Shown here: piece by piece, positions 1 through 64,000 of the stretch
How the letters are laid out: every line of letters starts with the position of its first letter
Numbering within the stretch: position 1 is the stretch's first letter
Translations under genes and position numbers: made by a program
Notes under the pieces: generated by a model
Told to the model about the DNA's origin: nothing
Database searches by the model: none
Seen by the model: only the letters and a program-made list of their open reading frames with translations
From: a virus
Virus record (IMG/VR): IMGVR_UViG_3300022939_000007
Span: 1 to 64,000 of that record
Reading direction: 5' to 3' (one strand)
DNA length: 64,000 nt

Positions 1-1
1 A

Positions 2-940
2 GCTTTCTGGACTGTGGCCGACGGTGTTATTGCTCAAGATCCAAGTTCTTCTACTATTAAAGTAGGCTTTTGGCACCATATAGTTGCTACTAGAGAGAGT
101 GGTACTTTAAAATTATATGTCGATGGTTCTCAAGTAGCATCTGCTTCATGCACAACAAATTTTGATAGCACGTTATCTTTAACGGTTGGTGCACAGGTAA
201 GTACTGGAACAAATTACTTTGGCGGTTATATATCTGATTGCCGGATAGTTAAAGGAACTGCTGTTTACACATCAAATTTCACTCCACCAACTGCTCCTCT
301 TACTGCTATTACAAACACTTCATTACTTCTTTCAGGAACAGACGCTTCAGTCATTGATAAATCCCAGACTAATAATCTCCAGCTTGTTGGAAACACTACT
401 GGATCAACCACTCAGGCTAAGTTTGCTAATACTAAGTCAATGTATTTTGATGGAAGCGGTGATTATGTAAGTATTGCAAGCAATCCGGCATTTGGTTTTG
501 GCACTGGTGATTTTACAATAGAGTTTTGGACTTATTGGGGTGGTACATTAAATACAGGAAATGGTGGCGCTTTTGTAGGACTCAGATCAGCTGTGGCAGC
601 AGAGGCACTCGTTGTCTACTTAAGCACATCAGGTGAAATTATGTTTTATGATGGTCCTGCAAATGTAGAGGTTGGTTCTGGAGTTACTATAACCCAAGAA
701 TGGACACATATTGCCCTTACTAGAGAGAGCGGATTATGGAGAATATTTGTTAATGGAACACTCGGCGCAACAAGAAATAGCAGTACCGATTTAGGTAGTT
801 CGAAGCCTTGCCGAATAGGTCAAGCCGTAAATGGTACGACAACTTCGTATCACGGATATATTCAAGATTTAAGAGTCACTAAAGGTCTTGCAAGATACAC
901 CGCAAACTTTACACCGCCAACAGAACCACTAAAAGGATAA
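2..940 (+). CDS. LamG-domain tail fibre or virion surface protein, C-terminal part
   Basis: The frame is open to the left edge of the window, so this is the 3' part of a larger gene. It shows two concanavalin/LamG-type beta-sandwich units. Each contains a W-x-H-I-(V/A) strand followed by L-x-(V/I)-(Y/F)-V-(D/N)-G and ends in an R-(I/V)-x-K-G...Y-x-x-N-F-T-P-P-T motif. LamG repeats in T4-like marine phages occur in tail fibres and other exposed virion proteins, where they probably bind host glycans. The C-terminus (PPTEPLKG) resembles that of the partial LamG protein at the other end of the window. The family is clear; the exact virion location is inferred. Confidence 0.75.
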   Translation, partial: AFWTVADGVIAQDPSSSTIKVGFWHHIVATRESGTLKLYVDGSQVASASCTTNFDSTLSLTVGAQVSTGTNYFGGYISDCRIVKGTAVYTSNFTPPTAPLTAITNTSLLLSGTDASVIDKSQTNNLQLVGNTTGSTTQAKFANTKSMYFDGSGDYVSIASNPAFGFGTGDFTIEFWTYWGGTLNTGNGGAFVGLRSAVAAEALVVYLSTSGEIMFYDGPANVEVGSGVTITQEWTHIALTRESGLWRIFVNGTLGATRNSSTDLGSSKPCRIGQAVNGTTTSYHGYIQDLRVTKGLARYTANFTPPTEPLKG

Positions 941-951
941 ACTCAAAAACA

Positions 952-959
952 TATAAATA
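952..959 (+). promoter_or_regulatory. T4-type late promoter (TATAAATA)
   Basis: A perfect TATAAATA box 24 bases upstream of the neck gene start. This is the -10 element recognised by gp55-type late sigma factors, and gp55 is encoded in this window. Confidence 0.75.
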
Positions 960-982
960 GTCATATCAAAGAGAGGTATGAC

Positions 983-1729
983 ATGGCCGTAGTTACATCC
1001 AGAACAGAATTCAAATCTTATTGTCTAAGAAAATTGGGTTCTCCCGTAATTCAAATAAATGTAGCAGATGAACAGGTAGAAGATAGAATTGATGATGCAT
1101 TGGAGTATTATCAAGATTATCACTATGATGCAGTTGAAGATACATATCTTGCACATCAAATTACTCAGACGGATATGGATAATAAATACATTCCTATCAA
1201 TAATAATATTATTGGTATCAAACAAGTAATTCCTTTATTTCAATCGGAAAATAGTTCAACAAATATGTTTGATATTAGATATCAACTTTTCTTGAATGAT
1301 GTTTATGATTTACAAAGTGCAGAAATGTTGACTTATCAACTAACACAAGATCATCTTCAAATGGTAAATGAAATCATTACTGGAAGAGTTCCAATTCGTT
1401 ATAATAGACATGTGAATAAATTATATCTTGATATTGATTGGACTGCTGCTGTTAGTGTAGGAGAAAATATTATCATAGAAGCAACAAGAGTTATAGACCC
1501 AGACACATATACTGATGTATGGAATGATAGATGGCTTAAAAGGTATGCAACTGCTCTTATTAAAAAACAATGGGGAGAAAATCTAACAAAATACGAAGGT
1601 GTTCAATTGCCTGGCGGAATTACTTTCAATGGTAGTAGAATTTTAGATGAAGCAAATCAAGAAATTGAAAAGTTGGAACAGGAAATGTCTTTAAGTTACG
1701 AGCTTCCAGTAGATATCATGGTAGGATAA
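983..1729 (+). CDS. 13: Neck protein gp13-like
   Basis: The 248-residue product begins with a helical segment (S-R-x-E-F...C-L-R-K-L-G-x-P-V-I-x-I-N-V) and an acidic stretch with DDALEYYQDYHYDAVED, the pattern I know from gp13 neck proteins of marine T4-like phages. In T4, gp13 and gp14 form the neck that joins the DNA-filled head to the tail. The ATG follows GAGG and a late promoter. It heads the head-tail operon and is followed one base later by gp14. T4 gp13 is longer; the shorter form is usual in marine relatives. Confidence 0.8.
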   Translation: MAVVTSRTEFKSYCLRKLGSPVIQINVADEQVEDRIDDALEYYQDYHYDAVEDTYLAHQITQTDMDNKYIPINNNIIGIKQVIPLFQSENSSTNMFDIRYQLFLNDVYDLQSAEMLTYQLTQDHLQMVNEIITGRVPIRYNRHVNKLYLDIDWTAAVSVGENIIIEATRVIDPDTYTDVWNDRWLKRYATALIKKQWGENLTKYEGVQLPGGITFNGSRILDEANQEIEKLEQEMSLSYELPVDIMVG

Positions 1730-1730
1730 G

Positions 1731-2381
1731 ATGGCAACTAATCCTTATATAAACACTATCAACTTTACGGCTGAACAGGATTTGATTGGAAATCTAGTAA
1801 TAGAATCGATTCAAATGCATGGACAAGATTTTATATATGTTCCAAGACAGATTGTAAATGAAGATACAATATTTAATGAAGATACATTGAGTTCGTTCAC
1901 TGAAACACATACTATAGAAATGCATATAGAAAGTGTTGATGGGTTTGAAGGTGAGGGTGATATGTTATCTAAATTTGGATTGGAAGTTAGAGATCAGCTA
2001 ATTACAACTGTTTCGATAAGTAGATTTACTGAAGTCACATCAACTGAAAGACCAAAAGTTGGAGATTTATTATATTTTCCCATAACAGATAAAGTTTTTG
2101 AAATTAAGTTTGTCGAAGATGAGGTTCCATTTTTTCAACTTGGAAAAATGCATGTATATCGATTAACATGTGAATTATTCTCATGGGCAAGAGAAACAAT
2201 CAATACTGGAATAAACGAAATTGATAATAACTTTATTGCGCCCGCACAACCGGCAGCTGCGGTTGATAGTACAGTAGATAATTCACCAGATCCAGACACG
2301 CAACTTATTCCATTGTCTCCACAAACAGTCGATGGTGTCATTGACTTTACGAAAACAAATCCATTTAGTGAGGATTACTAA
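1731..2381 (+). CDS. 14: Neck protein gp14-like
   Basis: A 216-residue protein with the N-terminal pattern NPYIN...F-x-x-E-Q-x-L-I-x-N-L-V-I-E-S-I-x-x-x-G-x-D-x-x-Y-V-P-R, characteristic of gp14 neck proteins of T4-like phages. It would assemble with gp13 at the head-tail joint. The gene starts one base after the gp13 stop, and its stop overlaps the next start (TAATG), which indicates translational coupling. The C-terminal tail is proline-rich and of low complexity. Confidence 0.8.
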   Translation: MATNPYINTINFTAEQDLIGNLVIESIQMHGQDFIYVPRQIVNEDTIFNEDTLSSFTETHTIEMHIESVDGFEGEGDMLSKFGLEVRDQLITTVSISRFTEVTSTERPKVGDLLYFPITDKVFEIKFVEDEVPFFQLGKMHVYRLTCELFSWARETINTGINEIDNNFIAPAQPAAAVDSTVDNSPDPDTQLIPLSPQTVDGVIDFTKTNPFSEDY

Positions 2382-3145
2382 TGTTAGGTAATGCACATTT
2401 TTATAGAAGCACAATTAGAAATTATGTGATTGCATTTGGTTCTATATTCAACGATATAGATATAGAAAAAACTGACGCGAATGGAAATGTTTTACAAGTT
2501 ATTAGAGTTCCTATCTCATATGGGCCGACAGAAAAATATCTTTCAAGAATTAATAAAATAACTACAACTGGAGATCCAGCAATTGTTCTACCAAGAATGA
2601 GTTTTGAAATTTCTGGTTTTAATTATGCAGCGGATAGAAAATTACCAAAAATTAAAAAATTATCAAAACAAAATTCCTCTGATGCAGATAAGAAGAATCT
2701 TGTGTATCAACCAGTTCCATATGATATTGGATTTACACTTTCTATTATGACAAAAAATGCGGATGACGCAATGCAAATTGTGGAACAAATTCTTCCATAT
2801 TTTACTCCATCATTTATTATTCCAATTAAAGAAGCAAATGAACTAGGTATCGTAAGAGATACAGCTCTTACATTAGAGTCTGTAGATTATTCTGATGATT
2901 ATGAAGGCGACTATATATCTAGAAGAGCTCTCATTTGGACATTAGGATTTAATATGTCTGGTTATCTATATGGATTACCAAGAGAACAAAAAATTATTAG
3001 AACTGCAACTACAAATGTAAAAGGATTGCCAGATCAAACTACACAGTTTTCTAAAAGTACAATTACTACAGACCCAATTGATGCGCGGAGTACAGACAAT
3101 TATACTTTCATAGAAACTTATGATGATTACTTTGGGGATGAATAA
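2381..3145 (+). CDS. 15: Tail sheath terminator / proximal tail protein gp15-like
   Basis: A 254-residue protein matching gp15 by sequence style (an N-terminal F-Y-x-x-x-x-R-x-Y-V-I-A-F-G-x-x-F-N-D-I segment, then V-P-I-x-Y-G-P-x-x-K-Y) and by position between gp14 and gp16. In T4, gp15 forms a hexameric ring that caps the contractile tail and holds the sheath's proximal end. It overlaps gp14 by one base and gp16 by one base. Confidence 0.8.
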   Translation: MLGNAHFYRSTIRNYVIAFGSIFNDIDIEKTDANGNVLQVIRVPISYGPTEKYLSRINKITTTGDPAIVLPRMSFEISGFNYAADRKLPKIKKLSKQNSSDADKKNLVYQPVPYDIGFTLSIMTKNADDAMQIVEQILPYFTPSFIIPIKEANELGIVRDTALTLESVDYSDDYEGDYISRRALIWTLGFNMSGYLYGLPREQKIIRTATTNVKGLPDQTTQFSKSTITTDPIDARSTDNYTFIETYDDYFGDE

Positions 3146-3603
3146 TGAAAAAGACATTGAATGATAAATTAAGTGATTATTTAGAAATAGAAAATAAAAT
3201 TGAAGAACAATCTAAAGAAATAATCGAAAAACAAAAAAGTAATATTGAACAATATTCTACAAGAGATCAAAGAAGTCAGGATTTGTTTGATGATTATAAC
3301 GATCATAGAGATACATTGAAAGACTTGGTTTCTATGGGACAAGAGAGTTTAGCCAGTTTGATTCAATTAGCAAAAGAGAGCGAACATCCAAGAGCATATG
3401 AGGTTGCGGGACAACTGATGAAAACAACTGGCGAGTTAACAAAAGACTTGATCGAATTACAACTCACTATGAATAAAATTGAAAACACAAAAGATGGCGG
3501 AAAACCCGCCAAGGTCACAAACAATGCTATTTTTGTTGGAAACACAAACGACTTGTTAGAGACTCTAAGAGGAAAAAATAGAGAAGAAAAATCTGATGAG
3601 TAG
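3145..3603 (+). CDS. 16: Terminase small subunit gp16-like
   Basis: A 152-residue, highly charged, mostly helical protein with a coiled-coil N-terminal half, lying directly before the large terminase and overlapping it by 8 bases. Small terminases of T4-like phages are short helical proteins that form rings, recognise viral DNA and regulate the gp17 motor. The sequence itself is poorly distinctive, so the call rests on size, predicted helicity and the gp15-gp16-gp17 order. Confidence 0.75.
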   Translation: MKKTLNDKLSDYLEIENKIEEQSKEIIEKQKSNIEQYSTRDQRSQDLFDDYNDHRDTLKDLVSMGQESLASLIQLAKESEHPRAYEVAGQLMKTTGELTKDLIELQLTMNKIENTKDGGKPAKVTNNAIFVGNTNDLLETLRGKNREEKSDE

Positions 3604-5224
3604 TGACATTTATTTAAACAATCCAAATTTAAAGGCTGTTGGAGTAGAAATAGATTGGAGTGAAGAACAGGCAGCAGAATATGTAAAATGTATGGAAGAT
3701 CCTGTGCATTTTGTAAAAACATATATGAAAATTGTGAATGTTGATAAAGGACTTGTAAATTTTGAGTTATATCCATTCCAAGAAAAAATGATACGTTCTT
3801 TCAATGAAAACCGTTTTACTATCTGTAAGATTGGTAGACAGTCTGGAAAATCAATTACATGTATTGCATTTTTCTTACACTATATTCTTTTTAATAAAGA
3901 TGTGTCGGTTGCATTGCTTGCAAACAAATTGGCTACTGCAAGGGAATTGTTGAGTAGACTGCAAAGAGCATATGAAAATTTACCTCATTGGTTGCAACAG
4001 GGAGTGATGGTTTGGAACAAGGGCTCTATTGAATTAGAAAATGGAGCAAAGGTTTTGGCAGCTGCCACATCTTCAAGTGCAATTCGGGGTGGTTCGTATA
4101 ACATTCTTTTCTTAGACGAATTCGCATTTGTTCCAAATGAAATTGCCGAAGAGTTTTTTAATTCTGTGTATCCTACAATTTCATCTGGACAATCTACAAA
4201 GGTTATTATTGTTTCTACTCCACAAGGAATGAATCACTTTTATAAATTATGGGTAGACGCAGAAGAAGGAAGAAATACATATAATCCAATATCTGTTCAT
4301 TGGAGTGAAGTTCCTGGCCGAGATGAAAAGTGGAAACAAACTACAATTAAAAATACAAGTCCAGAACAGTTTAGACAAGAATTTGATACGGAATTTTTAG
4401 GCAGCACAAACACATTAATAAATGTGACGAAATTGAAAAATATGCCATATAAAAATCCAAGAAAAGTTGGAGAAAATGGAAACTTAAAAATATATGGATT
4501 TCCGAAAGAAGGAAAAACTTATTTTTGTACAGTTGATGTTTCAAGAGGAAAGGGTGGAGATTATTCTGCATTTTCTATTTTTGATGCTTCCGAAGTTCCA
4601 TATACACAGGTTGTAACTTATAGATCTAATAATGTCCCTCCATTAGTTTATCCAACTATTATAAGAAGAGTTGCTCAAATGTATAATGAGGCTTATATAT
4701 TAATAGAGGTAAATGATGTTGGCCAACAAGTGAGTGACATCTTATATCACGATATGGAATATGAGAATCTAATAAGTATTAACAGCGATACAAGAAAAGG
4801 ACAAAGTATAAGTTCTGGATTTTCAGGAAGAACAACAACTATGGGAATTCGCACAACCAAGGCTACAAAGAAAATTGGTTGTATGAATATGAAAAGTTTA
4901 ATAGAAGAAGATAAATTAATCATAAAAGATTTTGATACTATCAATGAATTGACATCTTTTGTTTCTAAAGGTCATAAATATGAAGCAGAGACAGGAAAAT
5001 TTGATGATTTGGTAGACACCTTAATTTTGTTTTCGTGGATGACAACCGATAGTTTTTTCAAAGAACTATGTGACTTAGATACTAGACAAGAAATATACGA
5101 AGAAAGATTAAGACACTTAGAAGAGAATATGTTACCATTTGGATTTATTTCATCATCAAATTCCGCTGATATTTTTGTGGATGATGATGGAGATGTATGG
5201 ACTACAGATGGCATGAATGTGTAA
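3596..5224 (+). CDS. 17: Terminase large subunit gp17 (DNA packaging ATPase and nuclease)
   Basis: This 542-residue protein is the packaging motor. The ATPase half has a Walker A-type loop (GRQSGKS, about residue 80), a Walker B segment (LFLDEFAF) and a coupling motif (VIIVSTPQG). The nuclease half shows the acidic motif TVDVSRGKGGDYSAF and a later conserved aspartate region (KFDDLVDTLILF), as in RNase H-fold terminase nucleases. It pumps DNA into the prohead through the gp20 portal and cuts concatemers. The start overlaps gp16. Length and motifs are normal for the family. Confidence 0.95.
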   Translation: MSSDIYLNNPNLKAVGVEIDWSEEQAAEYVKCMEDPVHFVKTYMKIVNVDKGLVNFELYPFQEKMIRSFNENRFTICKIGRQSGKSITCIAFFLHYILFNKDVSVALLANKLATARELLSRLQRAYENLPHWLQQGVMVWNKGSIELENGAKVLAAATSSSAIRGGSYNILFLDEFAFVPNEIAEEFFNSVYPTISSGQSTKVIIVSTPQGMNHFYKLWVDAEEGRNTYNPISVHWSEVPGRDEKWKQTTIKNTSPEQFRQEFDTEFLGSTNTLINVTKLKNMPYKNPRKVGENGNLKIYGFPKEGKTYFCTVDVSRGKGGDYSAFSIFDASEVPYTQVVTYRSNNVPPLVYPTIIRRVAQMYNEAYILIEVNDVGQQVSDILYHDMEYENLISINSDTRKGQSISSGFSGRTTTMGIRTTKATKKIGCMNMKSLIEEDKLIIKDFDTINELTSFVSKGHKYEAETGKFDDLVDTLILFSWMTTDSFFKELCDLDTRQEIYEERLRHLEENMLPFGFISSSNSADIFVDDDGDVWTTDGMNV

Positions 5225-5245
5225 TTGTGGTGAGTTTAATGTTTT

Positions 5246-5253
5246 TATAAATA
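5246..5253 (+). promoter_or_regulatory. T4-type late promoter (TATAAATA) before tail sheath gene
   Basis: A perfect TATAAATA box lies in the 71-base gap between gp17 and gp18. It is followed by AAAGGAG just before the gp18 start. Nothing else is recognisable in the gap. Confidence 0.75.
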
Positions 5254-5295
5254 AATAGAAAATAACTTTATAATTTAATCAAAGGAGATAAAAAA

Positions 5296-8200
5296 ATGGC
5301 ATTCCAAGTAAGTCCTGGCGTTAACATTTCTGAAATTGATGCATCTACTAGCGTTCCAGCCTTAGTTACTAACATTGGTGCTATGGTTGGGAGATTTTCT
5401 AAAGGACCAGTTGGTCAAATCACAGAAGTCTCCAGCGAAGAAGAATTGGTGACAATTTTTGGCAAACCAAACAATGCAAATTATAAATCATGGTTTACGG
5501 CTGCGAATTTCTTAACATACTCAAACTCTTTAAAAATAGTTAGAGTTGCAAATGATTCAGCAGTAGCACAAGCTAATAAGGCTCTAAATGCAGTATCAGG
5601 TAAAGTTACAGTTTCTTCTGCGACAGCAGGAACACAAACAGCAACAGGTACAGCAGAGTCATCAACTACAATATATGGTTCATCTGCACAAACATTTACT
5701 GCTGCAATCACAGGTTCAGTTCAGTCATTTGACCTTTTTGATGGGGTAAATGATGGTACTAACGATCAATATTTACTTCCTCGTTTGGATAATACAAGCG
5801 CATTGGTTACTGCAAATGGTTCAGCGGCCGGCACAGACACAAATATAAGAGACTTGATTGCATCTGATGTAACGGTTTCTGTTAGAGGTGTTGGAGAAAC
5901 ATCTGGCGGTCTAGTTCCAGCATCGAGATATGCTTTAGCTACTGGTACAAATTCTGGTGATGTTACTAAAATCACACTTCAGGAAGTTATTGGTGATAAT
6001 TCTAACTCCGGCCCTTGGTATATTCATGCTCAAGCAAACGCAGCATGGAAAACAGATGGAACAGGATATGCAACAGGTGGGTTCTTCTATCCACTATATA
6101 CAAGAATGACTGATGCAAACGCAGCTGATTCTGCAGCGGGCGGTACTGGTTCTTCACACGGCCATTACTTCTCAAAATATGCTAGTGCGTTTGACTCAAG
6201 TTCAATTGCAGCTAACACTATCACACTAACAAATGCAAATCATGGATTTGCACAAGGAGATGTTGTAATCTTTAAAGAAGGAACAGCAGGTGATACTTTA
6301 GGACTTACAGATGGAACATCATATTATGTTGCAAGTGTAAGCGGTGCTGCTGTAACACTATCTGAAACATATACATATTCTACTAATACAGCTGGCGCAG
6401 AAATCGCTCTTTCAGCTGGCGCACAAGCAGACCATATGTTACATAAAGTATTTTATATGCCAGACCTTTCTACTTTGGCTGTACACGAAGGAGCTGCTGC
6501 ACCAGCAGACACAAATATTCTTCTTTGGGCAAACAATAATGACGAAGTAGTTATTGCTGTAGCACTACAACAATCACACTTGATGGATACAGCGCCTGGT
6601 TCATATGCAGTTCAAAATGGACTCGTAACAGCAACTAACAGTGTTGATGGTGCATATTCGGCATCTGACTTTACAGTTTCAGCAAATAGTACGACTATTA
6701 CATTTACATCAAATGCACCAGCAACTGGAGAAACAGTAACAGTTATAGTCCCTGCGAGAAGATCGTTTCCATTGTCTCCAGCAGTAAATTCAACAACAGG
6801 ACAAACTCTAGAAGTTGATGTTGCTGGAACTGCACAAGTTTCTGGAACCGATTTCACACTATCAGCTGATGGTGCAACGGTAACTTTCTCAACTGCCCCA
6901 GCAGACGCGGCCGCGATTACTTTCACAATCAGAAACGCAGCTGCTAATTCATTCTCATATACTGGAGCAACTCTCTATATCAAAAATGATGATGATTTTG
7001 ATAATAATTTTGGGTTTGGTGCGGCAGTTGCAAATGGTCATGAATTTGCAGCGAAACATCCAGGCACATGGGCAAATGGCATGAAAGTGTATATTGTAGA
7101 TGAAACTACATATACAAACTTTAAAACCACAAATCCTGCAATTGCCTCTGCACTCAAAGGTGTACCAAGAGCAAATGACATGACAATTGATTTGACAGCA
7201 TCAAATCCAGTGGGAACCCCAGATAACGAAAAACTCACACAAGGAATTTCGTTGGTCGTAACAATGACTGACCCACAAACTGGAACTGAAAGAGTTGTTG
7301 AAACTATCGAAGAGATGTCAAAGGCAGCAAATGGTAAAACAGAAGTTGGTGAAAATCGTTACTATGTAAATGTTATCAACTCCTCATCAAATTGGGTAAA
7401 AATTCTTAATCATCCAATTGCAAATGGTGATTGGGGCGGTGATATTGTTGTAAGTAATGGAGGCAGTGTTGCTTCTAAGAGATCATTTGCAACATTGGCG
7501 ACTTCTGGAAACACAGATGGAACTGAACTGTTCATTTCTCGCCCATTTGGTGGTGGACAAGATGGTATTACTCCAACTGTTCAACAGTTTCAAGCCGGAT
7601 ATGACATGTATGCAGACGCAGAAAATGTAGACGTAGGTTTCATTTTACAGGGCGAAATGGCAGATGTAGCAGATAGTTTGGCTGCAGCGCAAGGTGCAGT
7701 TGGACACATCATTGATATCGCAATCTCAAGAAAAGATGCAATCGCATGTATTTCTCCTAGAGAAACAGATGTTGCCGCTGATAGAGATGCGATGTCTAGT
7801 GACAATACTATTGCATTCTTCCAAGGTGTTAAATCAAGCAACTATGCATTCGCAGACTCAAACTACAAATATATGAGTGATAAATTTAATAATACATATA
7901 GATATGTTCCATTCAATGGAGATACTGCTGGATTGATGGTTAGAAGTGAATTGGAAAGAGATGCTTGGTATTCTCCAGCCGGATTTAATCGCGGTGTATA
8001 TAGAGGCGTAGTAAAAACTATGCAAAATCAAACAAAAGCAGACAGAGATGCGCTTTATTCAGCAGCAATTAACCCTGTTGTTAGTTTTGCTGGACAAGGA
8101 ACTGTTCTGTTTGGTGACAAAACCTTCACACAAAAACCATCTGCATTTAGTAGAATTAATGTTAGAAGATTGTTTATTGTTCTTGAGAAATCTATTGCAA

Positions 8201-8481
8201 CTGCTGCTAAATTCACTCTATTCGAATTCAACGACGAATTCACAAGATCTCAGTTTACATCTCTTATCGAACCATTCTTGAGAGATGTACAAGGTCGCCG
8301 TGGAATTTATGATTTTAAAGTTGTCTGTGACGCAACAAACAACACAAGTGAAGTGATAGATAGAAACGAATTTATTGGAGACATCTTTATTCAGCCTGCA
8401 AGATCAATCAACTTTATCCAACTCAACTTTGTTGCAGTTAGGACAGGCGTTGATTTCAATGAAATTGTTGGTGCAGTTTAA
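5296..8481 (+). CDS. 18: Contractile tail sheath protein gp18, enlarged
   Basis: The N-terminus (SPGVNISEID...TNIGAMVGRFSKGP) and the C-terminal third (RDAIACISPRE, then RGVVKTMQNQTKADRDALY and VFVEKS/FEFND-type segments) are those of T4-like sheath subunits, which form the contracting helical tube cover. The product is 1061 residues, against about 660 in T4. The extra material lies roughly between residues 100 and 560 and is rich in Thr, Ser, Ala and Gly. It includes at least two similar beta-strand modules of the type D-F-T-(V/L)-S-A-x-x-x-T-(I/V)-T-F. This region is probably exposed on the outside of the tail. A late promoter and strong ribosome site precede it. Confidence 0.93.
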   Translation: MAFQVSPGVNISEIDASTSVPALVTNIGAMVGRFSKGPVGQITEVSSEEELVTIFGKPNNANYKSWFTAANFLTYSNSLKIVRVANDSAVAQANKALNAVSGKVTVSSATAGTQTATGTAESSTTIYGSSAQTFTAAITGSVQSFDLFDGVNDGTNDQYLLPRLDNTSALVTANGSAAGTDTNIRDLIASDVTVSVRGVGETSGGLVPASRYALATGTNSGDVTKITLQEVIGDNSNSGPWYIHAQANAAWKTDGTGYATGGFFYPLYTRMTDANAADSAAGGTGSSHGHYFSKYASAFDSSSIAANTITLTNANHGFAQGDVVIFKEGTAGDTLGLTDGTSYYVASVSGAAVTLSETYTYSTNTAGAEIALSAGAQADHMLHKVFYMPDLSTLAVHEGAAAPADTNILLWANNNDEVVIAVALQQSHLMDTAPGSYAVQNGLVTATNSVDGAYSASDFTVSANSTTITFTSNAPATGETVTVIVPARRSFPLSPAVNSTTGQTLEVDVAGTAQVSGTDFTLSADGATVTFSTAPADAAAITFTIRNAAANSFSYTGATLYIKNDDDFDNNFGFGAAVANGHEFAAKHPGTWANGMKVYIVDETTYTNFKTTNPAIASALKGVPRANDMTIDLTASNPVGTPDNEKLTQGISLVVTMTDPQTGTERVVETIEEMSKAANGKTEVGENRYYVNVINSSSNWVKILNHPIANGDWGGDIVVSNGGSVASKRSFATLATSGNTDGTELFISRPFGGGQDGITPTVQQFQAGYDMYADAENVDVGFILQGEMADVADSLAAAQGAVGHIIDIAISRKDAIACISPRETDVAADRDAMSSDNTIAFFQGVKSSNYAFADSNYKYMSDKFNNTYRYVPFNGDTAGLMVRSELERDAWYSPAGFNRGVYRGVVKTMQNQTKADRDALYSAAINPVVSFAGQGTVLFGDKTFTQKPSAFSRINVRRLFIVLEKSIATAAKFTLFEFNDEFTRSQFTSLIEPFLRDVQGRRGIYDFKVVCDATNNTSEVIDRNEFIGDIFIQPARSINFIQLNFVAVRTGVDFNEIVGAV

Positions 8482-8489
8482 TATAAATA
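8482..8489 (+). promoter_or_regulatory. T4-type late promoter (TATAAATA) before tail tube gene
   Basis: TATAAATA begins at the end of gp18 and is followed by TAGGAG and the gp19 start, the same arrangement as before gp18. Confidence 0.7.
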
Positions 8490-8510
8490 GATTAAAATAG
8501 GAGATAATAA

Positions 8511-9047
8511 ATGGCATTCAACATAGAAACATTCAAATCAAATTTTGGGGATGGTGGTGCAAGACCCAATCTATTCAGAGTACAGCTTACTATGCCAACT
8601 GGCGTAACACCATTACCAGACAATGCCGCGTTTCTTGTTCGTTCCGCACAAGTTCCTTCGTCCACCATTGCACAGGTGGACGTGCCATACTATGGTAGAC
8701 AGGTAAGAGTGGCTGGAAATAGAACTTTCGAACCGTGGACGGTGACAATTCTAAATAGAGAAGATTTCAATGTAAGAAATCGTCTTGAACAGTGGATGAA
8801 CAATATCAATTCACACAATGGAAACACAACCACATATGCTGGCCAGGGATATAAAAGTGATGCTATTGTAGAACACTTTGGTAAAGCTGGAGAAGGTGAC
8901 ATTATTGCAAGATATGAATTTAGAGGTTTATTCCCAACAGAATTATCATCAATTGAATTATCATGGGATACAAATGATGTTGTAGAAGAATTTACATGTA
9001 CTTTTGCCTACGATTATTGGCAACACAGCGGCGTAGTAAGTTCTTAA
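8511..9047 (+). CDS. 19: Tail tube protein gp19
   Basis: A 178-residue protein with the tail-tube signature: a P-x-x-A-A-F-L-V-R-S-A-Q-(V)-P loop, then a V-R-V-A-G-N-R-T-F strand and E-x-W-x-V-T-I-L-N. The C-terminal F-R-G-L-F-P-T-E-L-S-S-I-E-L-S-W strand is also typical. Hexamers of this protein stack to form the inner tube through which DNA passes. It lies between the sheath and portal genes as in other T4-like phages. Confidence 0.92.
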   Translation: MAFNIETFKSNFGDGGARPNLFRVQLTMPTGVTPLPDNAAFLVRSAQVPSSTIAQVDVPYYGRQVRVAGNRTFEPWTVTILNREDFNVRNRLEQWMNNINSHNGNTTTYAGQGYKSDAIVEHFGKAGEGDIIARYEFRGLFPTELSSIELSWDTNDVVEEFTCTFAYDYWQHSGVVSS

Positions 9048-9075
9048 GCAACTCAACTAGTTATTGGAATATAGT

Positions 9076-10572
9076 ATGGAAGTGAAATTATTTGGGTTTA
9101 CCCTATTAAAAACAGCAGAGCAATCAAAAGAATCTAAGTCATTCATACCCCCAGAGAGTATGAATGACGATGGTTCTTTGCATGTTTCTACAAATTTTTA
9201 TACAACTACATATAATTTGGAAAATAATGCAAAAAGTGACGCAGAATTAATCGATAGATATAGAGATATGTCTATCCATCCTGAAGTTGAAATTGCAATT
9301 GATGATATTGTATCAGAAGCAATTGTCAATGAAGCAGATCAAAATCCAGTAAAATTATTAACTAAAAATGTAAATCAACCAGCTTCTGTTAAGAAGGCTC
9401 TTGTCGAAGAATTTGACAATGTTCTTTCTTTATTAAATTTCAACAGAGCTGGTTATGATATTTTTAGAAATTGGTATATTGACGGTAGAATTTATTTTCA
9501 TATAATTATCAATCAATCTAAACCAAAAGATGGTATTATAGAACTCAGAAAAATTGATCCTAGAAAGATCAAAAAAGTAAAACATATAGAAAAAGACGAA
9601 AAAACTCAAGGAAAATTGGTTAAATCTGTCTCAGAATATTATGTTTACAACGAAAAAGGCCTTTCCAACGGCGACAAAACTACTGGAATTCCCATTTCCC
9701 CAGACTCAATAGCACATGTAAACTCTGGCCTAAGAGATGCCAGACGACAATATGTTATTGGTCATTTACACAAAGCAATCAAAGCCCTCAATCAATTACA
9801 AATGGTGGAAGATTCTGTAGTAATTTACAGATGGACACGAGCACCAGAAAGAAGAGTTTTCTATATTGATGTAGGAAATCTTCCAAAAGTTAAGGCTGAA
9901 CAATATATTGCAGACATTATGAATCGTTATAAAACTAAAGTTGCATATGATGCTGCAACTGGTGAAGTAAAAGACGATAGACGCCATATGTCTATGCTTG
10001 AAGATTTTTGGTTTCCACGCAGAGAGGGCGGTAGAGGTACAGAGATCGAAACTTTACCAGGCGGTTCTAATTTAGGTGAAATGGATGATGTTGTCTATTT
10101 TCAGAAAAAACTTTATAAATCTCTAAATGTTCCTATTTCTAGATTAGAACCAGAACAGTCTCTTGCATTGGGCCGTGCTACAGAAATAAATAGAGATGAA
10201 TACAAATTTAATAGATTTATTGTAAGATTAAGAAACCAATTCAGTGAACTATTTCTTGACCTTTTGAAAAAACAAATGATATTGAAAGGTATTGTTACTT
10301 CAGAAGAATGGAAAGCAATATCTCAACAAGTTATCTTTGACTTTACACAAGACTCTTATTATTCAGAAATTAAAAATACTGAAATGATAAGAGACAGAGT
10401 TGCTTTGTTATCCGAAATGACAGATTATATGGGTAAATATTACTCTCATACTTGGGTACAAAGAAATATTCTAAAGTTTAGTGATGATGAAATAAATAAT
10501 ATGAGAAAAGAAATTCTTGCTGAGCAAGAAGATGAAATTTTTGGAAAAAATGAAAACGAAGAGGGCTTTTAA
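9076..10572 (+). CDS. 20: Portal protein gp20
   Basis: The 498-residue product is the dodecameric portal that nucleates head assembly and serves as the DNA channel. Typical features are the N-terminal F-G-F...S-F-I-P-P-E, the segment D-R-Y-R-x-M-S-x-H-P-E-V-E-x-A-I-D-D-I-V-x-E-A-I, and the highly conserved PGGSNLGEMDDV-Y-F-Q-K-K-L-Y region followed by L-x-V-P-x-S-R-L. I chose the ATG at 9076 rather than the upstream TTG because the conserved portal sequence begins there. Confidence 0.95.
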   Translation: MEVKLFGFTLLKTAEQSKESKSFIPPESMNDDGSLHVSTNFYTTTYNLENNAKSDAELIDRYRDMSIHPEVEIAIDDIVSEAIVNEADQNPVKLLTKNVNQPASVKKALVEEFDNVLSLLNFNRAGYDIFRNWYIDGRIYFHIIINQSKPKDGIIELRKIDPRKIKKVKHIEKDEKTQGKLVKSVSEYYVYNEKGLSNGDKTTGIPISPDSIAHVNSGLRDARRQYVIGHLHKAIKALNQLQMVEDSVVIYRWTRAPERRVFYIDVGNLPKVKAEQYIADIMNRYKTKVAYDAATGEVKDDRRHMSMLEDFWFPRREGGRGTEIETLPGGSNLGEMDDVVYFQKKLYKSLNVPISRLEPEQSLALGRATEINRDEYKFNRFIVRLRNQFSELFLDLLKKQMILKGIVTSEEWKAISQQVIFDFTQDSYYSEIKNTEMIRDRVALLSEMTDYMGKYYSHTWVQRNILKFSDDEINNMRKEILAEQEDEIFGKNENEEGF

Positions 10573-10574
10573 AA

Positions 10575-10814
10575 ATGAGCGAAGAAAATATAAATAATAA
10601 ATATCTAGATATAGTAGACAATTCTATTTTAGGAAATGGTACTGCAGCTGCAGATGCAATCAATTCTATTTTGAAGGACAAAATTGCCACAGAAATAGAT
10701 GATTATAAAAAAGAGTTTGCAAACTCCATGTTTAATGGAGAACAGGAAACAGATGTTGATTCGGAAGAAGAAGTAGAAGCCGAAACACCAGAAGAAGAAA
10801 CAGAAGAGGCATAG
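10575..10814 (+). CDS. 67: Prohead core protein gp67-like (acidic)
   Basis: A 79-residue protein whose C-terminal third is almost entirely Glu and Asp. T4 gp67, encoded at the same place between the portal and the protease, is a small acidic prohead core protein that is cut up by gp21. The N-terminal half is helical (A-A-A-D-A-I-N-x-I-L-K-D-K). The call rests on position, size and composition. Confidence 0.6.
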   Translation: MSEENINNKYLDIVDNSILGNGTAAADAINSILKDKIATEIDDYKKEFANSMFNGEQETDVDSEEEVEAETPEEETEEA

Positions 10815-10818
10815 AAAA

Positions 10819-11085
10819 ATGTTAAGTTTTGAAGAATATCTTTCACAAGACCTTGATGAAGCAATCAAGAGAAAGGTTGTAGTTCGTGGTGGCAAAAGAA
10901 AGATTAAATTCAAAACTAACAGAGATGGCTATAAAGTCGTAGGAAACAAAGAAGTAAGAATTAGTCCTACGGATGCTAAAAAAATGAGTATTAGAAATAC
11001 TAGATCTGCAAGAAAAAGAAAAGGTAAAGTAAATATCTCTAATATTCGTAGAGCAAGATCAATGACAAAAAGGACGGGTCTATGA
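10819..11085 (+). CDS. 68: Prohead core protein gp68-like (basic), with capsid-targeting-like N-terminus
   Basis: An 88-residue basic protein (Lys/Arg-rich after residue 15) placed where T4 has gp68, a prohead core component. The N-terminus M-L-S-F-E-E-Y-L followed by D-L-D-E resembles the T4 capsid-targeting sequence, which ends at a gp21 cleavage site of the (L/I)-x-E type. After such a cut a strongly basic peptide would remain inside the head. It overlaps the gp21 start by 4 bases. Confidence 0.6.
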   Translation: MLSFEEYLSQDLDEAIKRKVVVRGGKRKIKFKTNRDGYKVVGNKEVRISPTDAKKMSIRNTRSARKRKGKVNISNIRRARSMTKRTGL

Positions 11086-11720
11086 TGAAACTCATAACAG
11101 AAGTAGTAGAAGAAATCTTAGTAGAACAAAAAGGAAAAGACCTTTTTATCGAAGGCGTTTTCCTTCAATCAAATATAAAAAATAGAAATGGTAGAGAATA
11201 CCCTTCCGAAGTCATGGATAGAGAAGTTGCAAGATATAATGAAAAATATATTGCAAAAAATAGAGCCTTTGGTGAATTAGGACATCCAGAAGGCCCTACA
11301 ATTAATTTAGAGAGAGTTTCGCACATGATAAAATCTCTTACCAAAGAAGGCAATAACTATGTTGGTAAGGCAAAAATCATGACTGAAACTCCATATGGTG
11401 CTATTGTGTCAAACCTAATTAAAGAGGGTGCATCATTAGGTGTTTCTTCTAGGGGTATGGGTAGTGTTAAGCAATCAGGTGGAAGGAATATAGTACAAGA
11501 CGATTTTTATTTGGCCACAGCAGCCGATATTGTTGCGGACCCAAGCGCTCCAGATGCGTTTGTGAACGGTATCATGGAAGGAAAAGAGTGGGTCTGGAAT
11601 AACGGAATTGTTCAAGAAAAATCAATTGCTGAGTATCATAGAAAGATGCAAGAGGCAAAACAAAGAGAGCTCGAAGAAGTAAAAATCAACTTGTTTAAAA
11701 ATTTCATGTCAAAATTGTAA
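11082..11720 (+). CDS. 21: Prohead protease gp21
   Basis: A 212-residue serine protease of the herpesvirus/T4 prohead protease type. It has the N-terminal G-x-F-L-Q-S...N-R-N-G-R-x-Y-P segment, a catalytic His in G-E-L-G-H-P (about residue 67) and a catalytic Ser in L-G-V-S-S-R-G. In T4 it matures the prohead by cutting gp22, gp23, gp67/68 and internal proteins after (L/I)-x-E sites. It sits between the core genes and the scaffold gene. Confidence 0.93.
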   Translation: MMKLITEVVEEILVEQKGKDLFIEGVFLQSNIKNRNGREYPSEVMDREVARYNEKYIAKNRAFGELGHPEGPTINLERVSHMIKSLTKEGNNYVGKAKIMTETPYGAIVSNLIKEGASLGVSSRGMGSVKQSGGRNIVQDDFYLATAADIVADPSAPDAFVNGIMEGKEWVWNNGIVQEKSIAEYHRKMQEAKQRELEEVKINLFKNFMSKL

Positions 11721-11724
11721 TTAT

Positions 11725-11732
11725 TATAAATA
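11725..11732 (+). promoter_or_regulatory. T4-type late promoter (TATAAATA) before scaffold gene
   Basis: TATAAATA lies in the 43-base gap after gp21, followed by TAGGAG and the gp22 start. Confidence 0.75.
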
Positions 11733-11763
11733 AATATAAATTAAACTCGTAGGAGAATCAAAA

Positions 11764-12828
11764 ATGGAAAATTTAGAAAATAAAGAGATTGTTGACGAAA
11801 CGAAAGTTGAAGAAGCAATCGAAGAAAAAGTTGAAGTTGTTGAAGAAGAAGCAGTTGAAGAAATTGCTGAAGAAACAACTGATGAAGTAGAAGTTTCTGA
11901 AGAATCTGAAGAAACAAGTGAAGCTCCATTGGAAGAAATGGACCACAGTAAAAAGAAAAAAATGAACGCTTCTAAAGATAAAGATATGGAAGATGAAAAT
12001 AATGAAGATGATGCAGATGATGACGAAGAAGTGGTAGAAAAAAAGAAAAAAATGAACGCTTCTTATAAAGTTAAAGCAGAAGATGTTGACGTTAAAGAGG
12101 ATGTCGATGCAATGCTACAGGGACAAGACCTTTCTGAAGAGTTTCAGAATCAAGTAACAACAATCTTTGAGGCCGCCGTAGTTTCAAAAGTCAACGAAAA
12201 GTTGGAAGAAATTTATGCAGACTACGAAACTGAGCTTCAGGAAAATGTTGCAGAAATTAGACAAGAACTGTCTGAAAAAGTTGATGAGTATCTTTCATAT
12301 GTCGCAAAAGAGTATGTTGCTGAAAACAAACTTGCGGTAGAAAATAAACTCAAGCTTGAGATTATGGAAAATTTCATGAGTGGTCTGAAAAAGGTCTTTG
12401 AGGAAAATTATGTTGATGTTCCAGAAGAAAAAGTCGATCTTTACGGTGAAGCTTTGGAAACTTTGGAAGAAAAAGAACAAAAATTGAATGAGCAATTTGA
12501 AAAGAATATCAAGTTGTCTAAAAAACTTGAAGATCTTGAAAAAGAAATTATCTTGAAAGATGTAACTGAAGGACTTACTGTTTCTCAAGCAGAAAAAGTA
12601 CGTTCTTTGAGCGAAAGCCTTGAATTCACTACCAAGGAAGATATGATGGAAAAAGTTACATTGATCAAGGACAATTATTTTCCATCTGAAACAATTGTAG
12701 AAAGCGCAGTATTAGATGAAAGTGCATTAGAAACTTCAGTTGAAGATTCTCCAGTGGTTCAAGAGGAAAATAAATTTCAATCTGTGATGGATGTTTATGC
12801 TAGAGCACTAAATAGACCTAAAGATTAA
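11764..12828 (+). CDS. 22: Prohead scaffold protein gp22
   Basis: A 354-residue, strongly acidic and helical protein. The first 80 residues are mostly Glu with a twice-repeated K-K-K-K-M-N-A-S basic patch; the remainder is long coiled coil (V-N-E-K-L-E-E-I-Y, K-E-Q-K-L-N-E-Q). The C-terminus F-Q-S-V-M-D-V-Y-A-R-A-L is typical of gp22 scaffolds of marine T4-like phages. The scaffold fills the prohead and is degraded by gp21. It lies directly between the protease and the major capsid gene. Confidence 0.88.
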   Translation: MENLENKEIVDETKVEEAIEEKVEVVEEEAVEEIAEETTDEVEVSEESEETSEAPLEEMDHSKKKKMNASKDKDMEDENNEDDADDDEEVVEKKKKMNASYKVKAEDVDVKEDVDAMLQGQDLSEEFQNQVTTIFEAAVVSKVNEKLEEIYADYETELQENVAEIRQELSEKVDEYLSYVAKEYVAENKLAVENKLKLEIMENFMSGLKKVFEENYVDVPEEKVDLYGEALETLEEKEQKLNEQFEKNIKLSKKLEDLEKEIILKDVTEGLTVSQAEKVRSLSESLEFTTKEDMMEKVTLIKDNYFPSETIVESAVLDESALETSVEDSPVVQEENKFQSVMDVYARALNRPKD

Positions 12829-12833
12829 AATTT

Positions 12834-12841
12834 TATAAATA
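12834..12841 (+). promoter_or_regulatory. T4-type late promoter (TATAAATA) before major capsid gene
   Basis: TATAAATA immediately after the gp22 stop, followed by an AAGGAG ribosome site at about 12870 and the gp23 start. Confidence 0.75.
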
Positions 12842-12881
12842 TAATATAGTATAGCAAATAAAATCTACTAAGGAGAAAAAA

Positions 12882-14273
12882 ATGCACGACTTTAATGCAA
12901 TCCAAATTCAGGAGTTGAAAGAAAAGTGGAAGCCTGTGCTTGAGCATCCTGATCAAGCTGAAATCAAGGACCCATATAGAAAAGCGGTTACTGCCGTTCT
13001 TCTCGAAAATACAGAAAGAGCTACAAGAGAAGAAAACGCTCTTGGAACACAAACCATGGCATCTCTCAACGAGACTAACGTGGCTCCTACTGCACCAGAC
13101 AGCGGAAACCTAACATATTCTGATCCAGTAATCATTTCCATGATTCGCAGAACTATGCCAAACCTTATGGCATATGACCTTGTAGGTGTTCAGCCAATGA
13201 CAGGCCCAACAGGTTTGATTTTCGCAATGAAATCGCGTTATACAAATCAGACTGGAACAGAAGCTCTCTTCGATGAAGCTGACACAACATTTTCTGGAAC
13301 AGGCACACACGCCGGTACAGATCCATTCGCAGGTTCTTCACTTGGTGTAAACGCAGGCGGAGAAGCATTTGTAGAATCAGCAAATGGTTCACAAACAGGT
13401 GCAGCTGGTTCAACAGCAGCTGGTGAAGGCCTTGGAAAGGGTGTTGATCAGGGAATGGGCACTAACGGACATTTCAACGAAATGGCATTCTCAATCGATA
13501 GAGTATCGGTAACTGCGAAAACCAGAGCGTTGAAAGCAGAGTACACAACTGAACTCTCACAAGACTTGAGAGCGGTACACGGTCTTGACGCAGAGTCAGA
13601 ACTCTCAACAATTCTCTCCACAGAGATTACTGCTGAGATTAACCGTGAAGTACTTAGAAATCTTTACGACCAAGCAAAATTGGGTTGTGCGGCACAAACA
13701 ACAAACAAAGGTATCTTTGATTTGACAACTGATGCTGATGGCCGTTGGAGTGTTGAGAACTTTAAAGCTCTTATGTTCCAAATCGAAAAAGAAGCAAACG
13801 TAATTGCAAAAGAAACACGTAGAGGAAAAGGTAACGTAATCGTATGTTCTTCTGATGTTGCTTCTGCTCTTGCAATGTCTGGTCTTCTTGACTATAACCC
13901 ACAAATGGACACAGCACTTAATGTTGATGACACAGGACAAACATTCGCCGGCGTACTCAACAAAAAGTTCAAAGTGTACATTGACCCATACTTCTCATCC
14001 GCTGGTGCATATGACTTCGCAATGGTTGGATACAGAGGTTCTTCACCATTTGATGCTGGTTACTTCTATTGCCCATATGTTCCAATGCAAATGGTTCGTG
14101 CAGTTGGTGAGAATACATTCCAGCCAAAAATCGGGTTCAAAACTCGTTATGGAATGGTTAAAAACCCATTTGCTGGTGCGGCTCGTACTCCTGCTGCGGA
14201 TGGCGCTTTCCCAACAGACGGCAACCAGTACTACAGATTGTTCCGCGTGGACAACATCAACTCTGCTGCTTAA
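12882..14273 (+). CDS. 23: Major capsid protein gp23
   Basis: A 463-residue HK97-fold capsid protein. Diagnostic stretches include P-V-I-I-S-M-I-R-R-T-M-P-N-L-M-A-Y-D-L-V-G-V-Q-P at about residue 85, and the C-terminal F-x-x-K-I-G-F-K-T-R-Y-G-M-V-x-N-P-F. The first roughly 65 residues are a charged propeptide, probably removed by gp21; an S-L-N-E site near residue 64 fits the cleavage rule. It forms the hexamers of the head shell. A strong terminator follows. Confidence 0.96.
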   Translation: MHDFNAIQIQELKEKWKPVLEHPDQAEIKDPYRKAVTAVLLENTERATREENALGTQTMASLNETNVAPTAPDSGNLTYSDPVIISMIRRTMPNLMAYDLVGVQPMTGPTGLIFAMKSRYTNQTGTEALFDEADTTFSGTGTHAGTDPFAGSSLGVNAGGEAFVESANGSQTGAAGSTAAGEGLGKGVDQGMGTNGHFNEMAFSIDRVSVTAKTRALKAEYTTELSQDLRAVHGLDAESELSTILSTEITAEINREVLRNLYDQAKLGCAAQTTNKGIFDLTTDADGRWSVENFKALMFQIEKEANVIAKETRRGKGNVIVCSSDVASALAMSGLLDYNPQMDTALNVDDTGQTFAGVLNKKFKVYIDPYFSSAGAYDFAMVGYRGSSPFDAGYFYCPYVPMQMVRAVGENTFQPKIGFKTRYGMVKNPFAGAARTPAADGAFPTDGNQYYRLFRVDNINSAA

Positions 14274-14304
14274 TAAAAACAATAAAAAAAGAAAAGCAGA
14301 ATAT

Positions 14305-14330
14305 GGGGGGCTCAATGCCCCCCTTTTTTT
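14305..14330 (+). terminator. Rho-independent terminator after major capsid gene
   Basis: Seven-base GC stem (GGGGGGC / GCCCCCC) with a five-base loop, followed by seven T. It ends the capsid transcript; the next gene has its own late promoter-like box. Confidence 0.92.
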
Positions 14331-14333
14331 ATT

Positions 14334-14341
14334 CCTAAATA
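14334..14341 (+). promoter_or_regulatory. Late promoter variant (CCTAAATA)
   Basis: A CTAAATA variant of the late box just after the terminator, 24 bases before the next gene start. It differs from the consensus at the first two positions. Confidence 0.45.
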
Positions 14342-14365
14342 GTAAGATAATAAGGAGATTTCGCA

Positions 14366-14881
14366 GTGGATGTAGATACTCAAAATGTAAATTACCTCAA
14401 TACACAGAACTTTAGTTTTTCTACAAATATGTGTCCATCACTAGAGGACTATGTTCAATCTGTAAGTATTCCTGGCGTGACTTTAGGCGAAGCAATAGTG
14501 GAAACGCCATTTATTAAACGTCCAGAGCCTGGAGATAAATTAATTTTCTCTGTTATGTCAATTGGATTTTTAGTAGACGAAGAAATGAAAAATTGGAAAG
14601 AAGTTTATAATTGGTTACTTGCATTAGGATTTCCAGACAATTTTCAACAATATGGAAACTTTACTAATGCAAGAAGATTAGAACTTGGAAAATCTGTTTT
14701 TTCAGATTTAGTATTAATTGTTTATAACAACCAAAATACACCAGTTTTAAAATTCACATTCAAAGATGCATTTCCTATAGCCATAGGAGATATTCCACTA
14801 TCTTCTACAGAAACAGCAAGTATTGCGCCTCTGACAACAGCAGATTTTATGTTTAGGAGTTATTCGGTAGAAAACTTATAA
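14366..14881 (+). CDS. Tail protein with tail-tube-like pattern; gp3-like by position
   Basis: A 171-residue protein. The pattern F-S-F-S...V-S-I-P-G-V-T-L-x-E...P-x-P-G-D-K-L, then V-D-E-x-M-K-N-W-x-E-V-Y-N-W, and a C-terminal strand F-K-D-A-F-P-I...S-S-T-E, parallels the gp19 tail tube fold. In marine T4-like phages the tail-completion protein gp3 lies between gp23 and uvsY, which is the position here. It may therefore be gp3 or another tube-like protein. The start is GTG; an AAGGAG site 10 bases upstream supports it. It is virion-related with fair confidence; the exact role is not settled. Confidence 0.5.
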   Translation: MDVDTQNVNYLNTQNFSFSTNMCPSLEDYVQSVSIPGVTLGEAIVETPFIKRPEPGDKLIFSVMSIGFLVDEEMKNWKEVYNWLLALGFPDNFQQYGNFTNARRLELGKSVFSDLVLIVYNNQNTPVLKFTFKDAFPIAIGDIPLSSTETASIAPLTTADFMFRSYSVENL

Positions 14882-14898
14882 TATTATTGGAGAACATT

Positions 14899-15354
14899 AT
14901 GGAAGAAAAATATTCAGTGAAATTGGCTGAGTTGACACAGGAATCCGAAAAAGATATAAAAATAGATTACCTGAAATTAGCAGATGAAATTGTTCACAAT
15001 CAGAATTTGATTGGGAAGTGGATGACTCATCAACAAGTATACGAAATAAAATATCAGTTTTTAGAGATAGAACACAAAAAGCTTTTGGCAATAAAGACAA
15101 AGTACTATACAGGAAAAATGTCGGAAGATGAAATTGTGGCAAGAGGATGGGAAATTGAAGGAACAAAAATATTAAAATCTGATTTGAATATCTGGATAGA
15201 TGATGACGAAGAAATTATTAAATCTAAAAAAAATCTATTGATATTAAAACAGATAATAACTTTGATTGATAAAACCATTGATATTTTGATAGATCAAAAG
15301 AAATGGACTATCAAAAATTTTATTGATTATAAGAAATGGTTAGAAGGTAATTAA
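14899..15354 (+). CDS. uvsY: Recombination mediator UvsY
   Basis: A 151-residue helical, charged protein resembling UvsY: K-L-A-D-E-I...L-I-G-K-W near residue 35, then a Y-K-x-L-x-x-x-x-K-x-L-x-x-x-x-K-Y-Y-x-G motif. UvsY loads UvsX recombinase onto gp32-coated single-stranded DNA. It overlaps uvsW by one base (TAATG), matching the uvsY-uvsW pairing of T4-like phages. I took the ATG at 14899 because GGAG lies just upstream, instead of the earlier TTG. Confidence 0.8.
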   Translation: MEEKYSVKLAELTQESEKDIKIDYLKLADEIVHNQNLIGKWMTHQQVYEIKYQFLEIEHKKLLAIKTKYYTGKMSEDEIVARGWEIEGTKILKSDLNIWIDDDEEIIKSKKNLLILKQIITLIDKTIDILIDQKKWTIKNFIDYKKWLEGN

Positions 15355-16844
15355 TGAGCAAGTTTTATGTTCACAAACTAAACGAAGTGTATGTTCAAGT
15401 AGATTCCCCAGAACTTTTTATGTTGAAAGAACTGGTGGACTACTTTACCTTTAAGGTGCCTGGCGCTGAGTTTATGCCCGCATATAAGAATAAATATTGG
15501 GATGGAAAGATAAGACTTTTCAATCCTACTAATTGTAAGTTATACTTAGGCCTTGTTGAACAACTAAAATATTTTTGCGAAAAAAATGATTATGAAATAG
15601 AATATGATGAAGATTTACAAGATCAAAATTTTTCACCAAAAGATTTGGAAGCACTTGCAAAATTCATTAATCCACATAGTCAAGGAAAAAAAATTGAATA
15701 TAGAGATTATCAGTTAGATGCAATCTATCATGCAATCAAAAAAAATAGAACATTACTTCTTTCCCCGACAGCTTCTGGTAAATCACTCATCATTTATACT
15801 TTGGTAAGATTCTATAACATGCACCCAGAAGTAAAAGGAAAAAAAATTCTAATCATAGTTCCAACCACTTCACTAGTTTCGCAGATGTATGGTGATTTTG
15901 CCGATTATGGATGGGATGTAAATAAGTATTGTCATAAGATATTTGCTGGCCAAGAAAAATATACAGATAAAAAGGTAGTGATATCTACTTGGCAATCGAT
16001 ATACAAAATGCCGAGAGATTATTGGGATCAATTTGGAGTAGTGATTGGCGATGAATGTCACTTATTTAAAGCAAACTCTCTTAACAAAATCATGGATAGA
16101 TTAACAGAGTGTAGATTTAGATTTGGAACAACAGGAACATTAGATGGAACAAAAACTCATAAACTTATTCTTACAGGAATGTTTGGAGATGCAAAACAAG
16201 TCACATCTACAAGAAAGCTAATTGATAACAAAACTCTCGCAGATTTTAAAATACAATGTCTGGTACTAAAATATCCTATGGAGACATGTAAAGAAATCAA
16301 AAAACTGAAATATGCTGATGAGGTAGAATGGATTGTAACAAATCCTAGAAGAAATGAATTTATAAAAGACTTGACATTAAATCTAAAAGGTAATACACTA
16401 GTTCTTTACAATTTTGTAGAAAAACATGGAATACCTATGTACAAATTAATAAAGAATTCTGTAGAAGAAAATAGAAAAGTATTTTTTGTTTCTGGCTCAG
16501 TAAATGCAGAAATAAGAGAACAAATTAGAGCAACAACGGAAAAAGAAGATAATGCAATTATTATTGCATCTTATGGTACATTCTCTACTGGTGTAAACAT
16601 TCGTAATTTGCACAATGTTGTTTTCACATCTCCGTCAAAGAGTAGAATACGAAACTTGCAGTCTATAGGAAGAGGCCTCAGAAAAGGAAATAATAAAACA
16701 TCAGCAGTCTTATATGATATAGCTGACGATTTTCGTTATAAGAATTATATGAATTTTGCAATACGCCATTTTTACGAACGTATAAATATCTATAATGAAG
16801 AAAAGTTTTCGTTTAAAATAAATGAAATCAAATTATTTGGTTAG
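15354..16844 (+). CDS. uvsW: Recombination helicase UvsW
   Basis: A 496-residue superfamily 2 helicase. Visible motifs are Walker A (SPTASGKS, about residue 137), the DECH box (GDECH) and the C-terminal Q-S-I-G-R-G-L-R-K-G motif VI. UvsW unwinds R-loops and branched recombination intermediates and drives the switch from origin- to recombination-dependent replication in T4. The N-terminal domain (V-D-Y-F-T-F-x-V-P-G-A-x-F-M-P) matches the small UvsW N-terminal fold. Confidence 0.93.
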   Translation: MSKFYVHKLNEVYVQVDSPELFMLKELVDYFTFKVPGAEFMPAYKNKYWDGKIRLFNPTNCKLYLGLVEQLKYFCEKNDYEIEYDEDLQDQNFSPKDLEALAKFINPHSQGKKIEYRDYQLDAIYHAIKKNRTLLLSPTASGKSLIIYTLVRFYNMHPEVKGKKILIIVPTTSLVSQMYGDFADYGWDVNKYCHKIFAGQEKYTDKKVVISTWQSIYKMPRDYWDQFGVVIGDECHLFKANSLNKIMDRLTECRFRFGTTGTLDGTKTHKLILTGMFGDAKQVTSTRKLIDNKTLADFKIQCLVLKYPMETCKEIKKLKYADEVEWIVTNPRRNEFIKDLTLNLKGNTLVLYNFVEKHGIPMYKLIKNSVEENRKVFFVSGSVNAEIREQIRATTEKEDNAIIIASYGTFSTGVNIRNLHNVVFTSPSKSRIRNLQSIGRGLRKGNNKTSAVLYDIADDFRYKNYMNFAIRHFYERINIYNEEKFSFKINEIKLFG

Positions 16845-16851
16845 GAAACTC

Positions 16852-17253
16852 ATGCACGATTTCAAAATAGTCAGGCTATCAACAAAAGAAGTAATTATTT
16901 GTAAGACAAATTCTAAAAATGCGTCTGCAAGTTCAATTATTTTGGAAGATCCGTTTGAAATAAAATCGTTCATGAATCCTCAAACTGGAGACTTTAATTC
17001 AACTCTCATAGATTGGTTACAATATAGTGATGATACTATAGTAGAAGTTGCCGCGTACAATGTCATTGCAATGAATACACCTTCCCCAGAAATTATTGAC
17101 CATTATGAAATGATTTTAAGAAGAAAGGCTGCAGCTGCAAATTCTGAACTCAATGAAACTGAAGGGCCTGGATTAGAAGATGTTGATGAAGAACATGAAC
17201 ATACTATTGAAGAACTTATGAGAATGATAAACGGTAATAAAGTCTATCATTAA
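16852..17253 (+). CDS. Sm/Lsm-like small protein
   Basis: A 133-residue protein starting M-H-D-F-K-I-V-R-L-S-T-K-E-V-I-I-C-K. The opening strand with a G/K-E-(V/E)-I-I turn resembles Sm-fold proteins that are common in marine T4-like phages. Residues 40-85 carry the remaining strands (I-V-E-V-A-A-Y-N-V-I-A-M-N) and the tail is acidic. I use the ATG at 16852, which has AGGAAA upstream, over an earlier in-frame ATG inside uvsW. An analogous protein is encoded at 33457. RNA binding is inferred from the fold only. Confidence 0.5.
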   Translation: MHDFKIVRLSTKEVIICKTNSKNASASSIILEDPFEIKSFMNPQTGDFNSTLIDWLQYSDDTIVEVAAYNVIAMNTPSPEIIDHYEMILRRKAAAANSELNETEGPGLEDVDEEHEHTIEELMRMINGNKVYH

Positions 17254-17290
17254 GGGTCTACATACCCAGTATAACAGTAGAATCAACTTG

Positions 17291-17325
17291 TGTCAATAGA
17301 AAAAAAAATTTATTTTCTATTGACA
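17291..17325 (+). repeat. 13-bp perfect inverted repeat overlapping the gp55 promoter -35 box
   Basis: The arms TGTCAATAGAAAA and TTTTCTATTGACA are separated by 9 A/T bases. The right arm ends with the TTGACA of the following promoter. It may be an operator for a dimeric regulator, or an RNA hairpin of the upstream transcript. Confidence 0.8.
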
Positions 17326-17349
17326 AGAAACACTTTTTTATGGTATTAT
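17320..17349 (+). promoter_or_regulatory. Host-type (sigma-70) promoter for gp55
   Basis: TTGACA, an 18-base spacer, then TATTAT preceded by TGG (extended -10). It lies 30 bases before the gp55 start codon. Confidence 0.75.
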
Positions 17350-17378
17350 CTTTGTAATTGTATAAGGAATTATTATGT

Positions 17379-17930
17379 ATGGCTAAGAAAAGCACTAGAA
17401 ATCATTATGTAGATAACAAAAAGTTGTTGGAAGAGATGACAAAATATAAGGATGCCGTCAACCTTGCCGCTGAGCAGGACACAGAGCGCCCAAGAGTTCC
17501 AAATTATATTGGTGAGTGTATTATGAAGATTGCACAGCATCTCTCTTATAAACCCAATTTTATCAACTATACATATAAAGAAGAAATGATATCAGATGGT
17601 ATTGAAAATTGTCTATTGTATATTGATAATTTTAATCCAGAAAAATCAAAAAATCCATTCGCATATTTTACTCAGATTATTTACTATGCTTTCATTCGAA
17701 GGATTCAAAAAGAAAAGAAACAGACTTATGTAAAATATAAGGCATTGGAAAATCAAGAATTGATTGATGAAATTATGCAAGGACCAAATGGTAGTCCTAT
17801 GAAAAATAATTTCTTAGAATTTATTCACAATAATATGGATGATTTTCTTGCAGACTTTGAAGAAACCCAAAGAAAGAAAAAACAAAAAGCCAAGGAAAAG
17901 AGAGAAGGTAAGGAATCTGAAACTTCATGA
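17379..17930 (+). CDS. 55: Late-transcription sigma factor gp55
   Basis: A 183-residue minimal sigma factor: a region 2-like block with Y-K-E-E-M-I-S-D-G-I-E-N-C-L...N-F-N-P-E-K-S-K-N-P-F-A-Y-F-T-Q-I-I-Y-Y-A-F-I-R-R-I. It directs host RNA polymerase to TATAAATA late promoters together with the sliding clamp gp45. Start choice: TAAGGAA precedes the ATG at 17379; an overlapping ATG at 17375 is out of frame. It overlaps gp47 by 4 bases. Its own promoter carries an inverted repeat, so its timing may be specially controlled. Confidence 0.9.
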   Translation: MAKKSTRNHYVDNKKLLEEMTKYKDAVNLAAEQDTERPRVPNYIGECIMKIAQHLSYKPNFINYTYKEEMISDGIENCLLYIDNFNPEKSKNPFAYFTQIIYYAFIRRIQKEKKQTYVKYKALENQELIDEIMQGPNGSPMKNNFLEFIHNNMDDFLADFEETQRKKKQKAKEKREGKESETS

Positions 17931-18949
17931 AAATTGCACTGATTACGGACACTCACTTCGGCGCTAGAGGTGACTCCACACTTTTCCATGACTATTTTAT
18001 GGAATTTTATGATAATGTATTTTTTCCTTACTTGGAAAAGAATAATATTAAGACTGTAATTCATCTTGGAGATGTTACAGACCGAAGAAAGTTTATCAAC
18101 TATAATATTCTTGATGGCTTACGAAGTGGATTTATAAAGAAGATTAAAGACTATGACTCTTATTTTATTATTGGTAATCATGATGTGTATTATAAAAACA
18201 CAAATCGTATTAACTCTATGGAGCAACTTTTCGGGGATGATTTCAAGACTTATACAACGGCCACTACTCTTAATTTTGATGGGACTGACATTTGTTTTAT
18301 TCCTTGGATAAATTCTGAGAATTATGATGAAACTCTAAAACACATAAAGAAAACCAAAGCAAAAATTGCGTTAGGACATTTAGAACTGAATGGTTTTGAA
18401 ATGATGCGTGGTATCAAGTGTGAAGCTGGTATGTCTATTGAACACTTTAAAAAATTTGATTTGACTTGTTCTGGACATTTCCATCATAAAAGCAATCAAG
18501 GAGAAATTCATTATTTGGGAGCCCCATATGAATTATTTTGGAATGATTGTGATGATCCTAAAGGATTTCATATTTTAGATACGGGCTCAATGGAATTGCA
18601 GTTTGTTCAAAACCCACATCAAATGTTTCATAAGATTTATTATGATGAAAATAAAAAATATGATTTGTCAAAATATGAAAACAAATATGTAAAAATTATT
18701 GTTAAAAATAAAAGATCTCAATATAAGTTCGATACATTTGTTGACTCTTTATATAAGAAAGATGTTGCTGATTTATCTATTGTCGATGAAACAGATTTTC
18801 AGTTTGAAGAACAAAGTGATGTAGACACTACAAAAGACACTATGTCTCTTCTTACAAGTTATATCGATAATTATGAGATTGATGTTGACAAGAACAAACT
18901 AAAACAGATTATGCAAGATTTATATGTCTCTGCTTTGAGAGGTGATTGA
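17927..18949 (+). CDS. 47: Recombination endonuclease subunit gp47 (Mre11/SbcD-like)
   Basis: A 340-residue metallophosphoesterase with motifs T-D-T-H-F-G-A-R (residue 7), H-L-G-D-V-T-D-R-R, I-I-G-N-H-D and G-H-F-H. It pairs with gp46 to resect DNA ends and break down host DNA. The gene order gp55-gp47-gp46 is conserved in marine T4-like phages. Confidence 0.95.
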   Translation: MKIALITDTHFGARGDSTLFHDYFMEFYDNVFFPYLEKNNIKTVIHLGDVTDRRKFINYNILDGLRSGFIKKIKDYDSYFIIGNHDVYYKNTNRINSMEQLFGDDFKTYTTATTLNFDGTDICFIPWINSENYDETLKHIKKTKAKIALGHLELNGFEMMRGIKCEAGMSIEHFKKFDLTCSGHFHHKSNQGEIHYLGAPYELFWNDCDDPKGFHILDTGSMELQFVQNPHQMFHKIYYDENKKYDLSKYENKYVKIIVKNKRSQYKFDTFVDSLYKKDVADLSIVDETDFQFEEQSDVDTTKDTMSLLTSYIDNYEIDVDKNKLKQIMQDLYVSALRGD

Positions 18950-20664
18950 TGATTGAGTTTAAAACTATTAAATGGAAGAACTTTCTTTCCACTGGTAATT
19001 ATTTTACAGAAGTGCAACTAAACCGTTCATCTTCTACTCTTATTGTTGGTGAGAATGGAGCAGGAAAATCTACCATTTTGGATGCATTGACATTTGGTTT
19101 GTTTGGAAAATCTTTTAGAAAAATTAATAAACCACAGCTTATAAACTCTATAAACAATAAAGATGCTTTGATTGAGATTACCTTTAAAATTGGTAAGAAT
19201 GATTACTTGGTGCGCCGCGGTATCAAACCCAATATTTTTGAAATATGGGTAAATGGTAAAATGTTAGACCAAGATTCAAAAATTCGTGATAGCCAGATTT
19301 ATTTGGAAGAAAACATTCTCAAACTGAATTATAAGTCATTTACTCAAACTGTTATTTTGGGTAGTGCTACTTTTGTTCCTTTCATGCAACTTTCTGCAAT
19401 CGATAGAAGAGAAATTATTGAAGATATTTTGGATATAAAAATCTTTTCTGCAATGAATGAAATTCTAAAAGCAAAAATGGCTGCATTGAAAGAAACAATG
19501 ACAGAAAATGAAAAAAACCGTGAAGTCCAAGATTATAAGATTGAACTTCAAGAAAGAAATATTGAAGATGCAAAGACGACAAAGAAAACTGCGATTAATA
19601 CTTTTAAGAAAAAGATAAAAGAAAAGAAGGCTGAACAGAAACAGTGTATTGACAAAAATACAGAATTGCATGAACAAATATCAAATTTATTGGAAAAGAT
19701 TATACATGAAAGTAAAATATCTGATAGAAAGAAAAAACTTGAACGTCTAGAAACTAAACTCTCAAATAATGCAGAAAAAATACAAAACGACATCTCATGG
19801 TTTGAAGGCAATGATGTTTGTCCATCATGCCAACAAGATATTAATGAAGATCATAAGAATTGTATTGTGGAAGAGAAGGATAAGAAAAAGGAAGAAGTTT
19901 TGACAGCTGTTCAATCTTTGTCTGATGAATTGATTGAGATTGATTCTGAATTACATTATATTGAAGAAACCAAAACATCTATCACAAATCTTAATAATGT
20001 AGTTAGTTCTAATAATGATAAACATCAATATCTACAAAAAAATATTGATGAACTTGAGGCTGAAATAGAAGATGCGGAAAATAATAATACAAGCGTTTCT
20101 AAATTAGAAAAGGAATTAAAAGAGTTTAAAAAGATTTCCAAAGAGTTGGACAATGAACGCAAAACTCTTTCCGAAACAAAAAACTATCATGTGGTTGCAT
20201 CACAGTTTTTGAAGGACACTGGTGTAAAAACTTCTATTATAAAATACTATTTGCCAATAATGAACAAGTTAGTAAATAAGTATCTACAAGAAATGGATTT
20301 CTATATTAACTTCACAATGGATGAAAAGTTTAATGAGAATATTAAATCCAGAGGCAGAGAAGGATTTACATATAGTTCTTTTAGTGAAGGAGAGAAGATG
20401 AGAATTGACCTTGCTCTCTTGTTTACTTGGAGAGAGATTGCTCGAATGAAGAACAGTGTCAACACAAATCTTCTGATTCTTGATGAGGTGTTTGATAGTT
20501 CTTTGGATGCGACTGGTACAGACGAGTTTTTGAAGTTGTTGAACACATTAGGCGGCAACAATGTCTTTGTGATTTCACATAAAGGAGATATTCTATATGA
20601 TAAGTTTCACAGTGTGATTAAATTTGAAAAAGTAAAAAACTTTAGCCAAATTGAAAAAAATTGA
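18949..20664 (+). CDS. 46: Recombination endonuclease subunit gp46 (Rad50/SbcC-like)
   Basis: A 571-residue SMC-type ATPase. It has an N-terminal Walker A (GENGAGKST, about residue 36), a long central coiled coil with a zinc-hook C-P-S-C near residue 290, and a C-terminal signature F-S-E-G-E-K-M-R-I-D-L-A-L with Walker B L-L-I-L-D-E-V-F-D. It acts with gp47. The start ATG overlaps the gp47 stop (TGATG). Confidence 0.95.
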   Translation: MIEFKTIKWKNFLSTGNYFTEVQLNRSSSTLIVGENGAGKSTILDALTFGLFGKSFRKINKPQLINSINNKDALIEITFKIGKNDYLVRRGIKPNIFEIWVNGKMLDQDSKIRDSQIYLEENILKLNYKSFTQTVILGSATFVPFMQLSAIDRREIIEDILDIKIFSAMNEILKAKMAALKETMTENEKNREVQDYKIELQERNIEDAKTTKKTAINTFKKKIKEKKAEQKQCIDKNTELHEQISNLLEKIIHESKISDRKKKLERLETKLSNNAEKIQNDISWFEGNDVCPSCQQDINEDHKNCIVEEKDKKKEEVLTAVQSLSDELIEIDSELHYIEETKTSITNLNNVVSSNNDKHQYLQKNIDELEAEIEDAENNNTSVSKLEKELKEFKKISKELDNERKTLSETKNYHVVASQFLKDTGVKTSIIKYYLPIMNKLVNKYLQEMDFYINFTMDEKFNENIKSRGREGFTYSSFSEGEKMRIDLALLFTWREIARMKNSVNTNLLILDEVFDSSLDATGTDEFLKLLNTLGGNNVFVISHKGDILYDKFHSVIKFEKVKNFSQIEKN

Positions 20665-20674
20665 AAAAAAACTA

Positions 20675-20704
20675 TTGACGAACCATGCAGTAATGGTATA
20701 TACT
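20675..20704 (+). promoter_or_regulatory. Host-type promoter of the four-gene modification operon
   Basis: TTGACG followed by either TATATA (16-base spacer, preceded by TGG) or TATACT (18-base spacer), 11 bases after the gp46 stop. It is the only promoter-like site I see for the overlapping genes from 20747 to 24881. Confidence 0.65.
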
Positions 20705-20746
20705 GAGATAATACGTCACTCAAACTACATTAGAGGATTTTTTCAC

Positions 20747-22156
20747 ATGAATGAAGATGAAATAATTAATATTATCACAAATAGTAGTTTTCAAGATTTA
20801 CAAAAACTTAGGGTGGACTCTGACCACATATCACTTATTGAATTACCAGACATTTATGGTGCTCACCTATATTGCACTTTCATAAATTCTGGAGAGACAA
20901 TGGATAGATATTTTGGGTGGCATAAAGGTGAGTTTAATGGTACATACTATGGTTCGCCAGTTAAACATTCAAAAAAGTTCTGGTCAGATATGCGAAAGTA
21001 TCCTAGTTTAACTTTATGTTTTAATGTTGGAACTCCAAGAGATATGAATGTGAGGGAGGGTAAAATACTGAAGGCTATCGATGCAAAGTCTAATGAAAAG
21101 TTCTTCAATGAGAGCAATGGTGGTGGTGCATTAACTAAAGGTCAAAAATCAATTACTGCATTAGATAATATTGTTTATAACTTAGAAAAAAATGTATATC
21201 CAATTCAAAAAGTAGATAAACATAAACTCTATGCTATACAACCACACCAAGTAAGAGAAGTAATGGAAATACCTAATAAGGTGCAATCTATTCTTAATCA
21301 TATACTAGATACAAAAGGTAGATGGTTGGATGGAAATTTTCATTACGTTTTAATTCTTAAAGATTTCTATGGTAAAGATAAACATCTTAGGATAGGTAGT
21401 TTTCACACACTAAAAGCTTGTATGAAAACAGATTTTGTTGGTGAATTAGATGCTGTCTTTATACCGAAAAAAGATTGGATTAATTTAGACGAAACTGAAA
21501 TTAAAGATTTAGGACATACAGATAACAAAAGAGATGATAAGGTAAATGATTCTGTAAGTTTATCAGAGGCTATATCAAATGCCGTTTCTTTTATTAGAAA
21601 TAATAATATTGAAGACCATAAAGACCAAAGTGTAAAAGATAAATTCATGCGTTGGGGATTTACTAAAACTGAATGGGAAGCAACTATTAGAAAAACTTTA
21701 CGAAATACACTAAATGATAGTAAAGCAAAAAATGCAATACCACCCAATCATATTAAAAAAAGCTGGACTGAAAAAGAAAAGTCTCAGATGATTGAAAGAC
21801 ATACAGACGAGAATACTTTTGTTTTTATTTTATCCACAGCTTGGTGGTCAAATAGATGGGTAGGTTTTGACGCACTAATGAATATTGTAAAGAATGAGGA
21901 AGCATTTAAAAAAGATTATTGGAAAATATTCTGGTTAAATGAATCAGACACAGCGTTTTTAGATTGGAATAAGATAAAAACTAAAAAAGATGAAGAAGGT
22001 AATGTGGTTTTAAAACCAACAAGAAAAACTAATATTGAACATGATTTACAAATTTTGTTTTCAAAGTTTGCTGAAGATATTAGACCTATTCTTATTTTTG
22101 AAGATTTACCATATTCAGAACCTAACGAAATTAAAAATGATAAAAAAGTATCTTGA
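20747..22156 (+). CDS. GIY-YIG-like nuclease candidate, first gene of the modification operon
   Basis: A 469-residue protein of uncertain function. Residues 35-127 read like a divergent GIY-YIG fold: H-L-Y (40-42), Y-F-G (55-57), then Y-Y-G-S-P-V-K-H-S-K-K-F-W, a candidate catalytic Glu (R-E-G-K-I-L, E104) and F-F-N-E-S-N-G-G-G (N121). The middle and C-terminal parts are charged and unfamiliar. I chose the ATG at 20747, since earlier in-frame starts lie inside the promoter and AGAGGA sits 9 bases upstream. It overlaps the next gene by 20 bases. It could be a homing-type nuclease, or a nuclease that tests for the DNA modification. Confidence 0.45.
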   Translation: MNEDEIINIITNSSFQDLQKLRVDSDHISLIELPDIYGAHLYCTFINSGETMDRYFGWHKGEFNGTYYGSPVKHSKKFWSDMRKYPSLTLCFNVGTPRDMNVREGKILKAIDAKSNEKFFNESNGGGALTKGQKSITALDNIVYNLEKNVYPIQKVDKHKLYAIQPHQVREVMEIPNKVQSILNHILDTKGRWLDGNFHYVLILKDFYGKDKHLRIGSFHTLKACMKTDFVGELDAVFIPKKDWINLDETEIKDLGHTDNKRDDKVNDSVSLSEAISNAVSFIRNNNIEDHKDQSVKDKFMRWGFTKTEWEATIRKTLRNTLNDSKAKNAIPPNHIKKSWTEKEKSQMIERHTDENTFVFILSTAWWSNRWVGFDALMNIVKNEEAFKKDYWKIFWLNESDTAFLDWNKIKTKKDEEGNVVLKPTRKTNIEHDLQILFSKFAEDIRPILIFEDLPYSEPNEIKNDKKVS

Positions 22157-22997
22157 AAAACATATTAAAGATAATGTGTTAGATGAAGAAGTTAGTTTAC
22201 TATTAAGTGGTGGTCTTGATTCTATATCTGTTGGTATTTCTGCTGAACTAGTTGGGAAGAAAGTAAACGCATATAGTTTTTATCTTGAAGGTGTTCCTTC
22301 ATATGACTTTGCAATGGCTGCTAATATTGCATCACAAAGAGGTTGGAATTTTACTCCAGTAGTTGTTCCTACTACAAATCTTAATGAAGATTGGTTTAGA
22401 TTAGTTGATTTGGGTTGTAGAAAGAAAACTCATTTTGAGTGTGTATTTCCTTTCCTATATGTTTATCCAAAAATAAAAGAAAAGTATGTTCTTACTGGTT
22501 GGGGGGCGGATGGATACTTTGGACCAAGTAAAAAAGCTATGATGCGATATTCTAGTTATAGAAATAAAAAAAACTATGTTAAATATTGTAAAGAACACAA
22601 TCAAAAAAGATTGAACTGGAACGAATTCAGACTTGAATATCTTGATGGAGACTGTGCTGGTTACAAAGAACACACAACCCTTGCGGAAAAACATGATAAG
22701 ATACACATAGCACCATATAAAGATAGTAAAGATATTAGAAAAGAATTGATGAATAAGAGTTGGACAGAGTTAAATACACCCAGACAAAAAGAAATTATAA
22801 GAAAAGACTTTACAATACTAAAAAAGTATGGTAATATAAAGCCACATATAAATTTACACCTCGGTTCTGGTATAGATAAATTGTTTGAAACTTTTTTGAA
22901 AGACTCGACAATTAATTTCAATAATAGAAAAAGAATAATGGATGTTTGTAAAGATTGGTATAAAAATCCGAATAGTTTGAGAAGGTATAATATATGA
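22137..22997 (+). CDS. Asparagine-synthetase-like ATP-dependent amidating enzyme (no glutaminase domain)
   Basis: A 286-residue N-type PP-loop enzyme. The ATP-binding motif S-G-G-L-D-S is at residues 24-29. The second asparagine-synthetase-type motif G-W-G-A-D-G-Y-F-G is near residue 117. Enzymes of this family adenylate a carboxylate and join it to ammonia or an amine. The N-terminal glutamine amidotransferase domain of AsnB is absent, so nitrogen would come from free ammonia or another amine. The gene overlaps its upstream neighbour by 20 bases and the DNA methyltransferase by 4. Context suggests a carboxylate on modified DNA as substrate; that is inference. Confidence 0.7.
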   Translation: MIKKYLEKHIKDNVLDEEVSLLLSGGLDSISVGISAELVGKKVNAYSFYLEGVPSYDFAMAANIASQRGWNFTPVVVPTTNLNEDWFRLVDLGCRKKTHFECVFPFLYVYPKIKEKYVLTGWGADGYFGPSKKAMMRYSSYRNKKNYVKYCKEHNQKRLNWNEFRLEYLDGDCAGYKEHTTLAEKHDKIHIAPYKDSKDIRKELMNKSWTELNTPRQKEIIRKDFTILKKYGNIKPHINLHLGSGIDKLFETFLKDSTINFNNRKRIMDVCKDWYKNPNSLRRYNI

Positions 22998-24190
22998 GTT
23001 ATACACCATATAATTTACAAGATGTTTATGATGCATCTGAACAGAACAAATTTAAAGTGATTTCAACTTTTGCCGGTGGTGGTGGATCTTCCACTGGCTA
23101 TCGTCTTGCTGGTGGTAAGGTTCTTGCAGTAAATGAGTTTGTAGAAGAGGCATGTAATACCTATAAAGAAAACTATCCAGAGACACCTATTCTGCCTGGC
23201 GATATTAAAGAATTGACTGGGCAACATTTCTTGGATGCAGCTGGAGTAAAAGTTGGGGAGATAGATATTCTGGATGGTTCTCCGCCATGTTCTGCGTTTT
23301 CTGTGGCAGGCAAACTATCTCATAATAGTATTGAAACTGAATACTTAGATTTTGATGGTAATGTTATGACACGCAAAGAAAGTGGTAAACATTCTGATGG
23401 ATGGGGTCAAACTAAAAAGTATTCTGATGGAAAGATAGTTGAAAATATTGAAGATTTGTTTTTTGATTTTCTGAGAATTGCTGATGAAATAAAACCAAAA
23501 GTAATCATTGCAGAAAATGTTAAGGGATTGACTGTTGGAGAAGCAAAAAACTATCTTAATCAAATACTCAATAGATTCGAGGAAATTGGATATAATATTT
23601 CGTATCAAGTTTTGGATAGTAGATATTTTGGAGTTTCGCAGACTCGAACCAGATGTATTTTTATTGGAGTAAGACAGGACATTGCCGATCAAGTTGGCTT
23701 GAACTTTATGACAATTCAAAATGTTTTTCCAACTCCAGATTTGAAAACAATTCCTCTGAAAGATGCTTTGATTGGTTTAGAATATGATGATGAAGAAATT
23801 TCTTATCTTACTGAAAAGTTTTCTAATACTGCATATTGGAAACAAACTGGTAGTATAATGCCCGTTGATCCAGATAAAGTTCTAACAGGAGGCGATTATC
23901 ACCCGAAAGGACACCACTTTAACTTGAAAAGAGTATCACAGTATGCTCCAGCACCGACCTTAACCGCTATGGGGAGTGCTGATACTACTGCTGGTGCATT
24001 CCACTGGGCAGAACCTAGAAAGTTGACCCTCGGCGAGCTGAAGCGCATTATGTCACTTCCAGATGACTTTAAACTTACTGGAAAATGGAATCAAAAAGCA
24101 GAAAGAATTGGAAGGATGGTTCCGCCACTGATGATGAAAAGAATTGCAGAATCTGTATATAAAAATGTTTTGGAGAAATATAATGGCTGA
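22994..24190 (+). CDS. C5-cytosine DNA methyltransferase with Arg in motif X (candidate carboxymethyltransferase)
   Basis: A 398-residue C5-cytosine methyltransferase with motif I F-A-G-G-G-G-S-S-T-G (26-35), catalytic motif IV S-P-P-C-S-A-F-S (Cys99), motif VI E-N-V (174-176) and motif VIII Q-T-R-T-R (216-220). Motif X normally reads G-N-(S/A)-V; here it reads I-G-R-M-V-P-P with Arg374. The Asn-to-basic change at this position is the one I recall from engineered M.MpeI variants that accept carboxy-SAM instead of SAM. The next gene encodes a CmoA-like protein. It may thus place 5-carboxymethylcytosine in DNA. The methyltransferase identity is firm; the donor is inferred. Confidence 0.9.
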   Translation: MSYTPYNLQDVYDASEQNKFKVISTFAGGGGSSTGYRLAGGKVLAVNEFVEEACNTYKENYPETPILPGDIKELTGQHFLDAAGVKVGEIDILDGSPPCSAFSVAGKLSHNSIETEYLDFDGNVMTRKESGKHSDGWGQTKKYSDGKIVENIEDLFFDFLRIADEIKPKVIIAENVKGLTVGEAKNYLNQILNRFEEIGYNISYQVLDSRYFGVSQTRTRCIFIGVRQDIADQVGLNFMTIQNVFPTPDLKTIPLKDALIGLEYDDEEISYLTEKFSNTAYWKQTGSIMPVDPDKVLTGGDYHPKGHHFNLKRVSQYAPAPTLTAMGSADTTAGAFHWAEPRKLTLGELKRIMSLPDDFKLTGKWNQKAERIGRMVPPLMMKRIAESVYKNVLEKYNG

Positions 24191-24881
24191 TTTCACATTT
24201 GCACACCGCGAAGAAGGTTTTGATGAACATATTGATAAAAGTATTAGAGGTTATGGAGATTTGTTGGATGATGTAATTTCTCTATCAAGATACTTTGTGG
24301 AAGATGGTACTAATGTTTATGATATTGGATGTTCAACTGGTAAACTGACTCAACGAATGTTGGAGGCAAATCAGGATTTTTGTTATGATGCAAATTATAT
24401 TGGTATTGAAGTTGCAAATGGATTTTATGATGATATGATAAAAAGACAGGAGCATATCAGATCAATACACCCTTGGGTCCGTGTTGATTTTAGACATGAA
24501 GATGTAAGAGACACTGAATTTGAAAATGCCTCTTTAATTACTTCAATATTTACTTTGCAGTTTATGTCAAAAATTGATCGGCGATTTACTATTCAAAGAA
24601 TTCATGATGGATTGAATGAAGGTGGCGGTTTTATTTTTGCAGAAAAAACTATTTGTCAAAATGCAAATTTTCAAGACATGCTCACATTTAATTATTATGA
24701 TTTCAAAAGAAAATCTTTTGATACAGAAGATATTATGAATAAAGAAAGAACTCTTAGAAACATGTTGAAACCAAACACTTGGCAAGAAATAAATGAAATG
24801 ATGTGGGACGCAGGTTTTGAAGATGTCCAACCTTTCTGGAGAAATCATATGTTTGTTGGAGCAATTGCCATAAAAAAATAA
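24183..24881 (+). CDS. CmoA-like carboxy-S-adenosyl-methionine synthase
   Basis: A 232-residue class I SAM-binding protein that follows E. coli CmoA nearly end to end: F-D-E-H-I-D-K-S-I-R-G-Y, V-Y-D-I-G-C-S-T-G (45-53), I-E-V-A-N-G-F-Y-D-D-M-I, E-N-A-S-L-I-T...F-T-L-Q-F (114-127), G-G-F-I-F-A-E-K, D-F-K-R (173-176), then A-G-F-E-D. CmoA converts SAM and prephenate to carboxy-SAM for tRNA wobble uridine modification. The region of the carboxylate-binding Arg (R199 in E. coli) reads K-E-R here, so the Arg may be shifted by one. It overlaps the methyltransferase by 8 bases. No CmoB is present in the window. Confidence 0.72.
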   Translation: MADFTFAHREEGFDEHIDKSIRGYGDLLDDVISLSRYFVEDGTNVYDIGCSTGKLTQRMLEANQDFCYDANYIGIEVANGFYDDMIKRQEHIRSIHPWVRVDFRHEDVRDTEFENASLITSIFTLQFMSKIDRRFTIQRIHDGLNEGGGFIFAEKTICQNANFQDMLTFNYYDFKRKSFDTEDIMNKERTLRNMLKPNTWQEINEMMWDAGFEDVQPFWRNHMFVGAIAIKK

Positions 24882-24889
24882 AAAGGCCC

Positions 24890-24918
24890 TTGACAAAACT
24901 GATTCGTTCCTGTAGCAT
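24890..24918 (+). promoter_or_regulatory. Host-type promoter before CobT-like gene
   Basis: TTGACA, 17-base spacer, TAGCAT, 9 bases after the CmoA-like stop codon. Confidence 0.65.
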
Positions 24919-24956
24919 GTAAATATAAGTGATGATTCCTATGAAGGAAATATGTG

Positions 24957-27329
24957 ATGTCAAATGTTCTATTTACAAAGAACTCCAAAAGTCTCCTAGC
25001 CAAACTGATGGCAGAAGAAGACCTTACGGTTCAACATCGTAAAGTTGAAACCGCGTTTTTTGACGTTGAAAAACGTCTATTAGTTGTACCAATTTGGAAA
25101 GATATGTCCGATAACCTTTATGACTTGTTTATGGGTCATGAAGTTGGACATGCTTTATATACTCCAGCGGATACAGAAGTTCTCCAAGAAGCAATCGACC
25201 GTTCCAACAAAGACTTTGTAAACGTAGTCGAAGATGCTCGTATTGAGAAAATGATGAAAATAAAATTCCCTGGCTTGCGGGCTCCTTTCTACAAAGGATA
25301 TCAAGAGTTAAATGAGCGAGATTTCTTTGGGACAAATAATAAAGAAATTTCTACCTTTTCTTTCATTGACCGTATCAATCTGTTTTACAAATCTTCAATG
25401 AATGATTTTGAGTTTAACATGATATTTTCAGAAGAAGAAAAACCTCTTGTGAAGAAAGTTGGAAAAACAGAAACTTTCGAAGAAGTTGCAGCTGTTGCAG
25501 AAGAGATTTACAACTTCATCAAAGATAAAGTTCAAAATCGTCAAGAACAGAATTCCCAACAAAGTGGTGGTGAAGGTTCTGGTGAACAATCTCAAAATTC
25601 AGAAATGTCAGAACTAAAAGATGACAATTCACACTCTTCTTCATCTTCTCAAACTGAAACTGAAAATGAAGAAGAAAATCAAACGGATGGTTCTGGTGAT
25701 GGCGGTTCTTCTGATGATACAGGTGAAGATGAACAAAATTCACAAGAATCTGGTAGTTCTTCTAATTCTTCTGATGACGAATCTGATGGAGAAAATGGAA
25801 AATCTTATACATCAGCTGAAGAAGAACAAAATGCAAATGATGTTGCATCATTGGGTGGTGGAAGTGGTTTCTCTGACCCTGATGAATTTTCCTCTAAAAC
25901 TGACAATTCAATGTCAGAAAATATGTCACAAATGATTGATCGTATGGCAGATAATATTGAATATTACACATTATCTGATTTAAATCTGAAAGATCATGTG
26001 ATAAGTCATGATATGATTCATGATGCAATCGATGCGGCCAAAACTTATTTTTACAATAACTCAGATTGGACTAGTTTTGCAAAAAATAATGTAGACAAGA
26101 TTTCTCTTTACAAAAAAGTATTGAGTGATAACAACGCTACTATAAACTATCTTGTAAAAGAATTTGAAATGAAAAAATCTGCACAAGAATATGCAGCGAG
26201 TTATGAAACAAAATCTGGAAATCTGAATACCAGCAAAATTTGGAGTTACAAACTAAATGATGATATCTTCAAACGTAAATCGATTACTCCAGAAGGCAAA
26301 AATCATGGCATGGTAATGATGGTCGATTGGTCGGGTTCTATGCACTCTATGTTATATAAGACCGTTGTTCAAACTGTTGTCCTTGCCACATTTTGTAAAC
26401 GTGTTGGAATTCCTTTTGATGTTTACAATTTCTCTGATCAAAACCGAGATTATGATGATGGTAAAAAGTTGTTTGCCGATAAAAAGAACGGTGTTTATAA
26501 CAATCGGACATTTATCTATAATAATGTTAAACTTCATCATGTTCTCAGCAGTTCAATGAAAAAATCAGAATTTATCAGGGCATGTAACAACTATCTGTTT
26601 TTGGCTTGGGGATTGAACAATTGTTATGGATTGATGCGTTCTAACAAATTGCCTCATAATGTCGATCTTCAGCTTGGTGGAACTCCTCTAAATCAAAGTT
26701 TGATGATTCTTGACAAAGTTGTTCATGAATTCAAACGGAAACATTCTGTAGAAAAAATGAACTTTGTTGTTTTGAGTGATGGTGCTGCCGGCGATACAAT
26801 TGAGATAGTTGATGAAAATTCTGGTTGGCATCGTTCAGTTGCAGCAACCTGGCGGCATCATCCCAAAACTTCTGTGGTTTATCATGAGCGTTCAAAAAAG
26901 ACTTTCGTTCATCAACAAGGTTATCGTTCTAAAAATAAAAATGCAAAAAATCCTACTGAGTTTCTTGTCGAAACAATGAAAGAAGTTCATGGTGCAAAAT
27001 CGATTGGATTTTACATTATAGACCGTACTTATGATCTAAATAACGCAATTCGGGCATATGTATTTCGGGATCGTGATGGATACCATATGTATAATAACGA
27101 ACTTTCAAAAGTTCGTTCAGAGTGTCGCAAAAATGGGTTTTATGCAGCAAAAGATTGTGGGTATGATGAATACTATATTCTTGATATGCGTACTCAAAAT
27201 GAAGATAGTGAACTTGAAGTTGATGAAAATATGACAAAAGCAAAAATTGCCAAACAGTTTTCAAAATTCCAAGGTTCAAAGAAAACCAGTCGGCAAATGT
27301 TAAATAAATTTGTCGATATCGTGAAGTAA
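24957..27329 (+). CDS. CobT-like protein: HExxH metallopeptidase-like and VWA domains
   Basis: A 790-residue protein. The N-terminus has a zinc-peptidase motif H-E-V-G-H (61-65) and a downstream V-V-E-D-A-R-I-E that could supply the third ligand. Residues about 180-310 are a Ser/Glu/Asp/Gly-rich linker. The C-terminal half is a von Willebrand A domain with MIDAS motif D-W-S-G-S-M and later L-S-D-G-A. Phage genes of this pair are often labelled cobalt chelatase CobT/CobS. MoxR/VWA pairs act more generally as metal- or complex-remodelling chaperones. No AGA codon is used for Arg, unlike its neighbours. Start: second codon of the GTG-ATG pair. Confidence 0.65.
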   Translation: MSNVLFTKNSKSLLAKLMAEEDLTVQHRKVETAFFDVEKRLLVVPIWKDMSDNLYDLFMGHEVGHALYTPADTEVLQEAIDRSNKDFVNVVEDARIEKMMKIKFPGLRAPFYKGYQELNERDFFGTNNKEISTFSFIDRINLFYKSSMNDFEFNMIFSEEEKPLVKKVGKTETFEEVAAVAEEIYNFIKDKVQNRQEQNSQQSGGEGSGEQSQNSEMSELKDDNSHSSSSSQTETENEEENQTDGSGDGGSSDDTGEDEQNSQESGSSSNSSDDESDGENGKSYTSAEEEQNANDVASLGGGSGFSDPDEFSSKTDNSMSENMSQMIDRMADNIEYYTLSDLNLKDHVISHDMIHDAIDAAKTYFYNNSDWTSFAKNNVDKISLYKKVLSDNNATINYLVKEFEMKKSAQEYAASYETKSGNLNTSKIWSYKLNDDIFKRKSITPEGKNHGMVMMVDWSGSMHSMLYKTVVQTVVLATFCKRVGIPFDVYNFSDQNRDYDDGKKLFADKKNGVYNNRTFIYNNVKLHHVLSSSMKKSEFIRACNNYLFLAWGLNNCYGLMRSNKLPHNVDLQLGGTPLNQSLMILDKVVHEFKRKHSVEKMNFVVLSDGAAGDTIEIVDENSGWHRSVAATWRHHPKTSVVYHERSKKTFVHQQGYRSKNKNAKNPTEFLVETMKEVHGAKSIGFYIIDRTYDLNNAIRAYVFRDRDGYHMYNNELSKVRSECRKNGFYAAKDCGYDEYYILDMRTQNEDSELEVDENMTKAKIAKQFSKFQGSKKTSRQMLNKFVDIVK

Positions 27330-27338
27330 AAAATGAAA

Positions 27339-27357
27339 AGCCCTTGACAAAAGGGCT
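27339..27357 (+). repeat. 7-bp inverted repeat enclosing part of a promoter -35 box
   Basis: AGCCCTT, five-base loop, AAGGGCT. The TTGACA of the CobS promoter straddles the left arm and loop. It could also act as a weak terminator for the upstream gene, but no T run follows. Confidence 0.65.
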
Positions 27358-27372
27358 ATCATTTGATACCAT
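27344..27372 (+). promoter_or_regulatory. Host-type promoter before CobS/MoxR-like gene
   Basis: TTGACA, 17-base spacer, TACCAT, 48 bases before the start codon. Confidence 0.65.
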
Positions 27373-27420
27373 AATAATGTAATTGATGATTCGTGAAACC
27401 TTCCAAGTGGAGAATATATA

Positions 27421-28581
27421 ATGTGGAATAAAACGAAAAAAATTGAGTTTCTTACGAAACTCATGGCAGAAAGTGGTTCTGTTGTTTCCAAACAAGAAAT
27501 CAAGTCGGCGGCTTCCGCTTTTGGTGAAGCAAGTCCACAATGGATGTGGAAACCAGAATTTCGAGCCGGACATGGTAAATATGATATTTCAAAATATGCA
27601 ATGAAACTCACTGGTAATGTAGTCCAGATGAAACCAGTTGCACAAACAGTGACTGCTGTTCCTACTACAGTAGTTTTGCCTGAACGTCATATCGATTCTC
27701 TCGTTCCAGAGAAAGATCCTAACTTTGTGAAATTTGGATTTTACAATGATTTGAAAACTATCCTTCAATCAAAAATGTTTTATCCTGTTTTCATTACTGG
27801 TTTGTCTGGTAACGGTAAAACTTATGGAACACAACAACTTTGTGCCCAACTAAATCGTGAATGTATCACGGTTCCTATTACAATCGAAACTGATGAATCT
27901 GACCTTCTTGGCGACAAAACTCTTGTTGATGGTAATGTTCTGTTTTCTCAGGGCCCTGTAATTGACGCAATGGAACGTGGCGCAGTTCTTATTCTTGATG
28001 AAGTTGACCTTGCATCAAATAAAATTATGTGTTTGCAATCCATTATTGATGGTAAAGGTGTTTACCTCAAAAAAGATAATCGGTTTGTAAAACCAGCTCC
28101 CGGCTTTACTGTGATTGCTACAGCAAACACAAAAGGTAAAGGTTCTGATGATGGACGTTTCATTGGTACTAATGTAATGAACGAGGCGTTTCTTGAGCGT
28201 TTCAAAATTACATTTGAACAAGAATATCCCAATCAATCAGTTGAGAAAAAAATTCTCAGCAACCATCTGCAATCTTGCAAAGGTTCTGTTACTGATGAAG
28301 ATGTGTCGGTGATTGAAAATCTTACGGTTTGGGCATCTGCCATTCGTAAAACCTTTGAAGAGGGTGGGATTGATGAAATCATTTCGACTCGGCGTTTGGT
28401 TCACATTGTAGAAACATTCTCTATCTTTGGAAATGTTTTGAAGGCTGTTGAACTTTGTACAAATCGTTTTGATGATGATACGAAAGCATCATTTGTAGAT
28501 CTATTTTCCAAAATTTATGGCGGAGAAGAAATCAATGAAACTGAAACTGAAGAAACATATGAAGAGGAAGTACCCTTTTGA
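27421..28581 (+). CDS. CobS/MoxR-type AAA+ ATPase
   Basis: A 386-residue AAA+ ATPase with Walker A G-L-S-G-N-G-K-T (about residue 124), Walker B V-L-I-L-D-E-V-D, sensor 1 A-T-A-N-T and an arginine finger region L-E-R-F. This is the MoxR/CobS branch, which works with a VWA partner such as the protein encoded just upstream. CobS-like genes are recurrent in T4-like cyanophages, where a role in cobalamin synthesis has been proposed. Arg codons are CGT, CGG or CGA, as in its partner, supporting joint acquisition. Confidence 0.8.
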   Translation: MWNKTKKIEFLTKLMAESGSVVSKQEIKSAASAFGEASPQWMWKPEFRAGHGKYDISKYAMKLTGNVVQMKPVAQTVTAVPTTVVLPERHIDSLVPEKDPNFVKFGFYNDLKTILQSKMFYPVFITGLSGNGKTYGTQQLCAQLNRECITVPITIETDESDLLGDKTLVDGNVLFSQGPVIDAMERGAVLILDEVDLASNKIMCLQSIIDGKGVYLKKDNRFVKPAPGFTVIATANTKGKGSDDGRFIGTNVMNEAFLERFKITFEQEYPNQSVEKKILSNHLQSCKGSVTDEDVSVIENLTVWASAIRKTFEEGGIDEIISTRRLVHIVETFSIFGNVLKAVELCTNRFDDDTKASFVDLFSKIYGGEEINETETEETYEEEVPF

Positions 28582-28883
28582 TAGACTATAAATTCAATGA
28601 AGATGTATTGCTCGAAGAAGTTCGAGCATACATTGATAAGACCTACGAAGGTCATTATTCTAAAAACACATACCAATCAACTGAAGTAATCATGGGCAGA
28701 GGACATGGTGAAGGTTTTTGTATGGGCAATATAGACAAATACTCTAATCGATATGGTAAAAAAGGTTCCACAGAAGATTGGAGAAAAGACTTGCTTAAAA
28801 TCATTCATTATGGTATACTGGCTTTATATAATCATGATATGACTTATGGAGAAAATGATGAGCATCAATCTGAAACATTCTGA
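28578..28883 (+). CDS. DUF3310-like small protein
   Basis: A 101-residue protein with the pattern H-Y-S-K-N-x-Y-Q-S-T-E-V-I...G-F-C-M-G-N-I-D-K-Y-S-N-R-Y-G-K-K-G and a closing D-L-L-K-I-I-H-Y. The G-N-I-x-K-Y-x-x-R-Y...K-G core is that of DUF3310 proteins, widespread in phages and without a proven function. The start is a TTG overlapping the ATPase stop (TTGA); no earlier ATG exists in frame. Confidence 0.6.
   Translation: MIDYKFNEDVLLEEVRAYIDKTYEGHYSKNTYQSTEVIMGRGHGEGFCMGNIDKYSNRYGKKGSTEDWRKDLLKIIHYGILALYNHDMTYGENDEHQSETF
28791..28819 (+). promoter_or_regulatory. Possible host-type promoter for the clamp gene cluster
   Basis: TTGCTT, 17-base spacer and TATACT with an extended TGG, inside the end of the DUF3310-like gene. 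It is the only likely site between the ATPase gene and gp45. Confidence 0.45.
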
Positions 28884-29019
28884 TAACTTGGATCGAGACT
28901 ATAAAAAACTCAGCAAGGGCAGAAAAGAATATGTCAAAAAAATGGCATCAAAACAAAAACAAACTATTTCTAATTACTTGAATTCTAAATATGGAGAAAT
29001 TGAAAATGAAATTGAGTGA
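28855..29019 (+). CDS. Small basic/acidic helical protein (54 aa)
   Basis: A short ORF starting ATG-ATG, overlapping the DUF3310-like gene by 29 bases and the clamp gene by 14. The product is Lys-rich, with a helical stretch (D-N-L-D-R-D-Y-K-K-L-S-K-G-R-K) and an acidic end. It fills the space between its neighbours and lies downstream of a candidate promoter. I do not recognise the family. Confidence 0.4.
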   Translation: MMSINLKHSDNLDRDYKKLSKGRKEYVKKMASKQKQTISNYLNSKYGEIENEIE

Positions 29020-29704
29020 GCAAACGCAAAATATATTGAAGAATTATTCGACTATTAATCAGTCAATTTACTTGAAAAAAGGAAGTCGATTATCCACTAT
29101 TTCTGTTATGAGAAACATTTTATCAGCAACTGATGTAAGTGAAGAATTTCCAGTAGATTTTTGCATTTATGATTTGGGAAAATTTCTAAATCTTTTGAAG
29201 ATTTATCCAGAACTAGATTTTCATGATAAGTTTGTCATGATGAGCAATGGAGCAAAGACATATAAATTTATGGCTGCCGAACCATCTATTATTGTCTATG
29301 TTGAGAATACCTTTGAATTAGAAGGAAGCGACAACAATCCAGAAGGATCGAAACCTTCGCCGGATTGGGATATTAATGTAAAGCTTCCAAATTCTACACT
29401 ACATACTATCAATCAAGTGGCATCCATTTCTGGACTTCCTGATTATTCATTGTCAACAAAAGACGATGGAGTTGTTTATTTTTGTGCATTGGATAAAAAA
29501 GATGATACATCCAATGTTGCTGAAGAACCAGTTGGTGAATCAAATGCAACATTTAATATGTACTTCCGTTCAGAAAACCTAAAGCTAATCGAAGGTGATT
29601 ATGATGTAGGGATTTCTAAAAATAAAATCTCAACTTTCCGACACCAGAAATTGCCAATTCAATATTGGATTACACTTGAACAAGATTCGACTTATGGGGA
29701 GTAA
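29006..29704 (+). CDS. 45: Sliding clamp gp45
   Basis: A 232-residue trimeric processivity clamp. The N-terminus M-K-L-S-E-Q-T-Q-N-I-L-K-N-Y-S-T-I-N parallels T4 gp45, which fixes the start at 29006 rather than at the in-frame ATG at 28991. It tethers gp43 to DNA and also activates late transcription with gp55. It is followed by the clamp loader genes and regA in the standard order gp45-gp44-gp62-regA. Confidence 0.93.
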   Translation: MKLSEQTQNILKNYSTINQSIYLKKGSRLSTISVMRNILSATDVSEEFPVDFCIYDLGKFLNLLKIYPELDFHDKFVMMSNGAKTYKFMAAEPSIIVYVENTFELEGSDNNPEGSKPSPDWDINVKLPNSTLHTINQVASISGLPDYSLSTKDDGVVYFCALDKKDDTSNVAEEPVGESNATFNMYFRSENLKLIEGDYDVGISKNKISTFRHQKLPIQYWITLEQDSTYGE

Positions 29705-29706
29705 GT

Positions 29707-30657
29707 ATGGACAATTTTTTATGGGTAGAAAAATATCGTCCATCCGATATCGATAATTGTATTCTAACTGATGAACTAAAATCAACATTCAAAGAGTTTG
29801 TTGATACAGGAAGTTTACCCAATCTCCTATTGTCTGGCGGGCCAGGTGTTGGTAAAACAACTCTGGCTCGTGCCTTGTGCAATGAGATGAAAATGGACTA
29901 TATCTTAATCAACGGTTCCGAAGATAGTGGTATTGATGTTCTAAGAAATAAGATTCGAAACTATGCATCAACTGTAAGTTTTGATACTGGAAATAGTAAA
30001 GAATTTGGAAAGGTTATCATTTTAGACGAAGCGGATTATCTAAATCCACAATCAACTCAGCCCGCTCTGCGTGGATTCATTGAAGAGTTTTCTGGTAATT
30101 GTAGATTTATTCTTACATGCAATTTCAAGAATCGTATCATTGAACCACTGCATAGTAGATGTTCTCTTGTAGAATTTAAAATCAAAAAATCCGACAAACC
30201 AAAATTGGCAGGAACTTTTTTCAATAGAGTAAAAACTATTCTTGATAAAGAAAATATTTCTTATAAAGAAAAGGTGGTTGTGGAACTTGTAATGAAACAT
30301 TTTCCAGATTGGAGAAGAGTCTTAAATGAACTCCAGAGATATTCTGTTGGTGGTGAAATAGATGAAGGCCTTCTAACTGATGTGGGAGAGGTAAATATAA
30401 ACAAACTCACATCGGCGATGAAGGATAAGAATTTCACAGAGATTAGAGGATGGACAACTCAGAACTTGGATAATGATCCAAATACTTTATATAGAAAAAT
30501 CTATGATGGACTGTATGAACACGCAGAACCATCTTCAATTCCTCAAGCAGTTGTGACTATTGCAGACTATTCATACAAGTCTGCATTTGTTGCCGATCAA
30601 GAAATAAATCTTGTGGCGTGTTTGACAGAGTTGATGATGGAGTGTGATTGGAAATGA
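29707..30657 (+). CDS. 44: Clamp loader large subunit gp44
   Basis: A 316-residue AAA+ protein: an N-terminal W-V-E-K-Y-R-P segment, Walker A G-G-P-G-V-G-K-T-T (about residue 45), Walker B I-I-L-D-E-A-D and an S-R-C sensor motif (L-H-S-R-C-S-L). Four gp44 subunits and one gp62 load the gp45 clamp onto primed DNA. Two bases separate it from gp45. Confidence 0.95.
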   Translation: MDNFLWVEKYRPSDIDNCILTDELKSTFKEFVDTGSLPNLLLSGGPGVGKTTLARALCNEMKMDYILINGSEDSGIDVLRNKIRNYASTVSFDTGNSKEFGKVIILDEADYLNPQSTQPALRGFIEEFSGNCRFILTCNFKNRIIEPLHSRCSLVEFKIKKSDKPKLAGTFFNRVKTILDKENISYKEKVVVELVMKHFPDWRRVLNELQRYSVGGEIDEGLLTDVGEVNINKLTSAMKDKNFTEIRGWTTQNLDNDPNTLYRKIYDGLYEHAEPSSIPQAVVTIADYSYKSAFVADQEINLVACLTELMMECDWK

Positions 30658-30875
30658 TAAAACCAAATACATCATTCTATTTAAATGTGAGAGACATTGA
30701 AATTATTGAACAAGCTCTCAGGGCAAAAGCAGGCCGAAGAGGCCTTGCTATCGCTCAGGGAGAAACAAGCGATAAACTTAGAGAAGAGATGCATGAAATT
30801 CAAGATTTATTAGGAAGAATTCATGAACAAAAAACATGGTATCGGCCTCAAAAAGATATATATGTGAGTGGATAA
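30654..30875 (+). CDS. Conserved-looking small protein between gp44 and gp62
   Basis: A 73-residue protein starting at an ATG that overlaps the gp44 stop (ATGA). It reads as two helices around R-D-I-E-I-I-E-Q-A-L-R-A-K-A-G-R-R-G and ends W-Y-R-P-Q-K. It is translationally coupled to both clamp loader genes, but I do not recognise the family. Confidence 0.6.
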   Translation: MIKPNTSFYLNVRDIEIIEQALRAKAGRRGLAIAQGETSDKLREEMHEIQDLLGRIHEQKTWYRPQKDIYVSG

Positions 30876-31261
30876 TGAGTTACGATTTATTTAAAGATTA
30901 TGTGCCAGCAATTTCTCATACTAAAAAGAGATTGATGGATTCTTTGGACGAAGAATGGGAAAAGAAGTATCAATCATTTTTGGTAAATAGAAACTTTTCT
31001 AATTATCACGATACTATTATGTATGCAAATGAAATGAATATGCGTCCTCATATGGACAAAAAAATGCAATTTGATTATTTACTAAATAGTATACGTCCAA
31101 GGAAAAGATTTTCGCCTTGGCATAAAAAGTCTATTCATAATGATTTTAATCATGTAAAAGAATATTATGGATATAATAATAAAAAAACAGAGGAAGCTCT
31201 TAATATCCTCTCAAGCGAACAGATTGATGAAATTAAGAGCAAACTGAATAAAGGCGGATAA
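30875..31261 (+). CDS. 62: Clamp loader small subunit gp62
   Basis: A 128-residue protein beginning M-S-Y-D-L-F-K-D-Y, with a Y-A-N-E-M-N...M-Q-F-D-Y-L-L-N-S-I-R-P-R-K-R-F block resembling the F-N-Y-L-M-A-A-V-P-R-G-K-R block of T4 gp62. It is shorter than T4 gp62 (187 aa), as in marine relatives. The start overlaps the previous stop (TAATG). Confidence 0.78.
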   Translation: MSYDLFKDYVPAISHTKKRLMDSLDEEWEKKYQSFLVNRNFSNYHDTIMYANEMNMRPHMDKKMQFDYLLNSIRPRKRFSPWHKKSIHNDFNHVKEYYGYNNKKTEEALNILSSEQIDEIKSKLNKGG

Positions 31262-31263
31262 TT

Positions 31264-31653
31264 ATGTCGATTTTAGAATCACTAGTAGAAGTCACTCTTA
31301 GCGATCAAGAGGACTTCTTAAAAATAAGAGAAACACTCACTAGAATTGGTGTTGCATCTAAAAAAGATAAAAAACTTTATCAATCTTGTCACATTCTTCA
31401 CAAACAGGGTAAATACTACATTGTTCATTTCAAAGAGCTATTTAAGCTTGATGGAAAATCATCTGATTTTTCAGAAAATGATAGAGCAAGAAGAAATACA
31501 ATCGTTAACCTTTTAAAAGAATGGGGATTGATTAATATTATCAAAGAAGATGAACATGTTGATGCACCAATTTCACAGATAAAAATTCTCTCTCATAAAG
31601 AAAAAGATGATTGGGAATTAGTACCTAAATATAATATTGGAAGAAAGAAATAA
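31264..31653 (+). CDS. regA: Translational repressor RegA
   Basis: A 129-residue RNA-binding repressor very close in pattern to T4 RegA: L-x-D-Q-E-D-F-L-K-I-R-E-T-L-T-R-I-G-(V)-A, then Y-Q-S-C-H-I-L-H-K-Q-G-K-Y-Y-I-V-H-F-K, and the end W-E-L-V-P-K-Y-N-I-G. In T4 it blocks ribosome binding on many early mRNAs, including those of the clamp loader and itself. Confidence 0.95.
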   Translation: MSILESLVEVTLSDQEDFLKIRETLTRIGVASKKDKKLYQSCHILHKQGKYYIVHFKELFKLDGKSSDFSENDRARRNTIVNLLKEWGLINIIKEDEHVDAPISQIKILSHKEKDDWELVPKYNIGRKK

Positions 31654-32027
31654 TGACTAACTTCGAAAAAGTGAAAGAATTTATGGAAACATACGGGCAA
31701 GAAGTGTTAACTGATGCTCGTTTTCCAGATGCAAATACTATCGCACTTAGAAATGAGTTGATAGAAGAAGAACTAAATGAACTGAAACAAGCCTCGCTTG
31801 AGGATGAAGAATTGGTTGATGTTGCAGATGCACTAACTGACTTATTATATGTCGTTTATGGAGCTGGACATGCATATGGAATTGATTTAGATAGATGTTT
31901 TGAAGAAGTACATCGTTCTAACATGTCTAAATTAGGCGAAGATGGAAAGCCAATTTACAGAGAAGATGGAAAAGTACTCAAGGGCCCAAATTTTTTTGAC
32001 CCTGATTTGAGAAAAATTGTTTTTTGA
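31653..32027 (+). CDS. MazG-like nucleotide pyrophosphohydrolase
   Basis: A 124-residue all-alpha hydrolase with the MazG/PRA-PH pattern E-L-I-E-E-E-L-N-E-L (residues 31-40) followed by V-D-V-A-D-A-L-T-D-L-L-Y-V. Such enzymes cleave nucleoside triphosphates or related compounds to monophosphates, and MazG-like genes are common in marine phages. It overlaps regA by one base. The true substrate cannot be read from the sequence. Confidence 0.82.
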   Translation: MTNFEKVKEFMETYGQEVLTDARFPDANTIALRNELIEEELNELKQASLEDEELVDVADALTDLLYVVYGAGHAYGIDLDRCFEEVHRSNMSKLGEDGKPIYREDGKVLKGPNFFDPDLRKIVF

Positions 32028-32036
32028 TTATATATA
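32007..32036 (+). promoter_or_regulatory. Possible promoter of the hsp20 leader
   Basis: TTGAGA, 18-base spacer, TATATA at the end of the MazG-like gene; the sequence continues TATATAGTATAGG. The match is moderate. Confidence 0.4.
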
Positions 32037-32046
32037 GTATAGGATC

Positions 32047-32125
32047 GTGGATTCCTTCACGCTTTGCGGTAAAATCCACTTGGTGCTCATTAGAGGCCAA
32101 TTTCAAAACCTTGCTTAATAGGAGG
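32047..32125 (+). promoter_or_regulatory. ROSE-like RNA thermometer leader of hsp20
   Basis: The 105-base leader folds into successive stems: GTGGATT/AATCCAC (32047-32053 with 32073-32079), TTGG-CTC/GAG-CCAA (32080-32100) and a final hairpin CCTTGCT, loop TAAT, AGGAGG (32109-32125). In the last one the ribosome-binding site AGGAGG pairs with CCTTGCT, leaving the G of TTGCT bulged. This is the U(U/C)GCU:AGGA arrangement that defines ROSE thermometers in front of small heat-shock genes in alphaproteobacteria. Confidence 0.65.
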
Positions 32126-32132
32126 AAAAAAC

Positions 32133-32591
32133 ATGGTTACGAAATTTAAAACTTTAGACCCTTTTATGCGTTATAGTGTCGGGTTCGATAGATTGTTTAA
32201 TGAACTTGAGAATTTGTCTCAAACAACAACGCAAAACTATCCCCCATACAATGTAGTAAAAGTAAACGATTCTGATTATCGTATTGAAATTGCTGTATCG
32301 GGATTTTCTGAAGATGAACTTGATGTTGAAGTTAAAGAAGATACTCTTACAGTAACAGGTACAGTAACAGAACGCGAAGAATCTAACTACTTGCATAAGG
32401 GAATTTCGTCTAGAAATTTTGCTAGAACATTCACTCTCAATCCAGACATTGTTGTGAATGATGCGAAACTTTCTAATGGAATGCTTGTAATCGAATTGGA
32501 ACATGTAATTCCAGAAGAAAAACAGCCTAGAAAGATTGAGATTAATCGATCAATTGGCAAAAAGGGAAAGAAAACTCTTTTAGTTGAATAA
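32133..32591 (+). CDS. Small heat-shock protein Hsp20
   Basis: A 152-residue alpha-crystallin-domain chaperone: N-terminal F-D-R-L-F-N-E-L, then P-P-Y-N-V-V-K, Y-R-I-E-I-A-V-S-G-F, E-V-K-E-D-T-L-T-V-T-G and R-N-F-A-R-T-F-T-L. It binds unfolding proteins to prevent aggregation. Hsp20 genes are part of the shared gene set of marine T4-like phages. Here the mRNA leader looks temperature-responsive. A stem-loop follows the gene. Confidence 0.93.
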   Translation: MVTKFKTLDPFMRYSVGFDRLFNELENLSQTTTQNYPPYNVVKVNDSDYRIEIAVSGFSEDELDVEVKEDTLTVTGTVTEREESNYLHKGISSRNFARTFTLNPDIVVNDAKLSNGMLVIELEHVIPEEKQPRKIEINRSIGKKGKKTLLVE

Positions 32592-32600
32592 TAAATTATC

Positions 32601-32619
32601 GGGGAGCATTTTGCTCCCC
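32601..32619 (+). terminator. GC stem-loop after hsp20, possible terminator
   Basis: GGGGAGC, loop ATTTT, GCTCCCC: a perfect seven-base stem 10 bases after the hsp20 stop. No T run follows, so it may attenuate, or protect the mRNA 3' end, more than it terminates. Confidence 0.55.
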
Positions 32620-32639
32620 AACTAACCAAGGATAGAAAA

Positions 32640-32825
32640 ATGGAAACTCATGATCAGCTAACTATTGAATTGGAACAATATAAAATAGAAAACGAGAAGT
32701 TTAAAAATGGAAATAAATCTGCCGGAGTTCGGGCAAGAAAACATTTGAATGAACTTGTAAAACTTTGCAAAACACGCCGAATGGAAATTCAAGATGAAAA
32801 GGAATGGATTGTAAAGGGAACATAA
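32640..32825 (+). CDS. Small basic protein, possibly histone H1-like
   Basis: A 61-residue charged helical protein with N-K-S-A-G-V-R-A-R-K-H-L-N-E-L-V-K-L-C-K-T-R-R. A-G-x-R-(A/L)-R-K-x-L-x-E-L-x-K-L is the pattern of short Hc1/histone H1-like proteins seen in T4-like marine phages. DNA binding is plausible but unproven. Confidence 0.5.
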   Translation: METHDQLTIELEQYKIENEKFKNGNKSAGVRARKHLNELVKLCKTRRMEIQDEKEWIVKGT

Positions 32826-32828
32826 ATT

Positions 32829-33173
32829 ATGTCAGATAATGAAAATCAGGTGAATGAAGAACCTATCGAAGAGCCAATTCTATATCGGACTAGTTCAAAT
32901 GGTAAAGATATTAGATTCAATCCAGGCCTTCCGCACGATAAACTGATGCAAGAACTTTTAAACAATAGACAAATTGTAGAGGCAAGTCCTCATATTGTTC
33001 AGAAAGTTTTGAACATGGAATGGAAATGGTTTGAACGCAGAGTAATTAAATGGTTAGGAGATACGGAGTATTCTAGAAAGTTGCAGCAATCTCTGAGAAA
33101 CCATATTAAAAATGAGAAAAAATGGGTTGAGCGTGGTGCAAAAGCCGAAGAAGTTCAAAAATATCAAGGATAA
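32829..33173 (+). CDS. Hypothetical protein (114 aa)
   Basis: The N-terminal 25 residues are acidic, followed by L-Y-R-T-S-S-N-G-K-D-I-R-F-N-P-G-L-P-H-D-K-L and a Trp-rich helical C-terminus (M-E-W-K-W-F-E-R-R-V). The ATG follows the previous stop by 3 bases, so it is co-transcribed. I do not recognise it. Confidence 0.65.
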   Translation: MSDNENQVNEEPIEEPILYRTSSNGKDIRFNPGLPHDKLMQELLNNRQIVEASPHIVQKVLNMEWKWFERRVIKWLGDTEYSRKLQQSLRNHIKNEKKWVERGAKAEEVQKYQG

Positions 33174-33188
33174 CATAGGAGTGATATA

Positions 33189-33467
33189 ATGAAATTAGAT
33201 TATACAAGCAGTTTAAAATTACGAGCATTAATTCGTAAATATGAATTTGAAAGAGATGCAGCAATTGCAAATCTTCAAGTATATTTCGAAAATGGTGCTG
33301 GTGTAGGGGATCATGGAGATACTATTGGATCTATGGATGATTTAGTTACGCAGTTGAATGAAGCGGAAACTAAACTAAAAACTATTATTGCTTATTTTGC
33401 AAATGTTCCACAATCACAACCAGTACCAGTTTCTACAGAAGAAGCACCATCAACAGATGGCAATTAA
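33189..33467 (+). CDS. Hypothetical helical protein (92 aa)
   Basis: Residues 1-75 form two probable helices around a G-A-G-V-G-D-H-G loop (L-R-A-L-I-R-K-Y-E-F-E-R-D-A-A-I-A and L-N-E-A-E-T-K-L-K-T-I), with a flexible Pro/Ser/Thr tail. TAGGAG precedes the start. It overlaps the next gene by 11 bases. Function unknown. Confidence 0.6.
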   Translation: MKLDYTSSLKLRALIRKYEFERDAAIANLQVYFENGAGVGDHGDTIGSMDDLVTQLNEAETKLKTIIAYFANVPQSQPVPVSTEEAPSTDGN

Positions 33468-33804
33468 GGTAGTCAGACTTCTATCTGGCGAAGAATTGAT
33501 GGGAGATATTGAAGATAAAGGCGAAGGTAAGTATTTCTTAAAAAATGCTTGTCAAATTGTCACTTCATATGCAGATACAACAACAGCAACAGCAAGAGTT
33601 GGTCTGTCTCCCTTCATGCCTTATACAAAATCGTCTGATGGAATAGAATTAGAAAAAGCATATATTGGATTTATTGTTGATCCTGTAAATGAACTAACTA
33701 CGGAATATAATAAAGTATTTGGTAGTGGTTTAGTTCTTCCCCCAAGCAAACCAACACTTACTACATCTCCGCCCCGCGGCAATCATGGTTTTGTAAAAAT
33801 ATAA
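33457..33804 (+). CDS. Sm/Lsm-like small protein
   Basis: A 115-residue protein opening M-A-I-K-V-V-R-L-L-S-G-E-E-L-M-G-D-I. The L-x-S/T-G-E-E-(L/I) turn and following strands (Y-F-L-K-N-A-C-Q-I) are Sm-fold-like, matching the style of the protein at 16852. I take the ATG at 33457 because upstream in-frame sequence only shadows the previous gene. Marine T4-like phages often carry two or more such proteins; their role is unknown. Confidence 0.55.
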   Translation: MAIKVVRLLSGEELMGDIEDKGEGKYFLKNACQIVTSYADTTTATARVGLSPFMPYTKSSDGIELEKAYIGFIVDPVNELTTEYNKVFGSGLVLPPSKPTLTTSPPRGNHGFVKI

Positions 33805-33809
33805 AAACC

Positions 33810-33838
33810 TTGACAATTTGAATTTTATAGTATATATT
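33810..33838 (+). promoter_or_regulatory. Host-type promoter for DNA polymerase
   Basis: TTGACA, 17-base spacer, TATATT, 11 bases before the gp43 start. The transcript leader would be very short. Confidence 0.75.
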
Positions 33839-33848
33839 ATGAGGTATT

Positions 33849-36380
33849 ATGCGTTTTTATACTAATGTACAAAATATTGGAAACAAAATTCTTGTTAGAG
33901 AATATAACAATGGTGAACGAAAAAAATTAAGGTTAGATTATAAACCATCTTTATTTTTTGAAACAAAAGACAGAACATCAAAATATAAATCTCTTGATGG
34001 AAAAAATCTAAAAAAAGTAACATTTTCGGCCATTAACGAAGCAAGAAGTAAGATGCGAGAAGTCGAAGGACTGTCTCCTATTTACGGAATGACGCCTTTT
34101 ATCTATCCATTTATATCTGATACTTATAATGATATGGAATTTGATATTGATAAAATCAATATCGCAACACTTGATATTGAGGTTGAATGTGAACAGGGAT
34201 TTCCAGAACCAGCAGCTGCGGCTGAACGAGTGAATGCTATTACTTTAAAATATAATGGACTTTATACAGTTCTTGGTCTTGGAGATTGGGAACATAAAAC
34301 TCCAGAAGTCGAACATCTGAATATCAAATATTACAAATGTACAAGTGAAATGGAACTTCTACGTTCATTTCTGAATTTGTGGGAGTCTGCTGATATTGAT
34401 ATTGTAACTGGATGGAATGTAAACTCTTTCGATATATTATATCTTGTAAATAGAATTACTAAAATCTTGGGCGAAGAACAGATGAAACGTCTGTCACCTT
34501 GGCGTTCTGTAAACAAAGTTCAAAAAAATATTAGAGGACAACTTACAGAACATGTTCAGCTACTTGGATTAAACATTATTGATTATCTTGACTTGTATAG
34601 AAAATTTACATATGTCACCAGAGAATCTTATCGATTAGACCATATTGCATTTGTTGAACTTGGCCAAAGAAAACTTGACCACTCTGAATTTTCATCGATG
34701 CATCTATTTTATAAGATGGACTATCAGAAATATATAGATTATAACATCATTGATGTTGAACTTGTCGATAGACTTGAAGATAAACTAAAATTGTTGGAAC
34801 TTCTCATTACTATTGCATATCAGGCAAAGGTTAATTATGATGAAGTTTTTTCTCCAATCAAAACATGGGACTCGATTGCGTTTAATCTTCTAAGACGAAA
34901 CAAGATAGTAATTCCACCAAAAACAATAAGTCAAAAGACTGAGGCCTATGCCGGTGCATATGTAAAAGATCCAATTGTTGGAATGCATGATTGGGTCATG
35001 TCTTTTGATTTGAATAGTTTGTATCCACATCTTATCATGCAATATAATATCTCACCAGAAACATTAGTTGAAACAGATCGTGTTGATACAAATGTAAATA
35101 CTTTGTTAGAGAAAGGAACGGACACAGAAGCATGTCAACAATATGGATATTCTCTCACACCAAATGGCGTTCTTTATGATAATTCAAAAAAAGGATTTCT
35201 TCCAAAATTGATGCAAGGTATGTATGATGACCGTGTACAATATAAGAAAGAAATGTTAAAATGTAAACAGAGAAAGATTGACGGCGACGGCGATCCAGTG
35301 GAATTAGATAAGAAAATCGCCGCACTAAACAACAAACAAATGGCAGCAAAAATTCTTCTCAATTCAGCTTATGGTGCGTTAGGAAATCAATATTTTAGAT
35401 ATTTTGATATTAGACAGGCTGAGTCGATTACTTTATCTGGTCAACTAAGTATTCGTTGGATTGAGAAAAAAGTAAACGAATACATGAACAAGGTATTAGG
35501 AAATGAAGAACAGAAAGAATATGTCATTGCAAGCGATACAGATTCGATATATGTTGTTTTTGGTGACTTGGTACAAAGAGTGTTTGGAAAAGGAGATTCG
35601 ATATCGGAGAGTGATGGTGGTATACAAACCGAGCGAGTGGTATCATTTCTTGATAGAGTTGCTCAGGAGAAATTGGAACCTTTTATTGATAAGGCTTATA
35701 AAGAACTTGCTGAATATATGAATGCATATGACCAAAAGATGGTAATGGCTAGAGAGGTGATTGCATCAAAGGGTTTGTGGACTGCGAAGAAGAGATATAT
35801 CTTAAATGTTCATGATAACGAAGGAGTCAGATATAAAACCCCAGAACTAAAAATTATGGGTATTGAGGCTGTTCGTTCTTCAACTCCGGCTGCGTGTAGA
35901 GATAAACTAAGAGAATCCTTTAAAGTTATAATGAAGGGTGATAATGATGAGTTGATTGAGTTTATTGATAAATTTAGAGAAGAATTTAAAACAATGGATG
36001 TACCAGACATTTCTTTTCCAAGAAGTGTTAATGGCCTAAAGAAATACTTTGATTCGAAAGATTTATATACAAAAGGCACACCAATTCATGTGAAAGGTGT
36101 GATTCATTATAATAATTTGGTGCAAAAACACAAACTTGGAATGTCTTATCCTTTAATTAAGGAAGGCGAAAAGATTAAGTTTGTATATTTGAAAGAGCCA
36201 AATCCGATAGGAAACAATACAATTGCAATTCAAGATTCTTTACCAGAAGAATTTGACTTGCATCGATATATTGACTACAACAAACAATTTGAAAAGGCGT
36301 TTCTTGACCCTATTCAAACTATCACAGACACAATTGGTTGGAAAACTGAAAAAATATTTACAATTGATGACTTTTTTTAA
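33849..36380 (+). CDS. 43: DNA polymerase gp43 (family B)
   Basis: An 843-residue family B polymerase with 3'-5' exonuclease. Exo motifs: T-L-D-I-E-V-E (about residue 108) and N-V-N-S-F-D-I-L-Y. Polymerase motifs: motif A S-F-D-L-N-S-L-Y-P-H-L-I, motif B K-I-L-L-N-S-A-Y-G-A-L-G-N and motif C A-S-D-T-D-S-I-Y. The C-terminus (K-I-F-T-I-D-D-F-F) is a likely clamp-binding tail. Promoter, recombinase and helicase genes flank it. Confidence 0.97.
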   Translation: MRFYTNVQNIGNKILVREYNNGERKKLRLDYKPSLFFETKDRTSKYKSLDGKNLKKVTFSAINEARSKMREVEGLSPIYGMTPFIYPFISDTYNDMEFDIDKINIATLDIEVECEQGFPEPAAAAERVNAITLKYNGLYTVLGLGDWEHKTPEVEHLNIKYYKCTSEMELLRSFLNLWESADIDIVTGWNVNSFDILYLVNRITKILGEEQMKRLSPWRSVNKVQKNIRGQLTEHVQLLGLNIIDYLDLYRKFTYVTRESYRLDHIAFVELGQRKLDHSEFSSMHLFYKMDYQKYIDYNIIDVELVDRLEDKLKLLELLITIAYQAKVNYDEVFSPIKTWDSIAFNLLRRNKIVIPPKTISQKTEAYAGAYVKDPIVGMHDWVMSFDLNSLYPHLIMQYNISPETLVETDRVDTNVNTLLEKGTDTEACQQYGYSLTPNGVLYDNSKKGFLPKLMQGMYDDRVQYKKEMLKCKQRKIDGDGDPVELDKKIAALNNKQMAAKILLNSAYGALGNQYFRYFDIRQAESITLSGQLSIRWIEKKVNEYMNKVLGNEEQKEYVIASDTDSIYVVFGDLVQRVFGKGDSISESDGGIQTERVVSFLDRVAQEKLEPFIDKAYKELAEYMNAYDQKMVMAREVIASKGLWTAKKRYILNVHDNEGVRYKTPELKIMGIEAVRSSTPAACRDKLRESFKVIMKGDNDELIEFIDKFREEFKTMDVPDISFPRSVNGLKKYFDSKDLYTKGTPIHVKGVIHYNNLVQKHKLGMSYPLIKEGEKIKFVYLKEPNPIGNNTIAIQDSLPEEFDLHRYIDYNKQFEKAFLDPIQTITDTIGWKTEKIFTIDDFF

Positions 36381-36392
36381 TAGGAGAATAAT

Positions 36393-37412
36393 ATGACATC
36401 TGGACTAATGAGTAAGTTAAGAAAGAATACGTCTTTCAAAGATGGAAGAGTTAATACTTTATCAGAATCGCCGTTTTTACATGAAAAGGATAATATTCCT
36501 ACAAATATTCCAGCAATGAATGTTGCATTTTCTGGATCACTGGAAAAAGGATTTACTTCTGGTTTGACAATGATTGCAGGTCCAAGTAAACACTTTAAAA
36601 CGGCATTTGGTTTGATTATGATGAAATCGTATCTAGACAAATATCCAGATGCGGTTGCTCTTTTTTATGACAGTGAATTTGGAACTCCACAGAACTATTT
36701 TGATGTATTTGAAATTGATACCACAAGAGTAGTTCACATTCCAGTTACTGATTTGGAAGAATTGAAATTTGATATGGTTTCTCAGCTAAAAGAAATAGAA
36801 ACAGAAGATAAACTTTTTATCATGGTTGATTCTGTAGGAAACCTTGCATCGAAAAAAGAAGTAGAAGATGCGGAGAATCAAAAGTCTGCCGCTGATATGA
36901 CAAGAGCAAAACAATTCAAATCTTTGTTTAGAATGGTAACACCACATCTAACAATGAAAGATATTCCAATGGTTGCAATTAACCACACATATGACTCACA
37001 GGGGTTATATCCAACTAAGGTTGTATCTGGTGGCACTGGAATGTATTATAGTGCTGATACTATTTGGATTATTGGTAGACAACAAGACAAGGTTGGTACA
37101 GAAATTCAAGGATATCATTTCGTAATCAATGTAGAGAAATCTAGATTTGTAAAAGAAAAATCTAAAATTCCAATTTCAGTTTCATGGGAAAATGGTATAG
37201 ATAAAACTTCAGGTCTTCTTGACATGGCGGTAGATTATGGTGTAATATCCAAATCAGGTGGATGGTATCAGATGGTTGATCCAGAAACTGGAGAAGTAGA
37301 CGATAAAAAGTTTCGTGAAAAAGAAACACATAATATGGAATTTTGGGAAACTTTATTACAAGATTCTAAATTTGATGGATTTTTGAAAAAGAAATATAGA
37401 GTAGGTAACTAA
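36393..37412 (+). CDS. uvsX: RecA-like recombinase UvsX
   Basis: A 339-residue strand-exchange ATPase. Walker A is the T4-type G-P-S-K-H-F-K-T (about residue 64) and Walker B lies in F-I-M-V-D-S-V-G-N-L; V-A-I-N-H-T-Y and V-S-G-G-T-G-M follow. UvsX with UvsY performs recombination-dependent replication and repair. TAGGAG precedes the ATG. It overlaps the next gene by one base. Confidence 0.95.
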   Translation: MTSGLMSKLRKNTSFKDGRVNTLSESPFLHEKDNIPTNIPAMNVAFSGSLEKGFTSGLTMIAGPSKHFKTAFGLIMMKSYLDKYPDAVALFYDSEFGTPQNYFDVFEIDTTRVVHIPVTDLEELKFDMVSQLKEIETEDKLFIMVDSVGNLASKKEVEDAENQKSAADMTRAKQFKSLFRMVTPHLTMKDIPMVAINHTYDSQGLYPTKVVSGGTGMYYSADTIWIIGRQQDKVGTEIQGYHFVINVEKSRFVKEKSKIPISVSWENGIDKTSGLLDMAVDYGVISKSGGWYQMVDPETGEVDDKKFREKETHNMEFWETLLQDSKFDGFLKKKYRVGN

Positions 37413-37738
37413 TGGCAATTTGGGCTTCTGATTTTATATATCAACAGAGAATGCAGATTTGTAATTCTTGTGAAGAGTTTGTAAAAACATTAAAGGTATG
37501 TAAATCTTGTGGATGTTTTATGCCTGCCAAAGCTAAAATTGCTAATCTAAGATGTCCAAAAGACAAATGGACAGAAGTTTATGGAACAGAAGATCAAGAA
37601 CCAAAAACTTTGTCTTTACATAAAGGCTCAGATGATATAGAGAAAAAGAAAGAGTCTTTATTAAGACAGGCACAACATTTAAAAGATGAGTCCGATAGGT
37701 TGTTTAGAGAGGCTAAAAAATTAGATGGAACTAACTGA
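37412..37738 (+). CDS. Small zinc-ribbon protein
   Basis: A 108-residue protein with two Cys pairs (C-N-S-C at about 18-21 and C-K-S-C-G-C at about 31-36, with another C-P near 51), followed by a charged coiled-coil tail (I-E-K-K-K-E-S-L-L-R-Q-A). It overlaps both uvsX and gp41, so it belongs to the replication operon. A DNA- or protein-binding adaptor is plausible; the family is not known to me. Confidence 0.65.
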   Translation: MAIWASDFIYQQRMQICNSCEEFVKTLKVCKSCGCFMPAKAKIANLRCPKDKWTEVYGTEDQEPKTLSLHKGSDDIEKKKESLLRQAQHLKDESDRLFREAKKLDGTN

Positions 37739-39110
37739 ACAAGTTGTTATGAATTGTTTGTTTTCGGATGATGCTTATGTAAGAAAGGCATTGCCGTTTA
37801 TAGAACGAGAATATTTTCAAACCGAATCCAATAAAATTATTTTTGATATGATTAAGAATCATATCGAAAAATATAATGATTTGCCTACCAAAGAATCTTT
37901 ATTGATTTCTTTAGACGATATAAATGTTTCTGAAAATATTTACACAGAATGTTCTCAGTTTATAAATTATCTCCATAATCAAAGAGATGAACATAGAAAT
38001 AGTGAATGGCAATTGGATGCAACTGAAAAGTGGTGTCAAGATAGAGCTATATATAATGCGGTGATGAAATCTATCAATATCATTAATGAAGATTCTCCAG
38101 AAAAAGGAAACATGCCAAAGATTTTGAGTGAGGCTCTTGCAGTTTCATTTGATAGTAATATTGGTCATGATTTTATTGATGATTGGGAAGAACGATTTGA
38201 CTTTTATCAGAGAGTTGAAGAAAAAATTCCATTTCATCTTGATATGTTAAATCGTATCACGAAGGGTGGACTTCCAAAGAAAACATTGAATGTTGCACTT
38301 GCTGGAACTGGTGTTGGTAAATCTCTGTTTATGTGTGATTGTGCAGCAAACCATCTTCTAATGGGATATGATGTTTTGTATATTACATGTGAAATGGCAG
38401 AAGAAAAGATTGCAGAAAGAATTGATGCAAATCTTTTAAACACCAGCATTCAAGATGTTTCTGCAATGGCAAGAGGTACATTTGATAAAAAGATTGATCG
38501 AATCAAGAAAAAGACAACTGGTAAAATGATTATCAAAGAGTATCCAACAGCTGTCGCAAATGCAAATCATTTCAGACACTTGTTGAATGAGTTATCTTTG
38601 AAGAAGAATTTTAGACCAAAAGTTATCTATATTGATTACCTAAATATATGTGCATCTGCAAGAATTAAACCTGGCGCTGGTGCAAACTCATATACATTGA
38701 TAAAATCAATTGCAGAAGAACTAAGAGGTCTTGCTGTTGAAAATGATGTGCCTATTGTGACTGCAACACAGACGACCAGAGGTGGTTATGCAAACAGTGA
38801 TGTTGATTTGACTGACACATCTGAGAGTTTTGGTTTGCCTGCTACAGCAGATTTGATGTTTGCTCTAATATCAACAGAAGAACTTGAAGATATGGGACAG
38901 ATATTGATTAAACAATTGAAGAATCGATATAATGATCCAAATGAAAATAAAAGATTTGTTGTTGGAATTGATAGACCAAAAATGAGGTTGTATGATGTTG
39001 AAGATGACGCACAGGATGAATTAATACAGGAAAGAACTGATAATACTTATAGAGAAACATTCTCTAATAAATCTAGCAAAAAGATAGGAAAAGTGGAGAT
39101 TAAACTATGA
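37725..39110 (+). CDS. 41: Replicative helicase gp41 (DnaB-like)
   Basis: A 461-residue hexameric helicase. The N-terminal helical domain is followed by a RecA-like core with Walker A A-G-T-G-V-G-K-S (about residue 197), Y-I-T-C-E-M-A-E, Walker B K-V-I-Y-I-D-Y-L-N and T-A-T-Q-T-T-R. It unwinds the fork with primase gp61, encoded at 52142. It overlaps its neighbours at both ends. Confidence 0.94.
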   Translation: MELTEQVVMNCLFSDDAYVRKALPFIEREYFQTESNKIIFDMIKNHIEKYNDLPTKESLLISLDDINVSENIYTECSQFINYLHNQRDEHRNSEWQLDATEKWCQDRAIYNAVMKSINIINEDSPEKGNMPKILSEALAVSFDSNIGHDFIDDWEERFDFYQRVEEKIPFHLDMLNRITKGGLPKKTLNVALAGTGVGKSLFMCDCAANHLLMGYDVLYITCEMAEEKIAERIDANLLNTSIQDVSAMARGTFDKKIDRIKKKTTGKMIIKEYPTAVANANHFRHLLNELSLKKNFRPKVIYIDYLNICASARIKPGAGANSYTLIKSIAEELRGLAVENDVPIVTATQTTRGGYANSDVDLTDTSESFGLPATADLMFALISTEELEDMGQILIKQLKNRYNDPNENKRFVVGIDRPKMRLYDVEDDAQDELIQERTDNTYRETFSNKSSKKIGKVEIKL

Positions 39111-39739
39111 CGGACGAAAAAGAAGTAGTAAATTTTGAGGTAGACCAAGAAACTTTTAGAGTTAAACCACCAGATGGTAACATGGCTTGGATTTCTGTAT
39201 GGGACAATGTTTTGTCAGCAGAAAAGTGTGAAGAAATTATTGAAGAGTTTGAAAAGGCTTCTGAATATCATAAGAAAACAGAACATCCAGAATATAGAAG
39301 TTTTACTGAATTGAATTTTTTTGATCCAGCACTTCTTTCTGCAAATCCGAAGTTTGAAGAACTATCAATGGAACTTTTAGGGAAAGTTTCCGAATATGTT
39401 GAGAGTTATAGACAACACAATAATATCGCATTTTTTCCTCAACAATGTCATAATGAAGAAGTGAGAATGAAAAAATATTTTGCTGGTTCTGAGGACGATT
39501 TCAAATACCATGCGGATGTTGGTGATTATGCTTCTGCAAGAAGATTTCTTGTGTGCTTCTTTTATCTCAATACTGTAGAGGAAGGGGGAGAGACCGTATT
39601 TCCTGATTACAATACAAGTATCTCACCAGTACAGGGCAGACTCGCAGTGTTTCCGCCTTTTTGGACGCATCCACACCAAGCTCAGCCCGCTGTATCCAAT
39701 GATAAGTACATTGTAGGTACATATCTACACTACATGTAA
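39107..39739 (+). CDS. 2-oxoglutarate/Fe(II) oxygenase (prolyl 4-hydroxylase type)
   Basis: A 210-residue oxygenase: iron-binding H-x-D in Y-H-A-D-V-G (about residue 135), G-G-E-T-V-F-P, and the distal His in W-T-H-P-H-Q with the 2-oxoglutarate-binding K in N-D-K-Y-I-V-G-T. 2OG oxygenases are common in cyanophages and other marine T4-like phages; they probably hydroxylate protein side chains. The sequence is of the P4H type and not of the TET/JBP type that acts on DNA bases. Confidence 0.85.
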   Translation: MTDEKEVVNFEVDQETFRVKPPDGNMAWISVWDNVLSAEKCEEIIEEFEKASEYHKKTEHPEYRSFTELNFFDPALLSANPKFEELSMELLGKVSEYVESYRQHNNIAFFPQQCHNEEVRMKKYFAGSEDDFKYHADVGDYASARRFLVCFFYLNTVEEGGETVFPDYNTSISPVQGRLAVFPPFWTHPHQAQPAVSNDKYIVGTYLHYM

Positions 39740-39742
39740 AAT

Positions 39743-39750
39743 TATAAATA
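39743..39750 (+). promoter_or_regulatory. T4-type late promoter (TATAAATA)
   Basis: A perfect box 3 bases after the oxygenase stop, 39 bases before the next start. It likely drives the late accessory block that follows. Confidence 0.75.
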
Positions 39751-39788
39751 GTGGTATTAACTCAATATATAAAGGGTAATTCCATTTC

Positions 39789-41117
39789 ATGGCTTATAAT
39801 TATAGACCAAAATCATCCCAAGATATAAAAGATCTTGGGGTGGTAATGAGTAAAGAAAAAGTTTTGGTTTCATTATTCGAAGAAATGAAATCGAACTTTG
39901 GAAAATCTTTTGATGAATTTATTACAATAGAGACAGGTAGCGCAGGATTCGGAAACGCAAAGATTCTTAATGATTTTAAGAATATGGTCGATATAAATTC
40001 ATATAAGAAAAAATATATAGGAATATCTCTTAAATTTGGAAATGGATCTAATCCAAGTAGTAATGCTCCTACTACTCAACAACAAGAATTAATTACTCTT
40101 AAAATATTTGAAGAATTATTATCTAGTAAAACAAAAAATTACAAGAAATTCGACCAATTGCTTCCGACACTCTTAGAAATATATCCCAATCTTCCATATG
40201 AAAAGTCTTGGTATAATTCGTTTGAATTGCAATTTAATCAAATCGAAAAAGAAACCAAACTACCCAATAGTACATTTGATGTTTATAATCGTGATGGTGG
40301 ATTTATGGATTATATATCAAAATTAGTAAATAGTAAGTTTGATATTGCAAAGAAAGATTCGTGGAATCCTGCTGATATATGGCTTTTAAGGTCGTCTGCT
40401 TATAAAAAATACGAAGCGATGTTAAATGAAGCGGTTAGTATTCAAGAGTGTAATGCCATATTAGTTTCTGCGTATAATAATACAGACATTGTTGGTATTT
40501 CTTTGAAAAAGAATGATGGAAAAAAATTAAATTATGATTTAATAAATTTAAAATCTTCTACTAAAGAAAGTTCTGTAGACTATTCAAAGTTTCTTTTAAA
40601 TATTCCATATAATGAAAAAACAAAGTCTTTTACTTCGGTTACTAGTCAATTAGAAGTAAAATACCAAAACAAAACTTATCGTATGGGAGTAAAAAGCAAT
40701 CAGGCTCAAATTGGAAACATCACATATGAGTTTGTTGGAACTGGAGCTGCTGCGTTTTTAGGAAAAGTTCCAAAAGATATGTTGAAACTTGAATTAAAAA
40801 AAGATGGATACTTGATGCCAGAACACACTCATTATATGAAGTTTGATAGGAAAGATTTTGAAAATAAAATATCGGTTATAAAAAGAAATAAAACACTTTT
40901 TACAATTGATGGAAATTTAGATAAATTTGTAGACCAACTTGAAGAATCTTGGTCAAAAGGAAGAAGTAAAGATAATGTTGTTATATCTCAAATCGTATGT
41001 TTTGCATATATTATAGCAAATTTATCATTATCTAGAAGAAAAGAGTTTATAAGGGATTTATTTTTTATGGCACAGAAAAAAGGCCCAATGTTCGGCCCAT
41101 TTGGAAAGTTATACTAA
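39789..41117 (+). CDS. Hypothetical late protein (442 aa)
   Basis: The product is mixed alpha/beta and Lys-rich, with no signal peptide. The most distinctive segment is W-N-P-A-D-I-W-L-L-R near residue 200, followed by N-A-I-L-V-S-A-Y and G-I-S-L-K-K; a G-x-G-A-A-A-F-L-G-K-V loop lies near 320. W-N-P-A-D-I-W followed by (V/I)-G-I-S-L-K-K recurs in uncharacterised phage proteins. G-I-S-L-K resembles the core strand of some PD-(D/E)xK nucleases, but I would not assign one. It sits behind a late promoter and overlaps the ligase-like gene by one base. Confidence 0.7.
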   Translation: MAYNYRPKSSQDIKDLGVVMSKEKVLVSLFEEMKSNFGKSFDEFITIETGSAGFGNAKILNDFKNMVDINSYKKKYIGISLKFGNGSNPSSNAPTTQQQELITLKIFEELLSSKTKNYKKFDQLLPTLLEIYPNLPYEKSWYNSFELQFNQIEKETKLPNSTFDVYNRDGGFMDYISKLVNSKFDIAKKDSWNPADIWLLRSSAYKKYEAMLNEAVSIQECNAILVSAYNNTDIVGISLKKNDGKKLNYDLINLKSSTKESSVDYSKFLLNIPYNEKTKSFTSVTSQLEVKYQNKTYRMGVKSNQAQIGNITYEFVGTGAAAFLGKVPKDMLKLELKKDGYLMPEHTHYMKFDRKDFENKISVIKRNKTLFTIDGNLDKFVDQLEESWSKGRSKDNVVISQIVCFAYIIANLSLSRRKEFIRDLFFMAQKKGPMFGPFGKLY

Positions 41118-42373
41118 TGAAAAGTTTTAGAACACATTTAAACGAATCAAAAGAAGGTAAAAATTTACACCTAGAACATCTTGAAGATGAAATTATTAAT
41201 AATGGTATTAATGGTGCAAGAGGCGCAGTAAACTTTTTAAGAGCCCTTAGAGATATGTTATCTGGTTCTGCTACTTCTAAGATCAATATGACCGTAAAGT
41301 GGGACGGAGCTCCAGCAATTTTTGCTGGTACTGATCCTTCCGATGGTAAGTTTTTTGTCGCAAAAAAGTCTGTATTTAATGCAGTGCCATTGTTGTATAA
41401 AAGCATAGATGAAATTGAAACAACTTCCGACTTGTCGCCAAACCTAAAGTCAAAATTTAAAGTTGCATTTTCAGAGTTTTCCAAGTTGGGAATCAAAGAT
41501 GTTATTCAGGGCGACCTGATGTATACTGATGAAAGAGAAGAAAAAACTTTGGATGGCAAAACTTATATTACATTTCAACCAAATACATTAGTATATGCTG
41601 TTCAAAAAGACTCTTCTATTGGAAAAGAAATTTCTGCATCTAAGGTTGGTGTTGTTTGGCATACAACATATAAAGGAAAAGATTTGCAAGGAATGACAGC
41701 TTCATTTGGAGTTAATATTTCTGGGCTCAAGAAAACATCTTCAGTTTGGATGGATGATGCAACATTTAAAGATGTTTCTGGGACTGCTAAGTTTACTGCA
41801 TCTGAATTGAAAACTCTTAATGGACAACTCTCATCTGTCGGTAGAAAATTCAAAAAAATCAAAGCAAATGAATTTAATTCATTTTTAGAAATTCAGAATA
41901 AAACATTGGTGAAAGGATTGTCTGGTGCAAGTTTCAAAACTTTCTTGAATGCATACATCAGAGAAGGAAAGAATATTTCGACAAAAAATTTGAAAAACTT
42001 TGATTATTCAATGTATGTCAAAAATTATTTTGATAATAAGATAATTTCCAAATTGAAAACAGAAAAATCACGTCAAATAAAAGAAGAATTAAGAGATGAA
42101 TTGGTCAAAAAACTAATCAAGTTAGATTCGGTTGTATATGCGATAGTTGACTTTATGGAAGAAATGATTGCAGCTAAAACTCTAATCGTAAATAAACTAA
42201 ATAGTATTAAACAAATGACGGATATTTTTGTTAGAACTGATAATGGTTATAAAGTAACAAATCCAGAGGGATATGTTGCAATTGACCACACTGGAACTAA
42301 TGCTGTGAAACTTGTAGATAGAATGGAATTTAGTTATAACAACTTTACCGCAGCAAAGGCATGGGACAAGTAA
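41117..42373 (+). CDS. DUF6267-like protein with KxDG nucleotidyltransferase-type motif and capsid-targeting-like N-terminus
   Basis: A 418-residue protein of a family widespread in marine T4-like phages. Residues 59-67 (T-V-K-W-D-G-A-P-A) match motif I (K-x-D-G) of DNA/RNA ligases and capping enzymes, with K61 as the possible adenylated Lys. F-F-V-A-K-K-S follows. Later V-I-Q-G-D-L-M-Y (about 129-136) and V-G-V-V-W-H-T-T-Y fall where motifs III and IV/V would be. The N-terminus M-K-S-F-R-T-H-L-N-E resembles a capsid-targeting sequence ending at an L-x-E site. The next gene is a P-loop kinase-like protein. Ligase chemistry is an inference from motifs. Confidence 0.6.
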   Translation: MKSFRTHLNESKEGKNLHLEHLEDEIINNGINGARGAVNFLRALRDMLSGSATSKINMTVKWDGAPAIFAGTDPSDGKFFVAKKSVFNAVPLLYKSIDEIETTSDLSPNLKSKFKVAFSEFSKLGIKDVIQGDLMYTDEREEKTLDGKTYITFQPNTLVYAVQKDSSIGKEISASKVGVVWHTTYKGKDLQGMTASFGVNISGLKKTSSVWMDDATFKDVSGTAKFTASELKTLNGQLSSVGRKFKKIKANEFNSFLEIQNKTLVKGLSGASFKTFLNAYIREGKNISTKNLKNFDYSMYVKNYFDNKIISKLKTEKSRQIKEELRDELVKKLIKLDSVVYAIVDFMEEMIAAKTLIVNKLNSIKQMTDIFVRTDNGYKVTNPEGYVAIDHTGTNAVKLVDRMEFSYNNFTAAKAWDK

Positions 42374-43477
42374 ATGGACATAATAAGAATTATAGAAAGA
42401 CTTAGATTGGAAGAAGGTGTTAACGATCCTTCTATTTTTAAAGCAGTATTTCTTGCCGGCGGGCCCGGTTCAGGAAAATCTTTTATTGTGGGAAAAACTG
42501 CACTTACTTCTCTTGGAATGAGAGTTGTAAATTCAGACCCAGCGTTTGAAAAGGCACTTGCAAAGGCTGGACTTGAAATGACACCAGACGATATTTGGTC
42601 TGATGCTGGTCAGACTGCCAGAGTTCGAGCAAAAAAAGTAACATCCAAACAACAATCTCTCTATGTACAGGGTAGATTGGGATTGGTTATTGATGGTACG
42701 GGAAAAGATTATGAAAAGATTGCAAAACAAAAAGCTCAGTTAGAAAAACTTGGTTATGAAACTGCAATGATTTTTGTAAACACAAATTTAGAAACGGCCG
42801 TTGCTAGAGATGCCGCGAGAAGCAGGACGCTTGGTGCCGCCGAAGTTGGTAAGATGTGGAAAGGAGTTCAAGATAACATTGGAAAGTTCCAAAGAGCATT
42901 CAAATCAAAAATGTTCATTGTTGATAATTCTGATGGCGCAGATTTTGAAAGAGATGTTATGGCAACATATAGAGCAATTTCATCATGGGCAAAGAAAACT
43001 CCTGAAAATAAAGCTGCTCAAAAATGGATTTCTGGACAAAAGGCAAAAAGAAATATTAAAGAAGAAACTTTAGAGGAACAAAAGTTTTCGGACAAAGAAA
43101 TCAAAATGGCTATAGGCGTTGCATCTGATAAGCGTTATAAAGATGGTAATATGACAGGCGCAGTTAAAGCAATTGATAAAATCAAAAAAGGTTTATCTGA
43201 CCACCCACAAGTTAGGGCTGTTTTGCGGAGACAAAATGAAAATATTTCTGAAGAAAGAGATTTTGTGGGCGAGACTGCCGAAATGATGATGCGCGACATG
43301 ATAATCATGCAAAACAAATTAGATGAACTTATAGATGCAATGGAAGAAGAGATGGGAAGACCTCAGATAGAGAAATTTGAAATCGAACCTTGGATTGTAT
43401 CTAAAATTACAAAAGCCAAAGATTACATCGATTCCGTGTATGATTATAGTATAATGGATGATCTGGATTTTGAATGA
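42374..43477 (+). CDS. P-loop kinase-like protein (zeta-toxin / polynucleotide-kinase type)
   Basis: A 367-residue protein with a clear Walker A G-G-P-G-S-G-K-S at residues 29-36, followed by V-N-S-D-P-A-F-E, a pattern shared by zeta toxins and polynucleotide kinases. A lid-like region has A-R-D-A-A-R-S-R-T-L-G. The C-terminal 150 residues are charged and unrelated. Residues 1-15 (I-I-R-I-I-E-R-L-R-L-E-E-G) contain an L-E-E site of the prohead-protease type. It is adjacent, without a gap, to the KxDG protein, so the two may form a kinase-ligase pair. The substrate is unknown. Confidence 0.65.
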   Translation: MDIIRIIERLRLEEGVNDPSIFKAVFLAGGPGSGKSFIVGKTALTSLGMRVVNSDPAFEKALAKAGLEMTPDDIWSDAGQTARVRAKKVTSKQQSLYVQGRLGLVIDGTGKDYEKIAKQKAQLEKLGYETAMIFVNTNLETAVARDAARSRTLGAAEVGKMWKGVQDNIGKFQRAFKSKMFIVDNSDGADFERDVMATYRAISSWAKKTPENKAAQKWISGQKAKRNIKEETLEEQKFSDKEIKMAIGVASDKRYKDGNMTGAVKAIDKIKKGLSDHPQVRAVLRRQNENISEERDFVGETAEMMMRDMIIMQNKLDELIDAMEEEMGRPQIEKFEIEPWIVSKITKAKDYIDSVYDYSIMDDLDFE

Positions 43478-43770
43478 TGCAAAGCTTTGCTCAATTTTTG
43501 GACGAAGGAATTAAATTCAAGTTAATCCGTGGCAAAGACATGGATGTTTTAAAGATGTGGAATAAAGGCGATAACAAATGGGTAGAATTAAGAGGCAAGC
43601 CTGGTTTTGAAACCAGATATGACCCTAAAGACCCATTACATAAAGCAATAACTGCGTTAGGAAAATCTGCTAACATATCAGATTTTATGAATGGAGATGA
43701 AGTAAGTATTAATCCAAAACATCCAGACGCTAAGAAGGCGTTGAAAACAATACAGGGTTTGATGAAATGA
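43477..43770 (+). CDS. Small late protein with capsid-targeting-like N-terminus (97 aa)
   Basis: Starts M-Q-S-F-A-Q-F-L-D-E-G, close to the T4 capsid-targeting pattern (M-K-T-Y-x-E-F-I-A-E) with an L-D-E cleavage-like site. The rest is basic and carries R-Y-D-P-K-D-P-L-H-K-A and I-N-P-K-H-P-D-A-K-K-A. The ATG at 43477 overlaps the previous stop (TGATG). Probably packaged in the head; function unknown. Confidence 0.6.
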   Translation: MQSFAQFLDEGIKFKLIRGKDMDVLKMWNKGDNKWVELRGKPGFETRYDPKDPLHKAITALGKSANISDFMNGDEVSINPKHPDAKKALKTIQGLMK

Positions 43771-44303
43771 AAAGTTTTAGACAGTTTCAAAATATTGAAG
43801 AGATGGTAGAATATCATGTTATTAGTGAAATTCCATTATTAGATAATGTATTTCGTTTAGGATCGAATGCATTTTTTGAAACTTTTAATATTGCAAGAAA
43901 AATGTATGAAGAAGGAAAACTAGAATTCGATTCATATGATATAGAAATTCTTGAAACAGATATTGGAAAGTGGGAATTGTTTGAAAATGAACATGTCCCG
44001 CTCGATTGTCCTTTTTTGGTTGAGGAAGAAAAAGATGTAGAATTAAATTCTCCCAAAAGAGGCGGTAACAAGAAATACTATGTTTATGTGAAAAATGAAA
44101 AGGGAAATATTATAAAGGTTGAGTTTGGAGATACAACTGGATTGACTGCAAAAATTAATAACAAAGAAGCTGCTAGAAATTTTGCAGCAAGACATAATTG
44201 CGATCAGAAAAACGACAAAACAAAACCTGGCTACTGGGCATGTAGATTGCCTAGATATGCAAAACAACTTGGATTGAGTGGAGGCGGAAGCTATTTTTGG
44301 TGA
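43767..44303 (+). CDS. Late protein with capsid-targeting-like N-terminus and conserved RHNC/GYWxCRLPRY domain
   Basis: A 178-residue protein. It begins M-K-S-F-R-Q-F-Q-N-I-E-E, again a tag with an I-E-E site. The last 75 residues hold A-A-R-H-N-C-D-Q-K-N-D-K-T-K-P-G-Y-W-A-C-R-L-P-R-Y, a compact domain with two Cys seen repeatedly in virion-associated proteins of marine T4-like phages. It may bind metal or DNA. The start overlaps the previous stop by 4 bases. Confidence 0.6.
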   Translation: MKSFRQFQNIEEMVEYHVISEIPLLDNVFRLGSNAFFETFNIARKMYEEGKLEFDSYDIEILETDIGKWELFENEHVPLDCPFLVEEEKDVELNSPKRGGNKKYYVYVKNEKGNIIKVEFGDTTGLTAKINNKEAARNFAARHNCDQKNDKTKPGYWACRLPRYAKQLGLSGGGSYFW

Positions 44304-44307
44304 TACT

Positions 44308-44583
44308 ATGAGACCTTATATGGAATGGATGGAAGAAGAAAGCTGTATTTTAAGAGAATTTAATGAGGATGTAGATAGTGAAGAATTGGTTTGGCATAGA
44401 GACAAAAATGATAGACTAGTTCGTATTATGGAATCTGATGGATGGTTTTTTCAATTTGAAGATGAATTTCCTTTTGAGTTATTGAAAGGAATGTGGTTGA
44501 AGATAGATAACCACAGATATCATAGAGTAATAAAAGGCGATAACAATGGGAGTTTATTAATCAAAATTTACGAAGGGGGATAG
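44308..44583 (+). CDS. Conserved small acidic protein (91 aa)
   Basis: Begins M-R-P-Y-M-E-W-M-E-E-E-S, then L-V-W-H-R-D-K-N-D-R, W-F-F-Q-F-E-D and Y-H-R-V-I-K-G-D, a beta-rich cupin-like succession. I chose the ATG at 44308, just after the previous stop, over an in-frame ATG within the previous gene. Similar small proteins occur in T4-like marine phages, but the function is unknown to me. Confidence 0.6.
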   Translation: MRPYMEWMEEESCILREFNEDVDSEELVWHRDKNDRLVRIMESDGWFFQFEDEFPFELLKGMWLKIDNHRYHRVIKGDNNGSLLIKIYEGG

Positions 44584-44584
44584 A

Positions 44585-44806
44585 ATGTTTCATCAGTTGC
44601 TTGATATTCATTTATCTAATATAAAAAAGTTTGATGATGTAATGAATACCAATTATTTACAAGAATATAAAAAAATAATGTGGCATGCCCTGAATGAATT
44701 TGAAAAACCGTTGATGAGTGCTGTTTTTACAAATGGTAGACAGTGGAGAAAACTCAAAGACCAATTTTTGTATGTGCCAGAGGAAGGAACTAAAAATGAC
44801 AGATGA
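44585..44806 (+). CDS. Hypothetical protein (73 aa)
   Basis: A helical protein with L-D-I-H-L-S-N-I-K-K-F-D-D-V and W-R-K-L-K-D-Q-F-L-Y-V-P-E. It starts one base after the upstream stop behind GGGGG/AGGGGG and overlaps the next gene by 11 bases. No recognised family. Confidence 0.55.
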   Translation: MFHQLLDIHLSNIKKFDDVMNTNYLQEYKKIMWHALNEFEKPLMSAVFTNGRQWRKLKDQFLYVPEEGTKNDR

Positions 44807-45176
44807 CATAGATTTTGGATTTACTGCCGTTGACGAAGAAGAGCTGAGAAGTATTGCACCTTCTCCGGCATCTAATGAAGTGTCAGAAAAACTTGAAAGC
44901 ACTGGAGAAGGACTCAAGTTATTAGAATATAAAATGGACAATTTAGTTGATAAACTTGGTGAAATGTTAGACGAAGTTGAAACGGTGAAGGAATTTTATA
45001 ATAACGAAAAAGTAATTGTAAATTCTAAGTTGAAAGATGTTGAAAATCTAATTTTACCTCTACTAAATAATTTGATGAAAAATAAAGAAAAAGAGTATAT
45101 TTACTGGCCAAACCGCGAAGCAATTATCACTCAACAAATAAATCGTATAACGAATATAACAAGAGCAGAAGAATGA
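44796..45176 (+). CDS. Hypothetical coiled-coil protein (126 aa)
   Basis: An acidic N-terminus (D-D-I-D-F-G-F-T-A-V-D-E-E-E) is followed by a coiled coil (L-L-E-Y-K-M-D-N-L-V-D-K-L-G-E-M-L-D-E-V) and a C-terminal Y-W-P-N-R. Its stop overlaps the start of the 821-residue gene (ATGA). The start at 44796 is supported by AAGGAA upstream. Function unknown. Confidence 0.6.
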   Translation: MTDDIDFGFTAVDEEELRSIAPSPASNEVSEKLESTGEGLKLLEYKMDNLVDKLGEMLDEVETVKEFYNNEKVIVNSKLKDVENLILPLLNNLMKNKEKEYIYWPNREAIITQQINRITNITRAEE

Positions 45177-47638
45177 AAGATACTGTAGTTTTTACATTTG
45201 GTAGATTTAATCCACCAACAACTGGACATGAAAAACTAATAGAGAAAGTTGCTGCCGTCGCAAGAAGCGAAAAGGCGGATTTTATGGTATTTCCAAGTCA
45301 ATCTACAAATCCTAAAAAAGACCCTCTAGATTTTAGAACAAAAGTTTCTTATATGAAGAAAATGTTTCCAAAATATTCTAAGAATATCATGTCCAATAAA
45401 GATGCAAAATCTGCTTTTAATATCGTTCCTATGCTATATAAGATGGGATATGAAAGATGTATTATGGTTGTAGGTGGCGATAGAGTTTCAGAATTTGAAA
45501 CAATATTGAATAAGTACAATGGTGTTTCTGGTAGTCATGGTTTCTATGAGTTTGAAAATGGAGTTGAAATTGTTTCTGCCGGAGAAAGAGATGAAAATGC
45601 TACTGATGTAAGTGGTATGTCTGCATCTAAAATGAGAGCAGCTGCAGCTGCTAATAGATACGAAGATGAAAAGATTGGTGGAAAAATTCTTCAAGGATTC
45701 AAGAGTGGACTTCCAAGTAAATTTGAAAGAACGCATGGAAAGAAACTCTTTGCAGACCTAAGAAAAGCAATGAACCTCAGCGAAGAAATGATCGAATTTC
45801 TTAATTCCGTTGGAGATGATTTGCTAGAGTTTATGCAAACAGATTATATGGGATATGTAGACGATGCAACTGATAACAACCTGTACAACGAGATATATGA
45901 AGAATTTTTTGCGGAAAGAAAGGTTGCTCAGGACAAAGATATCGAAGATAGAGAAGGTACACAACCTAAAAAATACTACGCAAAAGATGCAGACGGCGAT
46001 GAAATGTCAAAGTCAACAAAACAAGCTCGCGCAAGACATTTCGCAAAATATGGAAAAAAATCAGACGATTCAGACAGTTCTTACAAACCAGCACCTGGCG
46101 ATGCGAATGCAAAAACAAAACCCTCAAAATACACCAACCTATATCATAAAATGTATGGAGAGGATGTATCTCAAAAACAAATAGACGATTTGGAAAAATT
46201 TGCAGATAGAATGCTTGCAAAATATGATATTGATATTACATTTACAAGACATTTTGTTGATAGAATGAATGACAATAGAAACGATCCAGAGATCAAAGTT
46301 GCAGAACTTCAAAAGTTTTTCAAAAAGATTCAGAAGAAAAAAGGTTCTCAGATCAAGGCGAACCCCGATATCGAAGCAGTTCTCAAAGACATGTCAACTA
46401 ACTTAAATCTGCCTGTAGTTATCAACTATAAGAATGGTGAGTTTGAAGTTGTACATAAAACAATCATGCGTAAGAAAAACTTCTCTACATCAAGTAAAGA
46501 ATTAAAATACGAAGAGGTAGATATGAATATTGAAGAAAAACTTAACGAAATATCTAACATGCGCCGTTTGAAGCTTGTCAGCAAAATTAAGAATTCTGGT
46601 GTTGTAAAACAGGGTTCTATGTCTAAGGATAATAAAAAAGAAGCAGCAAATCCAGCTCAACAAGCTGCCATTGCTATTGCAAAGAAAAAATCGGGAAAAT
46701 ACGATGATGATGGAAATCTTAAAGAATTGACATCAGCAGAAAAAAAACTTATTGATAAAATGTATGACAAAAAAGGTAACTTGACGCCATTGGGTAAAAA
46801 AGTTATGGAATATGGTAAGAAAAATGAAAAACTAGGCAAAGATGCTGATGCTGGTGATTACATCGATGATTTTAGAAAATCAGATGCTCCGCAATTCAAA
46901 GGTAAGTCCGATGAAAAAATAAGACAAATGGCGGTTGCCGCATATCTTAAAGCAAAAGAAAAAAATGAAACTGTTGATGAAAAAATTGCAACCAATAAAG
47001 AAAGAATGAATATGGCTGCTCTTGATGCGTTAAAAAAATTGATTGCATCAAAAGGTGATAAACAGTCTTTAAAATCATATGTATATACTATCGCTAAATC
47101 TTTCAGTGGAGTGTCGGGTAAAGATTTAGAGACTCTTTATAGAAATTCTATTAAAGAACAAGTTGAACTTGATGAAGAAAGATGGAAATATAAGGGCGAC
47201 ACAAATTACAAAGTAGGTGGTAATCTAAGATATGATGATAAGTTAGATTACAAACTTTCAAAGGCAGATGCTGATATTTTAAACAAATACATGAAACAAG
47301 CTAAAAATGATGCAGCACGTAGTAAAGTGTGGAATATGTTCTGGGATTCAAAAGAAACAGGTAATACGGCCAAGGGCCCAGAAAAAGCGATCAAATTTGC
47401 CAAAAATTCTATCAAAGAAGAACTAGATGAACAAATCGAGGGACTTAAAAAGAAAGCAGAAAAGTCGGGTATTTCATATGGTATTCTAAAAAAGGTATAT
47501 GACAGAGGTATGGCTGCTTGGAAAACAGGACATAGGCCAGGAACTACTCCACAACAGTGGGCATTTGCTAGAGTCAATTCATTTATCACTGGCGGTGGCG
47601 CACGGAAGTCGGATGCAGACCTTTGGGCTGAAAGATAG
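45173..47638 (+). CDS. Multidomain late protein with N-terminal cytidylyltransferase-like domain
   Basis: An 821-residue mosaic. Residues 1-180 are a nucleotidylyltransferase of the HIGH superfamily: F-G-R-F-N-P-P-T-T-G-H (9-19) and S-G-M-S-A-S-K-M-R (147-155), as in NMN/FMN adenylyltransferases. The middle has F-T-R-H-F-V-D-R-M-N-D-N-R and long Lys/Asp-rich helical stretches. The last 60 residues (K-V-Y-D-R-G-M-A-A-W-K-T-G-H-R-P-G-T-T-P) form a DUF5824-like module. Several internal (L/I)-x-E sites suggest possible prohead processing. It lies in the late block, so delivery in the virion is plausible. Confidence 0.7.
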   Translation: MKDTVVFTFGRFNPPTTGHEKLIEKVAAVARSEKADFMVFPSQSTNPKKDPLDFRTKVSYMKKMFPKYSKNIMSNKDAKSAFNIVPMLYKMGYERCIMVVGGDRVSEFETILNKYNGVSGSHGFYEFENGVEIVSAGERDENATDVSGMSASKMRAAAAANRYEDEKIGGKILQGFKSGLPSKFERTHGKKLFADLRKAMNLSEEMIEFLNSVGDDLLEFMQTDYMGYVDDATDNNLYNEIYEEFFAERKVAQDKDIEDREGTQPKKYYAKDADGDEMSKSTKQARARHFAKYGKKSDDSDSSYKPAPGDANAKTKPSKYTNLYHKMYGEDVSQKQIDDLEKFADRMLAKYDIDITFTRHFVDRMNDNRNDPEIKVAELQKFFKKIQKKKGSQIKANPDIEAVLKDMSTNLNLPVVINYKNGEFEVVHKTIMRKKNFSTSSKELKYEEVDMNIEEKLNEISNMRRLKLVSKIKNSGVVKQGSMSKDNKKEAANPAQQAAIAIAKKKSGKYDDDGNLKELTSAEKKLIDKMYDKKGNLTPLGKKVMEYGKKNEKLGKDADAGDYIDDFRKSDAPQFKGKSDEKIRQMAVAAYLKAKEKNETVDEKIATNKERMNMAALDALKKLIASKGDKQSLKSYVYTIAKSFSGVSGKDLETLYRNSIKEQVELDEERWKYKGDTNYKVGGNLRYDDKLDYKLSKADADILNKYMKQAKNDAARSKVWNMFWDSKETGNTAKGPEKAIKFAKNSIKEELDEQIEGLKKKAEKSGISYGILKKVYDRGMAAWKTGHRPGTTPQQWAFARVNSFITGGGARKSDADLWAER

Positions 47639-47645
47639 ATAAATA
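47638..47645 (+). promoter_or_regulatory. Late promoter variant (GATAAATA)
   Basis: GATAAATA at the stop codon of the 821-residue gene, 23 bases before the next start. One base differs from the consensus. Confidence 0.55.
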
Positions 47646-47667
47646 GTAAAAAAACTGGAGAACTCTC

Positions 47668-49626
47668 ATGACTAATAGGAAAAATATTCCCGAAGAAATT
47701 TTAGACGATGATGTAGCAGATTTCATCGGCGCAGCTTCTGCTGCGAAGGCGGCAGGAAAAAAGAAATTTAAATTTGGTGATAAAGAATATCCTGTCACAA
47801 TTTCTGATAAAATTGCAAAGACTGTTAATAAAGAAGCCGTTGTTGGTATTATGCAAAACAAGGACGATGAAAAGGTTTCCAAGGGTTCACAAAAAATGGG
47901 AAGTGCAAAAAATGAATCTTTAGATGGAAGAACTAAAGCATTTAAAGAAAAATTGCAAAAGCTTTCCTATTCAGAGAAGAAAAAAGATGACCTAGAAAAC
48001 GAGAAGAATTTTGATGGCCGCGGCAAAGAGTTCAAAGAAAAACTAGTCAAACTTGGATATAAAAAGCCTACTATGGAAGAAAGACTTCTAGAAAAAATGG
48101 GCAAATCTTCAACTGGTTATGATTTGTATCACAAAGATTTTTCATCTGCAATGAAACATGCATACGAATTTGCAAAGAAAAAATATGGTATTGATATTGA
48201 TCCAAAAGAAATTGATGATAAAGTTGCCACTGGGCCTCGCAAACCAACATCTGGTAAAACCAATTCTTATCGTTTACTTGATAAAGATGGTAAAAAAGCA
48301 GTTCAAATTCAAGTATACAATATGGACAATAAGAAATATGAATTGAATATGTATAAAGAGGAAAAGGAATTTGAACCTCATATGATGTACGACCCAAAAA
48401 CTGGTAAAGGTTATAAAGCCGAAAAACCAGAAGATCATGAACGTATGTCTAAGATGGGATATACTCATGAAAAACCAAAAATGGAAGAATTTCATTTACA
48501 TGAAGCATCAATTCAAATGGTAGCAAGAGATCTCGAATCATATGCTAAAAAAGATAAAAAGGGTATGGATTATGATGATTTCATGAAAGCAGCAAAAATG
48601 ATGAAAGATAATCAATTGAAAGCTTTGATTTCATTTGTGAATGATTTGGACACAGAACCAAGAGAAAAAATCCTCATGATTGTTAAGAATGTTCTTGGTA
48701 AGAAAACTGCTGAGAAAATGTTTGGGGTAAGATTTTTTGATAGTAAAATTAATGAGATTAAAGAAATGAAACAGCCCTTCGTAGTTGTTGATACTGCTGA
48801 TGGTAACAAAGTCGTAGGTATGGCTTCTGATGAAAAGGGAGCAAAATCAATTATTTCCACTTCTCAACTTCCACCAATGAAAATTAAAGACAAGAAAACT
48901 TTGAAGATTGTAAAGACAAGCAAAAAACAAGATATTGGATTTCCTGTGAAAGAAGATCAAGAGGTCGATGAAGTCTCTCAAGATACTTTACGTAATTATC
49001 ATGGTAAAGCAGGTGCTCAACTTAATAAATTAAGAGATAAAAATGCTAAAGGAAAGTTAACTTTTGCTGATCTTAAAAAGGGCCAAAACAGAGCAAAAGG
49101 TCTTAATAGAGCTGCTAATAAGATGGAAGAGATTGAACTAAAAGAATTTGAAACAGAGATTGATTTACAAGAAAAACTTTCTCCAGCCCAAATCAAAAAA
49201 TTAAAAAGTGAATTTGAAGACCTGAGAGGAAAGAAAATCTCTGCACAGTCAGGAATGAAACTTTCCAAAGCTTTGGACAAATTGGACAAGGAACAAACGA
49301 TTGCTCTTGTTAATTTAGATTTGCCATTCGTTTCTACTCTTGCTGTTAGCAAACTAATGATGAATTTTAACATGTCTCCAAGCGAAGTCAATAAAATAAT
49401 TGATGGAAAAGATGAATCATTTGATCCAAAACTCAAAGAAGAACTAAAAATTAAAGAATTGATTGAAAGTTCTGATAAAAAAGATGCAGAGGAAATGAAA
49501 GAAATTGTTCTTGCAATGAACCCTAAATATAATAAAAAACAGGTTCAAAAAGAAGTTGAAAAAATGGCGATGGAGAAATATGGAAATTCCTCTCGCGCTA
49601 AAAAGATTGCTAGCTACGTTAAATAA
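47668..49626 (+). CDS. Large Lys-rich late protein with internal repeats (652 aa)
   Basis: A basic, mostly helical protein without a recognisable enzyme core. It contains a tandem repeat near residues 90-140 (L-D-G-R-T-K-A-F-K-E-K-L-Q-K-L-S-Y and F-D-G-R-G-K-E-F-K-E-K-L-V-K-L-G-Y) and the segment N-Y-H-G-K-A-G-A-Q-L-N-K-L near 437. Repeated M-E-E-(R/F) and E-L-K-E patches with (L/I)-x-E sites could be processed by gp21. Such large mosaic proteins are frequent in marine T4-like phages, and internal virion proteins are a reasonable guess. Confidence 0.6.
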   Translation: MTNRKNIPEEILDDDVADFIGAASAAKAAGKKKFKFGDKEYPVTISDKIAKTVNKEAVVGIMQNKDDEKVSKGSQKMGSAKNESLDGRTKAFKEKLQKLSYSEKKKDDLENEKNFDGRGKEFKEKLVKLGYKKPTMEERLLEKMGKSSTGYDLYHKDFSSAMKHAYEFAKKKYGIDIDPKEIDDKVATGPRKPTSGKTNSYRLLDKDGKKAVQIQVYNMDNKKYELNMYKEEKEFEPHMMYDPKTGKGYKAEKPEDHERMSKMGYTHEKPKMEEFHLHEASIQMVARDLESYAKKDKKGMDYDDFMKAAKMMKDNQLKALISFVNDLDTEPREKILMIVKNVLGKKTAEKMFGVRFFDSKINEIKEMKQPFVVVDTADGNKVVGMASDEKGAKSIISTSQLPPMKIKDKKTLKIVKTSKKQDIGFPVKEDQEVDEVSQDTLRNYHGKAGAQLNKLRDKNAKGKLTFADLKKGQNRAKGLNRAANKMEEIELKEFETEIDLQEKLSPAQIKKLKSEFEDLRGKKISAQSGMKLSKALDKLDKEQTIALVNLDLPFVSTLAVSKLMMNFNMSPSEVNKIIDGKDESFDPKLKEELKIKELIESSDKKDAEEMKEIVLAMNPKYNKKQVQKEVEKMAMEKYGNSSRAKKIASYVK

Positions 49627-49636
49627 GGAGAAAAAA

Positions 49637-49954
49637 ATGGATTTACCAAGTTGGGCAAGGCCAAAAAACTGGATGAAGAATGCAGTTGCAACTAATCGCG
49701 GTTGGGTCAACGAAAAAACTGGAGAGATGTATAAAAAGCACTCAAATTTGAAAGACAAAATTGATGCACTTGCGCCTGCAAAACCAGCACCAAAACCAAA
49801 ACCAAAACCAACATCAGCACCGAAAGATGAAGGTGTAGATCTTTCAAGTATGACAAAGGACGAATTGGAAGAGTTGGGTAGAGAACATGGAATTGAGTTG
49901 GACAAGAGAAAAACTAAAAAGGATTTAGTTGCTGAAATCAAAGACGTAATATAA
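49637..49954 (+). CDS. Small protein with C-terminal HeH/SAP-like domain
   Basis: A 105-residue protein. The N-terminal W-A-R-P-K-N-W...N-R-G-W-V-N-E-K-T-G-E segment is followed by an (A/K)-P-K-P-K-P linker. The C-terminal helix-extension-helix (L-S-S-M-T-K-D-E-L-E-E-L-G-R...T-K-K-D-L-V-A-E-I) is of the kind that binds nucleic acid. AAGGAG before 49637 fixes the start; upstream in-frame sequence lies inside the previous gene. Confidence 0.65.
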   Translation: MDLPSWARPKNWMKNAVATNRGWVNEKTGEMYKKHSNLKDKIDALAPAKPAPKPKPKPTSAPKDEGVDLSSMTKDELEELGREHGIELDKRKTKKDLVAEIKDVI

Positions 49955-49974
49955 TATTATAAAGAACAATAATA

Positions 49975-50370
49975 ATGGATCACTTTGAAATTTTGAATGA
50001 AAACAATGTTTTCAATTATCAGATGAAATCTTATGATAATCCTCAGTGTCATAGCATGGAAGAGTTTCTTGACGATATGAAACGTATCAAATATGTCAAG
50101 AGACTCTTTCACAAATATCACACTAAAGGTTTATTAAAAGAGAGATTGATAATAAATCATCTGGTAATTTTGTTTAATGTTTTGGGAAATGTTCCGTGTA
50201 GTAGAATTTTATTTTTGAAAATTGACAAAAATCAACACTACATCTTAGCAAGTTTTTTGCACTTTTTACACAAACTTCCAAAAGAAGTAAAAGGAATTGA
50301 GGGTAGAACTATAAATTTAGAAGAAATTGTTCTTGATAAATATATATTAGAAACATTAGGAAAAATTTAA
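49975..50370 (+). CDS. Conserved T4-like phage protein (131 aa)
   Basis: The pattern Y-D-N-P-Q-C...E-E-F-L-D-D-M-K-R-I-K-Y-V-K-R-L-F-H-K-Y, L-K-E-R-L-I-I-N-H-L-V-I-L-F-N-V-L-G and Y-I-L-E-T-L-G-K-I is one I associate with a small protein conserved in marine T4-like phages, paired with the next gene. It is helical and soluble. No proven function. Confidence 0.65.
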   Translation: MDHFEILNENNVFNYQMKSYDNPQCHSMEEFLDDMKRIKYVKRLFHKYHTKGLLKERLIINHLVILFNVLGNVPCSRILFLKIDKNQHYILASFLHFLHKLPKEVKGIEGRTINLEEIVLDKYILETLGKI

Positions 50371-50371
50371 G

Positions 50372-51034
50372 ATGGCCTCAGTATTTAATGCATATCTAGC
50401 ATATCAATTTATAAAAATTCTCACTACGCCGTGGGAAGAAACTGAAGCATATAAAAACGGCGTGGTTGATGCATCTGGAAAACAACTTAAAAAATCTGGT
50501 GATTTAAAAACGGATGCAGAAAAAAAATCTTTCACCATTTTTCATAAAATCATTTTCAATTTAAAAAGAATTCTTTCAAAGTTTCCAGGCGGAAAATCTA
50601 GAATTGCATCTTACGCAGCTGCTATGGCACTTCTTAGAGAAAATAATGAAAATCTAAAAGAAGAAGATTTAAATCTTCTTGAAAATCTTCTTATAGATTA
50701 TATCAATAAACAAGAGGAAGAATTATATGAAAGTGGTATTCTTATCGAAGAGATGGGGTCGGGAGGAATAGCTAATTCGGTTGGTGATGGTTCGAAGTTA
50801 GGAAACTTTATAAACAATCCATATAAATTTTCTGGTATGCAAATTTTCAAAGTCGATCCAGATAGTTTTGATAAATTTATGAAAGGTAAGAAAAAGTATT
50901 CTCGTTGGGATAATTTTATTCGCAGAGAAGATGCTTTACATATAAGAAAATATATAAAGAACAACCCAACTAAAAGAGTTGTGTTGCAGGATTCACAAAA
51001 CGGTTCTATGATTATCTTACACAGAGATTTGTAA
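50372..51034 (+). CDS. Conserved T4-like phage protein (220 aa)
   Basis: The N-terminus A-Y-Q-F-I-K-I-L-T-T-P-(W/F)-E-x-T-x-A-(Y)-x-x-G-(V)-V-D, then F-H-K-I-I-F-N-L-K-R-I-L and P-G-G-K-S-R-I-A-S-Y-A-A-A-M-A-L-L-R, marks a recurrent T4-like family always next to the preceding gene. Length and late context suggest a structural or assembly role, but this is unproven. It overlaps the spanin gene by one base. Confidence 0.65.
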   Translation: MASVFNAYLAYQFIKILTTPWEETEAYKNGVVDASGKQLKKSGDLKTDAEKKSFTIFHKIIFNLKRILSKFPGGKSRIASYAAAMALLRENNENLKEEDLNLLENLLIDYINKQEEELYESGILIEEMGSGGIANSVGDGSKLGNFINNPYKFSGMQIFKVDPDSFDKFMKGKKKYSRWDNFIRREDALHIRKYIKNNPTKRVVLQDSQNGSMIILHRDL

Positions 51035-51426
51035 TGTTTGGTATTTTCAGTACAGCAAAAATAGCGGTAGTAGTTGTCGCTCTCACAGTAGCCGGCGGGG
51101 GCTATTGGTATGTACAAAAACTACAAACTCAGGTAAAAACTCTAGAGGCAAACCAAGTTATCTTGAGTGGTGCTATGGAGTCAAAAGATTCAGAAATTGC
51201 AAGATTGAATGCAGATATTAAAGAAGTAAAAGAAATCAATAATCGAATTTCTACAGAAAGTAAAGTCTTGAACGGACAAGTCGATGAACTTAGGAGAAAA
51301 CTTTCAGAACACGATTTGGGGTTCTTGGCAGAAAACAAACCTGGCCTTGTAGAAAAAATAATAAATAATGATATACAAAATACTTTGAAAAGTGATTTAG
51401 AAGATATTATGGAAACAGAAAAATGA
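51034..51426 (+). CDS. Inner-membrane spanin (Rz-like) candidate
   Basis: A 130-residue protein with one N-terminal membrane segment (about residues 8-27, A-V-V-V-V-A-L-T-V-A-G-G-G) and a periplasmic coiled coil (V-K-T-L-E-A-N, S-E-I-A-R-L-N-A-D-I-K-E-V, V-D-E-L-R-R-K-L). This is the plan of i-spanins. The overlapping next gene encodes a lipoprotein, as in Rz/Rz1 pairs. Together they would fuse inner and outer membranes at the end of lysis. Confidence 0.65.
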   Translation: MFGIFSTAKIAVVVVALTVAGGGYWYVQKLQTQVKTLEANQVILSGAMESKDSEIARLNADIKEVKEINNRISTESKVLNGQVDELRRKLSEHDLGFLAENKPGLVEKIINNDIQNTLKSDLEDIMETEK

Positions 51427-51773
51427 ATAAATATATACAATTGACTCTTATATTATTTATTGGCTTGAGTATCACAGGATGTAGTAGTACACAGGAAAAG
51501 ATTGTTACTGAAGAAGTTCTAGTAAACAAAGTTCCTCTTGATCTTGAAATGCCAAAACCAGTGACATGGCAAAATTTTGAATTTGTTGTGGTTACTCCTG
51601 ATAACTATCAGGAAACTGTTGATAAATTGAAATCCGGCGGTAAGAGTATTGCGCTGTTTGCATTAGATGAAGATTCTTATAAGAATTTATCTATTGTAGT
51701 AAATGATATGAAAAGATATATGGGTGAACAGAAAATTATAATTTTAGAATATAAAAAATATTATGAACAATAA
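51423..51773 (+). CDS. Lipoprotein, outer-membrane spanin (Rz1-like) candidate
   Basis: A 116-residue protein with a signal peptide ending in a lipobox L-S-I-T-G-C, Cys20 being the probable lipidated residue. The mature part is 97 residues with V-N-K-V-P-L-D-L-E-M-P-K-P and no proline-rich region. It overlaps the i-spanin candidate by 4 bases. A lipoprotein of this type implies a host with an outer membrane. Confidence 0.65.
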   Translation: MNKYIQLTLILFIGLSITGCSSTQEKIVTEEVLVNKVPLDLEMPKPVTWQNFEFVVVTPDNYQETVDKLKSGGKSIALFALDEDSYKNLSIVVNDMKRYMGEQKIIILEYKKYYEQ

Positions 51774-51796
51774 TAAAAATAATAAGGCGCAAACTA

Positions 51797-52078
51797 ATGA
51801 CCGATTATGATTCTAGATTAGAAAGAATAGAAAGCAAGATTGATCAACTTGCAGATGCAATGATATCTATGGCTCGGGCCGAAGAAAAAATGACTGCTTT
51901 ACGAACCGACCATGAAAAAATGTATGAAAGAATAAACAAACTTTCTATAAAAATGGATGAATTAGATCGGATGGCGCGAGAAAACGCAAGAACAACTGCT
52001 ATATTTTTGAAGGCATTTTGGATAGTTTTTGCTGCAGCTGTATCATCTGTCGCAGCACATTTTTATCTCTGGCAATAG
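51797..52078 (+). CDS. Holin-like small membrane protein with coiled coil
   Basis: A 93-residue protein: a coiled-coil N-terminal part (S-R-L-E-R-I-E-S-K-I-D-Q-L and M-Y-E-R-I-N-K-L-S-I-K-M-D-E-L) and one C-terminal membrane helix (about residues 68-90, F-W-I-V-F-A-A-A-V-S-S-V-A-A). The arrangement resembles XhlA-type lysis accessory proteins. Its place after the spanins makes a lysis role likely. No endolysin is recognisable in the window. Confidence 0.5.
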   Translation: MTDYDSRLERIESKIDQLADAMISMARAEEKMTALRTDHEKMYERINKLSIKMDELDRMARENARTTAIFLKAFWIVFAAAVSSVAAHFYLWQ

Positions 52079-52086
52079 AATAATTA

Positions 52087-52115
52087 TTGACAACCCCTAA
52101 AAAATAGTATAATAT
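52087..52115 (+). promoter_or_regulatory. Host-type promoter for primase
   Basis: TTGACA with TATAAT after 15 bases, or TAATAT after 17, in the 63-base gap before gp61. Confidence 0.6.
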
Positions 52116-52141
52116 GAACTTTACTTACATGTGGAGTTGTG

Positions 52142-53164
52142 ATGATATATATTGATCGAGCATACATTCAGAGATTATCCCCACAATTAGAAGGTTTCGT
52201 ACAGAAGAAAAATAATCTGTACAACTTCCGTTGTCCTATCTGTGGCGATTCTCAGAAAAAAACCTACAAGATGCGTGGGTTTATTTACGAAAAAAAGAAT
52301 AGTTTTAGATATATGTGTCATAATTGTGGCGCAAGTATGTCTTTTGCTAATTTCATAAAAGAACAAAATCATTCTTTATATGAAGAATATGTAATGGAAA
52401 AGTGGAAAGAAGGACAAAACAAATCTGGCCCTACTCAAAATCTTCAAAACACAGAAAAAGATGTTAAGTATGATTTTGACTTCAAGCCTAAATTTTCTAC
52501 GAAATGTGTTTTTGAATATGGAGAGAAAATATCCGATTTACATCCAACACATCCATCTAGAATGTATTGTGAGAAAAGAAAACTTCCAAAACTAGATGTA
52601 TTGTATCATACACCAGATTTCAAATTTGTAGTAGATAAGGTGGCAAAAGGATATAATATTCCTAAAAATGAAAAAAGAATAGTCATTCCATTCTTTAATG
52701 AGAAATGTGAACTGATTGCCTTACAAGGAAGGAGTATGGACCCTAAAAATCCTATGCGATATATCACCATTAAGGTAAAAGATGTCCCAAAAGTATATGG
52801 ATTGGATAGAATTGATCCAGCAAAAACTACATATGTAACAGAAGGCCCTTTTGATTCTCTTTTTCTTGATAACTGTCTTGCTATGGCAGGTAGTGATGTA
52901 GATAAAAAATATTTCAAATCATTTTCGGATATTGTTTTTATATACGATAATGAACCAAGAAACAAAGAGATAGTGAAGAAAATGGAACGGACTATTGACT
53001 CAGGATTTTCTATTTTTATATGGCCAAAAAATATTAAAGAAAAAGATATTAATGATGTAATATTGTCTGGAATGGACACTTTAGAATTACAATCACTTAT
53101 AAGTATAAACACCTACAAAGACCTACAAGCAAAACTCACTTTTTCTGCTTGGAAAAAATGTTAA
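52142..53164 (+). CDS. 61: DNA primase gp61
   Basis: A 340-residue primase. The N-terminal zinc finger has C-P-I-C (about residues 31-34) and C-H-N-C-G (about 58-62). A TOPRIM domain follows with Y-V-T-E-G-P-F-D-S-L and F-I-Y-D-N-E. It makes RNA primers for lagging-strand synthesis in complex with gp41. The ATG at 52142, preceded by GTGGAG, is preferred over the adjacent in-frame GTG. Confidence 0.93.
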   Translation: MIYIDRAYIQRLSPQLEGFVQKKNNLYNFRCPICGDSQKKTYKMRGFIYEKKNSFRYMCHNCGASMSFANFIKEQNHSLYEEYVMEKWKEGQNKSGPTQNLQNTEKDVKYDFDFKPKFSTKCVFEYGEKISDLHPTHPSRMYCEKRKLPKLDVLYHTPDFKFVVDKVAKGYNIPKNEKRIVIPFFNEKCELIALQGRSMDPKNPMRYITIKVKDVPKVYGLDRIDPAKTTYVTEGPFDSLFLDNCLAMAGSDVDKKYFKSFSDIVFIYDNEPRNKEIVKKMERTIDSGFSIFIWPKNIKEKDINDVILSGMDTLELQSLISINTYKDLQAKLTFSAWKKC

Positions 53165-53199
53165 TTACCACCAAAAAATATCAAAAAAGAGGATAAGCT

Positions 53200-55425
53200 A
53201 TGTTGAAATTAGTCAATACACAAAAAGATTTGGATGCAAGAAAAATTATGTCTCAGGCAAAATTTTATGAGTCATATTCTAGATGGATGGAAGATGAAGG
53301 AAGATATGAATCTTGGGATGAATCTGTAAAACGTGTAATGGATATGCACAGAGCATATTACAGTGACAAAATTTCTCCAGAACTTAATCTATTAATTGAT
53401 GAAGCAGAATCTCTTTATAAATTACAATACACATTAGGCGCACAAAGAGCGCTTCAGTTTGGTGGTGAACAACTTCTGAAACATCAAATGCGTATGTATA
53501 ACTGCACTTCTTCTTATGCAGATCGTGCTGCGTATTTCCAAGAGTTGTTTTACATTCTTCTTTGTGGTGCTGGAGCAGGATTTTCTGTACAGAAACATCA
53601 TGTCGCAAAACTACCTGCTATAGCAGAGAGAAAGAAACAAGCGAAAGGTTGGAAAGTAGAAGATTCTATAGAAGGCTGGGCAGATGCTCTAGGGGTGCTA
53701 ATGTCCTCTTATTTTGTAGGTGGTGGAACTTTTCCAGATTTCGAAGGGCGTAGAGTATATTTTGACTTGTCAGAGATTAGACCTCAAGGTGCAGAGATTT
53801 CTGGTGGATTTAAGGCGCCAGGCCCAGAACCACTCAGGAAAGCATTAGATAAGATTGAACATCTTGTGCAATCTTTAATTCTCAGCGGCGAAACTACTCT
53901 CAGGCCAATTCATGTATATGATATTTCAATGCACGCTGCCGACGCGGTTCTGGCCGGTGGAGTTAGACGTTCTGCGACCATTGCATTGTTTTCGCATGAT
54001 GATGAAGAGATGACCAAGGCTAAAACTGGAAATTGGTTTGTCGAAAATCCACAAAGAGGACGTAGCAACAATTCAGCAGTTTTAGTGAGAAGTGAAGTTA
54101 CGAAAGAACAGTTTAAAGAATTGATGCAACCAATTAAAGAATTTGGTGAGCCTGGTTTTTATTTTGTAGACAATAAAGAACATACCACAAACCCATGTGT
54201 AGAAATTGGAATGTATCCTCAAATTGATGGAATATCTGGATGGCAGGGTTGTAATTTGACAGAAATCAATGGTGGCAAGTGTGTTTCCAAAGAAGAATTT
54301 TTTAAGGCGTGTCGTGCCGCCTCTATTCTTGGAACACTTCAAGCCGGTTACACAGATTTCAAATATATATCAGAAGATTCTAAAAGAATTTTTGAGAGAG
54401 AAGCCTTGTTGGGAGTTTCTATCACAGGATGGATGAACAATCCAGAGATTCTTTTAGATGCAGATATTCAACGAGAAGGAGCAGAAATTGTTAAAAGAGT
54501 TAATAAAGAAGTTGCTGCGCTTATTGGAATTAACCAAGCCGCGCGTACTACTTGTGTAAAACCATCTGGTAATGCATCTGTTCTTCTGCAAACTGCCTCT
54601 GGTATTCATGCAGAACATTCACCAAAGTATATTCGTCATGTACAGATGAATAAAGACGCTGAAGTTGCACAACTGATTGCACAGACAAATCCATACATGG
54701 TCGAAGAGTCTGTCTGGTCAAGTAGTAGAACTGATTACTGTATCGGTTTCCCTGTCATCTCTCCAAAAGGTTCTCTTTACAAAGAAGATCTATTTGGAAC
54801 CGATTTGTTGAAAAAAGTTCAACTCGTTCAACAGAATTGGGTCGAAGCGGGAACTAATGTAGATTTGTGTGCAGACCCAACAGTTCGTCATAATGTTTCT
54901 AATACAGTAACTGTTGCATCGCATATGTGGAATGAGGTAGAAGATTTTCTTTATGAAAATAAAGACTACTTTGCTGGAGTTTCTTTCTTATCTGGCATGG
55001 GAGATAAGGATTTTCATCAAGCTCCAATGACAGAAGTATTAGATGAAACAGAAATTGTGAATAAGTACGGAAGAGGTGCAATGTTTGCTGCTGGATTGAT
55101 TGTTGATACTAGAAAAGGGTTTAACAATCTATGGGAAGCATGTTCAATTGCACAAATGCCAATTGAACACCAAGGAGAGATTTCTGATCTTCGAGCTGAA
55201 TGGATTCGTAGGTTTAAGAAATTTGCCGATAATTACTTTTATGGTGATATGAAAGATGCAGAATATTGTTTGAAGGATGTTTTCTTGTTGCATAAATGGA
55301 CAAAAATTCAACAGAATTTGACACATATAGATTTTAATACGCAACTCGAAACTAAAAAATTCACAGACATTGATACTATGGGCGCGATTGCGTGTCAAGG
55401 TGGTGCCTGTGAAATAACCTTTTGA
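53200..55425 (+). CDS. Monomeric class II (B12-dependent) ribonucleotide reductase
   Basis: A 741-residue enzyme of the Lactobacillus RTPR type, which reduces ribonucleoside triphosphates using adenosylcobalamin. The redox pair is C102 (N-C-T-S-S) and C351 (G-C-N-L-T-E), the thiyl-radical Cys is C333 in N-P-C-V-E, and the reducing C-terminal pair is C732/C737 (C-Q-G-G-A-C). No class I subunits are seen. It would supply deoxynucleotides without oxygen, but needs cobalamin; the same genome carries CobS/CobT-like genes. Confidence 0.93.
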   Translation: MLKLVNTQKDLDARKIMSQAKFYESYSRWMEDEGRYESWDESVKRVMDMHRAYYSDKISPELNLLIDEAESLYKLQYTLGAQRALQFGGEQLLKHQMRMYNCTSSYADRAAYFQELFYILLCGAGAGFSVQKHHVAKLPAIAERKKQAKGWKVEDSIEGWADALGVLMSSYFVGGGTFPDFEGRRVYFDLSEIRPQGAEISGGFKAPGPEPLRKALDKIEHLVQSLILSGETTLRPIHVYDISMHAADAVLAGGVRRSATIALFSHDDEEMTKAKTGNWFVENPQRGRSNNSAVLVRSEVTKEQFKELMQPIKEFGEPGFYFVDNKEHTTNPCVEIGMYPQIDGISGWQGCNLTEINGGKCVSKEEFFKACRAASILGTLQAGYTDFKYISEDSKRIFEREALLGVSITGWMNNPEILLDADIQREGAEIVKRVNKEVAALIGINQAARTTCVKPSGNASVLLQTASGIHAEHSPKYIRHVQMNKDAEVAQLIAQTNPYMVEESVWSSSRTDYCIGFPVISPKGSLYKEDLFGTDLLKKVQLVQQNWVEAGTNVDLCADPTVRHNVSNTVTVASHMWNEVEDFLYENKDYFAGVSFLSGMGDKDFHQAPMTEVLDETEIVNKYGRGAMFAAGLIVDTRKGFNNLWEACSIAQMPIEHQGEISDLRAEWIRRFKKFADNYFYGDMKDAEYCLKDVFLLHKWTKIQQNLTHIDFNTQLETKKFTDIDTMGAIACQGGACEITF

Positions 55426-55438
55426 AAAAATACATAAT

Positions 55439-55446
55439 TCTAAATA
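55439..55446 (+). promoter_or_regulatory. Late promoter variant (TCTAAATA)
   Basis: TCTAAATA between the reductase and the zinc-ribbon gene, followed by GGGAG. A weak match to the late box. Confidence 0.35.
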
Positions 55447-55473
55447 ATAAAATATTTCAAAAGGGAGTAGTAA

Positions 55474-55638
55474 ATGGAGCATATTGGATGTACAGAATGT
55501 GCAGCGGAATTTTCCGTAGAAACTCATAATGAAGAAGTTGTAAGGTTTTGTCCCATCTGTGGAGAGGCTCTTGAAGATTGTATAAATATAATCAAAGAGT
55601 TCGACATGGAAGAGGATGAAGAGTGGTTAGAAGAATAG
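55474..55638 (+). CDS. Small zinc-ribbon protein (54 aa)
   Basis: A short ORF behind GGGAG with two C-x-x-C knuckles (C-T-E-C at residues 6-9 and C-P-I-C-G at 26-30), then an acidic helical tail. It overlaps the next gene by 16 bases. Such small zinc ribbons occur in replication regions of T4-like phages. Binding partner unknown. Confidence 0.65.
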   Translation: MEHIGCTECAAEFSVETHNEEVVRFCPICGEALEDCINIIKEFDMEEDEEWLEE

Positions 55639-56183
55639 GTGGTATTGATTACAGCTTAACTTGCCCATCAGTGTGCATATATACAGGAGAGAAAGAAGAT
55701 TTTAGTTTTGAAAAATGCTTAATCTTCTTTCTTTCAAATACAAAAAAATACGAAGATTTTCAATATAAAAATATTGAAGGTTCGCAACAAATTCAAAATT
55801 GGCAGACAGCAGAGGAAAGATATGATTTTATCTCAGACTGGGCCTTAGACATTTTCATACATCATAATATCGAAGAAATAGTCTTAGAGGACTATAGTTA
55901 CGGATCGAAAGGAAAAGTGTTTCATATTGCCGAAAACACTGGAATTTTGAAGTGGAAACTGTGGAATTCAGAACTAGAATATCATGTAGTGCCTCCGACA
56001 GTGATAAAGAAGTTTGCCACTGGTAAAGGTAATGCTAATAAAGAAATGATGTACGAATCATTTTTAGAAGAAACTAATGTAAATTTGAACGAAAGTTTAG
56101 AAATAAAATCAGAAAAAATAGGAAACCCTGTTTCAGATATTGTAGATTCTTATTATATTTGTAAATTAGCCCTTGACTTATAG
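55623..56183 (+). CDS. RuvC-like Holliday junction resolvase/endonuclease
   Basis: A 186-residue RNase H-fold nuclease: G-I-D-Y-S-L-T-C-P (D9, first catalytic acid), V-L-E-D-Y-S-Y-G (second acid), V-P-P-T-V-I-K-K-F-A-T-G-K-G-N-A-N-K and the C-terminal D-I-V-D-S-Y-Y-I (third acids). This is the crossover-junction resolvase pattern. The start is a GTG overlapping the zinc-ribbon gene; there is no ATG before the first catalytic motif. Confidence 0.78.
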   Translation: MVRRIGGIDYSLTCPSVCIYTGEKEDFSFEKCLIFFLSNTKKYEDFQYKNIEGSQQIQNWQTAEERYDFISDWALDIFIHHNIEEIVLEDYSYGSKGKVFHIAENTGILKWKLWNSELEYHVVPPTVIKKFATGKGNANKEMMYESFLEETNVNLNESLEIKSEKIGNPVSDIVDSYYICKLALDL

Positions 56184-56201
56184 ACCTATAGTTGTTATAT
56201 T
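56173..56201 (+). promoter_or_regulatory. Host-type promoter
   Basis: TTGACT, 17-base spacer, TATATT, starting in the last codons of the RuvC-like gene. Confidence 0.65.
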
Positions 56202-56229
56202 ATATGTGTATTAACAAATGGTAAATTCA

Positions 56230-56790
56230 ATGAACATTTTTGTACTAGATGAAAATCCAACTGTAGCCGCACAACTTCAATGCGACAAACATGTAGTAAA
56301 GATGATTGTCGAATCGGCACAAATGCTTTCTACGGCGCATAGAATGTTGGATGGTAAATATGAGAAACGACCATCTATCTCAGGAAAACGCATGGTCGAC
56401 TATTGGGTTCATCCTAACCCAAACCTAGAGAAAACTCTTTACAAGGCTGTACACTTCACTCATCCCTGCACAGAGTGGACCACCGAGTCTCTTGCAAATT
56501 ATATCTGGCATTACAACCATTGGGTGGCTCTATGTGACGAATACACATACAGATATGGAAAAATACATTCTACCGATGAATTATTGCGAGAGGTTTTGAT
56601 CACACCTCCAATAAACATTGCAGAAGATGGACTCACTCCATTCAAACTTGCAATGAAAGATTCTCCTCAATGTCAATTTCCAGATGATCCTGTAAAGTCT
56701 TATCAGTTATTTTACCAAACAAAGCAAGAAAGGTTCAATATGGTATGGAGTAAACGGAACATTCCAGAATGGTTTCAAAAAACTCCTTGA
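56230..56790 (+). CDS. Pyrimidine-dimer-glycosylase-like protein
   Basis: A 186-residue protein beginning M-N-I-F-V-L-D-E-N-P...Q-C-D-K-H-V-V-K-M-I-V-E-S-A-Q-M-L, the pattern of a phage family related in name to pyrimidine dimer DNA glycosylase. Y-W-V-H-P-N-P, H-P-C-T-E-W and Y-I-W-H-Y-N-H-W are also conserved-looking. It may take part in DNA repair, though the activity is unproven for this family. I use the ATG at 56230, four codons after another possible ATG. Confidence 0.55.
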   Translation: MNIFVLDENPTVAAQLQCDKHVVKMIVESAQMLSTAHRMLDGKYEKRPSISGKRMVDYWVHPNPNLEKTLYKAVHFTHPCTEWTTESLANYIWHYNHWVALCDEYTYRYGKIHSTDELLREVLITPPINIAEDGLTPFKLAMKDSPQCQFPDDPVKSYQLFYQTKQERFNMVWSKRNIPEWFQKTP

Positions 56791-56816
56791 CAGACTAGAA
56801 TGAAATATGTTATAAG
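56787..56816 (+). promoter_or_regulatory. Host-type promoter before RNase H
   Basis: TTGACA with TTATAA after 17 bases or TATAAG after 18, overlapping the end of the upstream gene. Confidence 0.6.
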
Positions 56817-56849
56817 TAATAGTATGTAAAACAAAATAGAGACAAAATT

Positions 56850-57752
56850 ATGATTTTGATAGATCTAAGTCAAGTTATCATTTCTAATCTCATGACTCAG
56901 GTAGGCCCCAATACTGAAGATATTGATGATGGCTTGATTCGACACATGATACTGAATAGTATTCTAAGAATTAAGAAAAAGTTTTCAGCAGAGTATGGAA
57001 ATATCGTAATCTGTTGTGATAACAAAAATTATTGGAGAAAGGACATTTATCCATACTATAAATTCTCTCGCAAAAAAGAGAGAGAAGATTCTGGTATTGA
57101 TTGGAGTCTTATCTTCAACACAATGAATGAAGTAAAGACAGACCTCAAGGAAGTCTTTCCTTACAAAATCATTGAACATGACCGTGTTGAAGCGGATGAT
57201 ATTATTGCAACCTTGACTCAGGCTTTTGCTCCTTATGAGAAAATCTTGATTATGTCTAGTGATAAAGACTTCAAACAACTGCAAAAATATCCCAATGTTT
57301 CTCAATATAGTCCTATGCAAAAAAGATATCTCGTAGAGAAAAATCCTCAAAGATATTTAAGAGAGCATATTATTCGTGGTGATAAATCAGATGGAATACC
57401 TAACTTTTTGAGTGATGATGAAGTTTTTATAGAAAATCGTAGACAAAAACCCATCACAAAGAAAAACTTAGGAGATTGGCTTGATATGAGTCGTTGTCCA
57501 GAAGATTTCTGTGATGCAAATATGTTGAAACGATGGAAGAGAAACGAAGCACTTGTTGATCTTACATTGGTTCCAGAAGATATCAGAACTAAAATACTTG
57601 AAAAATTTGAAAATGAACCAGAAGGAGATATGAAAAAGGTATTCAATTATTTTATCAAGAACCGTATGATGATGTTGATGGAAGAAATTGACGGATTCAA
57701 AGAAAGTAAATATAAAACCTATCATGAAGAAGATGTTATGAGGACAGCATGA
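56850..57752 (+). CDS. rnh: RNase H (FEN-1-like 5' nuclease)
   Basis: A 300-residue T4-RNase-H-type flap nuclease: I-L-I-D-L-S-Q (N-terminal acid), I-C-C-D, Y-Y-K-F-S-R-K, V-E-A-D-D-I-I-A-T-L, M-S-S-D-K-D-F-K-Q-L, and G-D-K-S-D-G-I-P-N. It removes RNA primers and flaps from Okazaki fragments. Its stop overlaps the start of the next small gene. Confidence 0.9.
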   Translation: MILIDLSQVIISNLMTQVGPNTEDIDDGLIRHMILNSILRIKKKFSAEYGNIVICCDNKNYWRKDIYPYYKFSRKKEREDSGIDWSLIFNTMNEVKTDLKEVFPYKIIEHDRVEADDIIATLTQAFAPYEKILIMSSDKDFKQLQKYPNVSQYSPMQKRYLVEKNPQRYLREHIIRGDKSDGIPNFLSDDEVFIENRRQKPITKKNLGDWLDMSRCPEDFCDANMLKRWKRNEALVDLTLVPEDIRTKILEKFENEPEGDMKKVFNYFIKNRMMMLMEEIDGFKESKYKTYHEEDVMRTA

Positions 57753-57946
57753 AAGAGAAATCCAAAAATTACAAGTGTTACTCAAAGGTAACACCAATCG
57801 TCTTTGAAAACCATTGTTATGGTTTTGAAGTAAAGGTAACTGAGGTGAACAGTAAATGGTCAAGAGATGGTCGTTCAATTGTAACCAAAAAGTTTTTTAT
57901 CGATGAAACTAAAGCCACAGAGTTTGCAGAAAGCGTTAGAGTGTAA
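57749..57946 (+). CDS. Hypothetical protein (65 aa)
   Basis: A small beta-rich protein (Y-K-C-Y-S-K-V-T-P-I-V-F-E, F-E-V-K-V-T-E-V) ending in an acidic helix. It is coupled to RNase H by a 4-base overlap. Function unknown. Confidence 0.6.
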   Translation: MKEKSKNYKCYSKVTPIVFENHCYGFEVKVTEVNSKWSRDGRSIVTKKFFIDETKATEFAESVRV

Positions 57947-57978
57947 TCAACGATTCCGTGGCGGAAATAGAGGAAAAA

Positions 57979-58473
57979 ATGAAAAGATTATTCGCTATAT
58001 TAACAATGTCAATCCTATCAACAGCTGCATATGCTCAGAGTTATGCAGAAGGAACGATTGTTGATGTACAAACAATCTATGGTTCTAATTCTTATAATGT
58101 TCCAAAAAGAATTTGTAGTGATGTAGATGTTCCTGTTTATCGAAATGGCAATAATTCAAATAATATTATCACTGGTGCTATTATTGGTGGTGTTATTGGA
58201 CATCAATTTGGTAAGGGGGATCAGAGAAAAGATAATAGAAATGCTGGTGCAATTATTGGTGGATTGATTGGAAGTCAAAATCAGAATGGAAATGTTGTGC
58301 AATATCGCAGAGAAACGCAATGTAGAACTGAGTATCAGCGTCAAGAAGAAAGTTTTATTTCACATTATGTTGTTGTAATTAATGTGCATGGTAACACTAT
58401 TCGTCAACAAACAGGAATTGCATATAATGTAGGAGATACGGTAAGATTGAGAGTTTCTTATTCTCTAAATTAA
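57979..58473 (+). CDS. Exported glycine-zipper (17-kDa antigen type) protein
   Basis: A 164-residue protein with a clean signal peptide (M-K-R-L-F-A-I-L...A-Y-A, cut before Q-S-Y). The mature part has two glycine-zipper segments, G-A-I-I-G-G-V-I-G and G-A-I-I-G-G-L-I-G, then a C-terminal beta region with two Cys. This is the glycine zipper 2TM domain of bacterial outer-membrane proteins. GAGG before the ATG at 57979 fixes the start. A phage copy might alter the host envelope, for example by excluding other phages; that is inference. Confidence 0.75.
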   Translation: MKRLFAILTMSILSTAAYAQSYAEGTIVDVQTIYGSNSYNVPKRICSDVDVPVYRNGNNSNNIITGAIIGGVIGHQFGKGDQRKDNRNAGAIIGGLIGSQNQNGNVVQYRRETQCRTEYQRQEESFISHYVVVINVHGNTIRQQTGIAYNVGDTVRLRVSYSLN

Positions 58474-58489
58474 TTGAAAAAAACTTAGC

Positions 58490-58514
58490 TCGGGCCCTTG
58501 ACTTTTGGGCCCGA
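58490..58514 (+). repeat. 8-bp inverted repeat with promoter -35 box in the loop
   Basis: TCGGGCCC, nine-base loop beginning TTGACT, GGGCCCGA. It may be an operator, or a terminator of the preceding gene (its loop ends in TTTT but no T run follows). Confidence 0.7.
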
Positions 58515-58526
58515 ATCACTTATATT
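58498..58526 (+). promoter_or_regulatory. Host-type promoter
   Basis: TTGACT, 17-base spacer, TATATT, with the -35 inside the inverted repeat. It precedes the two small genes upstream of the restriction-modification pair. Confidence 0.7.
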
Positions 58527-58559
58527 ATATATGTAAGTTAAGAAAAAGAGAGAAACAAT

Positions 58560-58898
58560 ATGATGAATACCGCCCTTGAAAATCTTCTTGAAAACATCAA
58601 AACTGACTATTACAACTGGACAAGTCGTAATGGTACTAAAGAGTTGACTCATATCAATCTAGATATGATTGAAGAATTCAACAACGGATTGTCATGGACA
58701 GTTGGTAGTAAATATATCAAAATTATCTCAAACGGTGGTGTCTGGGGATTTGTTGTCAACACTGAAAATGACAAAAAATTCCGCATGGGTGATATCTTGA
58801 AAGCTGCTGGTTGGAACGCTCCTGCTCGAAATGCGGCGCGTGGAAATGTCTTTGAAGATTATGATATTCGGTGGACTGGACCTAACTACTTGATATAG
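58560..58898 (+). CDS. Hypothetical protein (112 aa)
   Basis: The product has a helical N-terminus (A-L-E-N-L-L-E-N-I-K-T-D-Y-Y-N-W) and beta-rich middle (Y-I-K-I-I-S-N-G-G-V-W-G-F-V-V-N) and ends with a K-F-R-M-G-D-I-L-K-A-A-G-W-N-A-P-A motif. It has its own promoter and a GAGAG ribosome site. The second ATG could equally be the start. Small proteins of this kind occur in T4-like phages; function unknown. Confidence 0.65.
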   Translation: MMNTALENLLENIKTDYYNWTSRNGTKELTHINLDMIEEFNNGLSWTVGSKYIKIISNGGVWGFVVNTENDKKFRMGDILKAAGWNAPARNAARGNVFEDYDIRWTGPNYLI

Positions 58899-58906
58899 GA
58901 GTTACT

Positions 58907-59155
58907 ATGGAAGATATGATTGTAAGTTCTCTAGGCTATACAAAAGCGCAACTCACTGTTGCGTTTGACAAACTTACAGAAGGAATGGATAACTGGAAAA
59001 TGCCAATCAGTTCTACCATTCATATTTCTGATTGGAATGTGATGTGTGAAGCATGTGCGTTTTTCACAGGTTCCGAACTTTATCAAACATATGACAATGG
59101 TGATGGGACCATGAATGTAAAAGCGGAGGGCTATTATAACGCAATTGGCCCTTGA
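58907..59155 (+). CDS. Hypothetical protein (82 aa)
   Basis: A small acidic protein (T-K-A-Q-L-T-V-A-F-D-K-L, W-N-V-M-C-E-A-C-A-F-F-T-G) with TAGGAG before the ATG. It is co-transcribed with the 112-residue protein. Not recognised. Confidence 0.6.
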   Translation: MEDMIVSSLGYTKAQLTVAFDKLTEGMDNWKMPISSTIHISDWNVMCEACAFFTGSELYQTYDNGDGTMNVKAEGYYNAIGP

Positions 59156-59180
59156 CAATTCAAACCGAATCGGTTATATT
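59152..59180 (+). promoter_or_regulatory. Host-type promoter before restriction-like gene
   Basis: TTGACA, 17-base spacer, TATATT. The spacer contains the near-palindrome ACCGAATCGGT and is almost identical to the promoter at 60499. Confidence 0.75.
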
Positions 59181-59207
59181 ATACCCCTAACAAAAAGAGA
59201 TGATCCC

Positions 59208-59768
59208 ATGCAACTAACATCTGAACAAATATACAATGTGGCAAACTCAGCCGTAATTCAAAACTACATTCAAGAAAATCTTTATGATCCTTGGATAGGT
59301 ACTCCATTTGAGGGATATCGCTATATGGATAGTAAACAAAAAGGGGCGCTGGGCGAAATATATGTCAGCCTTCTTTTTGAGGCTTGTGGATATGATGTGG
59401 AATTTGCTGAAACTTCTACGGCTGGTCACGATAGAGTTATAAACGGAATTCGCACTGAGATTAAATTTTCTCTTGCACACACCAACAACAAAAAAAGAAT
59501 TCTAAAAGAAGATTGTTTTACTATGAATCATGTTGCTGTCGGTAAAGACTGGGAACGATTGATCTTCCTTGCGATTAACGGTGATCCCAACAAAGTTCGC
59601 GCCATGTATATGACGAAGAAAGAATTCAAGCAGGCACTTGATACTAGTGAATATTTCTCTCATCAACAAGGTGGCAAGAGCGGTGACAATGATGATTATA
59701 TGATTGCATCTGGTAAAATCGTAAAACTAATGAACTCTGGATATATGAAGTCTCTTAGCGAATGGTAA
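59208..59768 (+). CDS. Probable restriction endonuclease (PD-(D/E)xK type)
   Basis: A 186-residue protein with K-Q-K-G-A-L-G-E-I-Y-V-S-L-L-F-E-A-C-G-Y (a helix with Glu, as at the start of PD-(D/E)xK nucleases), then T-A-G-H-D (candidate catalytic Asp) and R-T-E-I-K-F-S (E-x-K). It is followed, with a 7-base overlap, by a DNA methyltransferase, the layout of a type II restriction-modification pair. The start at 59208 lies downstream of the promoter; an earlier in-frame ATG lies upstream of it. Recognition site unknown. Confidence 0.6.
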   Translation: MQLTSEQIYNVANSAVIQNYIQENLYDPWIGTPFEGYRYMDSKQKGALGEIYVSLLFEACGYDVEFAETSTAGHDRVINGIRTEIKFSLAHTNNKKRILKEDCFTMNHVAVGKDWERLIFLAINGDPNKVRAMYMTKKEFKQALDTSEYFSHQQGGKSGDNDDYMIASGKIVKLMNSGYMKSLSEW

Positions 59769-60502
59769 AACTAGACTTATATAATGGTGATTGTTTGGAA
59801 ATCATGAAGACTATTGAAGACAATAGTGTTGACATGATTATGGCCGATCTACCATATGGCACCACAGCATGTAAATGGGATTCAATCATACCACTTGATG
59901 TGCTGTGGGAGCAATACAATCGTATTTGTAAGAAGAATGCTGCCATGGTGTTTACAGCAGCACAGCCTTTTACTACGATTCTTGCTGCCTCTAATATTAA
60001 GAATCTTCGTTATGAATGGATATGGGAGAAGCCTCAGGGTACTAATCCTATGAATGCAAAGATTATGCCTCTTAAATCGCATGAGAATATTCTTGTATTC
60101 TACAGAGAGAAGCCTACATATAATCCACAAATGTGGTATAGCACTCCATATTCTGGTTATAAGAGTGATACTGCAACGATTGGTGAGGTTTATGGTAATG
60201 CAAAATCAAAGCATCGTGATAATCCAGATGGATCACGATATCCCAAAACAATCATCAAACATAAACAAGAGAAAGGATTTCATCCAACTCAAAAGCCAGT
60301 TGGTCTTATGGAATATCTGATCAAGACTTATACAAATGAAGGAGATGTTGTTTTAGATAATACTATGGGGTCTGGTACAACTGGTGTTGCTGCGCAAAAC
60401 CTTTGTCGTGGGTTTATTGGGATTGAAATGGACGAAAATTATTTCAACATCGCCAAAGAAAGAATTGAAAATAATTCTAATCTTTCTCGCTTTTTGTCTT
60501 GA
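59762..60502 (+). CDS. DNA methyltransferase, N6-adenine or N4-cytosine type
   Basis: A 246-residue amino-methyltransferase with catalytic motif IV A-D-L-P-Y-G (residues 28-33) preceding the SAM motif I (D-N-T-M-G-S-G-T-T-G-V, near the C-terminus), the order of the beta class. H-P-T-Q-K-P-V-G-L is the usual motif before motif I. It is coupled to the restriction-like gene upstream. It could protect phage DNA as the partner of that nuclease or act alone. Confidence 0.88.
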   Translation: MVKLDLYNGDCLEIMKTIEDNSVDMIMADLPYGTTACKWDSIIPLDVLWEQYNRICKKNAAMVFTAAQPFTTILAASNIKNLRYEWIWEKPQGTNPMNAKIMPLKSHENILVFYREKPTYNPQMWYSTPYSGYKSDTATIGEVYGNAKSKHRDNPDGSRYPKTIIKHKQEKGFHPTQKPVGLMEYLIKTYTNEGDVVLDNTMGSGTTGVAAQNLCRGFIGIEMDENYFNIAKERIENNSNLSRFLS

Positions 60503-60527
60503 CAATTCAAACCGAATCAGTTATATT
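60499..60527 (+). promoter_or_regulatory. Host-type promoter before HAD gene
   Basis: TTGACA, 17-base spacer, TATATT, sharing all but one of the bases from TTGACA through TATATT with the promoter at 59152. Confidence 0.75.
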
Positions 60528-60552
60528 AATAATGTAATAAGAAAGACTGTTA

Positions 60553-61137
60553 ATGATTGCTAAAAAAGAAAAAACAATACTAGTAGACTGCGATGGCGTT
60601 CTCCTTGATTGGGAGTACGCCTTTGATTGTTGGATGACTCGGCATGGATATGAAGTTGTCCAAGAAGGCGAATACAAAATGGATTTGAAATATGGACTTG
60701 CACGGGCCGAAGCAAAACGGCTGGTACGAATGTTCAATGAATCTGCTTGGATTCGGAAATTGCCTCCTTTACGGGATGCGATCAAATATGTGAAAAAACT
60801 TCATGAAGAACATGGTTATATTTTCCACGCAATTACTAGTTTGAGTAACGATCAATATAGTCAACATCTTCGGACTAAAAACCTTCGGGAGTTGTTTGGA
60901 GATAGTGTCTTTGAACGGTATGTCTATCTTGACACTGGTGCTGACAAAGACGAAGCTCTTTTGGAATACTCTGGTTGTGGATGTTTTTGGGTTGAAGATA
61001 AACCTGAGAACGCAGACCTTGGTTTGCGGATGGGTTTAGAAAGTCTTTTGGTTGCTCATGAACATAACTCTGGATACACTGGTAGTGCTCTTCGGGTTCA
61101 AAACTGGAAAGAAATCTATGGATTGATTACCGATTAA
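60553..61137 (+). CDS. HAD-superfamily phosphatase, 5'(3')-nucleotidase-like
   Basis: A 194-residue HAD enzyme: motif I V-D-C-D-G-V-L-L-D-W (Asp nucleophile at residue 12), motif II A-I-T-S-L-S, and motif IV W-V-E-D-K-P-E-N-A. Possible substrates are nucleoside monophosphates. Ten of its eleven Arg codons are CGG and none is AGA, very different from the structural genes. Its stop overlaps, tail to tail, the stop of the minus-strand gene. Confidence 0.75.
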   Translation: MIAKKEKTILVDCDGVLLDWEYAFDCWMTRHGYEVVQEGEYKMDLKYGLARAEAKRLVRMFNESAWIRKLPPLRDAIKYVKKLHEEHGYIFHAITSLSNDQYSQHLRTKNLRELFGDSVFERYVYLDTGADKDEALLEYSGCGCFWVEDKPENADLGLRMGLESLLVAHEHNSGYTGSALRVQNWKEIYGLITD

Positions 61138-63290
61138 CTCATTTCATATAACCAAATTTTTCCAACCCCTGTTACAATAAATCTTGTTGTTCCAGGCAGT
61201 ACGTGAATACCTGTGGCGAGATATCCAATGCCGGTATTTGTTATTGAAGATATTACCGAATCCCACGTATTGTTTGAATAATTATAATTCCTAAGATTAA
61301 TACTATCGTGGTCGGTATAAAGAAGTGTCAATTTTTGGTTTGTACTATCGTGAGAAATACAGGTAGCTGTAGTACATTCAAGAAGTCCTGTGTCTACTAA
61401 CCCACTATCTCCTGAGTTCGCACTAAATCCTGCTGATTTCGACCCACCATAAGTAGCAGCATCAATGTTTGCTGACATATCTCTATAAAAAAGTTTATAT
61501 TTTTCTGATGTTGCACTACCCGAATCCACTTCATTTGTAGTTACTATAAATGAATGAGGCCATTGGGAGTGTACTGATCTTGATAAATCCCAAGAATTCG
61601 CAAAATCCTGACTAGTTCCACTTACTGTATTGAATTCACTCGTATAGGCGAAGTGTTGGTCTATTAAATTTCTGTCTAGAGAATTGAAAGTATCAGTCGA
61701 AGATTGTTGATCATAATTGTCTACAACCCAGTGGCCAGTTCCGGCTGAAATATCCCAATCAAAAACTTCAATTTTGTGTCCTCTATATGTACCAGCGCTA
61801 TGATGTTGATAAAATGACAGATAGTATGAACGTAATATATCACTTCCGCCAACACTGAGTTGATGTTGTGCTAATAATTGTCCACGTTTAGTGCTATGTG
61901 TTGGATGAGTATTATGATTTCTATCCCCAGAAGGCAAATTCGGTTGTTGTTTTGGGTGGTTACTTGATACAAACTTAAAATAAGTATCTGAAGTCACAGC
62001 CGATGTGTAGTACGTAGCATCATTGATGTATGATTCATTAAATTTTTTCATATAAAATTCTGTCGGCTGACCGCCACTATTGTAAGAGGTTCCTGGCACA
62101 ACATTTAGATTGGACGAACGGGTTCCTGACTGATCTTTACCAACAAGTCCAATAACGTATTGAGAAGTATCCGGCGCCCCCATATATCTTGTAGTACCTT
62201 GGTCGGGTGACGCAAGTGAACCATATGCAGTTGCGTGTGATTTATGACCTAAAGTTTCTGTACCACTCACCCAAATTATATGTTGGGGTGTACTATCGGG
62301 TGAAAACGAGGATCCGCTGTCTCCTATCATCATTGCATGATAGCCATATGGTTTAGTACCACCACTATCTGTGACTTTACCTATACCTATTGTGCCATGT
62401 GTGTTAATTGACCAACCACCAGAGGCAGTTGGTGTATAATTACTGTTAGTTGGAGCTTCTGTGATTTGTGCAGCCCCCGTTACTGCCCCCCAATCAACCG
62501 TTGGATAGAATATTGAAGGTTCGCCTGCGCTTCTATTTGAGTAACCACTAGTAATTACACGAGCTCTTGCTTCCTCTATTCTAGTAGGATATGCCAACAA
62601 TCCAGAAGTTCTCATTCCACCACCACTATTAGTATATTCGTTGGTGACTTGAGAGGTTCCTTTTACGGCAACTAGAGAAAGAGATGAAACTGACTGTAAT
62701 AAATCATAACTGGATTGTCCATATGAAGTGAATTCTAAACTCGCAAATGCAAGCGAGAAGTTTGCAGTTTTATTTACTGTATTGACACCTTCTGTCGCAG
62801 AAAATGTTAAATCGAAAGTACCTTCGTCCGCTGGGTCATTTGTGCCTGGAGTAACTGTGAATTGATTTGTATTTGCACCAGTTCCTTGTTGAACTGTCGC
62901 AGTAGTACCAAGAGAACCAGATGTGACTGCATAACTCCAAGTTAAAGGTATTCCTTCTGGGTCTGAAGAAACGGCAGTAACAACTGTAGGTGTTCCATCT
63001 ACAGCAAGATCGTATGTTGCATCCACTCCAGTAATAGCTGTGGGACTTTCATTTACTAATGCAACACTATACCAACCATTTCCATCATGGATATAAAAAT
63101 GTCGTGTACTAGATACAAATGCCATGTCGCCAGTTGTATTTCCAGTTGAAGGCAAATTACTTATCGTTGCATAAACAGTTACGCCTCCGCCACCAATTTC
63201 ACTAGTGGTGCCAGAAGAATCAATCTGGGTGTCCAGTGAACCACCTTCGGACATCAATTGTGATAATTTTCTTGCTCTAGATGCAGGCAT
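61134..63290 (-). CDS. Virion surface / tail-fibre-like protein with Ig-type domain
   Basis: A 718-residue protein. The N-terminus M-P-A-S-R-A-R-K-L-S-Q-L-M-S-E-G-G-S-L and the early G-D-M-A-F-V-S-S-T-R-H-F-Y-I-H-D-G-N-G-W-Y module are frequent in fibre-like proteins of marine T4-like phages. Residues about 80-185 form a cadherin/Ig-like unit (D-P-E-G-I-P-L-T-W-S-Y, N-Q-F-T-V-T-P-G-T). The remainder is Ser/Thr/Gly/Tyr-rich and beta-like. It is encoded on the opposite strand from the core genes. Its role in adsorption is inferred. Confidence 0.7.
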   Translation of the reverse strand: MPASRARKLSQLMSEGGSLDTQIDSSGTTSEIGGGGVTVYATISNLPSTGNTTGDMAFVSSTRHFYIHDGNGWYSVALVNESPTAITGVDATYDLAVDGTPTVVTAVSSDPEGIPLTWSYAVTSGSLGTTATVQQGTGANTNQFTVTPGTNDPADEGTFDLTFSATEGVNTVNKTANFSLAFASLEFTSYGQSSYDLLQSVSSLSLVAVKGTSQVTNEYTNSGGGMRTSGLLAYPTRIEEARARVITSGYSNRSAGEPSIFYPTVDWGAVTGAAQITEAPTNSNYTPTASGGWSINTHGTIGIGKVTDSGGTKPYGYHAMMIGDSGSSFSPDSTPQHIIWVSGTETLGHKSHATAYGSLASPDQGTTRYMGAPDTSQYVIGLVGKDQSGTRSSNLNVVPGTSYNSGGQPTEFYMKKFNESYINDATYYTSAVTSDTYFKFVSSNHPKQQPNLPSGDRNHNTHPTHSTKRGQLLAQHQLSVGGSDILRSYYLSFYQHHSAGTYRGHKIEVFDWDISAGTGHWVVDNYDQQSSTDTFNSLDRNLIDQHFAYTSEFNTVSGTSQDFANSWDLSRSVHSQWPHSFIVTTNEVDSGSATSEKYKLFYRDMSANIDAATYGGSKSAGFSANSGDSGLVDTGLLECTTATCISHDSTNQKLTLLYTDHDSINLRNYNYSNNTWDSVISSITNTGIGYLATGIHVLPGTTRFIVTGVGKIWLYEMS

Positions 63291-63730
63291 TAGATAAGAC
63301 CTTTTTCTTTTAGTTTCTCTCTATTTATGAGATGCAATTCTACTAATTCTTCTTTACTTTGGCCTTTATATGGGACAGCATGATGATTTTCTAACATTAG
63401 TGAAGTAATACTTCTTCGTGAAAAGTTATTTTTAGAGTCTTTGTATTCAATTTCAAAATCTCCAAGAATTCTTCCAAATTTTCCTGTCTTGTCTTTTTGT
63501 GTTTTGATAGTTTGAATGGAACCAATTGGAAGCAATTCTTTTAGATATTCTTTTGCGGCCAGTCCATAAACTTTTTCTTCTTCGTTTTTCGTTCTGGATT
63601 CTGGTGTATCAATACCCATAATACGCACTCTTTCTCTATGCATCCAAATTCCGAATCCTAAATCAATGTCCACGTCTACTGTATCACCATCCACAATTCT
63701 TAAAATTTTACAATTATACTCATATGCCAT
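63290..63730 (-). CDS. Thermonuclease (staphylococcal-nuclease-like)
   Basis: A 146-residue SNase-fold nuclease: R-I-V-D-G-D-T-V-D-V-D-I-D, R-V-R-I-M-G-I-D-T-P-E-S-R and a later G-R-I-L-G-D. Catalytic Arg and Asp positions are present. No signal peptide is visible. The ATG at 63730 has AAAGGAT upstream and matches the family N-terminus; longer in-frame starts run into the neighbouring gene. It sits between two fibre-type genes. Confidence 0.88.
   Translation of the reverse strand: MAYEYNCKILRIVDGDTVDVDIDLGFGIWMHRERVRIMGIDTPESRTKNEEEKVYGLAAKEYLKELLPIGSIQTIKTQKDKTGKFGRILGDFEIEYKDSKNNFSRRSITSLMLENHHAVPYKGQSKEELVELHLINREKLKEKGLI
63322..63329 (-). promoter_or_regulatory. Possible late promoter on the minus strand (CATAAATA)
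   Basis: CATAAATA read on the minus strand, within the end of the thermonuclease gene and 32 bases before the 718-residue gene start. One base from the consensus. Confidence 0.4.
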
Positions 63731-63734
63731 TATA

Positions 63735-64000
63735 TTATCCTTTAAACGGTGCTGTTGGTATGTTTGTAGTTTCATCTTCTGCACTGTATCTTGCATAATT
63801 ACTTATTCTTAGATCTTGAACATAACCATGATAAGGCCAATTAATACCTGTAGCACTAGAGTATTCACCTCCAATTATTATATGGTCTTTATCATAAGTA
63901 GTTGTTTTAGTACCAGATTGAGTGCTTCGTACACCATCAATCCAAGCTCTAAAAACATTACTAGAATCTCTACACACCGCTATATGATACCAAGTTCCTG
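63735..64000 (-). CDS. LamG-domain virion protein, C-terminal part
   Basis: The frame is open beyond the right edge of the window. The visible 87 residues show the end of a LamG unit: G-T-W-Y-H-I-A-V-C-R-D, F-R-A-W-I-D-G and Y-V-Q-D-L-R-I-S-N-Y-A-R-Y, finishing P-T-A-P-F-K-G. The closing P-T-x-P-x-K-G is shared with the LamG protein at the left end, so the two belong to one family of exposed virion proteins. Confidence 0.7.
   Translation of the reverse strand, partial: GTWYHIAVCRDSSNVFRAWIDGVRSTQSGTKTTTYDKDHIIIGGEYSSATGINWPYHGYVQDLRISNYARYSAEDETTNIPTAPFKG

Follow-up and report, generated by a model that had tools for sequence, protein, structure and literature searches.

The closest described system is that of Synechococcus phage S-B43, for which Yang et al. 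(Nat Commun, Dec 2025; PMC12783734) reported that CmoA makes carboxy-SAM (Cx-SAM), that CmoX forms 5-carboxymethylcytosine (5cxmC) in DNA and that CmoY ligates glycine onto this base. The S-B43 CmoX acts at GC with Cx-SAM as its sole donor, and its R350N mutant uses neither SAM nor Cx-SAM (PMC12783734). As cited in the same paper, the engineered methyltransferase M.MpeI N374K, in which a basic residue stands at the Asn position of motif X, likewise accepts Cx-SAM. Synechococcus phage S-CRM01 carries adjacent CmoA and CmoX genes, the latter with the Arg that is discussed below, and no ligase is annotated alongside. In bacteria, CmoA is known from the CmoA/CmoB pathway of tRNA cmo5U synthesis, which shares the Cx-SAM chemistry.

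The window analysed here is a stretch of 64,000 nt (positions 1 to 64,000 of IMG/VR record IMGVR_UViG_3300022939_000007), and we are highly confident that it contains a CmoA-CmoX-CmoY cytosine hypermodification operon of a T4-like phage. Like the S-B43 system, it comprises all three enzymes, encoded by overlapping genes in a T4-like phage genome, with both the catalytic Cys and the Arg that binds Cx-SAM. The gene order is different, ORF1-cmoY-cmoX-cmoA in the window and cmoA-cmoY-cmoX in S-B43, and no ORF1 of this kind appears upstream in the annotation of the S-B43 locus.

The ORF coordinates (Table 1) agree with the four overlapping genes described in the initial annotation, all of them on the plus strand and co-directional. 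A single promoter, which had also been proposed, is only plausible: the right gap does hold a TTGACG-18-TATACT match, just upstream of an exchange boundary at 20713/20714, but promoter-like patterns are not enriched across the region (18 matches versus 23.1 +/- 4.4 expected from shuffles). Because dN/dS against relatives was 0.195 for ORF1 and 0.07-0.10 for cmoY, cmoX and cmoA, all four genes look functional, and because identical copies of the region occur in three further metagenome records, it is no assembly accident. A DNA search with the whole locus against phage records gave no megablast-level match.

Table 1. Features of the operon region, in window coordinates
Feature	Position	Strand	Remarks
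Sigma-70-like promoter match TTGACG-18-TATACT	20675..20704	+	Weak pattern match, in the gap before the operon
Exchange cassette, ORF1 + cmoY	20714..22979	+	Swapped as a block in the 99%-identical phage L011
ORF1	20747..22156	+	469 aa; ATG 20747, stop 22154-22156
ORF1 domains	within 20747..22156	+	GIY-YIG-like, residues ~39-125; ParB/sulfiredoxin-like, ~150-300; then C-terminal part
cmoY homologue	22137..22997	+	286 aa counted from ATG 22137; 20-nt overlap with ORF1
cmoX homologue	22994..24190	+	398 aa; ATG 22994; 4-nt overlap (ATGA) with cmoY stop
Catalytic Cys99, SPPC motif	23288..23290	+	S-B43 Cys98 by alignment
Arg374 (AGG), Cx-SAM carboxylate-binding	24113..24115	+	S-B43 Arg350, HhaI Asn304; role according to PMC12783734
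cmoA homologue	24183..24881	+	232 aa; ATG 24183; 8-nt overlap with cmoX stop
K-E-R codons	24741..24749	+	Aligned with K198-R199-S200 of E. coli CmoA; K-E-K in active S-B43 CmoA

The third gene was rightly taken for a C5-cytosine DNA methyltransferase (Pfam DNA_methylase, 4.8e-58), having the fold of this class with the SPPC catalytic motif, and a search of PDB with its product retrieved the crystal structure of the S-B43 CmoX bound to Cx-SAM (8yf3, E 9.2e-141), with which it shares 62% identity across 368 aligned residues. It differs from the S-B43 enzyme by 17 residues inserted after motif IV; the target-recognition region is similar, and by extrapolation from it the window CmoX probably recognises GpC. 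The altered donor-site motif noticed in the initial annotation is real: motif X reads G-R-M-V-P-P, compared with G-N-A-V-P in HaeIII, so that Arg374 occupies the column where ordinary C5-methyltransferases have Asn. The place of the substitution is that of M.MpeI N374K, which is an engineered enzyme with a CG target; in the window enzyme the Arg occurs naturally. This Arg is present in 110 of the 111 homologues covering the column, the sole exception being the methyltransferase of phage Melnitz, which has Leu and lies beside a TET-like oxygenase. Flavobacterium phage FPSV-S2 has Met at the site and no CmoA annotated nearby; PaBG and TurkishDelight, both with CmoA, have Arg. A pair in a staphylococcal phage (L139), in which CmoA lies beside an HhaI-like methyltransferase with Gly at the site, shows that linkage to CmoA can occur without the Arg. 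The genome search for the same gene pair that had been suggested covered 55 distinct CmoX proteins whose genes are followed by 800 bp or more of sequence; CmoA lies downstream in 54 of these cases, and in the window the two genes overlap.

The likeness of the fourth gene product to CmoA extends along its full length, as had been claimed, with an end-to-end match to TIGR00740 (4e-34, residues 2-231), a match to the E. coli CmoA structure 4gek (7.7e-28) and 61% identity, over the aligned part, to the experimentally active S-B43 CmoA. Adjacent CmoA and CmoX of S-CRM01 are 57-61% identical to those of the window. The TIGR00740 score of 118.4 bits is below the curated equivalog cut-off of 193.3 bits, but this cut-off misses the active phage clade, since the proven S-B43 CmoA scores only 115.6. 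The initial annotation had hesitated over the K-E-R reading at the residue corresponding to E. coli Arg199, which forms a salt bridge to the carboxylate (PMC3663124). The window protein has Glu in this column with Arg adjacent, and the alignment is ambiguous in register by one residue. Glu occupies the column in 100 of 106 alignment rows, and this lack of conservation of Arg199 counts against the CmoA assignment. We nevertheless rejected K-E-R as a disqualifying feature, because the active S-B43 CmoA has K-E-K at the same place. As had been stated, no CmoB is found among the neighbouring genes, and the locus differs from the CmoA/CmoB pathway also in that the acceptor would be DNA cytosine.

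Pfam assigns both proteins to generic methyltransferase families, and this, together with the CmoA score under the equivalog cut-off, would suit a reading in which the methyltransferase is an ordinary 5mC enzyme and the CmoA homologue a SAM-dependent methyltransferase of unrelated function. We consider it extremely improbable, as Arg replaces Asn at the donor site, SAM is no donor for the S-B43 CmoX, which shares this Arg (PMC12783734), the linkage of CmoX and CmoA is near-universal and the identity to biochemically proven enzymes is 61-62%. The central claim of the initial annotation, that carboxy-SAM made by a phage CmoA serves a methyltransferase acting on cytosine C5, is thus almost certainly right, the S-B43 homologues doing so and the critical Arg being conserved; its expectation of novelty for a natural system is superseded by PMC12783734.

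The second gene had been overlooked, and it is a predicted ATP-dependent amide ligase, CmoY. Its product resembles asparagine synthetase (Pfam Asn_synthase, 1e-10): it consists of the asparagine-synthetase C-domain with no glutaminase domain, keeps the SGG(L/V)DS ATP motif and is 46% identical to the S-B43 CmoY over 255 aligned residues; its AlphaFold model (pLDDT 91.6) has beta-lactam, carbapenam and asparagine synthetases as top Foldseek matches. The end product is therefore probably an amide, and the 5cxmC proposed in the initial annotation would be an intermediate. Among 51 distinct CmoX loci whose upstream sequence is long enough, CmoY was recognised upstream in 33; the other 18 have no recognised cmoY adjoining cmoX, and some related loci, such as L018-L022, consist of cmoX-cmoA without cmoY. 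Such loci would accord with a system that ends at free 5cxmC, the window CmoY being inactive or otherwise employed. This is improbable for the window, where cmoY overlaps cmoX, retains the ATP motif and is under purifying selection; in S-B43, moreover, no 5cxmdC was left once CmoY was co-expressed, and the glycine amide alone, with no free 5cxmC, is present in virion DNA (PMC12783734).

Within the amide-ligase reading, the amine joined by the window CmoY could differ from glycine. The window CmoY belongs to another clade than that of S-B43, and about 20 extra residues, specific to its clade, follow SKKAMMRYS; the core residues of the fold, on the other hand, are common to both clades. Further evidence comes from the phage L011, which is 99.1% identical to the window by blastn at 14795-20713 and 98.8% at 22980-30878, with no blastn match between the two flanks. 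There it carries an unrelated gene in the ORF1 position together with an S-B43-type CmoY, and cmoX-cmoA is retained. Such a block swap is expected if the products of the two ligases differ, and other amines have been predicted for some clusters in the published survey (PMC12783734); published CmoX loci number 5,615. With the low identity and the insertion pointing the same way and the shared core pointing to glycine, we regard a non-glycine amine, and with it a new base as end product, as a serious possibility that is somewhat short of probable.

ORF1 occupies a hypervariable slot upstream of cmoY/cmoX, in which genes of many unrelated families occur, including several ParB-like ones, and which differs between near-identical phages. 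A fixed pairing of each slot family with one CmoY clade was considered and rejected, because L013, L016 and L017 have identical CmoY and three unrelated slot proteins. The window ORF1 alone gave nothing significant against Pfam, PHROG and NCBIfam, and its domains became visible only once relatives were aligned (PHROG homing endonuclease, 7.7e-11; PHROG ParB-like, 7.6e-7, and Pfam ParB_N, 8e-4, all in relatives); for the window protein alone the ParB-like assignment is weak. Y42, Y55, E104, N121 and N124 are invariant across 26 sequences of the family, giving the Tyr pair and the catalytic Glu and Asn of GIY-YIG domains, and the model shows the corresponding beta-beta-alpha-beta-alpha order; the Arg that is typical of helix 1 has no invariant counterpart. 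As the model has a low pTM (0.42), we used only compact Foldseek matches, namely ParB 6t1f and sulfiredoxin (prob 1.00, E 2-3e-3) and viral GIY-YIG proteins, and dismissed the top rows, NSF/Sec18 (TM 0.12), as artefacts. The ORF1 profile had no match among PDB sequences, and ORF1 matched none of the PADLOC defence models. No relatives were found in bacterial and archaeal genomes, so a comparison with a cellular restriction system is not available.

GmrSD, BrxU and SspE are modification-dependent nucleases that combine a DUF262/ParB-like part with a nuclease. ORF1 and some other slot proteins presumably resemble them in joining a ParB-like fold to a nuclease-like domain, and one slot protein (L058) looks by eye to be of DUF262-HNH type; ORF1 differs in that its nuclease-like domain is GIY-YIG and that it is phage-encoded beside modification genes. 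We predict ORF1, an accessory GIY-YIG/ParB-fold protein, to be an NTP-regulated nuclease, most likely one that discriminates DNA by its modification, the last part being a hypothesis that lies outside our confidence in the operon itself. Alternatively, it may be a homing-endonuclease-like selfish gene at an exchange boundary with no role in modification: its N-terminal domain groups with SegE/homing GIY-YIG domains, slot genes change between near-identical phages, and nuclease genes are known at exchange boundaries between phages (PMC10448857). We think this possible but doubtful, since the family recurs beside several unlike pyrimidine-modification clusters (CmoX and TET/JBP-like oxygenases), many unrelated families, several of them resembling ParB, fill the slot, and ORF1, which lies inside the operon, includes a fused ParB-fold domain. 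ParB-fold proteins beside CmoX are mentioned in PMC12783734 with no assigned function.

In the proposed pathway, CmoA would convert SAM and prephenate to carboxy-SAM, CmoX with Cys99 and Arg374 would carboxymethylate cytosine at C5, with GpC as the probable target, and CmoY would then cap the resulting 5cxmC with an amide. For the window, the analysis establishes what the genes are and how they are ordered, together with the diagnostic residues, the linkage and the purifying selection; for S-B43, each chemical step has been demonstrated, as has glycyl-5cxmC in virion DNA (PMC12783734). By analogy we infer that the window enzymes act as those of S-B43, with the GpC target and the amine inferred likewise.

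The core chemistry is already published, and the window adds a well-supported further member and a natural test case, not a discovery. What is new is the swap, in which phages about 99% identical over flanks of about 14 kb differ exactly by ORF1 and cmoY; it makes directly testable both the amines attached by other CmoY clades and the role of the ParB-fold proteins beside CmoX. A more speculative and, in our judgement, rather unlikely view is that the cassette is a ligase with its cognate nuclease, a swappable shield and weapon for which the carboxylate handle stays constant: 5cxmC would be installed by CmoX and CmoA, the exchangeable ligase would set which amide follows, and the GIY-YIG/ParB-fold nuclease would spare DNA with the cognate amide and cut DNA without it, of the host or of a rival phage. 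If this is true, the phage would carry in this operon a restriction-modification system whose chemistry can be interchanged, and the window ligase would make an amide other than glycyl-5cxmC.

The protein products of the operon were compared with the system of Synechococcus phage S-B43 described by Yang et al. (Nat Commun, December 2025; PMC12783734), in which CmoA makes carboxy-SAM (Cx-SAM) from SAM and prephenate, CmoX, a C5-methyltransferase homologue, puts the carboxymethyl group on cytosine of GC motifs, and CmoY, an asparagine-synthetase homologue, joins glycine to the CmoX product; the virion DNA contains the glycine amide and no free 5-carboxymethylcytosine (5cxmC). Judging from the alignments, the window encodes homologues of all three enzymes: the agreement is 61% over 228 aligned residues for CmoA (60.7% by tblastn), 62% over 368 for CmoX (58.3%) and 46% over 255 for CmoY (41.2%). 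The initial annotation had proposed the transfer of a carboxymethyl group from carboxy-SAM to cytosine C5, and this chemistry is almost certainly right, because the enzymes are homologues of the proven S-B43 enzymes and the diagnostic residues match. Its view that a natural 5cxmC system would be new has been overtaken, since the core chemistry has been known since December 2025 (PMC12783734); a search of one literature library for CmoX found nothing beyond this work.

The four overlapping genes that had been claimed are present as open reading frames on the plus strand (Table). As for their single promoter, a sigma-70-like match does lie ahead of ORF1, but the frequency of such matches in the AT-rich stretch around the operon is not above chance.

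Features of the operon and its neighbourhood (window positions), and slot genes of three loci with identical CmoY (positions within each locus)
Feature	Positions	Strand	Remark
gp47/gp46 pair, T4-like	17927-20664		neighbours before the operon
Sigma-70-like match	20675-20704		gap ahead of ORF1
ORF1	20747-22156	+	first of four overlapping genes
Ligase gene (gene 2, cmoY)	22137-22997	+	asparagine-synthetase type
C5-cytosine DNA methyltransferase gene (cmoX)	22994-24190	+	
CmoA homologue gene	24183-24881	+	last of four overlapping genes
Large ORF	starts 24954		neighbour after the operon
Slot gene, L013	5108-6139		identical CmoY
Slot gene, L016	5363-6595		identical CmoY
Slot gene, L017	6238-7170		identical CmoY

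The source is a 99,763-base virus record, and matches for terminase, tail sheath, major head protein, DNA polymerase and sliding clamp indicate a T4-like myovirus. Identical copies of the four-gene block occur in three other metagenome records. Purifying selection acts on all four genes, with a dN/dS of 0.195 for ORF1 (against L090, a retrieved relative) and 0.07-0.10 for the other three. Apart from the operon, the window contains a second DNA methylase (59762-60502; Pfam N6_N4_Mtase, 8.9e-32) and a protein resembling B12-dependent (class II) ribonucleotide reductase (53200-55425), whose Pfam matches are weak.

The altered donor-site motif noticed earlier in the methyltransferase is real: in the alignment, Arg374 and Cys99 of the window CmoX correspond to S-B43 Arg350 and Cys98, whose numbering was reproduced exactly in our translation. 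In the CmoX crystal structure 8yf3, Arg350, at the place of HhaI Asn304, touches the Cx-SAM carboxylate, and the R350N mutant uses neither SAM nor Cx-SAM (PMC12783734). Among 115 relatives, the residue is Arg in 110 and Leu in one, a Melnitz phage enzyme adjoining a TET-like oxygenase, while four sequences end before the site. More distant phage methyltransferases with a CmoA homologue alongside have Arg in PaBG, TurkishDelight and Mcat8 (the Mcat8 neighbour being assigned by eye); in Flavobacterium FPSV-S2, where no CmoA is annotated close by, the residue is Met. The Arg pattern is broken in a Staphylococcus phage SPbeta-like stretch (L139, 4947-6646), where CmoA adjoins an HhaI-like methyltransferase with Gly and with SPC in place of SPPC; this is possibly a divergent carboxymethyltransferase, of a kind that the published SPPC/Arg filter would overlook. 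In the small Moraxella phage Mcat8 (L136, 2941-4648), a CmoX-like gene with Arg is followed by an unannotated CmoA-like gene, so that carboxymethylation genes appear, by eye, to be present there.

The initial annotation had called CmoA uncertain at its carboxylate-binding Arg, whose region reads K-E-R; in E. coli CmoA this is Arg199, which salt-bridges the carboxymethyl group (PMC3663124). The Arg199 column has Glu in 100 of 106 phage CmoA rows, with Arg or Lys most often next; the register of the helix alignment is ambiguous by one residue. S-B43 CmoA reads K-E-K and is active, its kcat being tenfold that of E. coli CmoA (PMC12783734), and thus the change is no argument against activity. Nor is the score of 118.4 bits, under the curated CmoA cut-off of 193.3, since the proven S-B43 enzyme also falls below it (115.6).

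Gene 2, missed in the first reading, is an asparagine-synthetase-type ligase (model pLDDT 91.6; nearest PDB structures beta-lactam, carbapenam and asparagine synthetases) and, like S-B43 CmoY, lacks the glutaminase domain; accordingly, an amide of 5cxmC, rather than 5cxmC itself, is the probable end product. In the clade of the window CmoY, about 20 inserted residues follow SKKAMMRYS, and the enzyme may attach an amine other than glycine. Three stretches (L030, 178-1068; also L031 and L042) carry a second asparagine-synthetase-like gene immediately upstream of cmoY, which suggests two successive or alternative ligations. Cx-SAM synthesis, carboxymethyl transfer and amide formation have all been shown for homologues (PMC12783734), and the window enzymes would run the same steps; from its similar target-recognition region CmoX is predicted to target GpC, and the modification would protect phage DNA from restriction.

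An IMG/VR search for relatives of the window CmoX gave 235 stretches, of which 80 were kept. Among 61 distinct CmoX proteins, 55 have 800 bp or more of downstream sequence, with CmoA there in 54 of these; 51 have 900 bp or more upstream, with CmoY there in 33. Directly 5' of cmoY or cmoX, most loci have a variable slot gene of about 300-560 codons, belonging to at least ten families with no BLAST similarity between them; in a few, the position is taken by a regular neighbouring gene, for example gp46 or that for DNA polymerase. Several families are ParB-like, in agreement with the remark that ParBc proteins of unknown function are frequent at CmoX loci (PMC12783734). By eye, slot proteins of five loci (L049, L058, L053, L062, L071) combine DUF262/ParB-like domains with an HNH-like C-terminal part, reminiscent of GmrSD/BrxU-type nucleases.

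ORF1 and its relatives have a GIY-YIG-like N-terminus with invariant Y42, Y55, E104, N121 and N124, and the relatives match a PHROG homing endonuclease (7.7e-11), so that a homing endonuclease is a serious rival to the hypothetical reading of ORF1 as an NTP-regulated nuclease that reads DNA modification. The middle part is ParB/sulfiredoxin-like (PHROG match of relatives, 7.6e-7), and Foldseek with the ORF1 model gave ParB and sulfiredoxin, and also viral ParB and GIY-YIG proteins; because the full model is modest (pLDDT 76.5, pTM 0.42), neither the relations between the domains nor the C-terminal third can be taken as established. TET/JBP-like oxygenases also accompany ORF1 relatives in gene clusters, as do genes that look by eye pyrophosphorylase-like or like those of P-loop kinases, amidoligases and GNAT proteins, which ties the family to wider pyrimidine hypermodification and not to carboxymethylation alone. 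A second modification context of the ORF1 family is Methylophilales phage Melnitz-3 (L002, 4010-7552), in which the C5-methyltransferase with Leu at the donor site is followed by an oxygenase that looks TET/JBP-like by eye and by a relative of ORF1. In seven stretches (L098, L104-L107, L109, L110), ORF1 relatives lie inside large clusters, candidates for pyrimidine hypermodification, with a TET/JBP-like oxygenase and with genes assigned by eye as P-loop kinase, pyrophosphorylase-like, amidoligase-like, GATase and GNAT.

A natural swap is seen in phage L011, whose sequence agrees with the window to 99.1% over 14795-20713 and to 98.8% over 22980-30878. The intervening 20714-22979 is exactly ORF1 and cmoY; its counterpart (L011 5920-7985) has an unrelated gene in the slot and a CmoY of the S-B43 type, with cmoX and cmoA kept. 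The slot can also change alone, because L013, L016 and L017 have mutually 100% identical CmoY below three unrelated slot genes; the L017 slot protein has an adenine-methyltransferase-like look (NPPF motif). The remaining interest of this operon lies in ORF1, in the exchange of ORF1 together with cmoY, and in the possible use of another amine.

Follow-up and report, generated by a model that had tools for sequence, protein, structure and literature searches.

A ROSE-like leader with three hairpins precedes the hsp20 gene of a phage with T4-like replication genes

The hsp20 gene of the virus considered here follows a leader in which the ribosome-binding site can be paired, which raises the question whether this leader is an RNA thermometer of the ROSE type, and whether similar leaders occur in other phages. 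The analyzed DNA (the window) is a stretch of 64,000 bases, part of a virus record of 99,763 bases with T4-like replication genes (Table 1). The nearest relatives of its DNA polymerase are cyanophage polymerases (about 52% identity), and the hsp20 locus is found nearly identical in five IMG/VR contigs. T4-like cyanophages have hsp20 among their core genes, and its role, in capsid scaffolding or in host protection, is debated; to our knowledge, very few RNA thermometers are known in phages.

Table 1. Features of the hsp20 leader and its gene neighbourhood (window coordinates).
Feature	Position	Strand	Remarks
Clamp and clamp loader	around 28991–30657		from reading of translations
RegA-like ORF	31264–31653		two genes upstream of hsp20; from reading of translation
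MazG-like PRA-PH pyrophosphohydrolase	at 31653		PF01503
T4 late-promoter-like box TATATATA (cf. TATAAATA)	32029..32036	+	just 5' of the leader; putative promoter function
Hairpin I	32047..32079	+	7-bp outer stem, 3-bp inner stem, internal loop TCC / AAA
Hairpin I, outer stem GTGGATT/AATCCAC	32047–32053 with 32073–32079		
Hairpin I, inner stem CGC/GCG	32060–32062 with 32066–32068		
Hairpin II	32080..32100	+	79% of cells paired, 2 pairs changed on both sides
Anti-SD strand CCUUGCU	32109..32115	+	contains the ROSE motif U(U/C)GCU; G32113 bulged
Loop TAAT of the SD hairpin	32116–32119		
Shine–Dalgarno AGGAGG	32120..32125	+	forms the 3' side of the ROSE hairpin
hsp20, small heat-shock protein, 152 aa	32133..32591	+	PF00011 HSP20, E 7e-20
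DNA polymerase	at 33849		
UvsX-like recombinase	at 36393		from reading of translation

The last hairpin before the ATG at 32133, CCUU(G)CU-UAAU-AGGAGG (32109–32125), covers the entire Shine–Dalgarno (SD) sequence with six pairs, in the order C-G, C-G, U-A, U-G, then the single bulged G, C-G, and U-A. In the ROSE class, the 3' hairpin typically sets U(U/C)GCU opposite the SD in an imperfect pairing that leaves one G bulged; here, UUGCU (32111–32115) faces AGGA, and the leader belongs to a small heat-shock gene (PF00011), as in that class. The preliminary description had proposed this hairpin, with the whole ribosome site paired and one G bulged, and two further stems before it; its letters and pairing proved correct, and both stems (hairpins I and II) were found. 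The motif CTTGCT-(2–12)-AGGAG-(4–12)-ATG occurs once in the window, versus 0.01 occurrences expected by chance. The folding energy is ordinary (z-score –1.4 for the leader and 0.0 with flanks); hence, the hairpin would not be acceptable on energy alone, and the case rests on comparison.

The leaders of 14 distinct relatives, with Hsp20 about 66–85% identical to that of the window, were aligned with the window leader by sequence only, and the hairpins as proposed in the preliminary description were counted on these 15 leaders. Standard pairs occupy 91% of the cells, versus 33–51% if the partner strand is slid by 1–3 columns, and 10 of the 24 pairs in the three hairpins are changed on both sides, so that three structure-conserved hairpins are seen, the ROSE class having two to four. 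Hairpin I shows such changes in 6/7 pairs of the outer stem and in 2/3 pairs of the inner stem, all cells being paired; e.g., one pair of stem I is G-C, U-A, or C-G, and another is A-U or G-C (100% of cells paired). RNAalifold recovers stem I from this alignment unaided. The compensatory changes in related phage leaders on which the preliminary description had made its proposal depend are thus present, while the anti-SD strand CCTTGCT is unchanged in 15/15 leaders.

The internal loop of hairpin I (32054–32075) keeps TCC and AAA constant in all 15 leaders, with covarying stems around it, and TTCC of this loop is able to pair with GGAA of the SD region. An alternative pairing of TTCCTTC in hairpin I with GGAGGAA, complete in the window (7/7 pairs) and reduced to 5–6/7 in many relatives, is not preferred, since the pairs are lost there without compensation.

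To a wider range of phages we applied two approaches, one starting from the protein and the other from DNA only. Among 74 unique leaders located through the Hsp20 protein, 60 contain T(T/C)GCT followed by correctly placed AGGA; of the other 14, 12 have TTGC(T/A) with TGGAGG, another shows the motif at a short spacing, and the last (L076) reads TTACT. Ten of the 12 TGGAGG-type leaders, all from one clade, have A-U in place of U-A beside the bulge. The pattern CCTTGCA..TGGAG yields mostly noise in viral contigs (2/80 matches before hsp20) and is too loose, so the evidence for this U-A to A-U change comes from the one protein-found clade. The element is present in the isolated phages Syn33, Syn30, S-RSM4, S-SSM7, and S-CAM3 (UCGCU form), and also in pelagiphage HTVC115P (55 kb), methylophage Melnitz, and Sinorhizobium phage Phosso. 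Most phage leaders resemble the two-hairpin elements of Pseudomonas, and their hairpin I is often of the GCC..GGG kind; leaders of the window clade contain one hairpin more. As judged from these sequences, a ROSE-type fold recurs before hsp20 in most phages examined, and the motif is present in nearly all the phage hsp20 leaders covered. RNAalifold applied to 114 diverse leaders (MAFFT alignment) left hairpin I unaligned and recovered the SD hairpin alone.

Several observations concern the collected records themselves. Four hsp20-matching "phage" records, OQ572409.1 (L291), OR851202.1, AGRM01000003.1, and AFYI01000003.1, resemble bacterial chromosome, and a glutamine riboswitch above threshold is found near a phage hsp20 gene (L033, 56–104, minus strand).

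The DNA scans of IMG/VR made no use of the protein and required CCTTGCTTAA, TCTTGCTTAA, or ACTTGCTTAA, followed by AGGAG and ATG, the base after AGGAG being unconstrained. In these three scans, respectively, hsp20 lies downstream in 60/73, 65/79, and 65/75 unique matches, versus 0/80 for a scrambled version with identical base composition; the sequences are related and not independent, hence, no exact probability can be attached to these counts, and neither the shuffle counts nor the Fisher P can be read as true probabilities. The matches elsewhere mostly precede dnaK, or the motif there apparently runs into the end of a preceding coding frame, as in L093 and L116. At the outer pair of the SD hairpin, C as the first base is accompanied by G at the free base in 60/60 cases; T is accompanied by A in 62/65 and by G in 3/65; and with A as the first base, the A-U pair is formed in only 17/65. 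After dereplication, the outer pair is C-G in 31/31 C-initial leaders, and U-A in 42/43 or U-G in 1/43 T-initial leaders. Such switching between C-G and U-A in unrelated phages indicates compensatory change within the SD hairpin and is not accounted for by selection on the SD sequence only. The motif, specific for hsp20, covarying, and recurrent in phage leaders, is therefore a ROSE-like element; the proposal of such an element before phage hsp20 is strongly supported by the covariation in stem I, the switching of the outer pair, and the contrast between the motif and its scrambled version.

The search with Rfam ROSE models proposed in the preliminary description did not recognize the leader. 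At gathering and at permissive thresholds the models gave no ROSE match in the window, only snoRNA noise: RF00435 (ROSE), RF01832 (ROSE_2), and RF02523 (ROSE_3) did not reach their curated cut-offs, and no ROSE match was seen even at E 10 (351 bases searched). Relatives match RF02523 only below threshold: of 40 phage records, 21 match with E values of 1 or less, but even the best match, at 37.3 bits (E 1e-7 per record), falls short of the cut-off of 43, and the record of the near-identical relative of the window (L001) has none; in none of the 40 does any ROSE model reach its threshold. One record that bears the label Pseudomonas phage Y7 reaches 69 bits; we suspect it to be host DNA.

The closest likeness to experimentally proven elements can be described for the two-hairpin ROSE-like thermometers of Pseudomonas (Krajewski et al.; PMC3669281), whose hallmark is U(U/C)GCU blocking the SD in the 3' hairpin (PMC3669281). 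Like ROSE_3 of Pseudomonas ibpA, the window leader has a 3' hairpin with the SD imperfectly paired to U(U/C)GCU, a hairpin I upstream, and a small heat-shock gene downstream, and its two-hairpin phage relatives align to all 69 positions of the RF02523 model. Unlike ROSE_3, phage hsp20 leaders stay at or below 37.3 bits; the leaders of the window clade, undetected by the model, possess a third hairpin with its own conserved internal loop; and the gene is viral and stands behind a late-promoter-like box. With the elements of rhizobial hspA and E. coli ibpA (Rfam ROSE and ROSE_2) the leader shares the U(U/C)GCU strand facing the SD in the last hairpin, the small heat-shock gene, and, with three to four hairpins there, a comparable hairpin count; unlike them, it has no Rfam match. 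Taken together, the sequence comparisons indicate that the leader is a real ROSE-like element, a new viral variant with three hairpins, for which a temperature response would be expected.

Temperature-responsive leaders in phage genomes have been described for lambda cIII, SP-beta blyA (fourU), and a sigma-70 candidate (PMC11182007), blyA being, according to this 2024 paper, only the second phage thermometer known. None of the three is of the ROSE type on a small heat-shock gene, unlike the window leader. The cyanobacterial hsp17 thermometer (PMC4477652) consists of one hairpin containing a 1x3 internal loop; it likewise hides the ribosome site in the leader of a small heat-shock gene, but is not of the U(U/C)GCU type, which cyanophages carry. 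Literature searches in openly licensed papers found no published phage ROSE element, although a prior mention is possible.

The best overall explanation, and in our view a highly probable one, is that the leader acts as a ROSE-like cis-regulatory RNA gating hsp20, the structure being derived from sequence and the temperature response from analogy. As in experimentally studied ROSE elements, the SD hairpin would keep the ribosome off hsp20 mRNA in the cold and would open through local melting upon warming; Hsp20 would then be made when protein folding is endangered by heat or by the amount of phage protein in the cell. A T4-type late promoter probably initiates transcription just 5' of hairpin I, and a late gene would thereby be gated at the level of translation as well, by the RNA. 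In 54/74 unique phage hsp20 leaders, versus 2% of shuffles, a TATAWATA box lies no more than 110 nt before the start codon, and nearly always just 5' of the first hairpin; judging by sequence and position, it fits a T4-type late promoter with the transcript beginning at the hairpins.

Energy modelling, which does not treat the non-canonical pairs of ROSE elements, depends on how much sequence is included. For the leader alone, with these pairs left out, the predicted probability of a fully open SD grows about 120-fold between 15°C (5e-5) and 42°C (6e-3); the slope resembles that of a P. aeruginosa-type control, which goes from 7e-6 to 1.8e-3. If the initial 21 nt of coding sequence are included, again without non-canonical pairs, the window leader is predicted to be 14–20% open at all temperatures (probability 0.14–0.20, flat from 15 to 42°C), because other pairings compete; under the same model, the control rises 79-fold, and the leaders L246 and L277 rise 68-fold and 413-fold, respectively.

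The flat profile is what would be expected if the hairpin merely sequestered the SD without sensing temperature, so that Hsp20 would be kept low, be made late, or be translated with a delay; a proposed function of hsp20 in capsid maturation (PMC3037559), which fits a TATAAATA-type late promoter, points in the same direction. However, a simple sequestering helix does not need the exact U(U/C)GCU strand and the bulged G, both of which are kept, nor would it account for the preference of this strand for heat-shock genes (hsp20, dnaK), so we regard a plain hairpin as improbable. Least probable, to the point of being hardly credible, is an operator for a phage translational repressor such as RegA. 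A RegA-like ORF does lie nearby in the window, and regA directly precedes hsp20 in S-RSM4 and S-SSM7; however, the element also stands before hsp20 in bacteria, where phage RegA is absent, and in pelagiphage HTVC115P (55 kb), and its conserved part pairs with the SD instead of forming a single-stranded site at the AUG.

The leader might also be an autorepression site, bound by free Hsp20, which would block its own translation until titrated by proteins aggregating in infection, with temperature being only one input. The precedent is E. coli IbpA, which binds its own thermometer leader and represses it, for which R93 and an aromatic residue at position 34 are needed (PMC10474464). The position of R93 is occupied by Arg in 174 of 183 phage Hsp20 proteins (Lys in 9), and that of Y34 by Tyr or Phe in 183/183; the window protein has Arg and Tyr, respectively, i.e., both equivalents characteristic of a self-repressed small heat-shock protein of the IbpA type. 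The positions were assigned on what we take to be the E. coli IbpA sequence, whose numbering agrees with PMC10474464. On the other hand, R93 is common in proteobacterial small heat-shock proteins generally, so its conservation need not mean RNA binding, and the position of K98 is occupied by Thr in the window Hsp20, where RNA binding is putative. Possible, if on balance unlikely, as the explanation of the leader, autorepression is still a serious second mechanism given the conserved IbpA-type residues, and may act together with temperature.

The ROSE-like element is not restricted to phages. Cellular hsp20 loci of alpha-, beta-, and gammaproteobacteria have the same kind of leader in 68/79 cases (relaxed pattern). 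The hint at an alphaproteobacterial host, drawn from the leader in the preliminary description, is thereby lost: such leaders are found in all three classes and in cyanophages, and do not indicate one host group.

Nor is it restricted to hsp20: in viral contigs, 12 motif matches precede dnaK, and in four contigs dnaK and hsp20 are each preceded by the element (two ROSE motifs each; L426, L438, L444, L423), a ROSE-like motif before dnaK being seen also in L409, L424, L431, L436, and L569. A 98.5-kb viral contig (L294:1545 on the minus strand, L295, G013) has three ROSE_3-like leaders, preceding dnaK (PF00012), hsp20, and a small gene of 87 aa, phasin-like by eye and without a Pfam match. In another viral contig, a ROSE_3-like match (L293, G016:C1:28800-32200, positions 516–579) lies upstream of groES-groEL-hsp20, the next ATG opening only a very short frame. 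A second ROSE_3-like leader of one phage (L296, G021:C1:7711-7777) precedes an 89-aa gene near the clamp gene. It is doubtful, and suggested here as a speculation, that phages have a ROSE regulon comprising hsp20 in most of them and dnaK and perhaps groES-groEL in some large ones, which would gauge protein folding in the infected cell through binding of Hsp20 to its own leader together with temperature.

Since current Rfam models miss phage hsp20 leaders, an annotation gap is to be closed. A conserved ROSE-like gate would mean that, in widely differing phages and hosts, selection acts on when or under which condition hsp20 is translated, and with it a simple reporter suffices to test whether phage development depends on temperature.
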